From a virus, in the IMG/VR virus record IMGVR_UViG_3300035490_000124, positions 1 through 32,862 of that record: 32,862 nt of DNA. The stretch is one strand, 5' to 3'. The notes beneath the pieces were generated by a model. That model saw only the letters and a program-made list of their open reading frames with translations. It ran no database searches and was not told where the DNA came from. Both the position numbers and the translations under genes were made by a program. Positions 1 to 32,862 of this stretch are shown here, piece after piece; position 1 is the stretch's first letter, and every line of letters starts with the position of its first letter.

Positions 1-52
1 AAAAAAAAACAAAAAAAAAAACAAAAAAAAACAAAAAAAAAACAAAAAAAAA
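1..52 (+). repeat. A-rich tandem leader of the first gene
   Basis: The first 52 bases are almost pure A, with single C residues at 10, 22, 32 and 43, so they form an imperfect (A9-11 C) repeat that ends exactly at an ATG. There is no Shine-Dalgarno. The same kind of leader precedes several other genes in the window, which argues against a sequencing artefact. The array may continue upstream of the window edge. Confidence 0.75.
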
Positions 53-358
53 ATGAAAACAAAAGACCTCTATACTAATCTAAGAAGCCTAAGAATGCTT
101 CAACTCGATGAAGAAATCAAAAAAGGTGATTTGCAGTACTGCGAGCCATTTATAATTAATGGCAAACCTGAACCTGACAGTTTTACCCTTGACAAACACA
201 TCTTTAAATGTGAATGCAAAGGTGACCCTTGGGCTGGCAAGACCGTTCGTATAGTCAAACAAACAAACAACCCTTCCGGCGTTCTCTCTGGAAACAACTT
301 CTTCCGCCGTCTATCCATTTTCCAAAAAATCCTTCGTTTTCTCGGAAAGGAATACTAA
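53..358 (+). CDS. Hypothetical protein, 101 aa
   Basis: I do not recognise this protein. It begins MKTKDLYTNLRSLRML and is mixed-charge and soluble-looking. A central CECKGDPWAGKTVRIVKQ segment might be a small beta-rich domain, and the C-terminus is basic and hydrophobic (FFRRLSIFQKILRFLGKEY). There is no signal peptide or clear membrane span. The ATG at 53 directly follows the A-rich leader, and the stop lies 3 bases before the nuclease gene, so the two are probably co-transcribed as the first genes of the rightward unit. A role in DNA metabolism is suggested only by position. Confidence 0.75.
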   Translation: MKTKDLYTNLRSLRMLQLDEEIKKGDLQYCEPFIINGKPEPDSFTLDKHIFKCECKGDPWAGKTVRIVKQTNNPSGVLSGNNFFRRLSIFQKILRFLGKEY

Positions 359-361
359 AAT

Positions 362-1360
362 ATGCAACCTCAACTCCCCCTAACAAAGGGGGCCTTACTA
401 ATCGACAACTCCTTTCTCGAAGACTTCATCTCCTGTCCCCGTAAGGCTCAATACCGCTACATGCAACGTCGCATCCCCTCAGGTGAACGCAATGCACTAA
501 ACTACGGCACCGCTATTCACACAGCCTTGGAATATCGCTACGTTCAATGGAACAACTCCTCTCCCTCTCCTTCGCAACGGCAAGAACTCACCCACGTACT
601 CCAAGACTACTTTGGAAAAAATCCCTGTAGCGAAGAAGACTGGCGTTCTGTTGAGTTCGCCGATGAAACAATCACCGAATATCTCAAAAGATACAATGTA
701 GAACCCTTTCGTCTCATTTGCGATATAGACCAACATCCGATGGCGGAACTTTCTTTTTCCGTTCCTCTCTATGTTCATCGCGCGACTCTCACCGATATTG
801 ACGGTTCTCGCTTCGAACAAGTAATTCCCATAGTCTACACAGGCCGCATCGACCTCGTAGTTCTCTGGGACAACCAACTCGGTATTGTCGACCATAAAAC
901 CTCTGGAATGCTTGGCAATACTTTTATCGAACTCCACCGCGTAGCTCCGCAATTCGAAGGTTACTGCTGGGCATTACAAAAAATCACCGGCCATGAACCT
1001 TCGTTTTTTCTCATAAACGGTATTCGTACGAAAAATAAACCTTTAAAACCTGCCAGCGGTTGGGACAAATGGTGGGATGAGTCTTTTCTTCGTCATAAAG
1101 AATACATCAAACCCGGGCAGTTGGAAGAATGGCGTTTAAACACCATTGCATTAATTGAAGAGTTTTTCTTCCACTGTGTTGACAAACAATACATGCCCCA
1201 GAAGAAAAAAGCATGTACAATGTATGGCAAATGTCCCTACTACGACGTTTGCTGCCTCCCTACTTCTCAGCGCGAAAGCGAACTTAACAGCGATAAGTTC
1301 ACTACAAACGAATGGACCCCCTTGAAACCCTTGAAAGATTCTTCCAAGGTTAAAGCCTAA
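362..1360 (+). CDS. PD-(D/E)XK nuclease, Cas4/AddB-like, with probable Fe-S cluster
   Basis: This is probably a DNA exonuclease of the RecB/Cas4 superfamily (PF12705-like), 332 aa. Visible signatures are an N-terminal FISCPRKAQYRY with C25, a GRIDLVVL strand with D164, and IVDHKTS with D177 and K179 (the D-x-K catalytic pair). A C-terminal cysteine cluster, C285-x5-C291-x5-C297, pairs with C25 in the way that ligates a 4Fe-4S cluster in AddB and Cas4. Next to a Sak4-like ATPase it most likely generates or trims ssDNA for phage recombination. It has no CRISPR context, so it should not be called a CRISPR gene. A weak AAAGGA lies about 10 bases before the ATG. The family call is strong; the exact polarity of the nuclease is unknown. 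Confidence 0.9.
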   Translation: MQPQLPLTKGALLIDNSFLEDFISCPRKAQYRYMQRRIPSGERNALNYGTAIHTALEYRYVQWNNSSPSPSQRQELTHVLQDYFGKNPCSEEDWRSVEFADETITEYLKRYNVEPFRLICDIDQHPMAELSFSVPLYVHRATLTDIDGSRFEQVIPIVYTGRIDLVVLWDNQLGIVDHKTSGMLGNTFIELHRVAPQFEGYCWALQKITGHEPSFFLINGIRTKNKPLKPASGWDKWWDESFLRHKEYIKPGQLEEWRLNTIALIEEFFFHCVDKQYMPQKKKACTMYGKCPYYDVCCLPTSQRESELNSDKFTTNEWTPLKPLKDSSKVKA

Positions 1361-1367
1361 AAAAGAT

Positions 1368-2087
1368 ATGAACTTTCCCCTTCCGGGCGTTATCATTCCT
1401 GTGACTGATATCTCGCCTAAAACCTTAATTCTTTATGGCCCACCAAAAATTGGTAAGACTCAAATTTGTGCAGCCCTGCCCTCTTATATCCTTCTGGATA
1501 TTGAACACGGTTCTTCATACTTCCAAGGTACAAAAGCGATCTTGGAAAATATCCTTCAAATCACGGCCTTTGAAGAATTTGTGAAGAAAAATAACAAACC
1601 TTATAAATTCATCGTCGTCGATACTTTGGACGAACTCGAAGTCTGGTGTGAGCAAGAAGCCACTCGTCGATATAAAGCTACTATTATCGGAAAGAACTTC
1701 TCAGGTTTTTCTGTATTGGAACTTGCGCAAGGCGGTGGCTATTTACACCTGCGTAATATATGGTACGAATACTTCAACCGCCTTCGCCAACTCGCTCAGT
1801 ATGTCATCTTCATCGGCCATGTGAAAGATAAGATGCTTACTATTAATTCAAAAGAAACAGCCGCGGCTGATCTCGACCTCACTGGAAAGGTTAAAAACAT
1901 AACCTGTTCTTATGCAGACGCCATCGCTCACGCTTTTCGTGATAAAGATGGAAGTTTGAAACTCACATTTATAACAAAAGATACAGCGAACTGTGGTTCT
2001 CGTTGCCAGCATCTTGCTGGGAAGGAGTTTACATTTAACAACCCCGCAACTATTGAAAATTGGAGACAAATTTATGTTGACATTTGA
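1368..2087 (+). CDS. Sak4-like/AAA_24 phage nucleotide-binding ATPase
   Basis: A 239-aa P-loop protein of the phage nucleotide-binding family (PF13479-like, related to Sak4/RecA-core annealing proteins). Walker A is GPPKIGKT at residues 24-31. Walker B is KFIVVDTLDEL, with D85. A later VIFIGHVKDK strand matches the sensor-like region of this family. In other phages such proteins work with an SSB and an exonuclease in single-strand annealing recombination; here a nuclease lies 7 bases upstream and an SSB-like gene lies downstream. The start at 1368 follows a short A-rich spacer (CCTAAAAAAGAT). The 3' end overlaps the next gene by 14 bases. Confidence 0.88.
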   Translation: MNFPLPGVIIPVTDISPKTLILYGPPKIGKTQICAALPSYILLDIEHGSSYFQGTKAILENILQITAFEEFVKKNNKPYKFIVVDTLDELEVWCEQEATRRYKATIIGKNFSGFSVLELAQGGGYLHLRNIWYEYFNRLRQLAQYVIFIGHVKDKMLTINSKETAAADLDLTGKVKNITCSYADAIAHAFRDKDGSLKLTFITKDTANCGSRCQHLAGKEFTFNNPATIENWRQIYVDI

Positions 2088-2535
2088 ATTTTTTAGTAAT
2101 TTTAAAGAGAATGAAGTATACTACACACGTTCGGTTTTTTATCTCGACTATTTACAGCATGACGTACAACAGTTCATGCAAAAAGCCGACCAACTTCAGC
2201 CTGACAAGCCCACAATGCCTTCCGAGGACGTTAAGCAACTCCGCGTAAACCTCATTTACGAGGAACTCACCGAGCTTCGACTCGCGCTAAAGGACAATGA
2301 CCTCGTTGAAGCCTACGATGCAATTATTGACCTCCTCGTGGTTACAATTGGAACCGCAAACGCCCTTGGAATGCGCTTACAGCCCGGTTGGGATGAAGTT
2401 CATCGTTCGAATATATCCAAATTCATTGACGGACACAAACGTGAAGACGGCAAGTGGGTTAAAGGCCCGTCTTATTCCCCCGCTGAGCTTAAACCAATTA
2501 TTGAAGAACAACTAAAAGGAAAAGAAAATTTATGA
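2074..2535 (+). CDS. MazG-like all-alpha NTP pyrophosphohydrolase
   Basis: A predicted 153-aa protein of the all-alpha NTP-PPase (MazG/PRA-PH) superfamily, which hydrolyses nucleoside triphosphates to monophosphates and pyrophosphate. The characteristic acidic helices are visible: EELTELRLAL, then EAYDAIIDLLVVTIGTANALG, giving the ExxE and ExxxD metal-binding pattern. The C-terminal WDEVHRSNISKF is typical of phage members. The frame is open from 1993, but the ATG at 2074 was chosen because it gives a normal family N-terminus, has GGAG 8 bases upstream, and overlaps the ATPase gene by only 14 bases. Likely role: nucleotide-pool housekeeping or dampening host stress signalling during infection. 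The substrate is not inferable. Confidence 0.85.
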   Translation: MLTFEFFSNFKENEVYYTRSVFYLDYLQHDVQQFMQKADQLQPDKPTMPSEDVKQLRVNLIYEELTELRLALKDNDLVEAYDAIIDLLVVTIGTANALGMRLQPGWDEVHRSNISKFIDGHKREDGKWVKGPSYSPAELKPIIEEQLKGKENL

Positions 2536-3698
2536 ACGAAATAACTGATTCTTTGGAAGATTTGCCTACACCTATACCTTTACCTTCGCCTTCGCCTTCG
2601 CCTTTACCTTCTCAAATCATCCTAACCGATGAGCAAAACCAAGCCATTGACTTAATTCTCTCATGGCTTTTTAAATCCCCCCGTCAAGTATTTAAACTTG
2701 GTGGTTACGCCGGCACTGGGAAAACAACCATCATTCGCACATTAATCGAGCGCCTTGACGACCTTAACGAACGTTGCGTAGTAATGGCTTTCACCGGAAA
2801 GGCTTGCTCAGTCCTGTGTAGGAAAAATGTCCCCGCCGGGACTATTCATTCAAACATCTACAACTGCGAATGCGACAATAAAGGCAATTACACTTTCACA
2901 AAACGTGCCTCCATTCCTCTTCAACCTCGTCTTATAATAATCGACGAAGCGTCAATGATTTCCACAGACCTCTGGGAAGACCTCCTTTCTTTTAAACACA
3001 AAATCCTTTGCGTAGGAGACCCTGGACAGCTTGAACCCGTTGGAGACAATCCTAATCTAATGCACGAACAGGATTTTTGTTTATCAAAGATTCACCGACA
3101 GGCAGAAAAGTCTCCCATTATTACTCTCGCACATCAAATACGCTCTACAGGAATTTTGCCTTCTTGTAAAGAAACTCCCGAGCTTTCCATACGAAGCAAG
3201 CGTGTCGACACGAAGTTCTTTTCTTCCGTTTCACAAGTTATTTGTGCGAAAAATGCCACACGTAATTCTTTTAACGCTTCAATACGTCAACTAAAAGGCT
3301 TTTCTCCCTGTACAATACTCCCAGAAGAAAAACTAATTTGTTTGAAAAACAACCTCCGTTTCGGTATTTACAACGGACTCATTTGCTTCGTTAAATCCGT
3401 TGTCGAACACGAAGACTACTTCATGTGTCAGCTTGTTGACGAGATAAACACACAACTTCCTAATATAAAAATCTGGAAAGCCCCTTTTCTCCGTCAACTT
3501 CAACAAGGCGAATTCTGTCCTCCTTATCTCGCACATTTCGACTACGGCTACGCAATCACCTGTCATAAGTCACAAGGCAGTGAATGGAACAATGTAGCCT
3601 TATGGTTTGAATGTATGCCACCAAAAGTCTGGGATAATAAAAGATGGCTTTATACGGGAATCACCCGCGCAAGTAAACAATTAACACTGTTTAAGTAA
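2532..3698 (+). CDS. SF1B DNA helicase, Dda/RecD2-like
   Basis: A 388-aa superfamily 1 helicase. Motif I is GGYAGTGKTT around residues 57-66. Motif II is IIDEASMIS with D138-E139. Motif III is GDPGQLEPVGDN. The C-terminal YAITCHKSQGSEW and WLYTGITRA are motifs V and VI of the Dda/RecD2 type. It probably unwinds DNA 5'-3' during phage replication or recombination. The start overlaps the previous stop in an ATGA, suggesting translational coupling. Residues 12-27 are a proline/serine low-complexity tail (PTPIPLPSPSPSPLPS) encoded by tandem CCTTCG-like hexamers. Confidence 0.93.
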   Translation: MNEITDSLEDLPTPIPLPSPSPSPLPSQIILTDEQNQAIDLILSWLFKSPRQVFKLGGYAGTGKTTIIRTLIERLDDLNERCVVMAFTGKACSVLCRKNVPAGTIHSNIYNCECDNKGNYTFTKRASIPLQPRLIIIDEASMISTDLWEDLLSFKHKILCVGDPGQLEPVGDNPNLMHEQDFCLSKIHRQAEKSPIITLAHQIRSTGILPSCKETPELSIRSKRVDTKFFSSVSQVICAKNATRNSFNASIRQLKGFSPCTILPEEKLICLKNNLRFGIYNGLICFVKSVVEHEDYFMCQLVDEINTQLPNIKIWKAPFLRQLQQGEFCPPYLAHFDYGYAITCHKSQGSEWNNVALWFECMPPKVWDNKRWLYTGITRASKQLTLFK

Positions 3699-3740
3699 TA
3701 AACAATAAACATTAAAAATAAAATAAACAATAAAAAAAAA
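3699..3740 (+). repeat. A-rich AATAAAC-type leader
   Basis: The 42-base gap after the helicase gene consists of AATAAAC/AATAAA-like words ending in a run of ten A before ATG. No Shine-Dalgarno is visible. The composition resembles the other leaders in the window, but the repeat unit differs. Confidence 0.7.
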
Positions 3741-4121
3741 ATGAAAGACTCACAAAACATCCCTTTTAGTAAAAACCCCCTTTATGCGTCCGCCATTCGT
3801 GATACTTTAAAACGCAAAGGTTTGCTTCGGGAAAAAGAACCCACCGATGGAGAAAAGGTAATTCAACGTGTAACTCCTATAATCAATCGTGTTACTCAAC
3901 AAATCGAAGCAATTCTACAGGCTTGTCCAACTCCTGAACATTATAAACGTGACGCCACTGCCGATCTTGTCGCAGCTATGTTTCGTAACGAGTTCAACAA
4001 ATGGTCTAAGGAAGACCTAGTATATCTTTGTGTTTATTTTCACGTTTCACATCTTATTGAAAATACTGACATGCAAGTCGCCCAAGGTCTCGTTGGTGAA
4101 CACAAGGATAAGCCCATTTAA
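3741..4121 (+). CDS. Hypothetical protein, 126 aa
   Basis: I do not recognise this protein. It is predicted to be mostly helical and soluble, with a charged N-terminal third (DTLKRKGLLREKEPTDGEK), a central amphipathic helix (VIQRVTPIINRVTQQIEAILQAC) and a more hydrophobic segment (LVYLCVYFHVSHLIENT) too polar to be a clear membrane span. The start follows an A-rich leader. It sits between the helicase and the SSB-like gene, so an accessory replication role is plausible but unproven. Confidence 0.8.
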   Translation: MKDSQNIPFSKNPLYASAIRDTLKRKGLLREKEPTDGEKVIQRVTPIINRVTQQIEAILQACPTPEHYKRDATADLVAAMFRNEFNKWSKEDLVYLCVYFHVSHLIENTDMQVAQGLVGEHKDKPI

Positions 4122-4135
4122 ATTAAACCGAATTT

Positions 4136-4175
4136 AACCCCGCATTAGGGGTTCGACGCTGACATCGTATATGTC
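4136..4175 (+). other. Two short hairpins after the 126-aa gene
   Basis: AACCCC (4136-4141) pairs with GGGGTT (4148-4153) around a 6-base loop. GACAT (4161-4165) pairs with ATGTC (4171-4175) around a 5-base loop. Neither is followed by a T-tract, so they are not classical terminators. They could be RNA processing or stability elements at the head of the long A-rich array. Confidence 0.4.
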
Positions 4176-4322
4176 AAAACAAAGAAAACAAAGAAAACAA
4201 AGAAAACAAAGAAAACAAAGAAAACAAAGAAAACAAAAACAAAAACAAAAACAAAAACAAAAGTAAAAACAAAAGTAAAAACAAAAGTAAAAACAAAAGT
4301 AAAAACAAAAACAAAAGTAAAA
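4176..4322 (+). repeat. Composite A-rich tandem array (9-, 6- and 12-bp units)
   Basis: About 147 bases immediately before a start codon are three successive arrays: about six copies of a 9-bp unit (AAAGAAAAC), several copies of a 6-bp unit (AAAAAC), then several copies of a 12-bp unit (AAAAGTAAAAAC). There is no Shine-Dalgarno. Every unit length is a multiple of three. The array contains only A, C, G and T in the order of A-rich words, with T appearing only in the GTA of the last block. It is the longest leader in the window. Confidence 0.85.
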
Positions 4323-4898
4323 ATGAAAACTAACTACATCTACGGTCTTGTGGCAAGCGGTCTTCTCCATCCCACTGACGAAACCTCGGGCAACGGCAAT
4401 TCAATCGACACCGGCGTCCCTGGTACCGAAGAAGATACGGACCCCCTGGCCGGCACTGGTGATGAAGTCGACCAATCCTATCCGATTCTTCCGGCGGCCA
4501 AGTATCAAGTAATCGTGAAGTCCGCTGAAATCGTCCCCGGAAAGAAGGATCCCAGTTCGCAACTCATCAAAATCGCCTACGCTAATGCGAAGGGCGAAAC
4601 CACTGTGAAAGGCGAACAGGTTGAAGCGGGAGAAGTCCAATTCACTCAACACATTCTAATTACTCCCACGGGTAAAATGACCGCGAAGATGATTAAGAAA
4701 GCAGTTGCTCGCTTCGCCGTCGCCACGGGCAATGGGTCGTTGCAACTTCGCGAGCTGGTCGAAGACATTCGCAAGTCCACAAAGGACTCTCCTTCTTGTG
4801 TTGTCGACAAGCCTCTCACCATCAAGGTCGCTGTTGCTTCCGAAACAACGGACTTCCCCGAACGTAACGAAGTTAAGGAAATTGTCCTTGAGGGTTAA
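4323..4898 (+). CDS. Putative ssDNA-binding/DUF669-like protein, 191 aa
   Basis: A possible phage single-strand DNA-binding protein. An acidic, disordered N-terminal region (TGVPGTEEDTDPLAGTGDEVD) precedes a beta-rich core beginning LPAAKYQVIVKSAEIVPGKK. This resembles the first strands of OB-fold-like or DUF669 phage proteins, often encoded near Sak4-type ATPases. A helical segment (MTAKMIKKAVARFAVATG) and a beta-rich C-terminus ending in VKEIVLEG follow. Codon composition is richer in GC than flanking genes, and the long A-rich leader suggests strong expression, which would suit an abundant SSB. The family assignment is an inference from a short motif and the gene neighbourhood. Confidence 0.8.
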   Translation: MKTNYIYGLVASGLLHPTDETSGNGNSIDTGVPGTEEDTDPLAGTGDEVDQSYPILPAAKYQVIVKSAEIVPGKKDPSSQLIKIAYANAKGETTVKGEQVEAGEVQFTQHILITPTGKMTAKMIKKAVARFAVATGNGSLQLRELVEDIRKSTKDSPSCVVDKPLTIKVAVASETTDFPERNEVKEIVLEG

Positions 4899-4902
4899 AC
4901 CT

Positions 4903-4937
4903 AATAAGCAATAAGCAATAAGCAATAAGCAATAAGC
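4903..4937 (+). repeat. Five perfect tandem copies of AATAAGC
   Basis: A 7-bp unit is repeated exactly five times directly after the SSB-like gene stop. It lies just upstream of a strong stem-loop and is not adjacent to a start codon, unlike most other arrays here. Confidence 0.9.
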
Positions 4938-4945
4938 AGTAACAA

Positions 4946-4984
4946 ATTCCCACTTAGAAGCTTCATCTCCTTCTAAGTGGGAAT
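4946..4984 (+). terminator. Perfect 15-bp stem-loop, possible terminator
   Basis: ATTCCCACTTAGAAG (4946-4960) is the exact reverse complement of CTTCTAAGTGGGAAT (4970-4984), with a 9-base loop. It is the strongest inverted repeat I saw in a non-coding gap. The following CTTAAAAAG lacks a good T-tract for rightward termination, so it may instead be an RNA stability element or a bidirectional signal. Two shorter dyads (AATCTT/AAGATT at 4982-4996 and ATTCAA/TTGAAT at 4994-5009) follow at once. Confidence 0.5.
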
Positions 4985-5044
4985 CTTAAAAAGATTCAAA
5001 CTCTTGAATTGATACAAATCTTAGTATGCTCACCACTTGCATAC

Positions 5045-5058
5045 GTATTTTAAAATAC
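5045..5058. promoter_or_regulatory. 14-bp perfect palindrome, candidate operator
   Basis: GTATTTTAAAATAC at 5045-5058 is its own reverse complement and lies 53 bases upstream of the ParB-methyltransferase ATG at 5112. A TATAAT sits at 5097-5102, close to that ATG, but no convincing -35 element is at the right distance. The palindrome could be a regulator binding site for this gene; this is inference from symmetry and position only. Confidence 0.35.
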
Positions 5059-5111
5059 CTCCCAATCGTTTCAATAGTTTTAATCCTTTTAACCTATATA
5101 ATTACAAAAAT

Positions 5112-6791
5112 ATGGAATCGCAAATAACCACTAAAATAACAATAGCGTCAATAATCGTTTCAAACCGCCTTCGCATCGACCACTCAAACAGCGACGGCTT
5201 AAAGGAATCCCTACATGAAAACGGCACCATCCAACCCATCGTACTCACGCTTCAAGCGGACAATACTTATCGTCTTCTCGCAGGAGGTAGGCGTCTTAGT
5301 TTTCTTAAGGAACTCGGCCACGAATTCCTCTACCACGGGTCGGTCTGTGACCCTCTACATCCAGGCTTTGTTCTTGGAAGTGAACTTCCTGAAGACAAAC
5401 TCCACGAGTTGGAAATTGAAGAAAATATTAAGCGCAAAAACATGTCTTGGCAAGAGCGCGTGCTCGCCATCGACACCATTCATAAAATCAAAAAGCGTCA
5501 GGCCGCACTTGAAAGTAACCAATGGGGGGAAAAAGAAACCGCGAATCTCTTAGGAATGAACACTACATGCACTGTGAACTACGCGCGAACAATCGCAGCA
5601 AAGCTCCGTGCAGAGATGCTTCCTGATCAATCAGTTTCCCCTAAGGCAAAATACTGGAATTGCACTTCTTTAACCGATGCGTATCGCCTGCGTATGCAAG
5701 AAGAAGAAGACCACATTAATACCGAACTCGCTAAGCGTATGGCTTCGGCTAATGGCACTATTATAAACACATCACCCACAATCTTCCCCCAAGACAAAAA
5801 CGAAGAAGAAATAACAGGTCTTGAAGGTCTGTTCGACACCGAAGAATCTTCCCTTTCCACTTCCACCTCTTCAACGAATGAACCCACCTCCACCTCTACT
5901 TTATTTCCCACCATAATTCAGCTTCGTGAAAAAGCCCGTGGAGGTTACGCGAATCTCACAAAAGACGAAGCACGTACTTTATACCTTTTAAACCCCCTCA
6001 ACCCTCCTGAAGACTTTGAAGCCTATCACGATTTAAAGTCTTCTCAGTCAAAACTCAATTTAACAATTCCACTTTCCTCAAAGCTATTCAATGTGGACTG
6101 CATAAACTTCATGCAAAACAACCCCTTGACCTTCGACCACATAATCACCGACCCCCCTTATGGAATAGACATGGCGAATCTCGACCAGCAAAACACTGGA
6201 ATGGAAAACATCGCAAGTGTCGAAGCCGAGCATACCGTCGAAGGAAATTTACTTCTCCTCTCGCAGTTTTTTCCCGCTGCTTATACTTGTTTAAAAGATA
6301 ACTCCTTTTGCATAATCTGGGCCGACCAAATGCTTTGGACTATTCTTTACAATTGCGCGATACAAGCCGGCTTTAAGGTTCAACGCTGGCCTATCGTCTG
6401 GTTAAAATCTCATCGCTGTTTAAACCAATCCGGGAATCAAAACTTCACAAAGACCACCGAAATCGCAATGGTATGCCGCAAAGGCAACGCCACGATGATA
6501 ATTCCCGGCGAGAATGCTCACATCATCGCGATGCACGATGAATACAAACAAGAACTCGGCCATCCTTTTGTCAAGCCCTTCGCCGTGTGGGAGCATTTGA
6601 TTAAAGCAGTTACAATGGAAGGGCAAACAATTCTTGAACCTTTCGCAGGACGGGGAAGTAATATCATTTCATTAATCCGTTTGAAAAGAAACTTCATTGG
6701 ATGTGAAAAAGACTCTGCTCATTATAATGCGTTGATTGAAAACGTGAAACGGCATTATTTAAAATTCAACCCTAATTTTTCCTTTGCATGA
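5112..6791 (+). CDS. ParB-like domain fused to beta-class DNA methyltransferase
   Basis: A 559-aa fusion. The N-terminal part is a ParB/Srx-type domain: ENGTIQPIVLT, then YRLLAGGRRLSFLKELG, then EIEENIKRKNMSWQERVLAI. A serine/threonine-rich linker (STSTSSTNEPTSTS) follows. The C-terminal methyltransferase has catalytic motif IV (HIITDPPYGIDM) before the SAM-binding motif I (EPFAGRGSN), followed by FIGCEKD, i.e. the beta-class order. DPPY favours N6-adenine methylation. It probably modifies phage DNA against host restriction or marks specific sites. The frame is open from 5037, but the ATG at 5112 was preferred because it directly follows an A-rich context (ATTACAAAAAT) and starts at the domain. 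ParB-methylase fusions are known in phages. No cognate restriction enzyme is seen. Confidence 0.92.
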   Translation: MESQITTKITIASIIVSNRLRIDHSNSDGLKESLHENGTIQPIVLTLQADNTYRLLAGGRRLSFLKELGHEFLYHGSVCDPLHPGFVLGSELPEDKLHELEIEENIKRKNMSWQERVLAIDTIHKIKKRQAALESNQWGEKETANLLGMNTTCTVNYARTIAAKLRAEMLPDQSVSPKAKYWNCTSLTDAYRLRMQEEEDHINTELAKRMASANGTIINTSPTIFPQDKNEEEITGLEGLFDTEESSLSTSTSSTNEPTSTSTLFPTIIQLREKARGGYANLTKDEARTLYLLNPLNPPEDFEAYHDLKSSQSKLNLTIPLSSKLFNVDCINFMQNNPLTFDHIITDPPYGIDMANLDQQNTGMENIASVEAEHTVEGNLLLLSQFFPAAYTCLKDNSFCIIWADQMLWTILYNCAIQAGFKVQRWPIVWLKSHRCLNQSGNQNFTKTTEIAMVCRKGNATMIIPGENAHIIAMHDEYKQELGHPFVKPFAVWEHLIKAVTMEGQTILEPFAGRGSNIISLIRLKRNFIGCEKDSAHYNALIENVKRHYLKFNPNFSFA

Positions 6792-7009
6792 TTTACTCTC
6801 ATTCCCACTCCGATCACTCCCTCCTCCCGGGTCAGTCCTATGAATATAACATCCCCATAGGAGGCGACCTCTATTGTATAATAATACGTGATTCTTCAAT
6901 CATGCGCATTACAAAATACATAAATGGGGGAAACTTTACTCGTGAAATAGAATTTGACGAGCTCAGCGAACGCATAAAAGATACGCTTATTGAAAAACTC
7001 AACTTATAA
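6788..7009 (+). CDS. Small hypothetical protein, 73 aa
   Basis: I do not recognise this protein. Its ATG overlaps the methyltransferase stop in ATGA, a typical coupled start. It has a histidine/serine-rich N-terminus (MIYSHSHSDHS), a beta-like middle (DLYCIIIRDSSIMRITKYI) and an acidic helical end (REIEFDELSERIKDTLIEKLNL). Coupling to the methyltransferase gene suggests a shared transcript, not necessarily a shared function. Confidence 0.72.
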   Translation: MIYSHSHSDHSLLPGQSYEYNIPIGGDLYCIIIRDSSIMRITKYINGGNFTREIEFDELSERIKDTLIEKLNL

Positions 7010-7042
7010 AAATAAAAAGAAAAATAAAAAGAAAAAAAAAGA
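7010..7042 (+). repeat. A-rich leader of the DNA polymerase gene
   Basis: The 33-base gap is made of AAAAATAAAAAG-like 12-bp units followed by an A-run and GA just before ATG. There is no Shine-Dalgarno. It parallels the leaders at 1-52, 3699-3740 and 4176-4322. Confidence 0.75.
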
Positions 7043-9769
7043 ATGATCACTCCTCCCTTTCCCAACTCCCTCGCTATCGGCGGCCCTGTTCCAAACCTCT
7101 CCCCAACAGCCCTGGGCTTTTCTTTTCGTCTCGCCATTGTCGGTGAAGCCCCTGGTGAAGAAGAATGTGACCAACGCAAACCTTTTATTGGCGCCTCTGG
7201 TCGTGTTCTTGACAATATCCTTTCCCAACTCAATGTCCCCCGTGCCGCCTGTCTAATAGCCAGCGTCTGCCAATACCGACCACCGGGCAATAAGATAGAA
7301 TTATTTTCCAAAACCGGTCCTGAATTCGCCCACGGCCTTGCGGAATTAAAAAAGGACTTAGACGCCTTTCAACCCAACTGTATTCTTCTTCTCGGTCGTT
7401 CCGCGCTTTACTTCGCAAAAAACGGCGAGGATAAAATCGGAAACTGGCGGGGTTCTTTTTTCATCGGGTCTGGAGTCTTCGCAAACTACAAATGCATCGC
7501 CACTTACCACCCAGCCGCTTGTCTGCGTCAATATAAATGGATGCCTATCTTACGCATGGACATCAAGCGTGCTTTTAACGAATCGACCTCCCCAGAACTT
7601 CACCTCCCTATTCGAGACTTTCATATCGACTACGACGTCGATATGATCGTTTCTCGTCTTTATAATTTTATCGAAAACTCCGAAACCGTTTCTTGCGACA
7701 TCGAAGGCGGACTTGACTGTATGTCTTGCATCTCATTCGCTTCTTCGTCTTCATACTCCTTTATTGTACCCCTCGCAAAGCTTGACGGCTCTTCCTACTG
7801 GTCTTCTTTAGAAGAAGAACTTCGTATATGGAAAGCACTCTCCGCTATTCTCGCCTCCCCCAAGGTTAAAAAGATTCTTCAAAACTGTCTCTATGACGCT
7901 TTCGTTCTTGAATACGGATACTCTTGCTTCGTATCTAACATTGTCGATGACACGATGTTAAAATTTTGGGAACAATACTGTGAGCTTGAAAAAAGCCTGG
8001 CCTTTCAAACATCTCTTCTCACAAAAGAACCTTACTACAAATCTGAACGTAAGGCTTCTGACTACCACATTCACTATACATATTGTTGTAAGGACTCCGC
8101 CGTTACTTTCGAATGCAATGACCAACTTACAAAACTCCTAACTCCCACGTCTAAAAAACATTATGAATTCAACCACTCCCTTCTGCAAATCTTCCGCTAC
8201 ATTGAACTGCGTGGAATCAAATACGACACACAAAAAGCCACGCAACGCCTTCAAGAAGTCGATCACCATATTCATCTCCTACAAAGGGAGCTTGACCTGC
8301 TTGCAGGAGTTGGAGTCGAAAAACTTTTACTCGACCTTAAAGAACACCCTTCAAGATCTGAAACACGCTCTGCTTCAAGATTTGAAATACTCCTTTCCAA
8401 AATACAATCTGAAATTTGTTATAAAAAGAACCCCGGTCAGCCAAAGAAAGACTTTGAGGAAGCTTATCCAACAATCAAACTCCTTATCGAAGAAGTTGCA
8501 GAAACTCAACGTGAGTTTACCCCCGAGGAAATTGGATACCTTAATTCTACAATAGGCTGGTCGATGAATATCAAAGGAAAGGACTTTAAACACTTTCTTT
8601 ACGATGTTTTAAAACTTCCTATACAATATAATACAAATCCCGAAACAAAGGTTCGCTCAATCACCACCGATTATGATGCTCTTTTACAAATCCAAAAATC
8701 CAAGACTCCTCACCCCGCCGTTGCCTTGGCCATTGACATTGGAATCATGCGCACTCGGAGTCAAATGCTTCACATCTTTGCCGACCCTGATGGAAGAATC
8801 CGCGCGGGTTACAATCCAGTCGGTACGACAACTGGGAGAATTTCTTGCTACACATCGCCGACCGGTTCGGGATATAACTTGCAAACAATACCTGACGCTA
8901 ATTCCCTTCGGCCCCCTGGTCATCCTATACACAAAGGTATGCGTGACTTATTCATTGCCGACGAGGGATACTTTTTATTCCAATGTGATCTTAAAGGGTC
9001 GGATGGTTGGACTATTGGGGCTATTCTCAACAAATATGGAAGCCCAACAATGTTGGAAGACCTACGCTTCGGAATCAAGCCAGCGAGTCGAATTTGTTAC
9101 ATGCTACGCCACGGGAATCATTCCCTTATCGGAAAGCAAAGAGACGAGATTAAGTCTCTTCTCAAGGAGGTTAAGAAAGACGACTGGGATTATTTTGCTT
9201 GCAAAGTTGGCATTTGGGGCGTTTGTTATCTCATGGGTGTTGATTTACTTTCTGATCAAATAGGCAAACAGAGCGAAGGAAAGGTATGGTTAAGTAGGAG
9301 TGAAGTAACAAACTTCAGGCAAGCCGTGATGCTCGGTTATGATATTCAGAAATTTCACAACTGGGGGACGAGGGAAGTATGTCCTAAGCGTATCCTATCC
9401 GCGTCCAATGGATTCACTAGAAGATTCTTCGGTCGATCGACAGACATCCTCGGAGAAATACTTGCACATCTCCCTCAAGTATATACAACGTACGCAACAA
9501 ACATGGCAGCAAGGAGCCTTTGGTATGATAAAGAAAACAGAATTCAAGATGGAGATAAAACAAAACTCAAAATCCAACCCCTACATCAAGTCCATGATGC
9601 GCTTATCGGACAATTCCCCAAAGAAGACCTTTCCTGGGCAGTTGGTAAGATTAAATCCTACTTTAATAATCCCGTCGAAATCGCGGGTCAAATAATAACA
9701 ATACCTTTTGACGGGAATTATGGAACAAACTGGGCATTTGATGAAGAATCCAAGGTTGGAAATATTTGA
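7043..9769 (+). CDS. polA: UDG-like domain fused to family A DNA polymerase with 3'-5' exonuclease
   Basis: A 908-aa replicative polymerase. Residues 1 to about 185 match a family 4/5-type uracil-DNA glycosylase fold: VGEAPGEEE, PFIGASGRVLDNIL, then TYHPAACLR. Next is a DnaQ-like exonuclease with SCDIEGG (D219, E221), QNCLYDAF (D285) and YCCKD (D351). The polymerase domain has motif A with D649 (CDLKGSDGW), motif B with K721 to Y729 (KVGIWGVCY), and motif C QVHDALIG (D852). Phage SPO1 DNA polymerase also has a UDG-like N-terminal region, so the architecture has precedent. Oddities: the N-terminal C-x2-C expected for the Fe-S cluster of family 4 UDGs is absent, and motif C has Ala where Glu is usual. 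Whether the glycosylase domain is active, or is a uracil sensor, cannot be told. Confidence 0.95.
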   Translation: MITPPFPNSLAIGGPVPNLSPTALGFSFRLAIVGEAPGEEECDQRKPFIGASGRVLDNILSQLNVPRAACLIASVCQYRPPGNKIELFSKTGPEFAHGLAELKKDLDAFQPNCILLLGRSALYFAKNGEDKIGNWRGSFFIGSGVFANYKCIATYHPAACLRQYKWMPILRMDIKRAFNESTSPELHLPIRDFHIDYDVDMIVSRLYNFIENSETVSCDIEGGLDCMSCISFASSSSYSFIVPLAKLDGSSYWSSLEEELRIWKALSAILASPKVKKILQNCLYDAFVLEYGYSCFVSNIVDDTMLKFWEQYCELEKSLAFQTSLLTKEPYYKSERKASDYHIHYTYCCKDSAVTFECNDQLTKLLTPTSKKHYEFNHSLLQIFRYIELRGIKYDTQKATQRLQEVDHHIHLLQRELDLLAGVGVEKLLLDLKEHPSRSETRSASRFEILLSKIQSEICYKKNPGQPKKDFEEAYPTIKLLIEEVAETQREFTPEEIGYLNSTIGWSMNIKGKDFKHFLYDVLKLPIQYNTNPETKVRSITTDYDALLQIQKSKTPHPAVALAIDIGIMRTRSQMLHIFADPDGRIRAGYNPVGTTTGRISCYTSPTGSGYNLQTIPDANSLRPPGHPIHKGMRDLFIADEGYFLFQCDLKGSDGWTIGAILNKYGSPTMLEDLRFGIKPASRICYMLRHGNHSLIGKQRDEIKSLLKEVKKDDWDYFACKVGIWGVCYLMGVDLLSDQIGKQSEGKVWLSRSEVTNFRQAVMLGYDIQKFHNWGTREVCPKRILSASNGFTRRFFGRSTDILGEILAHLPQVYTTYATNMAARSLWYDKENRIQDGDKTKLKIQPLHQVHDALIGQFPKEDLSWAVGKIKSYFNNPVEIAGQIITIPFDGNYGTNWAFDEESKVGNI

Positions 9770-9798
9770 ATTTAAAAAAGCTAAAATCTAAAATAGAT

Positions 9799-10023
9799 AT
9801 GCACCTTTCAAAAGAAGAATACGATTGGTTTGAACAGCGAAGGCCGATTTGTTGCGGCTATTATTCTACTAGAATAATTGCAAATCCAAATCCTATATAC
9901 TCTAGCCCACGATACTTCTGCCCAAGTTGTGAAAAGACCTATAACTTTCGAGCAGCCGGTATTATCATCACATCCAGATTATCAAGAACCGACAAACGCC
10001 TAATAGCCGAAGAGCTTTACTAA
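9799..10023 (+). CDS. Small zinc-ribbon-like protein, 74 aa
   Basis: A 74-aa protein with two cysteine pairs, CC near the N-terminus (RRPICCGYY) and CPSC later (RYFCPSCEKTY), which suggests a small zinc-binding fold of the ribbon type. The frame can be extended to a TTG at 9766 that overlaps the polymerase stop. The ATG at 9799 was preferred as the more standard start; it is preceded by AAATCTAAAATAGAT. It lies between the polymerase and a P-loop ATPase, which fits a replication accessory or nucleic-acid-binding role. The family is not recognised. Confidence 0.72.
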   Translation: MHLSKEEYDWFEQRRPICCGYYSTRIIANPNPIYSSPRYFCPSCEKTYNFRAAGIIITSRLSRTDKRLIAEELY

Positions 10024-10030
10024 TACTAAT

Positions 10031-11281
10031 ATGCCCTCATTCCTTTCCGACTATATTCACTACACCTCCGGTAACGAATGTCCAAAGAACTGGCATTTTT
10101 GGTCAGGCTTTTCTTGCCTTGCTTGTGCGTTGCAAAAACGTGTATACCTCCGCAATGGCTACTTCACAATAACTCCACAACTCTATACCTGCCTCGTCGG
10201 TCCCCAGGGGGATAAAAAAACCACTGCAAAAAACATAGCCTACGATATGGTTGTAGAAGCTCTCCCCACTCTTCCCATTGGCGCTGCGATGTGGACTTGT
10301 CAAGACATTGTAAAGAACATGGCCGCTGACGATTACGAACGTGTATATACCGACGAACATGGTACTCAAGTCTCTCACCGCCCCCTTGCCTTATTTGTAA
10401 ACGAACTAAAGAACTTCATGGGCATCTCCCCAAGTATGATGATTAACTTCCTCACCGACATATGGGATAAAAAAATGTTCGATGCAGGAACTATTAAACG
10501 CGGATTAGAAGTAATAATGAACCCCTGTATAAACATCCTTGCATGTGAAACCCCCGAGTGGATTATTCAAAACCTAAAACTCAATATAATCTCCGGAGGA
10601 TTCGCACGTCGTGTAATGTTCATCTTGGCAGAAGACGAAGGCAAACGTATTCCCTTTCCCGAAGTCTTACAAGACATGGCCCTTGCTCGCAAACGTTGTA
10701 TAGAACACCTTCGTAAAATCTCCACAATAGTAGGGGGTTTTCAATACGAACCCGACGCTCGCGACTTCTATTCTAAATGGTATCGCGAACGCGTCATCCC
10801 CTCTGACTCTCCCATTCTCGGCTACTTAAAATCGAAACCAGAATTCGTTTTAAAACTCGCGATGCTCATAGAAATGAGTGAATACTCTCCACGTTTAATC
10901 ATCCGCAAGGACTCAATAGAAGAAGCAATGGCACATTTGGAACTCGCTGAAATAACCATGCCTAAACTCTTCCTCGCCAGCGGTCGTAACGAACTCGCCC
11001 AACATCAACAAGCCCTTTTGGAACACATTAAAAAATTAAACGGAAAAATCTCCACCAAGGAGGTGAAGAAGTTTCTTGAAAATAATATGTCTCGAATGGA
11101 AGTTCTTTCTACAATAGAATGGCTGAAAGAAACTGATCGTTTAATCGAACGCGATCATATTTTATGGCTGCCTGAAAAGTACGGGGAGCTTTTAGAAAAA
11201 CAGAAAGCGGCAAAGTCAAATTCAACTTTAACTTTAACTCCTCCTCCTACCCCTACCCCTTCTTCAATTCCCCAAGCGTAG
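10031..11281 (+). CDS. DUF3987-like P-loop ATPase, putative replicative helicase
   Basis: A 416-aa protein resembling phage DUF3987-type RecA-fold ATPases, often found in primase/helicase contexts. It starts with FLSDYIHYTSGNECPKNWHFWSGFSCLACAL. A P-loop-like LVGPQGDKKTTAKNIA follows, in which the usual GK is KK. A Walker B-like LALFVNELKNFMG has Asn at the first acidic position. GGFARRVMFILAEDEGKRIPFP is typical of this family. The C-terminal third is helical and possibly winged-helix-like, and ends in a Thr/Pro tail (TLTLTPPPTPTPSS) encoded by simple repeats. It probably acts as replicative or loading helicase, as no other DnaB-like gene is visible. Its 3' end overlaps the converging ATP-grasp gene by 29 bases. 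Confidence 0.85.
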   Translation: MPSFLSDYIHYTSGNECPKNWHFWSGFSCLACALQKRVYLRNGYFTITPQLYTCLVGPQGDKKTTAKNIAYDMVVEALPTLPIGAAMWTCQDIVKNMAADDYERVYTDEHGTQVSHRPLALFVNELKNFMGISPSMMINFLTDIWDKKMFDAGTIKRGLEVIMNPCINILACETPEWIIQNLKLNIISGGFARRVMFILAEDEGKRIPFPEVLQDMALARKRCIEHLRKISTIVGGFQYEPDARDFYSKWYRERVIPSDSPILGYLKSKPEFVLKLAMLIEMSEYSPRLIIRKDSIEEAMAHLELAEITMPKLFLASGRNELAQHQQALLEHIKKLNGKISTKEVKKFLENNMSRMEVLSTIEWLKETDRLIERDHILWLPEKYGELLEKQKAAKSNSTLTLTPPPTPTPSSIPQA

Positions 11282-12623
11282 GCAAGGGTTTATCCGTAAA
11301 CTTAACCCCCATTTTTTCCCCCTCCCTAATTGTATCCAAAGCCTTATCAATACTCCCCAGTGAAACTTCAATCCCAAAACCTTTTATCATTGCAGCTCGT
11401 TTCTTACACAAGTTTATTGCTTCAAGTAATGAATTCCCCACACCCACGACAACACCCAAATCAGGCAAACCTATGGTTTGTGGTGCCACGTAGTCCTTCC
11501 CGTTTCTACGGACGTGAAATCTTAATTTTACATACTCATCAATTTCTTTTGGATAACTAATACTCTGTGTATTTTCAACCGCAAACTCACTATGAATAAC
11601 AGCCATACAACCGAACTCGAACTTTTTCCTTGGTGTGGTACAAACACCACCGGCCCCGTCCCACAGAACTTGAGGCCAATTATCAAACAGCTCCTGCAAC
11701 AACTCGTTACTCGGCGTGCCCAATCTGCAACAAGGATCAATGAAGTACGCTTTCTTATCCTTGGTGTAACGTATTTCACTACAGAAAAAGCCGCAGTAAT
11801 TATCCGCACGGAATGCCGCGACCAGGCCAGCGTTCACTTTCTTAACTGGCTCTGCGAGTTCGTCATAAGTTTTAACACAACCGATCATTCCACAGTCCTT
11901 AACTTCATACGCCATCATTCCCAACTTGGGGAATTGACCTCTCACCGTGAAGCCGTCGTAACCAACCTCAACAGCGTCAGGGATTTCATCCTCAACAATA
12001 AATTCATAATCGTTTTTGACAATTCCCAAATGATGTTCCAAATCATCGAGCCTGGGTTCACTGAGAGCATAAGTCTCGTGTCGGAAGGTTTCAAAATCCC
12101 CACGGGTGAATGAAGTTTTTACATATTTATTTTCCACCTTCTTAAGGTGGTTTCTTAGTTTTTCAAAACCAAAAATATGTTCCATCGGCTGGACGTCCAT
12201 TCCTTGCTTTTTTAACCATTCTTTAAACTCCCATCTATGAAGTTCCATTTCCTCACCGAAGCCGGCACCCCATACACGTTTGCCTTGGCTTCTCAACCGT
12301 TCTTGCCAGTCACTCTGATACAGATCAAGAAAGACCCAAAGGTCAACTTCATCTTCCCTGCTTTGCGGGTCCAGGATACGTTCTATCTCATCGAACCCAC
12401 TCCCTATAACGAGCTGGCGCGACTGTACAAAAGCGGATTGATATGGTGTGTAGTAATAAACCTTTTTGAACCCCGAGGCGATCTTCCGTGCAAAGCTTAT
12501 GAACAGCCCATTGTCTACTACACACACCGTCTTCGTCCGGAGTTCCCCCTCGGTGATTCCCCCCATGTTTGATTTTTCTTCTTCTTCTTTTTCTTTTTCT
12601 TTTTCTTCTTCATCTTTCTTCAT
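11253..12623 (-). CDS. ATP-grasp ligase (PurD-like fold)
   Basis: A 456-aa ATP-grasp-like protein. After a charged tail, the N-terminal Rossmann-like part runs TVCVVDNGLFISFARKIA to VDLWVFLDLYQSDWQERLRSQGKRVWG. The ATP-grasp core includes NKYVKTS, YEFIVEDEIPDAVEVGYDGF and a YFIDPCCRLGTPSNELLQE metal/phosphate segment that corresponds to the D/E-x-x-x-R region of PurD-like enzymes. ATP-grasp enzymes join a carboxylate to an amine or thiol via acyl-phosphate; the substrate here is unknown. The ATG at 12623 overlaps the zincin stop (ATGA). Residues 2-18 are a Lys/Glu run from a GA-rich repeat, so a start at 12566 (residue 20) is possible. As last gene of the late operon it may modify a virion or host protein. 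Confidence 0.88.
   Translation of the reverse strand: MKKDEEEKEKEKEEEEKSNMGGITEGELRTKTVCVVDNGLFISFARKIASGFKKVYYYTPYQSAFVQSRQLVIGSGFDEIERILDPQSREDEVDLWVFLDLYQSDWQERLRSQGKRVWGAGFGEEMELHRWEFKEWLKKQGMDVQPMEHIFGFEKLRNHLKKVENKYVKTSFTRGDFETFRHETYALSEPRLDDLEHHLGIVKNDYEFIVEDEIPDAVEVGYDGFTVRGQFPKLGMMAYEVKDCGMIGCVKTYDELAEPVKKVNAGLVAAFRADNYCGFFCSEIRYTKDKKAYFIDPCCRLGTPSNELLQELFDNWPQVLWDGAGGVCTTPRKKFEFGCMAVIHSEFAVENTQSISYPKEIDEYVKLRFHVRRNGKDYVAPQTIGLPDLGVVVGVGNSLLEAINLCKKRAAMIKGFGIEVSLGSIDKALDTIREGEKMGVKFTDKPLPTLGELKKG
12134..12163 (+). terminator. Candidate rightward intrinsic terminator inside the opposite-strand gene
   Basis: CCACCTT (12134-12140) and AAGGTGG (12144-12150) form a 7-bp GC-rich stem with a 3-base loop, followed by TTTCTTAGTTTTT on the + strand. 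This has the form of an intrinsic terminator for the rightward unit, about 850 bases past its last stop codon, lying antisense within the ATP-grasp gene. No alternative terminator is visible at the convergence point. Confidence 0.4.
12572..12614 (-). repeat. GA-rich microsatellite at the ATP-grasp start
   Basis: On the minus strand this reads as GAAGAAGAA and GAAAAA-type units just after the ATG at 12623. It encodes the Lys/Glu-rich N-terminus if that start is used. If translation begins at 12566, it is instead an A-rich leader like those of other genes in the window. Confidence 0.75.
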
Positions 12624-12997
12624 AAACTTTCAATCTCCTTTTCATACGCTTCCCAATTGACCCCAAGAGTTTCAGCTAATTGCTTTTCATACTGCATAGC
12701 AATTTGATGCTGTTTATAATAAGGTGCAAGAACACAATCTCCCGGCTCTTCTACATTCCCAGGGAGACGCTTTGCTTCAAACTCAATATCGAATTGTGTA
12801 ACCGCTTCTTCATCCACTCCGTCTTGAAGACACAACAACGCCTCGATCAACTCGTGTAAGATAATAAGCTGTTCATATCTTGCATCGCTCAAACGTGAAC
12901 TGCGAATTTGCAAGACATTCTTATCATCGACCCACCAATCACCCACTGTAGGATAACGGTGTTTATCATGTTCAATTACTTTTGCATTGATGTTCAT
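12620..12997 (-). CDS. Zincin-like putative metalloprotease, 125 aa
   Basis: A small protein with an HELIE motif at residues 48-52 in the context YEQLIILHELIEALLCLQDG. This resembles the HExxE/HExxH zinc-binding helix of zincin-like phage proteins. The rest is acidic and helical (EEAVTQFDIEFEAKRL; QIAMQYEKQLAETLGVNWEAYEKEIESL). Its ATG overlaps the large ejection gene's stop (TAATG), and its stop overlaps the ATP-grasp start (ATGA), so three genes are translationally chained. Catalytic activity is not certain because a third zinc ligand is not obvious. It could alternatively be a structural zinc-binding protein. Confidence 0.8.
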   Translation of the reverse strand: MNINAKVIEHDKHRYPTVGDWWVDDKNVLQIRSSRLSDARYEQLIILHELIEALLCLQDGVDEEAVTQFDIEFEAKRLPGNVEEPGDCVLAPYYKQHQIAMQYEKQLAETLGVNWEAYEKEIESL

Positions 12998-15900
12998 TAG
13001 TTAAAAATACTACTCCTTCCTTTTTTATTACCTTTTTTCTTCTGCACTTCCTTCACCTCCTCAGGACTCGTTCCCATTATTTGAAAGAACCTATTACTAA
13101 CTTCCTGATTAGACCCCTTAGCCTTGTCATAAACATTTTTTTGTTCTTCATTCAAAGAACTATAAAACTCCTCCTCTCTTTCCTTACTTCCCGTGAACCT
13201 ATACTTCGCATAGGTTTCATAATACTTCTCAAGCTGTTTATCATTCTTTCCCCCTTCTTCTTTTAACCTTTCAATTTGCTCCTTAGCAACTTTCATATCG
13301 CCCCTTCTTAGGGCGTTATTCAAATCAAAATAATCACTCTCCGGAAAACTTCCTTCATCCTCCTTCACTCCATTAGCCTTCTTCCACTTCCTTGCAAGTT
13401 GCATCGTCTGTTGTCTTTCACTAGGTGCTATATCCACAGGGCCTATTAGATTATTTAACAACTGCCTTTCTTCTTGCGTTCCACCTTTGCCTTTTATATA
13501 ATCAGCCACGCCCTGTGCTCCAATAGGACTTGGAAACACTTCGCCTTTAATCAACCTTCCAACCTGTCCTTCCTTTTTTTCCATAGGTCCAGTTAATCCA
13601 TACTTCTTCTCCGTAATCCACGAAGCAACGGGTTGCATACCTGCACTTAGATGTCCTCCAAGTACATCTTTAAACGCCTCGCTAACTGAATCAACATCAT
13701 CAACCTTACCTCCGAGAGCATCTCTCACAAGAGCCTTTTCAAATCCATGAGTAAGTTCAAAGCTACTCGCTGTAGGGTCAAGATAGAAATCTCCAATCTT
13801 ACTATCAAGCTCGTGCCCTTCTTCCTTACGCATTGGACTTCCCGTGGTCGCTTCATTAATCAAAGCATTCAATGTAAGATAAGCAACAACCCCCGTGCCC
13901 ATCATTCTCGACTGCATATTGAACTGTGGCCTGAGAACTCCTTCCTCTTTTAAAGTTCTAGCAGTATCATAAACTCCCTTCACCGCTCCCTTCACCGCGC
14001 CTGCTTCAAACCTCGCTTCACCTTCTGTCCAATTCGGTGCAAGGAAAAACAGCTGCGCCAGGTCACGATAACTGGCACGAGTCAATAAACCTTGTTTACC
14101 TAAATTACCAAAGGCCACATTTATATCATGGCTCACTTTTCTTGCAACTTCTCTTTCACTCAATTTCGGCCATTGTTTTCTATAAACATCATAAGCCTTA
14201 TATCCAACATCTTCCATCAACCCCGCTTGAAAGACGTCAAAAAGATACCTTGTAAAATCCCCCGTAGCCGGAAGCTTTTCTGCCCAATGTTGATTGAACG
14301 CATCTGTCGTACGACCAGTATTAAACCCTTCAGTTGTTAGTAAATTACTAACCCTCTTTCTTCTTAACGCTTCATTTGTTTCTTCCTTTGTCCAACCTTC
14401 TTCTTTCGCAATAACTTGTATTTCTTCAGGACTTCTATCACGAATAAGTAATCCTTTAGTAATTTCAGGAAGCTTTCCTTTTACGACATCTCCAGCGGTT
14501 GCTTCCAAGCCCCTTCTTCCAATACGGGCCATGTGAACGGTATCAAACAACAGCTTGACGTGTTTTTGCACACCTCTAGCTTCCATCAACATAGGACCGA
14601 TTTGACCCCTGGTGAAAATACTAGGATCGTAAATCGCAGTGACAATAGACTTATACCCCTCTTTCACAAGTCGCTTTGTTCCTGCGACATCTACCACCAC
14701 ATAGCCTTTGGGTATTTCCTGACCTTCTTTCCATTTCTTTAATATATTTTCTCCCGAATCAGGGTCTTTCATTCCTTCCATTAACTTATCAAACACTTTA
14801 CTCTGCACATAAAGCTGTTGGCCTTTTTGTAAACGGCTTCTGAGCAATTCCAAAGAGTCAAAACTCCCCGCCTTTTTCCCCGCAATTAACCTATCCGCAA
14901 GCGTTGCAAAATTCCTTTTTTGAGTAAAGCTCGTCATGTCACTTGTATCATCCGCGAGGTGCATCATATAATTCGGCACATAATTTATATGATGTCCTGA
15001 GTCTCTTTCCCACTTTACTTCTTGATCTAAAGCTTTGCCGTATTTCTCAACATGCTTTGAGTATTTATCCCAGTTGTTTAAAGCCTCTTGAGCGTAACGA
15101 ATGAATGCTTCTTTATCTTTACTTTCAGGAGCTTTACTTTTAACTTCATCCAATTGCTTTTCAAGAACTTTCCTATCTAATCCACTCTCTCTCATTAGTC
15201 CAATAGCCCCTGAGAGATTATCGTAAGCGGTTTTTGCCCGACGATAAACAGGAGATAGCCCGGCGGCTTTTAAAATCCGTTGAGGATCCTTTAAACCGAA
15301 ATCACGCAATGCAGGGCCTTTTACATCGTTGGTTATTTCATTGGCTTTGTTTCTTGCGATGTTTATCGTAGCGTCTTTTGTACGTTTTATTTGATCAATC
15401 GCGGGACGACGGGAGGCCCATTGAGAAACTTGATCAACAAGTTTTTTCGTGCCGTTAACGACGGGTTCCATTAAGATAGAACCACTTTCGGGAGTTAGTT
15501 TTTTATGTGAGGTTCCTTCAAGCTTTCCAAGGTCTTCGAGATTTTCCTTCGTGATTTCTAATCCCCCATGTAACTGCTGCCACAATCCTACTTCCTCTCC
15601 CCCTCCTTTTCCTCGTCCCTTTTGTGTTTTCTCTGCCACGCCCTTTTCGCCACCTCCTTCAGTCCCTCCGGTTTGTTGTGATAGCTCATTCCTTTGACTG
15701 CCTTCCCGCCCTTGGAATGTTTCGCCTCGGTTTCCTTCGCCCAACGTTTCGCTATTTCCGGATGATTCGCGAACAGGAACCCCTTTTGTTTCTTCGATTT
15801 GAACGGCATTTTGTACTCCTTCTTTTACTTGTTGTGGTTGCTGCGGTTGTATTTGTGCTGCTTGCCTTGCACTCGGAACTGCCTCTGCCTTCGCAGGACT

Positions 15901-16935
15901 CCCGAATGAAATCTTCCCACCTTCTACATTTTCAATAGGTTTACTCTCCAACTCACTAGTCGGCTTTACAATCTGTCTCGCCTGCAATCTCTGTTGCAAA
16001 CTACTTAACTCCTCCTTGCTCAACTCAAAGGGGGCATTCACTCCTCTTTCACCAATAATCGGATACCTTTCCCCCTCAGGCATCTGTCTCACTTTCTTTT
16101 CAATATCCTCCTTCTGTGCGTGGGCCATCTCACTCCGCTTCTGTGCCTCTTGTTCGAACTTCAACTTTTCAAAAGGACTCATTTGACTAACATCCGCCAT
16201 CGGCACTGATTCATTTCCGCCTTCAAATCTAACTCCCGGACCTATCTGTCTTTCCGGTGGGACTCTTCCTTGTATTTGATCCACATCACTAGCTGTGGTC
16301 TTTGCGTTTACATCCCCGACATTTAACTCACTTCCCATCTTAGGCTTAGGCTTGACTAAACTCTTCGCCCCCAACGCGGCTAGAATCGCATCCGCAGTAC
16401 TTACAGTTCTTTCTCCCAGAGTTTTATCCGGTGCCGCTGCCTCACTGGCAGCTTGCGTACCTCCCATTGCTAGGCCTAATCCCATTAATAACTTAGCAAT
16501 CTCTCCCCCACCAATTGCAGGAAGCTGTGCAAGAGTCTTAGGATCAGTCAGCATATCCGCAAAGTGACTCGGAAGGCTTTGTAATCCCTCTCCAATTGTC
16601 TGTGGCTTTGGCTGACCCCCGCTAAACTTAGTTCCTACAACTTCAGGTACTACACTTCTTCCTACTGCCGCATTTATCGTATGCCCAGGAATATTATACG
16701 GGTCACTCAATTCCTTTGTAACTTGCTCAGCTCCTGTCAACGTCGGTACCATAGCCGCTATGAATTTGTCAAGAGGGCTTATCTGCAATCCAGTCGGAAT
16801 CTGTTTTAGATTTCTACTCCCTGATTGCAAAGCCCCTGCGGGTTGAATGATATCCTCCTTTGGAGCGACAAATCCCCCGGTGCTTTTCCCACTAGCGGAT
16901 TGAATTAACTCAGTCTCAGGTGCAATGAATGGCAT
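12997..16935 (-). CDS. Large internal virion/ejection protein (gp16-like by position), 1312 aa
   Basis: A 1312-aa protein, very close in length to T7 gp16 (1318 aa) and at the same relative position, after three Ala/Gln-rich proteins. N-terminal ~200 residues are Ala/Gly-rich with hydrophobic stretches (AIGGGEIAKLLMGLGLAMGG). Residues ~200-450 are charged, Gln/Glu/Gly-rich and probably disordered. A helical region follows from ~450. A segment near residue 965 (LAQLFFLAPNWTEGEARFEAG) recalls the LPD38-type domain of phage polyvalent and internal virion proteins. The C-terminus is highly charged and ends KKKGNKKGRSSIFN. The expected role is DNA ejection across the envelope. No lytic transglycosylase motif was recognised. 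A second gene is nested in residues 376-450. Leader: AAATAAATAAATAAATGT, no Shine-Dalgarno. Confidence 0.9.
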   Translation of the reverse strand: MPFIAPETELIQSASGKSTGGFVAPKEDIIQPAGALQSGSRNLKQIPTGLQISPLDKFIAAMVPTLTGAEQVTKELSDPYNIPGHTINAAVGRSVVPEVVGTKFSGGQPKPQTIGEGLQSLPSHFADMLTDPKTLAQLPAIGGGEIAKLLMGLGLAMGGTQAASEAAAPDKTLGERTVSTADAILAALGAKSLVKPKPKMGSELNVGDVNAKTTASDVDQIQGRVPPERQIGPGVRFEGGNESVPMADVSQMSPFEKLKFEQEAQKRSEMAHAQKEDIEKKVRQMPEGERYPIIGERGVNAPFELSKEELSSLQQRLQARQIVKPTSELESKPIENVEGGKISFGSPAKAEAVPSARQAAQIQPQQPQQVKEGVQNAVQIEETKGVPVRESSGNSETLGEGNRGETFQGREGSQRNELSQQTGGTEGGGEKGVAEKTQKGRGKGGGEEVGLWQQLHGGLEITKENLEDLGKLEGTSHKKLTPESGSILMEPVVNGTKKLVDQVSQWASRRPAIDQIKRTKDATINIARNKANEITNDVKGPALRDFGLKDPQRILKAAGLSPVYRRAKTAYDNLSGAIGLMRESGLDRKVLEKQLDEVKSKAPESKDKEAFIRYAQEALNNWDKYSKHVEKYGKALDQEVKWERDSGHHINYVPNYMMHLADDTSDMTSFTQKRNFATLADRLIAGKKAGSFDSLELLRSRLQKGQQLYVQSKVFDKLMEGMKDPDSGENILKKWKEGQEIPKGYVVVDVAGTKRLVKEGYKSIVTAIYDPSIFTRGQIGPMLMEARGVQKHVKLLFDTVHMARIGRRGLEATAGDVVKGKLPEITKGLLIRDRSPEEIQVIAKEEGWTKEETNEALRRKRVSNLLTTEGFNTGRTTDAFNQHWAEKLPATGDFTRYLFDVFQAGLMEDVGYKAYDVYRKQWPKLSEREVARKVSHDINVAFGNLGKQGLLTRASYRDLAQLFFLAPNWTEGEARFEAGAVKGAVKGVYDTARTLKEEGVLRPQFNMQSRMMGTGVVAYLTLNALINEATTGSPMRKEEGHELDSKIGDFYLDPTASSFELTHGFEKALVRDALGGKVDDVDSVSEAFKDVLGGHLSAGMQPVASWITEKKYGLTGPMEKKEGQVGRLIKGEVFPSPIGAQGVADYIKGKGGTQEERQLLNNLIGPVDIAPSERQQTMQLARKWKKANGVKEDEGSFPESDYFDLNNALRRGDMKVAKEQIERLKEEGGKNDKQLEKYYETYAKYRFTGSKEREEEFYSSLNEEQKNVYDKAKGSNQEVSNRFFQIMGTSPEEVKEVQKKKGNKKGRSSIFN
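15588..15809 (-). CDS. Nested small basic phage protein (MPFKSKKQ family-like), 73 aa
   Basis: A complete 73-codon gene in another frame, same strand, inside the large ejection gene. It begins MPFKSKKQKGFLFANHPEIA and continues KRWAKETEAKHSKGGKA. This resembles a widespread group of short basic phage proteins starting MPFKSxxQ with a following HPEIAKRW-like segment. Evidence that it is translated: a strong Shine-Dalgarno (AGAAGGAG) exactly 6 bases before the ATG, and codons mostly ending in G or C, unlike neighbours. The overlapped stretch of the host protein is low-complexity (GEGNRGETFQGREGSQ), as expected if this frame dominates selection. Function of the family is unknown to me; the basic charge suggests nucleic-acid or capsid association. 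Confidence 0.78.
   Translation of the reverse strand: MPFKSKKQKGFLFANHPEIAKRWAKETEAKHSKGGKAVKGMSYHNKPEGLKEVAKRAWQRKHKRDEEKEGERK
15816..15823 (-). promoter_or_regulatory. Strong Shine-Dalgarno of the nested gene
   Basis: Minus strand AGAAGGAG followed by TACAAA and ATG. It is the best-placed Shine-Dalgarno I found in the window, where most genes instead have A-rich starts, and it supports the nested start at 15809. Confidence 0.8.
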
Positions 16936-16958
16936 ACATTTATTTATTTATTTATCTG
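16936..16958 (-). repeat. AAAT-repeat leader of the large ejection gene
   Basis: On the minus strand the gap reads as tandem AAAT units (AAATAAATAAATAAAT) followed by GT and ATG. No Shine-Dalgarno is present. Confidence 0.7.
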
Positions 16959-17798
16959 TTATTGTTTAACCGCAACATTCCCTTGAGAATCAACGTATCT
17001 CGTACCCTTCGGCAAAGCACTATGAGCCTCTTGTGAATCAACCATTATTGGAGGAAGCATTGCCGTGAAACTATTTGTAACAGGCACCTGACTAACATCA
17101 GGTTTGCTAAACCAACCTCCGGGAGAATTCGTTACCGAATGTGTACTGATATTCGGACTTACTTTTAAAACATCCATAAGATGTTGGAACCCTGCAAGCG
17201 TCGCACTATTAGGCACTCCATTTGTAGCCGCCTGGTTCATCGTATTAAAAATCTGTTGTTGAATACTAGGATCGACTTTTACCTTCGCCATATCACTTTC
17301 AGGATTTGGTAATTGATTCTTCACACTACTATCCACAATTCCTTGCAACGCCCTTTGCAACTCCATTTGACTCGCAGGACTCATCATCTTCGGCGTTGCA
17401 GCTTTTTTCTCCCCGGCAGTTTTCTTTGCATCAAACTCATACTTCTTTTCCTCACTAGCATCTTCTTTCAACCCAAGTCCAATATCAGTTTGATTCATGC
17501 GACGCTGGGTATTTTCTTCCCTTTGTTTTAAAATATCCTGTTTCTGTTTAGCCAAAATAGGTACCTGCCCCACTTGTGCTTCGTGTAGTTTACTCAACGA
17601 CTTTTGCTCATCTACCTGTCCTTGCAATAATGCAAGCTGTAAAGGAAACTCCGCCGCATCTCTTCCCGCTTTGTCTTTCTGCATTTGAATCTCCGCACGG
17701 AGTCTCGGCAATTGAATCAACGCCTGAGATAAAGTATCCCCAAGACCTTGACCAAATTTACCAATGTCTTGCCAGGGAGAATAACCAATTAGTGGCAT
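16959..17798 (-). CDS. Probable internal virion protein, 279 aa
   Basis: Not matched to a named family. It begins MPLIGYSPWQDIGKFGQGLGDTL and has a long Gln/Lys-rich region likely to be coiled coil (LPRLRAEIQMQKDKAGRDA to KQKQDILKQREENTQRRMN). A Ser/Asn/Pro-rich C-terminal half follows. Together with the two genes upstream and the 1312-aa gene downstream it forms a block of Ala/Gln-rich proteins in the place of the T7 gp14-15-16 ejection proteins. It has an A-rich leader and no Shine-Dalgarno. Confidence 0.85.
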   Translation of the reverse strand: MPLIGYSPWQDIGKFGQGLGDTLSQALIQLPRLRAEIQMQKDKAGRDAAEFPLQLALLQGQVDEQKSLSKLHEAQVGQVPILAKQKQDILKQREENTQRRMNQTDIGLGLKEDASEEKKYEFDAKKTAGEKKAATPKMMSPASQMELQRALQGIVDSSVKNQLPNPESDMAKVKVDPSIQQQIFNTMNQAATNGVPNSATLAGFQHLMDVLKVSPNISTHSVTNSPGGWFSKPDVSQVPVTNSFTAMLPPIMVDSQEAHSALPKGTRYVDSQGNVAVKQ

Positions 17799-17849
17799 AT
17801 ATTTATTTTGGTTGCTTGTTTACTTATTGCTTTATATTTGTTAAACGGT
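17799..17849 (-). repeat. A-rich leader of the 279-aa gene
   Basis: The 51-base gap on the minus strand contains AACAAAT, GCAATAAG, TAAACAAG and AAAATAAAT words before ATG. It is low in G and has no Shine-Dalgarno. It is not a strict tandem repeat, but its words resemble those in the AATAAGC and AATAAAC arrays on the other strand. Confidence 0.55.
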
Positions 17850-18590
17850 TTATTGCGTACCCACTCCACTCTGGCCCCACGTTTGCAAAAGATTTGTAAA
17901 AGGATTTCCTCCCAAGAACTGATCAGCTGCATCCGGTGTATTAGCCGCTATCGTAGAAAAAGGTACATTTTGATACAACTGTTGTTGCGACCCCACCGCC
18001 GAGGTATTCGCTCCATTATACATTGACGCAGCAGCGCCTCCTGCACCTAAAGCAGCTCCAATTGTCTGTCCAATCCCCGCAAGTTCATTACCTGTTTGAC
18101 TCGCTTGTTCTTCCATCGGGCCGAGGGTGCTTGCAATACCTTGTGCACGTGCATTATTCAATCCTAAAGCACTATTTGCAGTTACATCCTTTAAATACTG
18201 TTGCAAGGAATAATTCGTATACCCTTGGTTCTTAGCCCCTGCTTGAGTCCCAGCGGCAATCTTAGCCCCCGCGGCGCCACTTGTAACATTAGGTTTACTT
18301 CCTCCTCCCCCACCGATAATATCTTGCAATGACAACTGTCCCTGCAACCTATTATCTTCATTCAAAGCTTGGTCTTGTCCTTGTTTAATCTGACTCTCCG
18401 CAGCTTGAGGTGTGCTTTTATCCAAACTCTGTTGGAATATATCTCCCCCTTGTTTAGCAGCGCCTTGTTCCTGTGCGATGATATTCGCCGCGGCTTTGTT
18501 CATCGCTGCGACGTCTTCCGCATTTGCTATTGTGGAAAAGATATTGCTTATTCCACTACCGACCATTTGTGCCCCACCTCCCATACCCAT
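17850..18590 (-). CDS. Probable internal virion protein, 246 aa, Gly/Ala-rich
   Basis: Starts MGMGGGAQMVGSGISNIFSTI, typical of podovirus ejection proteins with an amphipathic or hydrophobic N-terminus. A long Ala/Gln-rich helical region follows (AAMNKAAANIIAQEQGAAKQ), then a Gly run (DIIGGGGGSKP). Near residues 180-200 a small-residue hydrophobic stretch (IGQTIGAALGAGGAAASMY) could insert in membranes. A weak GAGG lies 5 bases before the start. Function is inferred from composition and gene order, not from a domain match. Confidence 0.85.
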   Translation of the reverse strand: MGMGGGAQMVGSGISNIFSTIANAEDVAAMNKAAANIIAQEQGAAKQGGDIFQQSLDKSTPQAAESQIKQGQDQALNEDNRLQGQLSLQDIIGGGGGSKPNVTSGAAGAKIAAGTQAGAKNQGYTNYSLQQYLKDVTANSALGLNNARAQGIASTLGPMEEQASQTGNELAGIGQTIGAALGAGGAAASMYNGANTSAVGSQQQLYQNVPFSTIAANTPDAADQFLGGNPFTNLLQTWGQSGVGTQ

Positions 18591-18642
18591 AGATACCTCG
18601 CTTTTTTAATTGTTAAAATTGTTTTTATTTATTTACTTTTAC
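18591..18642 (-). repeat. A-rich leader of the 246-aa gene
   Basis: A 52-base minus-strand gap with AAGTAAATAAATAAAAAC and TAACAATTAAAAAAG, ending GCGAGGTATCT before ATG. It combines an A-rich leader with a weak GAGG. Confidence 0.55.
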
Positions 18643-19317
18643 TTATCCATTAACATTGTAATTGCCCCCACCGCTGCCACTTCCTCCACCCCCACCACCG
18701 CCTTGATTACTTAAACTCATTATTGAATTCGCCCCCGTCGTGGCACCAGTAGGAAGCACCGTACCACCTTGTGTCGCAGGCGTGCTATACGCATTATTTA
18801 ACTTTCCAGCAAGCCAAGTATTAGCCCATTGTTGAAACATATTTCCAATCGGAGCCAACACACTAGGAGCTTGTAAACTCCCCGCTTGTGCAATAGCTTG
18901 CCCCGCAACTGTCGCAGGATTTGCAGCCGACTGTGCTTGGCCTATTAAACTACTCTGTTCATTTGCAACCTGCTCTTGAAGACTTTGCTGTGCCTGCTGT
19001 GCCTGATTTGCAACTTGATTCGTACTTCCTGCAAGCTGTTGCTGCAAACTCGCATTTGCTTGATCAGCCGCGCCAGATTTACCCAATCCCCTATTCGCCA
19101 ACGCCTCTTGCGTTTCTTGATTAGTCTGTTGAAACTGTTGACCAACTTGTGGCAATGCGGCATCTTCATACGCTTGTCCTCGCTGTTGATAAAACTTAGG
19201 AGTGAATCCTGAAAATGCACTATTGATATTTCCAACAGCCTGATTTACTTGCTGCTGCTGTTGTGCATTTTGAGCCGTCGCTTGACTACCGACATCCGTT
19301 GATCCAAAGAGTCCCAT
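18643..19317 (-). CDS. Probable internal virion protein (gp14-like by position), 224 aa
   Basis: A strongly Gln/Ala-rich protein beginning MGLFGSTDVGSQATAQNAQQ. A helical stretch of repeated Gln/Ala/Asn (QQQLAGSTNQVANQAQQAQQ) follows, then LAPIGNMFQQWANTWLAGKL, and a C-terminal run of glycines (NQGGGGGGGSGSGGG). It lies between the gp13-like gene and the other ejection proteins, as T7 gp14 does. T7 gp14 is a similar length. The start has an A-rich context (AAATAAAAAT) and lies 8 bases after the upstream stop. Confidence 0.85.
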   Translation of the reverse strand: MGLFGSTDVGSQATAQNAQQQQQVNQAVGNINSAFSGFTPKFYQQRGQAYEDAALPQVGQQFQQTNQETQEALANRGLGKSGAADQANASLQQQLAGSTNQVANQAQQAQQSLQEQVANEQSSLIGQAQSAANPATVAGQAIAQAGSLQAPSVLAPIGNMFQQWANTWLAGKLNNAYSTPATQGGTVLPTGATTGANSIMSLSNQGGGGGGGSGSGGGNYNVNG

Positions 19318-19325
19318 ATTTTTAT

Positions 19326-19691
19326 TTAGTGAATGATTAGACTTTTAGCATACAGTTGCACATTAGCCACATCTGTATAGCCAACGCGAGTTAAAAAAGG
19401 GCGCAAAGGAGAATCCACTGTGCAAGGAACTAACAACCCCCTATTGCCGATAGCAGATAAATGTCCTTCAACAAATTCATTTGTTTGCTTTGATTCTCTC
19501 GCTGTGACTTTTTCAGAATGCAACCAAAACAATACACTGGGAAGAATTGACAAACAGCCAAGAATCTCGCCCTCTTTATTGTCTCTGCGAATAACTTGCG
19601 TAGGCATAAGTGGCCGATGGTTTTTATCAGCCTTTGCCGCGGCCAGCACTGCTTGAAACTCTTCTTCATTTTGAATGTTTCTAATGTGCAT
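19326..19691 (-). CDS. GNAT-like protein, T7 gp13-like
   Basis: A 121-aa protein with a shortened acetyltransferase-like fold: HRPLMPTQVIRRDNKEGEILGCLSI (central strands) and a C-terminal SPLRPFLTRVGYTDVANVQLYAK, which resembles the last helix-strand of GNAT proteins. The acetyl-CoA loop (R/QxxGxG/A) is not evident, so catalysis is doubtful. In T7-like phages the protein between tail nozzle and gp14 (gp13) has a GNAT-like fold and is needed for infective particles; the position here is the same. Confidence 0.78.
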   Translation of the reverse strand: MHIRNIQNEEEFQAVLAAAKADKNHRPLMPTQVIRRDNKEGEILGCLSILPSVLFWLHSEKVTARESKQTNEFVEGHLSAIGNRGLLVPCTVDSPLRPFLTRVGYTDVANVQLYAKSLIIH

Positions 19692-19695
19692 ACTT

Positions 19696-21150
19696 TTAAT
19701 CTTTCTCGTTTTCCATTCTATAATGAAAGGTTAAAGCCCCAAGCACAGCCGCAGTACTTCCAGTAGTCTGTGCCATAAATCTCACCTGATATCCTTCCAT
19801 GTTTGTACAGACCTGCGACTGCAACTGATAAGAAGGTATATTCGTGGTGAAAACTAACTGCATCACAGCATTCAACTGGCCTGTTTGTGCTGGCTGCCCC
19901 GGACCGACCATTCCTACATATAGATTCCATCCACCACTAACATCACAATCAAGACTCTCCGCTGCTTTTAAAGTCCCCGGATGCTTGAAATCAAGAAACG
20001 CCGTAGCGGCAGTAGCCTGCGTCGCGTCATACGTATTATTATTCGCTCCTCCGTATATGTAAATCCCATTTGCAGTATTGATATAAACTTGTCCATTGTA
20101 TATTTCAAACCCCGTTGGAACAATAGTAAGTACCTGAGTTAAATCCGTAAGCGTACTACTTCCATCAGGAGTTCCTGGGTATGTAATATACAATTGAAAA
20201 GTAGGAGCTACGATATTTTGCGAAGTATACCAATTTACTCCTCCCTCTCCTACTGAAGTCGCATTACCTTTCACCCAGGCATATGTATGGCCAGGTACTG
20301 TATTAAAGCTAACAACCGAACCTCCAGTAGTCGCAGGGGTTAAAGGAGAAAAGATAGTAGGAGTATAAGTACTCCACGAAAGAATCTGTATCGTCGGGAA
20401 GTAACTAAAAATATAAATCAATCCATTAAGATACAACCAGTATCTTCCTGTTGTAGGATCAACAATGGAACAAGCCCCCGCTGCACTGTTTATTCCGTTC
20501 GCGATTAAACTCGCTTGGATCAATGAATCAATAGCACTTCCCAAATCGTTGACAAAAGAAAATCCAGTAATCTCTCTCGCGCGTAAGCTCCTCACTCCTG
20601 TGTAATGAAGATATAAAACATCCAAATCTCCCATAGGTTGAACGCTATTCGCAGCAATAGTTCCTGAATTCTGAATAGTTTGAACTAAATCCCACTGCAA
20701 AGGATCGGCATTTGTTTGCCATATTTGAATACAGTTCTGACTAAAGAAGGCAAGATTACCTTGGAATTCTGCAACAGCTATTAAATTCGTCGACTGTCCA
20801 TTTACATCGCTCAATTGAACATAGCTATTGCCAATTCCTGTAAGACTATTCCACGATGCCGCATCGTCGATGCTTGAAAAATACACTGTATCTTTTGCAA
20901 GTACATATTCTTTCTTATTAAAGGTAAAAGCAAAAGTCGGTGTAATTCCTGTAACTGTGCCATAGCCCAAAAGCGTCTGTGAGCCTGAGGTTAAATCTGT
21001 CACAATAATACTATATCCATCCCCTGTTTGTATAGTAGCGGCTCCAGTTAAATTGAACTGATAAAACTCTCCAATTCCATCAAGAGGATCAATTCCGCCG
21101 GTGATTGCGGTGCAAGTAGTAACAAGCTTTTGAGAAAGCGTAATGCTCAT
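19696..21150 (-). CDS. Tail nozzle protein, beta-propeller part (T7 gp12/P22 gp10-like)
   Basis: A 484-aa protein, almost wholly beta. The segment TVYFSSIDDAASWNSLTGIG to FQGNLAFFSQNCIQIWQTN is characteristic of podovirus tail-tubular-B or P22 gp10-like nozzle proteins. Later, GRYWLYLNGLIYIFSYFP is a typical propeller blade. The protein lacks the usual N-terminal NFKPGLDT-type start, which is found instead on the 920-aa gene immediately upstream. The two genes therefore seem to make one nozzle from two chains. It lies 21 bases downstream of that gene's stop. No Shine-Dalgarno is visible (TTAAAAGTAATTTTAT before ATG). Confidence 0.88.
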   Translation of the reverse strand: MSITLSQKLVTTCTAITGGIDPLDGIGEFYQFNLTGAATIQTGDGYSIIVTDLTSGSQTLLGYGTVTGITPTFAFTFNKKEYVLAKDTVYFSSIDDAASWNSLTGIGNSYVQLSDVNGQSTNLIAVAEFQGNLAFFSQNCIQIWQTNADPLQWDLVQTIQNSGTIAANSVQPMGDLDVLYLHYTGVRSLRAREITGFSFVNDLGSAIDSLIQASLIANGINSAAGACSIVDPTTGRYWLYLNGLIYIFSYFPTIQILSWSTYTPTIFSPLTPATTGGSVVSFNTVPGHTYAWVKGNATSVGEGGVNWYTSQNIVAPTFQLYITYPGTPDGSSTLTDLTQVLTIVPTGFEIYNGQVYINTANGIYIYGGANNNTYDATQATAATAFLDFKHPGTLKAAESLDCDVSGGWNLYVGMVGPGQPAQTGQLNAVMQLVFTTNIPSYQLQSQVCTNMEGYQVRFMAQTTGSTAAVLGALTFHYRMENEKD

Positions 21151-21171
21151 ATAAAATTACTTTTAACTCAA

Positions 21172-23934
21172 TTAAGGTTGATATACAGTGACACCATTGC
21201 TTGTTGCAGAGTTTCCTTGTGAATCAGTAACGACACAGACCCATGCAGTTAAATCACTACCCGCTGTATCATTGCGATAGAATTGAACTGATTGAGCTGT
21301 GGGACTCGATACATAAAACCCTGTCGCGCCGTTTGCAAATTGCCATGAATAAGTATAAGGAGGGTAACCGCCAATGACAGAACACGTGACAATCACTGGT
21401 GAAAAGGTAGCAGTGATGTTATTGTTGCGTGTAAAATTAACAGATGTAGGACTAACCGACGCAATCATTAAATTAGTTCCTACACTTCCTACACCTAAGT
21501 AACTATTGGAGTCAACAGAATATGTTAACGTTTGTGAAGGATCATTATTCGTCGTAACGATATTCGAAAGATAAAGTATATTCCCATCAGCAACAGCGAG
21601 CCAAGTTGTATTAACTCCTCCCGTTGTATTTGAATTTATATCATTTGCAATAGCTGTGACCAAAGCAGGAATGGTGGTTAAAAACGGATGGGCCCCTGTT
21701 ATTAAAGAAATTCCATTAAACGTTAAAGTTGACAACGAAGCAGTAGATGTCTGTGCACCTATCGAAAAGATTAATCCTAAAAATCCACAGCAAATACCCA
21801 CTGCTGTTACACTAATATTCGCATTATTAGTATAGCTGTTAAAACTCGTTGCATAGATGAAAATCGTTTGATTCCTATTCTGCGCATAAAACCCACTACT
21901 CCCTTGATAACTACTAATGGCTGAAGCCACGCTGTTTGCAAACTGTTGAATAGTTTGCTGGGAGGTCCAAATAACAGGATAGGGAATTAAAGAAACTGTA
22001 TCCGCCCCGCCTGTTAAAGTAGCCGAAACAGTCAAATAAGCACTTGACGTACTCATGCTTATTGCATTCCCTGCTGAACCTGGGAAACGGGCAATTATTT
22101 TATAAACACCCCCTTGAGTCGAAGGCAGGGCAGAAGCTTGAGTATTCAAGCTAGACACTTGATAATTGACTCCGTAAATTCCTGTCTGATTAATAGCGGC
22201 TATGAGGTTTTGTAAAGTGTCTTGTATAAGACTTCCAATTAAAACACTTCCTTCAGCAGGAGTCCCAGGGAGTGTTGTAACAAAAGTATACAATGTTGAT
22301 CCAATAATAATTGTATCGTTATTGGATAAATTAGTTCCAGAAAAAGCAATCTGTCCTGACGCTGCTACTGGGCCTACAGTAATCGCCGTGAGTTGATTGG
22401 CTCCTACTATAGTTAAATGGGCCGTGTTATTCCCAGAGACGGGAGCGCCTCCTGTGGGGGTAAAAGTAAATCCTGTAGTATCTCCAAACATGTCAGGATC
22501 ATCAGGAACTATTGAAATTATAAACAAAGTAGGCAGCATGCTTAAAGTAATACCATAGGTTGAGCCTGAAATAAGTACAGGTGCTGCTGCGGTTACACTC
22601 AAATTGGCAGTGATTTGTCCTGTGTTCCAAGTAGTAATTCCAGAGTAGTTCACCCCTGGAGTTCCTTGAGCCGTTATTGCCAAGTATAAATTATTCAATG
22701 TAGTTTGTACATCAACTCCAATCAACACGTTGATGTCCCAATCACCTCCGCTTACATTAGAAACACCCGCCGTTGAAAGGGATGCAACAAAAGTATAATG
22801 AGCCAATGAAGTTCCATGACCCGTGAGTCCTGTATAGATAAAAACATTCTCACTAGTTCCTGAAGGCTGTGTAGCCCCATTACTACTCAACACTCCTGTA
22901 GCTACTGTAGACGAACTTGGCACACCTGCGACGATTTGAAACTGTCCTTGTGCTTGTGCTCCTTGTGTAGGAGTCGTCGTGGGAGCTTCATTTACAAATG
23001 AAAGCCCTGGAATAAGGTTTTCCACTGCGCCACTTGTATTTAACGTGCGTGCTGTTAAAGTAAAAGAAGGATACTTAGCCAAGGACAATAGCGAAGCAAT
23101 AACATTCGCATTTGCAGCGGCGCAATAATAAGTATTATTATACCCAGTACCATGATTAACCGCATTATACAAATACGAAATTGTCTGATAAACATTTGTC
23201 CCAATAAGTACTTGACCCTCTACAGCTGAAAGCACAGAAACAAAAGTATAAGTCTTTCCTCCAATGAAAATTGTTTGTCCATTACTAGGATTCGTTTCTT
23301 GGGCACTTGCTAATACCGCAGTGGGATAGGTAGTATTGCTTCCAGTAGTTATATTAAACCCCGAAAGACTTTCTGTTATCACTTCTACATTATAACTTCT
23401 TCCCGGAATACCTAATAAATCCATCTCTGTTCCATTAGAAATAGCTGTGTAGTCAGATGTATTATTAACAAGACTCGCTATTTCTTGCACTACACTTGTA
23501 TAGGTAGTTAAATAAGGAAGCACCAGCCCTGCAACAAAGTCCGCAACTAGCTGTCCGTTGTAATAACAAAAAGTCCCAGCAGCTCCAAAGGTTGCAATTA
23601 CAAAAGGAAGTCCTCCAAAGCATCTAGCCATTACCACAGCAGTCATCCCACTAATTCCATCCGGGGCTATTAACTGCTGATAAGTAACTCCCCCAGGAAC
23701 TGTCACACCCGCTACTGAAAGGCTGCCGAATGTCATTAATCCGACAGAAGTAGCTACAAGGCCGAAACAATTCGTGGTGTTCCCCACTAATGTTATTGCT
23801 TTTCTTTTCTCGATCTGGCCTCCTTGGTTGATGTGACAGTCAGTCAAAGTATCTAACGTGCCCGGTTGAGAGGTAAGCTCAGAACGACGGGTGTCAAGTC
23901 CTGGTTTGAAGTTAGATATTTGAAAATAAGGCAT
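21172..23934 (-). CDS. Tail nozzle protein, N-terminal part with inserted repeats, 920 aa
   Basis: Starts MPYFQISNFKPGLDTRRSEL and GGQIEKRKAITLVG, which match the N-terminus of podovirus tail nozzle (tail tubular B-like) proteins. It then contains three copies of a domain built as (T)I.IGGKTYTFV...EGQVLIG...TI..L..A(V/I)N, around residues 225-330, 385-470 and 555-650. This domain is seen in other phage tail proteins. The C-terminal ~85 residues form an Ig/PKD-like domain (GGYPPYTYSWQFANG; WVCVVTDSQGNSATS). The beta-propeller body is on the next gene. The repeats probably decorate the tail and may bind carbohydrate, which is inference. Confidence 0.88.
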   Translation of the reverse strand: MPYFQISNFKPGLDTRRSELTSQPGTLDTLTDCHINQGGQIEKRKAITLVGNTTNCFGLVATSVGLMTFGSLSVAGVTVPGGVTYQQLIAPDGISGMTAVVMARCFGGLPFVIATFGAAGTFCYYNGQLVADFVAGLVLPYLTTYTSVVQEIASLVNNTSDYTAISNGTEMDLLGIPGRSYNVEVITESLSGFNITTGSNTTYPTAVLASAQETNPSNGQTIFIGGKTYTFVSVLSAVEGQVLIGTNVYQTISYLYNAVNHGTGYNNTYYCAAANANVIASLLSLAKYPSFTLTARTLNTSGAVENLIPGLSFVNEAPTTTPTQGAQAQGQFQIVAGVPSSSTVATGVLSSNGATQPSGTSENVFIYTGLTGHGTSLAHYTFVASLSTAGVSNVSGGDWDINVLIGVDVQTTLNNLYLAITAQGTPGVNYSGITTWNTGQITANLSVTAAAPVLISGSTYGITLSMLPTLFIISIVPDDPDMFGDTTGFTFTPTGGAPVSGNNTAHLTIVGANQLTAITVGPVAASGQIAFSGTNLSNNDTIIIGSTLYTFVTTLPGTPAEGSVLIGSLIQDTLQNLIAAINQTGIYGVNYQVSSLNTQASALPSTQGGVYKIIARFPGSAGNAISMSTSSAYLTVSATLTGGADTVSLIPYPVIWTSQQTIQQFANSVASAISSYQGSSGFYAQNRNQTIFIYATSFNSYTNNANISVTAVGICCGFLGLIFSIGAQTSTASLSTLTFNGISLITGAHPFLTTIPALVTAIANDINSNTTGGVNTTWLAVADGNILYLSNIVTTNNDPSQTLTYSVDSNSYLGVGSVGTNLMIASVSPTSVNFTRNNNITATFSPVIVTCSVIGGYPPYTYSWQFANGATGFYVSSPTAQSVQFYRNDTAGSDLTAWVCVVTDSQGNSATSNGVTVYQP

Positions 23935-23943
23935 ATTTTTATC

Positions 23944-24375
23944 TTAGGAGTTAAATTGTTTACGGTCTTCTTCAAAAGAAGACCAACCTGCGAAACGAAC
24001 ACCTTCGTATATTTCAATGATAAGTGCCTCGTGAACTTGCAAAGATTTCATTGCTTCTTTTAAAAGTTCGTCGCAGGATTCTTTAGAAAGTTCTGCAAGC
24101 GTGAGAATTTCTACCCCTGCATTTAAAGTTGTTACCTTTCTTAGGGTATTCCTGTAAGCTGAATCGTGAAGGAAAGCAGCCTTCCAGTAAGGACCGAAGG
24201 GAGGAATCATCGGCCACAGACCGGAAGGGGTTGATGCACCATCGCTAGTGGCACCAAAAGGGATTTCAAATAACGTGCCATCGTTTGAGAGATAGCGAAC
24301 AGCTTCGAGGAGAGTGAAGTTCCTCCCATCCTCAGTAGAGACTTTAAACTGTTCTGTTTGAAATCCTTGTCGCAT
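23944..24375 (-). CDS. DUF1353 family protein
   Basis: A 143-aa protein with the DUF1353 (PF07087) signature: GATSDGASTPSGLWPMIPPFGPYWKAAFLHDSAYR, then CDELLKEAM, and the C-terminal YEGVRFAGWSSF. These proteins are common in phages near lysis and tail genes; their biochemical role is unsettled, though a cell-wall-related role has been considered. Conserved Ser-Asp, His-Asp and Asp residues suggest a catalytic or metal site. The start lies 3 bases after the barrel-protein stop. No separate endolysin was recognised in the window, so this may be part of the lysis set. Confidence 0.9.
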   Translation of the reverse strand: MRQGFQTEQFKVSTEDGRNFTLLEAVRYLSNDGTLFEIPFGATSDGASTPSGLWPMIPPFGPYWKAAFLHDSAYRNTLRKVTTLNAGVEILTLAELSKESCDELLKEAMKSLQVHEALIIEIYEGVRFAGWSSFEEDRKQFNS

Positions 24376-24378
24376 AGG

Positions 24379-24900
24379 TCAATAAGTAAATCCAAGGCCA
24401 GTCTCAAAGCAAGGAGTGCGAGAGTTCTTGCCTTCAGTAAACAAAGGAATCGAAACTCCAATGAGTGCAAAGGTGTTCTTGGTGAGTTTCTTCTCAAGCT
24501 TCAACTCAGGCTCGATCACATAAGTATTACGATACCATGAATATCCAGATTCAACTTCAATACTCGCTTGAGTATCGAAATGCTGAATAAACGCATAGCC
24601 AGTGATAAGTTGGGCAGAACCAATAGTAGAGCCAACACCCTCAAACTGAATACTACCACCCAACAAAAACCGAGAGTCGATGTGGTATTCAGCATTGATA
24701 ACATCAGTCGCTCCTTGACTAGTGACTTGCTTCCACGAAGAAGCGGCTTCAATTGTCACAGAAGACCAGTCGTAGTTCGTATTAAACGAAGTAAGATATT
24801 CCTCAGCACTATTGAAGAACGTCGGGATGTTCGTTACTTGCGCCTTGCTTGTCAAAACAAGGCTTGCGATCAAACTAACTGCTAATACTAACTTTTTCAT
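24379..24900 (-). CDS. Phage-encoded outer-membrane beta-barrel protein
   Basis: A 173-aa protein with a signal peptide (MKKLVLAVSLIASLVLTSKA, cleavage likely before Q21). Alternating strands follow (VINAEYHIDSRFLLGGSIQF; AQLITGYAFIQHF; ASIEVESGYSWY), and the C-terminus FETGLGFTY ends in an aromatic residue as barrel proteins do. It is therefore probably inserted in the host outer membrane, where it might act in superinfection exclusion or release. The start at 24900 was chosen over one at 24951, because it begins exactly at the signal peptide and has an A-rich context (AAAGACAAAACAA). It overlaps the previous gene by 26 bases. Confidence 0.85.
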   Translation of the reverse strand: MKKLVLAVSLIASLVLTSKAQVTNIPTFFNSAEEYLTSFNTNYDWSSVTIEAASSWKQVTSQGATDVINAEYHIDSRFLLGGSIQFEGVGSTIGSAQLITGYAFIQHFDTQASIEVESGYSWYRNTYVIEPELKLEKKLTKNTFALIGVSIPLFTEGKNSRTPCFETGLGFTY

Positions 24901-25087
24901 TTGTTTTGTCTTTCTCTTGTTGTTGTTTACCATTACGGAATTGTCCAACAATTCCGTTCAATCCACCATTATCCGTCCACCATTGCCAAACCGCGGGCGT
25001 AACAGCCTTGACCTTACTCCACTCTTTGGCAATCCAAATGCCGAGGAGTTCAAAAAACTCACGATGTTGAATAATGAAAGCGATCAT
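24875..25087 (-). CDS. Small hypothetical protein of the lysis cassette, 70 aa
   Basis: Begins MIAFIIQHREFFELLGIWIA and has several tryptophans (WIAKEWSKV, VWQWWTDNGG), then a Lys/Gln-rich tail. Its start overlaps the XhlA-like stop (ATGA) and its end overlaps the barrel-protein gene by 26 bases, which indicates real, coupled translation. It lacks a clear membrane-spanning segment. The N-terminal helix may be amphipathic. A holin or antiholin partner role is possible but not demonstrated. Confidence 0.7.
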   Translation of the reverse strand: MIAFIIQHREFFELLGIWIAKEWSKVKAVTPAVWQWWTDNGGLNGIVGQFRNGKQQQEKDKTNEKVSISS

Positions 25088-25266
25088 TTTGCAGTGTGAA
25101 ATGTAACATATAACACTGCTACAATATTAACAGTAAGCGTAATGCCTACTCCGATGAATACAAGTCTGGCTAATTGCCAGATTGCTTTTTGCATATCGTG
25201 AATGTTCATTTGTAATTGTTCAACTTTGGCTTCGAGCCTCGCCACACGTTCCCCTTCAGTGCTCAT
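25084..25266 (-). CDS. XhlA-like small membrane protein (holin-associated)
   Basis: A 60-aa protein with an N-terminal coiled coil (ERVARLEAKVEQLQMNIHDMQ) and a single C-terminal membrane span (LVFIGVGITLTVNIVAVLYV). This resembles hemolysin XhlA/holin-associated proteins (PF10779), which help phage lysis by disturbing the inner membrane. Being first in a tightly overlapping cassette with a small protein, a barrel protein and DUF1353 supports a lysis or envelope role. It follows a 44-base gap containing AACTTAAAAACCAATAAAC. Confidence 0.78.
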   Translation of the reverse strand: MSTEGERVARLEAKVEQLQMNIHDMQKAIWQLARLVFIGVGITLTVNIVAVLYVTFHTAK

Positions 25267-25310
25267 ATTTGTTTATTGGTTTTTAAGTTCATGGCAGCGG
25301 ATATCCATTA

Positions 25311-28300
25311 TTAAGGATAAGTCGCCATTGGTTTTACCACATAACTAGACGACGTGTTGCTATACACAATAGCCATCTGCCCATTCGTCCACACACCAAA
25401 CCAAACGTTGGTTTGCGTAGCGGAATAGGCCGGTACTAGAGACCAGTTGAAACCCGCTGCCGTATTCTGCGTTCCAACGAATCCGTTCGTACTGGTGATG
25501 TAGCCGGAAGCAATTAGTTTACCCGTGACATTCACCTGTACTACGCCCGGTCCCCCCAGCAGCACAGAATTATCTACGTTGTTTACGGCGTTGTAGCCGA
25601 TGGCTGTCCGGTTGAGCGACCAGTCGCTTGATACGTTCGCCCCGTACCCGATGGCAGTATTATAGCCCTCGTTTGAATAATTACCGACCAACGCATTATA
25701 GCCGACGGCAGTGTCGCCGCTCTGACTGTTTTGATTCATTGAGTTGGCTCCAACCGCCACGCTGTTGAACGCTGCGACCGAGCCGGACCCCGTATTGGAG
25801 TTCGTGCCCATGGCCCCGTGGCCGATGGCTACATTGTAGTTCCCACCCACATTGTAATTCATCGCCGATGCTCCAATCGCTACATTATACCCGCCAGTGT
25901 TGTAGTAGAGTGAATTGATGCCAATCCCCAAGTCATATGTACCGGAGCTACTATTGAGTGAATTGTACCCAAGGCCCACACTAAAAACACTAGCACTGTT
26001 TTGCATCGAATTAAACCCGACAGCCACATTGCCGTTCACTCCGGCCGACACGCCGTGCATCGCCCCGTATCCAAGTGCCGTATTGGCCAGGGAAGTGTTG
26101 GTGCTGTTCCCTGCATTCCCCCCAAAAAAATAGTTGTTTTGTAAGGGTTGAGCCTGGAACAGTTCGACCCCATCAAATATGATGTCATTTGCGTTAATCA
26201 GTTTTGGACTGCCAGCCAAATCTTCAACCAGCGAAGCCCGCGTCACAAGATTAGATGATAGCGGCACAAACAGAGAACTGCCTGCCACACCCGCGTAAGC
26301 CCCGATACCCATCACCAAATACCCCTCGTCATTGTAATGCACCGATCCATCCGCCGCGATCAGGGAGACCGGCGGAATGTCATTCGACGCCGCCCATATA
26401 TCCAACGGAAAAGCCGGATTCCCATGCGAATGGATGAAATGATAAACATCAATATAGTGGTTCGTAAAAGTGGTGGCCAGTTGCATGTTGACATTGGTAA
26501 TACCTGTATAATTGGAAAATCCATTACCCCCGGGATACTCGTTGGTGGCGTTAAGAACTGACATCACCCAGTAGTTGGATGGGGCATGCACGTTGATGCA
26601 ACTCCAAATGTTTGAAATTGTGACGCTTGGATTCGTATAGTTTATATCGTTTGGCAAAGTGGTGTCATTCCGCCCCATCATAAAGATTGTCGGCAAGTTG
26701 GAAATGCTTGGTGTATTTGTCCACATTGCCAGATAATTGGAAGTAATCAGCGTTGATGAACCGCCAACAAAAGCGAAGTTGGTCGCCAGGCAACCGGCCA
26801 TGGCGCTAAACGCCTTCGGATAGTTCATATAGGTGCCTTCATACCCGGCCGTCAAACTGTCACCGACAAAAACCCATGTGTTCGTGGGTGAAATCGGCGC
26901 GTTCAAATTTGTTGCCACATTCAAGTTGGTCAGGCCCGCGCCGTTGCCATTCACCACCCCTTGCAGGATTGTATTGGTGATGTTCGCATTACCCAGCACC
27001 ACCTGCGGTCCTAAAACTGTCACGCCTTCACCTATAGCAATTCCAACATCTGTGGAAGCCCCAGCACCAATGGCCACACCATTTGGGCTGGTTACTAATG
27101 CATGGGAACCAATGGCCACACCATTGGTTCCGTGCAGAAAAACGGCGGCGGAATAACCGATGACTGTTGATGCAGGACCATTCGCAGCAGATTCTTCACC
27201 TGCTGCGAAGGAAAAATCTCCAGGTGCGCTGGCGGCGATTCCGAATGCTTCGCTGCTTGCACCCCACACACCGGGATCAATCGAATAGAATGCAGACCCC
27301 GAATTTCCCCCGTTCGTTAAATTTGATCCGGCAGTCACATTCAAGTTGGTCAGGCCCGCGCCGTTGCCATAATAAGTTTGCCCGGTCGGCAATGACACGC
27401 CAGTAAGGGGAATGACGCTAAACCCGGTATTTGTAGAAATGATCGATTCGCCAATATTGAGCGAATTTGCCCCTGCGTGGTAAATACTGGCCACTTCTCC
27501 AGCGGAAAGGCAGTTGGTGAACCAGGCCACCTCGTCCATATATCCATAGCCACTGTATCCCGAGCCACTCAGAGTCAGAGTCGTTTCGCCAGAACCATCC
27601 AACTTGCCGCCAATGGGGACAGGAGGCAGCGCAATGCCATTGGTGTAAATCGTCATCTGCTCCAGGTTGGCTACAACCGCGACATGCACCCATTGGTTCA
27701 TTGGTAGAACAGCCGCGAAGTATCTGTAACCCTGGGAAAATCCGAGTTGAAAGCCATGTCCTGATGTGGAATAGAATAGATCCCAAGCACTTTCGCGAAC
27801 AGGGTTAATATCAGTCCCAGCGTTAGTAGTGATGAAGAACCAACCCGAGTACGACCAGTTTGTGAACACGTTAAGATTATAGGCCGGACTTGAGGCGGTC
27901 AGCACGGCGATAGACTCACCAATAAAGCTAACCGCCTGCATGGATTCTCCATTTGCGACATAGGATTCAAGTCCTCCATAGACAGAGGCATTGTTTCCCC
28001 CCACGACATCATTCAAGTTCCAATTAAATGGCCACCAACTTACCAGACAATTGGTGACACTCGCTAAGACAAAGTAACCGTTGGTGTTGCTGTTGTAAAG
28101 GAAATTGAACCCACCAAATGCCGTCTGTGGTACCGGCGTAAGATTATTATTTACCAGGATGTTACTGTTTGTTGCAGCGAACTTTACCGAACCACCGAAC
28201 GTCCCACTAAGCACATTCAAATTTGTTGCTGTTCCGTTCAAGCTGGAAATATACGAAGAGCTTGGCGGAATAGTCAGATTGGTCAGGCCGGAGCCGTTGC

Positions 28301-29780
28301 CCTGAAAGTTTGTGCTCGTGACTGTGCCGTCCGAGCTAATAATAACCGTGCCGTTAGGCAAGGAAAAGGTGGATGCAACAAGATTGGTGCTGCCAGCCAC
28401 ATTCAAGTTGGTCAACCCAGAGCCGTCACCTTGTTGCGCAATTTGTTGAAAAACCGGGATCATGTTGGTGAATATCTGGGCCTCGCCCATTTGATTAGGA
28501 TGAATCCCATCACCATAATTATTATTGGCATTCCAGTAGCCATTGTCGTTCGGGTCAACTGCATGTGCCGCTTCAATAAACCCGGACAGCGGCCATGGAA
28601 CAGTGCGAATCCAGTTGTTGTACTGTATGCGGATTGCCTCCTGGTTCGTGTCCCTTAAGGAGGCTGAGTTTGTGTAAGGGAATGTACTGCTGTCCGGTGT
28701 CAGTGTCCAGCCATATACCTTTTTCCCAAGCTTGTAATCGTTGAGCCATCCAGTGACAGCCAAATTGGTTAGGGTCGAAAAACTGTCGAAATTTTGGACT
28801 AAACAATCATTTACTCCCAGACAGTTCAACACCACGCTGGAATTAAGCGCGAGTTGATTGTTGATCGGATTAGTGTTTTCGACATAGAAGAGATTTCCGG
28901 AAGTGGCTAGGTTCATCAGCGGGATACCGTATGCACTGGCCAAGACTGAGGCCGCATTAACTGTGTAGTTGAAACCTGCCAGTTGGGGACTGGAACCAGA
29001 ACTGATGGAATCACCACGCAAGGCAATGCTGATTGGTGGAGTGATCGCGTTGTCCGCCCGTTGGGCAATGATGCTAAAAGGCGCGACGCAGTAGGTTTCA
29101 CCATCTGGAATGGTTCCAGCCAAGTATAGATTCGGGGCATCGGTGGCAATAATGGCACCTCCTCCAAGTCCAATGGTTCCAAGACCATTGAAGTAGTTGT
29201 CGACGGACACCACTGACGCCTCGACCAAGCTGCCATTCGTCGTGGTCGCATACTCACGAATGTAGAAATTGGTATTGGCCGGTATGACTAGCCCTGCCAA
29301 AGTGTCCGAGAAATAGTTTGTCTTTCCCGGCGTCACCAGCATATTACTGTTCCCACCCCAAGTAAACGGGGTCATGGTTCCAACCGGGTACTCGACCGAG
29401 GCGTAAACCGTGTAACTGTTGGAGAAACTAATGTCGCCTTGTCCTTGTTGGTAATATCCAGGAACGGAAACAGCAATGTTTTTGAGCGGAAAATATCCAG
29501 ACTGATAAGGCTTTCGAGTCATGCAGGCCATGTTCAAACCAGACGGGGTGGTTTGGTTTGCAGTTGCTGAGATCGTATAAATCACCCCACCAAAAAGTGT
29601 TGTATAAGGAATCTTCGACTGCACGGCAGAAACGGCGATACCATAAACAGCATTGCTACTGAGGCTTTGCCCGGGATAGTTGCTACTGAGGCTTTGCTCG
29701 GGATAGGGTCCGTTAGGATAGGCGACCACTTCATTCACTATTGCCAAGAAAAGGCAACTCAAAGTTAAAAATTTCTTCAT
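25311..29780 (-). CDS. Signal-peptide-bearing tail-fibre/adhesin-like protein with two SGNH hydrolase domains
   Basis: A 1489-aa multidomain protein. It has an N-terminal signal peptide (MKKFLTLSCLFLAIVNEVVA), then two 9-residue repeats (YPEQSLSSN, YPGQSLSSN). The first SGNH/GDSL hydrolase has S258 (RGDSIS) and D424-H427 (DGIHPN). G-[DN]-G-[SA]-GLTNL repeats follow (four seen), with a LamG-like domain (VSWWPFNWNLNDVVGG; WSYSGWFF) and YadA-type head repeats (GTNGVAIGSHA). The second SGNH has S975 (VGDSLT), a GRND block and H1148 (DGSVH). A long run of NTALGY/NVAIG-like head repeats closes it. This is the profile of a host-binding fibre that deacetylates or cleaves surface glycans. The signal peptide is odd for a virion part. 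GC content is well above neighbours, suggesting transfer. Confidence 0.9.
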   Translation of the reverse strand: MKKFLTLSCLFLAIVNEVVAYPNGPYPEQSLSSNYPGQSLSSNAVYGIAVSAVQSKIPYTTLFGGVIYTISATANQTTPSGLNMACMTRKPYQSGYFPLKNIAVSVPGYYQQGQGDISFSNSYTVYASVEYPVGTMTPFTWGGNSNMLVTPGKTNYFSDTLAGLVIPANTNFYIREYATTTNGSLVEASVVSVDNYFNGLGTIGLGGGAIIATDAPNLYLAGTIPDGETYCVAPFSIIAQRADNAITPPISIALRGDSISSGSSPQLAGFNYTVNAASVLASAYGIPLMNLATSGNLFYVENTNPINNQLALNSSVVLNCLGVNDCLVQNFDSFSTLTNLAVTGWLNDYKLGKKVYGWTLTPDSSTFPYTNSASLRDTNQEAIRIQYNNWIRTVPWPLSGFIEAAHAVDPNDNGYWNANNNYGDGIHPNQMGEAQIFTNMIPVFQQIAQQGDGSGLTNLNVAGSTNLVASTFSLPNGTVIISSDGTVTSTNFQGNGSGLTNLTIPPSSSYISSLNGTATNLNVLSGTFGGSVKFAATNSNILVNNNLTPVPQTAFGGFNFLYNSNTNGYFVLASVTNCLVSWWPFNWNLNDVVGGNNASVYGGLESYVANGESMQAVSFIGESIAVLTASSPAYNLNVFTNWSYSGWFFITTNAGTDINPVRESAWDLFYSTSGHGFQLGFSQGYRYFAAVLPMNQWVHVAVVANLEQMTIYTNGIALPPVPIGGKLDGSGETTLTLSGSGYSGYGYMDEVAWFTNCLSAGEVASIYHAGANSLNIGESIISTNTGFSVIPLTGVSLPTGQTYYGNGAGLTNLNVTAGSNLTNGGNSGSAFYSIDPGVWGASSEAFGIAASAPGDFSFAAGEESAANGPASTVIGYSAAVFLHGTNGVAIGSHALVTSPNGVAIGAGASTDVGIAIGEGVTVLGPQVVLGNANITNTILQGVVNGNGAGLTNLNVATNLNAPISPTNTWVFVGDSLTAGYEGTYMNYPKAFSAMAGCLATNFAFVGGSSTLITSNYLAMWTNTPSISNLPTIFMMGRNDTTLPNDINYTNPSVTISNIWSCINVHAPSNYWVMSVLNATNEYPGGNGFSNYTGITNVNMQLATTFTNHYIDVYHFIHSHGNPAFPLDIWAASNDIPPVSLIAADGSVHYNDEGYLVMGIGAYAGVAGSSLFVPLSSNLVTRASLVEDLAGSPKLINANDIIFDGVELFQAQPLQNNYFFGGNAGNSTNTSLANTALGYGAMHGVSAGVNGNVAVGFNSMQNSASVFSVGLGYNSLNSSSGTYDLGIGINSLYYNTGGYNVAIGASAMNYNVGGNYNVAIGHGAMGTNSNTGSGSVAAFNSVAVGANSMNQNSQSGDTAVGYNALVGNYSNEGYNTAIGYGANVSSDWSLNRTAIGYNAVNNVDNSVLLGGPGVVQVNVTGKLIASGYITSTNGFVGTQNTAAGFNWSLVPAYSATQTNVWFGVWTNGQMAIVYSNTSSSYVVKPMATYP
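26916..26950. repeat. 35-bp identical repeat inside the fibre gene, copy 1
   Basis: The 35 bases encoding GNGAGLTNLNV are identical to those at 27336-27370. Diverged copies occur around 28270-28310 and 28397-28440. All encode G-x-G-x-GLTNL motifs between domains, so they could act as recombination joints for domain swapping. Confidence 0.85.
27336..27370. repeat. 35-bp identical repeat inside the fibre gene, copy 2
   Basis: Second identical copy, 420 bases from copy 1. Recombination between them would remove exactly 140 codons, including the YadA-like segment, in frame. Confidence 0.85.
29653..29706. repeat. Tandem 27-bp repeat after the fibre signal peptide
   Basis: Two tandem 27-bp copies (29653-29679 and 29680-29706) differ at one base and encode YPxQSLSSN twice. 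This is a recent in-frame duplication just behind the signal peptide. Confidence 0.9.
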
Positions 29781-29809
29781 AGTATTGATCTATTTTAGAT
29801 TCTTACATT

Positions 29810-30592
29810 TTAAATAAAGAATGCCAGAAGTGTCATAGGAGTCCCAGCAGCGGCTGTATAAGTCTGCGCAGTAGAACTCACATAAAGATAACAGCCTTGA
29901 TGAATTGTTCCTGAAATATCCTGACTCATGACCGGCTCGCCGTCGCCAAAAACAAGTGGGGGTAAACTGCTTCCATTAGTAAGAGCCCACTGTTGTATGG
30001 GTGCTGCACCTGTTGCAGGCGTCGGAGCCGCGAAAAGCATCAAATATACTGTTCCTCCAGAACTATTAGTTCCCGCAATTTTCAACAAACGATGCTTTGC
30101 ACCCGAAGCATTGTCCACCCATACGGTAAGATTTTGCACAGCAGCCCCTGTTAAAGTCCCATTGCTGTTAACATTAGCTTGTTGCAATTCATACTCTTCA
30201 ACATCCACGGACAAATCAAACACAGCTCCATCAGTCGGCGCTGTATAAGTATACTCTGTAGTGCTCAGAACAATAACCAAATTGCCTTGATTAAGTCCTG
30301 TGGAAGAAGCAACTCCCATTGACATCATATTCAATCCCTCAGGTTGATACGCAAAAGTAAATCCATCGAGATTAAGCACTTGCAGGCTTCTCAAGGGAAC
30401 CGATGCAGCGGCAGGTACAGTAGCTTGAGCAAATAACTGAAGAAAATACACCGCATTCGCAGTACCTGATGAAATGAATCCTTCAATGTTAAATATCTTA
30501 ACCTGCTGATTCCCAGTAGCAACAATCAAACTATTCGCCTGACCCGCTGCTTGGGTTATTCCATTAAAAGTTGAAACTGTTCTTGTCGGCAT
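29810..30592 (-). CDS. Probable virion protein with two similar beta-rich halves, 260 aa
   Basis: Not a recognised family. It is beta-rich and small-residue-rich, starting MPTRTVSTFNGITQAAGQAN. It seems to contain two related halves: NAVYFLQLFAQATVPAAASVPLRS in the first corresponds to GTVYLMLFAAPTPATGAAPIQQW in the second, and each half ends in a TYT(A)-containing strand (EYTYTAPTDGAVFDLSV; QTYTAAAGTPMTLLAFF). It sits between the tail adaptor and the fibre gene, so a minor head or tail decoration protein is likely. Leader A-rich with no Shine-Dalgarno. Confidence 0.82.
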   Translation of the reverse strand: MPTRTVSTFNGITQAAGQANSLIVATGNQQVKIFNIEGFISSGTANAVYFLQLFAQATVPAAASVPLRSLQVLNLDGFTFAYQPEGLNMMSMGVASSTGLNQGNLVIVLSTTEYTYTAPTDGAVFDLSVDVEEYELQQANVNSNGTLTGAAVQNLTVWVDNASGAKHRLLKIAGTNSSGGTVYLMLFAAPTPATGAAPIQQWALTNGSSLPPLVFGDGEPVMSQDISGTIHQGCYLYVSSTAQTYTAAAGTPMTLLAFFI

Positions 30593-30640
30593 AACTATTT
30601 ATTTTGTTAATTGTTAACTACTTATTTTTTATTTTCAAAT

Positions 30641-31363
30641 TTATTTTGAATTATTCCCCGCAACCGCGATAGGAACAACTCTCTTTCTGTTCATTCTTTC
30701 ATCCTCACCCCTACCGAAAACAAGTCCAATAGGATCACAAGGATAATTTCCACGAATGCTTGCAAGACGATCGTCGAACATTTTTTTAATAGCATCCCAA
30801 TTGTCTTGTTTCTTTTTCTTTAACTGCTTCCACGAAAGACTCAAAACAATCAATTGATCGTCTAAATCCGCAGTGTCTGTAGAACTAACCAAAGGATCAA
30901 GCACTCTCTGTCCTGTGAATCTTACAACCTGTGCGGTTGTATTAATAGGCCAAAGCTCTACTTGATTCTCCCCGCTCCAACGCCAATTTTGAATAGGATC
31001 TTGAACATTCCCCGGCTGGTCTGAATTGAGATAATTATACTGCTCCGACCCAATCCCATAAGCTAGTGGATTCCAATAGTTTGTCCAGAAGACCTCGACC
31101 TTATAAGGACGCTCAAGGTTCATAGCTATCGCATTTCCTTCATTGTCAACAGTGGGGAAAGGTAGATAACGAGACCCAGCAGGGGCCAAAAGGTCGAAAC
31201 GATCTTCAAGGAACGGCCAGTCGTACTGTCCAGCAAGCCACTTCTGTTCATCAGAAAGAAGCTGAAACAGTGACGACTGATTCTGTGGAGCCGCTGTTAT
31301 GGCACTATCAAGCTGAGCTTGTAGCATCGTTAGAAGAACGGATAGCTGTGTATTACGTGCCAT
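30641..31363 (-). CDS. Tail adaptor protein (T7 gp11 / P22 gp4-like)
   Basis: A 240-aa protein resembling podovirus head-tail adaptors (tail tubular A-like). It begins with a helical region (QLSVLLTMLQAQLDSAI), then LLSDEQKWLAGQYDWPFLEDRFDL and RYLPFPTVD, typical of the family. A beta insertion (RPYKVEVFWTNYWNPLAYG; WRWSGENQVELWP) precedes a C-terminal helix bundle (DLDDQLIVLSLSWKQLKKKK; DDRLASIRGNYP). It should form a ring between portal and nozzle. No A-rich leader of the tandem type precedes it. Confidence 0.82.
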   Translation of the reverse strand: MARNTQLSVLLTMLQAQLDSAITAAPQNQSSLFQLLSDEQKWLAGQYDWPFLEDRFDLLAPAGSRYLPFPTVDNEGNAIAMNLERPYKVEVFWTNYWNPLAYGIGSEQYNYLNSDQPGNVQDPIQNWRWSGENQVELWPINTTAQVVRFTGQRVLDPLVSSTDTADLDDQLIVLSLSWKQLKKKKQDNWDAIKKMFDDRLASIRGNYPCDPIGLVFGRGEDERMNRKRVVPIAVAGNNSK

Positions 31364-31411
31364 ATGCTTAGAGAGGATTGAGTTGGAGCAAGGTGTTTGT
31401 TACTTTGTTGC

Positions 31412-31990
31412 TTACAAAGGAGTTGAAAGATCGTCCTTAGGAGGTTCGACCAAAGCAACAGGTTCAATGGGTTTAACTTGTGAAGCAACAATACTCGTGA
31501 GCAAGGCAATCTGCTGAGTGAGCTGACTGATTTGCTCCTGAGTTTTATCAATCTTCACAATGTGCTGTTCGCTCTTATCGTATTCAGCCTGTTCTTGAGG
31601 GGTGAGTCCGCGAGGAATCTTACTCAAGGGAAGAATCTCCTGGGGCTTACCCATTTTAGGCTGTTTAAGATCGGTTTCGAAAACAATCTTACCGGATTCG
31701 TCTTTCGGAAACTCATCAGGGATGATGTCCACAGACTCACCGGGGAAGCATTCTTTCGTCACTTTCTCTCCATAAACACGACAGAGGCGTTTGTACTCTT
31801 CACCTTTTGATTTTTTGGATGTCTCTTCCAAGAGGTCAAAGTGTTCGAAGGGGTTTGTGTAACCACCGATTTCATCACTCAATTTCACAGCAAAGAGCTT
31901 GCGGAGAACGATTGATTCAGCCGGGGTTACACGTTCCCGAGGAACGAATGACCATTGATTAACACGAAGATGAACGTTTGCGAGTTGCAT
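31412..31990 (-). CDS. Hypothetical protein with C-terminal coiled coil, 192 aa
   Basis: I do not recognise this protein. It is a soluble, charged protein. The first part (MQLANVHLRVNQWSFVPRERVTPAESIVLRKLFA) looks like a small globular domain. The middle is Glu/Lys/Pro-rich. Residues ~135-170 (AEYDKSEQHIVKIDKTQEQISQLTQQIALLTSIVAS) would form a coiled coil. It lies just upstream of the tail adaptor gene, where podoviruses often carry small head or scaffold-like proteins, but this is only positional. Confidence 0.8.
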   Translation of the reverse strand: MQLANVHLRVNQWSFVPRERVTPAESIVLRKLFAVKLSDEIGGYTNPFEHFDLLEETSKKSKGEEYKRLCRVYGEKVTKECFPGESVDIIPDEFPKDESGKIVFETDLKQPKMGKPQEILPLSKIPRGLTPQEQAEYDKSEQHIVKIDKTQEQISQLTQQIALLTSIVASQVKPIEPVALVEPPKDDLSTPL

Positions 31991-32018
31991 TTTTAAAACT
32001 TTCTCTTTTGGAAGTTGC

Positions 32019-32825
32019 TTAGTGAACTCCAGTGATTGCTATTTTATCAATGGTTAAAACACCCGCCCCTTGGGAGTTAGGTTGAGCGGGAGTAATAGAC
32101 ATCAGACGAACCCGCATCGCACCTTGAAGAAAAGATGTAGGAAGGTTCGTTGTGAAGGTAATCACAGTGTTGTTCGTAGAACCAAAGCTGAAGGTGAACA
32201 CATGCTGTGAGCCGACCCAGCCGCTGTCGCAGTTCTCCCCGTCAGCAGAAGTAGCGAAGACAAATGTGTCAAGGTTCGTCGAGGCTACACCATAGTAAGA
32301 AGTAGTATTCGTAGCATTAGCGGCGTAGGCACAATAATTAGTACCCGAACCATAAAGTACGTTCGTATTACTTCCCACTCCGCTTCCCACTTGAGTAGGA
32401 GAATAATTAGCCGGATAGGGCTGATAGTTATTTGTAATACCCACAGTGATCGTCAATGCCGTATTCGCACCGTAATCACCATTAAGGTCGGGATAAATAG
32501 GCACATCAACAATCGCCGGAGGGTACGTAAAGATAGAGTTCGTGAAGATCGTACTTCCATTCGTGGAAGTGTTAATCTGCACAGTACTCGCAAGGACGTT
32601 CTGGCTATTCCCATAGTTGTAAAACACAATGTTCGAAGCCGTGTTCCAAATATAGGGAGTGGAATTAGACACTTCCAAGAAAGTGCCGTTGTTGATGAAG
32701 TTGCCAACATAGGGACGAACAGCACCATTGCCGTTCTGCGCCTGAAGTTGAACCTCCGAAGAGAGAAGAAGTGCAGCGGTAGCCGCAATAACTCCAATCA
32801 GAGATGTGAAAGAAAAACTTTTCAT
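32019..32825 (-). CDS. Secreted Asn/Thr-rich beta protein, 268 aa
   Basis: Starts with a signal peptide (MKSFSFTSLIGVIAATAALLL, cleavage plausible after LQAQ near residue 30). The mature part is rich in Asn, Thr, Ser and Tyr and looks beta-sandwich-like (TVQINTSTNGSTIFTNSIF; QHVFTFSFGSTNNTVITFTTNLP; GVLTIDKIAITGVH). No catalytic motif is visible. It shares its export signal and composition with the fibre-like protein, which hints at a related source. Leader: (ACAAAA)-type A-rich sequence, no Shine-Dalgarno. It could be a surface or virion-associated exported protein, with no firm function. Confidence 0.82.
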   Translation of the reverse strand: MKSFSFTSLIGVIAATAALLLSSEVQLQAQNGNGAVRPYVGNFINNGTFLEVSNSTPYIWNTASNIVFYNYGNSQNVLASTVQINTSTNGSTIFTNSIFTYPPAIVDVPIYPDLNGDYGANTALTITVGITNNYQPYPANYSPTQVGSGVGSNTNVLYGSGTNYCAYAANATNTTSYYGVASTNLDTFVFATSADGENCDSGWVGSQHVFTFSFGSTNNTVITFTTNLPTSFLQGAMRVRLMSITPAQPNSQGAGVLTIDKIAITGVH

Positions 32826-32862
32826 ATTGTTTTTGTTTTTGTTTGTTCTTATTGTTTGTTCT
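32826..32862 (-). repeat. A-rich leader of the secreted-protein gene
   Basis: Minus strand: AACAAACAATAAGAACAAAC followed by repeated AAAAAC units, then AAT and ATG. It resembles the leaders on the opposite strand and runs to the window edge. Confidence 0.75.

Follow-up and report, generated by a model that had tools for sequence, protein, structure and literature searches.

A putative MPFKS-family phage gene nested out of frame in a large structural-block gene, with same-phase nests in unrelated host genes of other phages

We analyzed a virus record of 32,862 nucleotides (the 32.9-kb window, by which we mean the whole stretch of DNA under study), in which a short open reading frame lies complete within a much longer one, on the same strand and in a different frame. 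The short frame occupies positions 15588-15809 of the minus strand, with its ATG at 15809 and the end of its stop codon at 15588; it comprises 73 codons and a stop and encodes the 73-aa protein MPFKSKKQKGFLFANHPEIAKRWAKETEAKHSKGGKAVKGMSYHNKPEGLKEVAKRAWQRKHKRDEEKEGERK. Its host gene, also on the minus strand (12997-16935, 1312 codons), encodes a large protein of the structural block. The position, the length and the separate ATG of the small frame had been described correctly in the original prediction, and the frame meets the definition of a fully nested out-of-frame gene. Alignment delimits a conserved core of codons 1-26 (15732-15809, minus strand) with the pattern MPFKS..Q......NHPEIAKRW.KE, in which residues M1, P2, F3, S5, Q8, P17 and A20 are invariant across 66 relatives. 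A Shine-Dalgarno-like sequence, AGAAGGAG, is found at 15816-15823 (minus strand), 6 nt 5′ of the nested ATG, within an A-rich leader that reads AAGAAGGAG-TACAAA-ATG and has AAGGAG at a spacing of 6. The host-frame segment over the nested gene (15588-15810, minus strand) corresponds approximately to residues 376-450 of the large protein, beginning NAVQIEETKGVPVRESSGNSETLGEG..., and is a hydrophilic linker, a low-complexity G/E/Q/T/S/R stretch. Both this low complexity and the preference of the nested frame for codons ending in G or C (GC3 of 0.68 vs 0.365 in the host gene) agree with what had been noticed initially. The name 'ejection protein' that had been attached to the 1312-aa protein is unproven: it is a guess from gene order, and the protein has no Pfam or PHROG family match.

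Elsewhere in the window we noted a 584-aa protein with a ParB-like N-terminal domain and a DNA methylase domain (5037-6791, plus strand), a 908-aa protein with a uracil-DNA-glycosylase domain and a family A DNA polymerase (7043-9769, plus strand), and a tail-spike-like protein combining GDSL lipase and concanavalin-type domains (25311-29780, minus strand). Most genes of the window have no Shine-Dalgarno sequence and their leaders are A/T-rich, which hints at a Bacteroidetes-like host.

By its length alone the nested ORF is near chance, as a 73-codon frame remained open in 11% of host-gene versions recoded with synonymous codons; longer out-of-frame ATG ORFs, of up to 196 codons, occur inside other large genes of the window. 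The Shine-Dalgarno sequence, which had been put forward as a strong one, is present 6 bases upstream of the ATG but constitutes weak evidence, because only five of the 26 listed window genes have a Shine-Dalgarno match of at least 5 bases. The decisive evidence came from homology. We built a profile from 38 MPFKS proteins that stand free in other phages and searched it against the six-frame translation of the window, where the nested frame was the sole significant match (E=4e-20; next best 0.34). The nested protein (P0002) was also matched weakly by PHROG family phrog_1375, of unknown function (E=4e-4), which matches free-standing relatives as well, and the window copy carries both the N-terminal MPFKS..Q and the [HN]PEIAKRW helix by which membership in this phrog_1375-like family is judged. 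The resemblance to an MPFKS family of small phage proteins, suggested originally without database searches, was thus recovered with a profile made of free-standing proteins only, and homologues proved to be abundant, with 430 related stretches in viral contigs. Despite its near-chance length and Shine-Dalgarno sequence, homology places the nested ORF far beyond chance, and we regard it as truly belonging to MPFKS, a family of small basic phage proteins.

MPFKS is normally a gene of its own in the head module, beside portal, adaptor or terminase genes. The free-standing members are the more widespread ones and include those of Streptomyces phage FlowerPower, cyanophage P-RSP2, C75C1 and 023Pt_psg01. 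They adjoin portal, head-tail adaptor and terminase genes (among 52 neighbor proteins, five match portal, five match adaptor and several match terminase families), and the window copy sits in the structural block, inside an unclassified large gene. One base is often shared between a free copy and the upstream stop, which suggests translational coupling. In an AlphaFold2 model (mean pLDDT 79) the conserved core folds into two short helices, and the third helix, long and basic, makes up the tail. Comparison of this fold with the PDB gave no match, and with BFVD none better than E 0.1; profile searches against NCBIfam and the PDB sequences found no match to the MPFKS protein, and the string MPFKS occurs in none of the papers searched. 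We infer, without its having been shown, that this small basic protein serves in head assembly or DNA packaging. In MPFQS-type relatives (L007, L013, L034, L035, L051, L053, L060, L065, L068 and L078) the corresponding sequence is the N-terminus of proteins of 260-725 aa with repeated GG[IL].[ND].FR.K motifs and is not a separate small gene.

To judge which of the two frames is constrained we compared synonymous rates, as had been proposed with the original prediction. The window pair provides only one relative, 99% identical, whose host gene differs by 32 substitutions, all outside the nested segment, a number too small for a selection test; the comparison was carried out in homologous nests. 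Among hosts at the scaffold position, that is, in the portal-major capsid interval (57 distinct sequences, 620 pairs), third-position differences amounted to 12.5% over the nested core vs 40-45% in the flanks, and synonymous differences at identical degenerate host codons to 0.044 over the core vs 0.27 upstream and 0.35 downstream. The host synonymous differences of a second set (80 sequences) were 0.083 in the core and 0.32-0.42 in the flanks, and those of a third set (29 sequences, 29 pairs) were 0.085 and 0.35, respectively. Host wobble positions are 4- to 8-fold quieter over the nested core than in the flanks, a coding pattern which indicates that the nested frame is under purifying selection where relatives are numerous enough. 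The proposal that the nested gene is the functional frame is thereby supported, and neither of the two results that would have refuted it, a lack of homologues or free drift in the nested frame, was found.

Within the core, the nested wobble bases are the most variable and the host wobble is conserved, which bears on the possibility that function resides in the host-frame peptide (DAIQ...PGDSE...), with MPFKS only its shadow. The host-frame residues are indeed alike across unrelated hosts, and the nested wobble is biased in all of them (CCG at Pro17, ATA at Ile19) such that a host Gly and Ser are kept. This explanation is nevertheless very improbable in our judgment, not only because of the wobble pattern over the core but also because the HPEIAKRW subfamily and a second one (WDC, described below) have different residues in the middle of the host peptide, and because MPFKS is free-standing in many phages that have no such host frame, where its TTT and CCT codons would create stops in the DAIQ...PGDSE frame.

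Codon choice in the nested copies shows that the open host frame has been maintained. CCT before Glu was seen in none of 64 nested copies vs 32 of 64 free ones, and GCT before Lys in none of 64 vs 18 of 64; TTC preceded Lys in 63 of 63 nested copies, but here the scan pattern itself required TTC. When nested copies were randomly recoded with synonymous codons, the host frame stayed open with a probability of ~0.002 on average, and recoding of the window copy left it open in 0 of 20000 trials. At Pro17, Glu18 and Ile19 the same wobble bases are preferred in the different host families, and the host-frame shadow is acidic, at -0.22 per residue compared with ~+0.1 expected under neutral codon choice. 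The host gene seems to be read through the nest as a hydrophilic linker. An alternative is that the MPFKS gene is an ordinary free-standing one between two separate genes and that the single long host frame is coincidental, an arrangement that would be in line with the frequent one-base overlap of free-standing copies with the upstream stop. That overlap, however, lies in the other phase, nest-free host homologues run uninterrupted through the site, and the recoding results show how rarely the host phase would stay open by chance over a nested copy; we find a coincidence of this kind scarcely credible.

Several MPFKS genes were found inside long ORFs among 80 loci of relatives. A pattern scan in which codon 3 was fixed as TTC, and which enriches nests since TTT before Lys is a host-frame stop, yielded 100 matches, 83 of them nested and all of these in one phase; after duplicate removal there were 64 nested same-strand copies and none in the other same-strand phase. 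In the shared phase, a host codon starts at the nested wobble base. The second subfamily, MPFKS..Q...C....P.WDC..W (WDC), was found via Flavobacterium phage isolates, and a scan that allowed either Phe codon gave at least 109 distinct copies among the matches listed, all nested and in the same phase. We sorted the host families with the nested part masked. The first is the gene at the scaffold position (~340-420 codons), homologous to the Elemovirus gp27 'structural protein'; the second is a giant structural gene of up to 3859 codons that includes Elemovirus gp18 and UOF82488 of ctfjg026; the third is the 1312-codon gene of the window, and the fourth a 1913-codon gene of contig L070. No mutual similarity was detected by phmmer and hhalign between the window gene, the L070 gene and the giant gene. 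MPFKS genes are thus fully nested in no fewer than four host genes that are unrelated to one another, and the phase is always the same. In two contigs, L113 and L150, the scaffold-position host frame stops soon past the nested gene, possibly owing to assembly frameshifts or to decay of the host gene. In 68 records of Flavobacterium phage isolates the nested copy, here in the giant gene, lies under a 'structural protein' annotation only, and the one record that was checked in detail lists no nested gene. As a rule, gene finders drop any gene wholly contained in another, and for this reason the annotation of many tailed phages lacks this conserved MPFKS gene.

The fixed phase cannot be attributed to chance openness, as no same-strand phase is open less often (1.5-2% stop-free vs ~22% for the other). 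Either all nests descend from copies purged of stops in that phase, which could move only there, or some separate function attaches to the peptide encoded in the host frame. A 44-column tree, too short to distinguish the two, placed nested copies at several positions among free ones, with support too weak to count origins.

Comparison of hosts with and without a nest provided clues to how the arrangement came about. In seven nest-free scaffold-position hosts, the arm before a conserved LPE...ETG anchor (found in five) measures 83-98 residues, compared with 122-134 residues in the nested hosts, whose nested genes have 44-48 codons. Hosts without the nest are shorter by approximately the nested length, which points to the insertion of an older gene and not to birth by overprinting; the nested frame is considered older and the host-frame segment newer because the free-standing family is the wider one. 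It had originally been left undecided whether the small gene was inserted into the linker or overprints it, and for the scaffold-position host it is insertion that gains support, while overprinting birth does not. Insertion in the window's own host gene is inferred. Scans of viral contigs with the 1312-aa and 920-aa proteins retrieved only one contig, 99% identical and with the nest present too, and tblastn against phage records found no relatives of the host gene. In that contig (L082, 6001-10116, the relative of window 12997-16935), the host protein has an extra tandem copy of ~59 residues upstream of the nest, showing that the linker region also grows by duplication.

Every genome tested had one MPFKS copy, the sole exception seen being L172, with two different MPFKS genes in one contig. 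Phages with the nest in the giant gene (G002, G004, G005, G006, G018, W01 and W02) also possess the scaffold-position gene, without a nest, and in scaffold-nested phages this gene carries the nest. Conversely, the scaffold-nested G013 has a giant-gene homologue (phmmer E 7e-21) that is nest-free. These empty counterparts imply that MPFKS changed its host gene within one broad phage group, with the phase kept.

Nests in several unrelated genes might also result from a selfish homing-type insertion that spreads between genes. The ShiLan domain is an in-frame, stop-free insertion in a phage DNA methylase, at a predicted tolerated loop, that hides an HNH endonuclease read out of frame and has relatives that are separate genes (PMC11855218). 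The anatomy of MPFKS is similar, with an in-frame stop-free insertion predicted to be a tolerated loop, the real product out of frame and relatives that are also separate genes. Homing is nonetheless improbable, since the product is a basic helical protein of 40-73 aa for which searches of Pfam, NCBIfam, PDB sequences and folds gave no nuclease match, each genome has one copy, the free copies are in head modules, and no mixed nested and empty alleles were seen among close relatives. As no nuclease match was found, MPFKS resembles ShiLan as an arrangement and is not a member of it. It further differs from ShiLan in that its tiny product is a conserved single-copy one, its hosts are virion genes, the phase is the same in at least four host families, the start signals are conserved and both frames are constrained.

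The start signals were conserved most clearly in one set of flavophage-type nests, in which A was present at -3/-6/-12/-13 in 93/100/100/98% of copies vs 51/51/51/33% at same-phase host control sites; two other nested sets agreed, less sharply. Adenines at these positions raise initiation in Flavobacterium johnsoniae (PMC6847099). The window copy and that of L070 have SD-like leaders rather than A-position signals. Because the ATG and Met-Pro-Phe are conserved, initiation at the nested ATG is favored over frameshifting from the host into the nested frame, which was ruled out by their exact retention and by in-frame stops a few codons upstream. Read-through of the upstream gene as the source of the nest was ruled out as well, since free copies with the one-base stop overlap use the other phase. 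The nested frame may thus start at the internal ATG by internal initiation, an inference that rests on start-signal conservation alone, with no expression data.

With a probability of roughly 0.85, we propose that 15588-15809 is an old head-module gene lodged in a disordered linker of a large virion gene and translated by internal initiation, where translation itself, the insertion into the window's host gene and the role of the product are inferred. A ribosome on the host gene would read through the segment as extra hydrophilic linker, and a second ribosome would start at the nested ATG of the same mRNA and produce the 73-aa protein.

Fully embedded out-of-frame phage genes have been described (PMC5295617, PMC8227390). 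They include lambda Rz/Rz1 and phiX174 B, E and K, each known from one host gene. Like them, nested MPFKS is a small same-strand gene wholly inside another with its own start; unlike them, it recurs in unrelated host genes and changes host between related phages. The weakly matching phrog_1375 is unannotated and says nothing on nesting or function. In classical overprinted viral genes, two proteins are obtained from one DNA stretch and disorder eases the conflict (reviewed in PMC8227390). The nested frame of such pairs is usually the new one, and MPFKS would reverse this story, with an old gene inside and a new linker outside. It would also show that one gene can switch its host gene while keeping one reading phase, and would offer natural dual-coding pairs in which both frames are traceable through evolution. 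The unannotated nested copies include those of cultured Flavobacterium phages, in which they are directly testable. It is possible, and we suggest it tentatively, that a copy purged of stops in one host phase can move harmlessly into any disordered linker in that phase. If this is true, MPFKS would travel as a dual-coding cassette between unrelated virion genes, which would explain both the fixed phase and the swapping of nests between the scaffold-position and giant genes.

Follow-up and report, generated by a model that had tools for sequence, protein, structure and literature searches.

How could a receptor-binding protein that begins with a Sec signal peptide become part of a tailed virion? 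Tailed phages are taken to build their virions wholly in the cytoplasm, and the question is raised by gene 25311-29780 of a viral contig. The window, that is, the whole stretch of DNA that was analyzed, comprises a complete IMG/VR record of 32,862 bases and appears to be a podovirus genome fragment. The earlier note on this DNA rightly saw a phage fibre with such a signal as an anomaly, and named export among its possible explanations.

The fibre gene and its signal peptide

The features of the virion gene run are collected in Table 1. The genes for terminase, portal, scaffold and capsid are presumably beyond the right end of the window; in the related contig G002 all four are present and are followed by the post-capsid gene. 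Elsewhere in the window, CDS 7043-9769 specifies a uracil-DNA glycosylase domain fused to a family A DNA polymerase with exonuclease, CDS 5037-6791 a ParB-type N-terminal domain (slightly under the Pfam cut-off) fused to a DNA methylase, and CDS 11253-12623 a protein of 456 aa that has no Pfam match and is strongly conserved in contig L096 (E 8.6e-187). A near-identical contig (L003; nozzle 98% identical) ends within the 3' part of the fibre gene, at its positions 1-187.

Table 1. Coordinates of the fibre gene, its predicted segments and domains, and the neighboring genes of the window.
Feature	Position	Strand	Remarks
Post-capsid gene (POST), 268 aa	32019..32825	-	Signal peptide MKSFSFTSLIGVIAATAALLLSSEVQLQAQ; corresponds in position to the gene that immediately follows that of the major capsid protein
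Connector-like gene	31412-31990	-	Between post-capsid and tail tube genes
Tail tube protein (TTA)	30641..31363	-	Homologous to RHph_N65 and Mae-Yong1326-1 proteins
Clade-specific two-domain beta-sandwich protein, proposed fibre adaptor (ADP)	29810..30592	-	Without signal peptide; profile match in 24/26 clade contigs; model pLDDT 84.5
Fibre/tailspike gene	25311-29780	-	ATG start, 1489 aa; Pfam and PHROG matches
Predicted Sec signal peptide MKKFLTLSCLFLAIVNEVVA	29721..29780	-	Residues 1-20; from sequence, rule score 3.73
Predicted mature N-terminus YPNGPYP	29700..29720	-	Residues 21-27; proposed docking peptide, with the proline-rich/GPYP motif shared across the clade
SGNH hydrolase domain 1	28482..29015	-	Residues 256-433; Pfam PF13472 and motifs
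LamG/ConA-like lectin domain	27489..27881	-	Residues 634-764; Pfam PF13385
SGNH domain 2, approximate bounds	26331..26864	-	Second Pfam stretch and motifs at residues 973-1148
YadA-head-like repeats matching PHROG 4636 tail spike	25689..26138	-	Residues 1215-1364
Two small genes	between fibre and 24379-24900 gene	-	Minus-strand virion gene run
Barrel-like third signal-bearing protein MKKLVLAVSLIASLVLTSKAQ	24379..24900	-	No Pfam match
DUF1353 gene	between 24379-24900 gene and nozzle	-	Minus-strand virion gene run
Tail nozzle, N-terminal gene	21172..23934	-	Without signal peptide; homology to nozzle N-termini
Tail nozzle, C-terminal gene	19696..21150	-	Weak rule match only (1.84), taken as a false positive

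To judge from its sequence, the product of 25311-29780 is very probably a receptor-binding tail fibre, a multi-enzyme tailspike. Pfam detects two stretches of Lipase_GDSL_2 (E 1.7e-15, the best being the first SGNH domain) and one of Laminin_G_3 (E 5.9e-9), while PHROG 4636 ('tail spike protein') matches over the repeats only (E 1.4e-12). Both SGNH domains retain catalytic-type motifs, namely GDS, an Asn block and a His block (GDS 256, GVND 322 and DGIHP 424 in the first; GDS 973, GRND 1036 and DGSVH 1144 in the second), and the Asp-His spacing is one residue longer in the second. The motif GLTNL occurs four times, at residues 451, 494, 805 and 945. The two SGNH domains, the LamG domain and the GLTNL repeats described in the earlier note are thus confirmed by Pfam and motifs, and the YadA-like head repeats it reported are present at residues 1234-1400, but the Pfam YadA model does not reach E 0.1. 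Among phages, searches with the fibre gave nothing beyond a distant SGNH match to a single Gordonia phage, and among solved structures they gave no match at E 0.01. Neither the window nor G002, the whole record of which was covered in pieces, showed a second fibre candidate.

The clear Sec signal that had been noted at the start of this protein is borne out. Its n-region carries lysine, a hydrophobic core follows, and V-V-A ending at residue 20 forms the cleavage site. With the next ATG only at residue 84, the signal is not due to a start placed too far upstream. We consider this predicted signal peptide to be real and conserved in its lineage, and there is a high likelihood that the host uses it.

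Signal peptides across a podovirus clade

Relatives were sought by tBLASTn with the tail tube, the nozzle and (through G002) the capsid protein, which led to Rhizobium phage RHph_N65 and Microcystis phage Mae-Yong1326-1. Single-protein scans with the window fibre or tail tube returned no relatives, but alignment-based scans of IMG/VR gave relatives of nozzle, tail tube and capsid, to which 12 genome loci were added. From one of these IMG/VR scans the best 80 of 577 confirmed matches were used, and the sample therefore favors contigs near the clade. At least 26 distinct contigs of one podovirus clade were recovered. Duplicate loci, the near-copies L131 (of L130) and L161 and L163 (of L164), and the partial contigs L003, L005, L136 and L145 were dropped from the fibre and post-capsid counts. 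In a capsid and tail-tube tree of 96 rows, the clade forms one branch of 28 rows (SH-aLRT 100) and the remaining 68 rows, including 11 cellular loci, are placed outside it. The fibre signal has a single origin on this tree; the computed three changes include a mislabelling, as rows L131 and L161 were marked 'out' despite having the same genes.

The profile of the proposed adaptor matches in 24 of the 26 distinct contigs, the exceptions being L123, which ends earlier, and L134, which gave no match. Where both ends are present, 4.7–9.5 kb separate tail tube and nozzle in the clade, whereas outside it these genes are adjacent or have at most about 1.6 kb between them. RHph_N65 and Mae-Yong1326-1 carry homologous capsid, tail tube and nozzle genes in identical order, but without the adaptor or a signal-bearing fibre cassette between tail tube and nozzle. 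Their nozzle is encoded by one gene and that of the clade is split over two, the N-terminal one having long inserted repeats. When genome contigs were searched with the capsid profile, 12 loci were found. The tree places 11 of them (Alphaproteobacteria, Myxococcota, Vibrio and a Phycisphaerae MAG) outside the clade, and the twelfth, L121, lies in a Bacteroidia MAG and matches weakly and only in part; no clade prophage was thus seen among them.

Signal peptides were called with a home-made rule in place of SignalP, at thresholds of 2.5, 2.8 and 3.0. In 24 clade contigs, the window among them, the fibre gene directly follows the tail tube and adaptor genes, and its product carries a signal in 23 of the 24, 21 by the rule at ≥ 2.5 and two by eye (L102, MKYLIALLMTATACVA|GPL; L164, MKKLILLLGLQCCLVWA|GPN). 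Twenty fibres score ≥ 2.8, and L095 scores 2.69. The product of the post-capsid gene reaches ≥ 2.8 in 25/25 clade contigs. Under the identical rule, the controls scored in 1/23 (capsid), 3/25 (tail tube) and 0/24 (adaptor) cases, with the start codon having been picked to favor a signal for the fibre and post-capsid genes and not for the controls. After shuffling residues 2-35 of the 24 clade fibres, 2.8 was reached in 154 of 2400 trials, against 20/24 for the real sequences, and in the other set of shuffled N-termini the rule was reached in 251 of 2500. ORFs scoring 3.0 in clade loci are concentrated between capsid and nozzle (58/237, versus 2/214 elsewhere), and signal-scoring ORFs number 49/418 in clade loci, near-copies included, against 2/736 in 69 related non-clade loci. 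Hydrophobic N-termini can mislead the rule, as the three tail-tube N-termini that score too make plain. In the window, the tail tube (2.98) and the early gene 4323-4898 (1.92) match the rule, as does the C-terminal nozzle gene; all three were taken as false positives, as was the post-capsid gene of RHph_N65 (MAKIRNNFATATTVLAAAVA), which reached the rule once.

Several contigs have a second or third signal-bearing gene behind the fibre (L107 12474-13657, L104 15055-17369, L109 12830-13992), which by eye lack a strongly proline-rich start. The signal-bearing genes also adjoin small membrane and lipoprotein genes that resemble lysis genes.

The predicted signals are confined to parts expected on the virion exterior, that is, fibres and perhaps a capsid decoration, and inner parts are without them. 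The post-capsid protein is a candidate for the latter by its gene position. Its model is of low confidence (pLDDT 61), and the hit to the jelly-roll cement protein of a Bordetella phage (3j4u_H, Z 7.7) is tied with many unrelated folds; searches with the post-capsid proteins found no match among phages. When the adaptor model was compared with solved structures none stood out, the best Z of 7.6 being shared by tied rows.

A shared predicted mature N-terminus and signals in other lineages

The mature fibres begin, right behind the signal, with a proline-rich stretch of GPYP or PPP type. Cleavage sites were set by hand (the rule alone agrees in 16 of the 21 scored fibres), and 21 of the 23 sites have Ala at -1. 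Proline accounts for 66 of the 230 residues that make up the first ten mature positions of 23 fibres (28.7%, versus 4.0% in the rest), each of the 23 N-termini has at least one, and none of 2000 random draws reached that proline level. GPY is found in 9/23, and GPYP is absent elsewhere in 12,952 aa. The mature N-termini of L135, L137 and L141 go on with PP(P)A-x-Q-x-EV-x-x-G...K-x-V-x-P, which we take to be a motif of ordinary phage fibres. Behind this start the bodies differ from contig to contig: Pfam finds a K1-lyase_C tailspike domain in L135, melibiase in L109, GH28 with LamG in L100, LamG in L096 and SGNH with LamG in the window; a search with another clade fibre found no match among phages. 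A common proline-rich N-terminus joined to differing bodies is the pattern of an attachment segment of a receptor-binding protein, and we infer that it serves for attachment here. Cysteine counts of the mature fibres gave no even-number pattern pointing to disulphides. One clade fibre alone, L165 13497-14417, has no signal. It begins MPALGGKAYPGSNGPYLKG and retains NGPY near its N-terminus; it has lost the signal and kept the motif, so export is not strictly needed for the motif's role.

Signal-bearing fibres also occur in other lineages. Among 55 viral loci matched by a GLTNL pattern, 6 of the 41 ORFs with a readable N-terminus score ≥ 2.8, and the clade capsid, sought in the contigs of these six (some of which are fragments), gave no match. 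One of these lineages is represented by G012, the tailspike of which reads MKRLMLSALVAFGLLSAISTPSYA|IVSSAINKN... and has an AAGGAG ribosome-binding site upstream. PHROG tail-fibre families align with its residues 26-141 from position 3 of the profile onward, and this domain is 42% identical to the N-terminus of the epsilon15 tailspike. Three cultured phages serve for comparison, epsilon15, Escherichia phage ZX5 and Pelagibacter phage Lederberg: their annotated genes begin two codons before the match, which puts the start of the domain at residue 3 with no signal peptide, as against residue 26 and a preceding signal peptide in G012. The G012 signal thus precedes a complete virion-binding N-terminus, which cleavage would restore. 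The epsilon15 tailspike and its relatives (Uetakevirus; Lederberg) resemble the window fibre in being modular, with a short virion-binding N-terminus and an exchangeable enzymatic body, but the N-terminus of the window fibre is proline-rich, unlike theirs. G012 has another fibre-like gene (L200 12212-13372), the product of which contains a GLTNL repeat and starts with the signal peptide MVRSWKLNLILIMIAPTVCFG. G014 and G015 have large-terminase genes (phrog_15), G015 also has a tape-measure gene, and both carry signal-bearing fibre-like genes behind the tail genes.

Export, attachment and the alternatives

We propose that the host Sec system would export the fibre and that the host signal peptidase would cut off residues 1-20, after which the freed proline-rich N-terminus (YPNGPYP) would dock on the virion, probably on the adaptor. 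Capsid, tail tube, adaptor and nozzle are proposed to assemble in the cytoplasm, because all are without a signal, and the last additions would be the fibres and the post-capsid protein, once holin action and lysis bring virions to the periplasm. Sec export of the fibres is well supported as a prediction from their sequences; cleavage, attachment after export, presence on virions, the docking partner and the timing are what we infer from it. We give an even chance to the exported form ending up on virions, and the account as a whole, from Sec export through cleavage to attachment at lysis, seems to us equally likely to be right or wrong.

Several points weigh against this account. A Sec-exported fibre and the assembling virions are on opposite sides of the membrane. 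The fibre of L165 is without a signal, the mature cysteines show no even-number pattern, and the signal calls come from a home-made rule with start codons picked in favor of signals. GLTNL repeats may point to a host in the Verrucomicrobiota, and for P8625, the sole isolated verrucomicrobial phage examined, the authors report no signal peptides (PMC4642752); our rule matched once in this genome, at an internal start in a 129-aa ORF. This counts against the export reading, and is neither for nor clearly against Verrucomicrobiota as host. As to late addition, P22 heads that are already complete may take up their tailspikes extracellularly. Late attachment of the long fibres is normal in the assembly of T4 (PMC3185693).

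The exported protein may instead stay off the virion, as a secreted depolymerase, a decoy, a superinfection-blocker at the surface of the infected cell or an aid to progeny release. The bodies are enzymes and lectins (SGNH, LamG, GH28, melibiase) and the neighboring small membrane and lipoprotein genes look like lysis genes, as such roles would have it. However, the window and G002 offer no further candidate for the fibre, a short N-terminus common to differing bodies has the look of a virion attachment segment, and in G012 a known virion-binding domain directly follows the signal, and we regard a role away from the virion as rather unlikely. A less probable reading, which we hold to be doubtful, is that the signal-like segment is unused or only partly used, so that the fibre assembles in the cytoplasm and retains a hydrophobic segment, perhaps as a virion anchor. 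The intact, signal-less fibre gene of L165 and the tail-tube N-termini that score by the rule fit this, but the segment has n, h and c regions and mostly Ala at -1, the post-capsid protein bears a signal in every contig counted, and it is the segment that varies by contig and the residues behind it that are common, the reverse of an anchor pattern. The shared proline-rich segment, which begins at the predicted cleavage site, lowers the probability of the unused signal that the earlier note suggested.

Capture of a host adhesin together with its signal peptide was also suggested there, on account of composition and of domains. GLTNL and YadA-like repeats do occur in bacterial surface proteins, and the foreign composition is real for the window gene, which has a GC of 49.7% against 43.7% for the contig (0.43 to 0.56 in 300-base blocks), or 0.497, with a GC3 of 0.546, against 0.441 ± 0.026 and 0.403 ± 0.062 in the other genes (n=19; z 2.1 and 2.3). 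It is, however, no mark of host origin, as the GC of the fibre minus that of the other genes averages -0.001 over the 24 clade contigs and is positive in 10 of them; a departure in both directions is what swapped receptor-binding modules would be expected to give. The window fibre had no match in 72,556 plasmids, and the arrangement is identical across the clade while the bodies differ. With the signal at the same place in 23/24 contigs, on unrelated bodies and with a single origin, a captured adhesin is unsupported as its explanation, and we think it very improbable.

Among known systems, filamentous phage M13 is assembled at the membrane, and is not tailed and has no capsid filled in the cytoplasm. 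Its minor coat protein G3p is a virion protein with a Sec signal (PMC8310372). Lambda encodes a signal-bearing protein, Lom, among its tail fibre genes (PMC12309495); it is a host-membrane protein and not a fibre, and is akin to the product of 24379-24900, not to that of 25311-29780. The position of 24379-24900, among fibre and small membrane genes, resembles that of lom. A search of the open-access literature found no report of Sec signals on tailed-phage fibres, which is not proof of absence. The lineage-wide Sec signals on fibres and post-capsid protein are real, and undescribed as far as the open papers searched show.

On the export account, some tailed phages would complete their virions outside the cytoplasm, with Sec-exported fibres and a capsid-associated protein that are matured by signal peptidase and fitted at lysis through the freed proline-rich N-terminus, a habit that would have arisen in one podovirus clade at the least, with separate origins in further lineages. 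We put this general form forward tentatively, as plausible but somewhat short of an even chance. If true, it would give tailed phages a second assembly compartment, open their receptor-binding proteins to periplasmic chemistry (disulphides, glycosylation), and offer a reason why the fibres would not have to stick within the cell. It would also caution against taking a signal peptide in a viral contig, on its own, as the mark of a host gene or of a secreted toxin.
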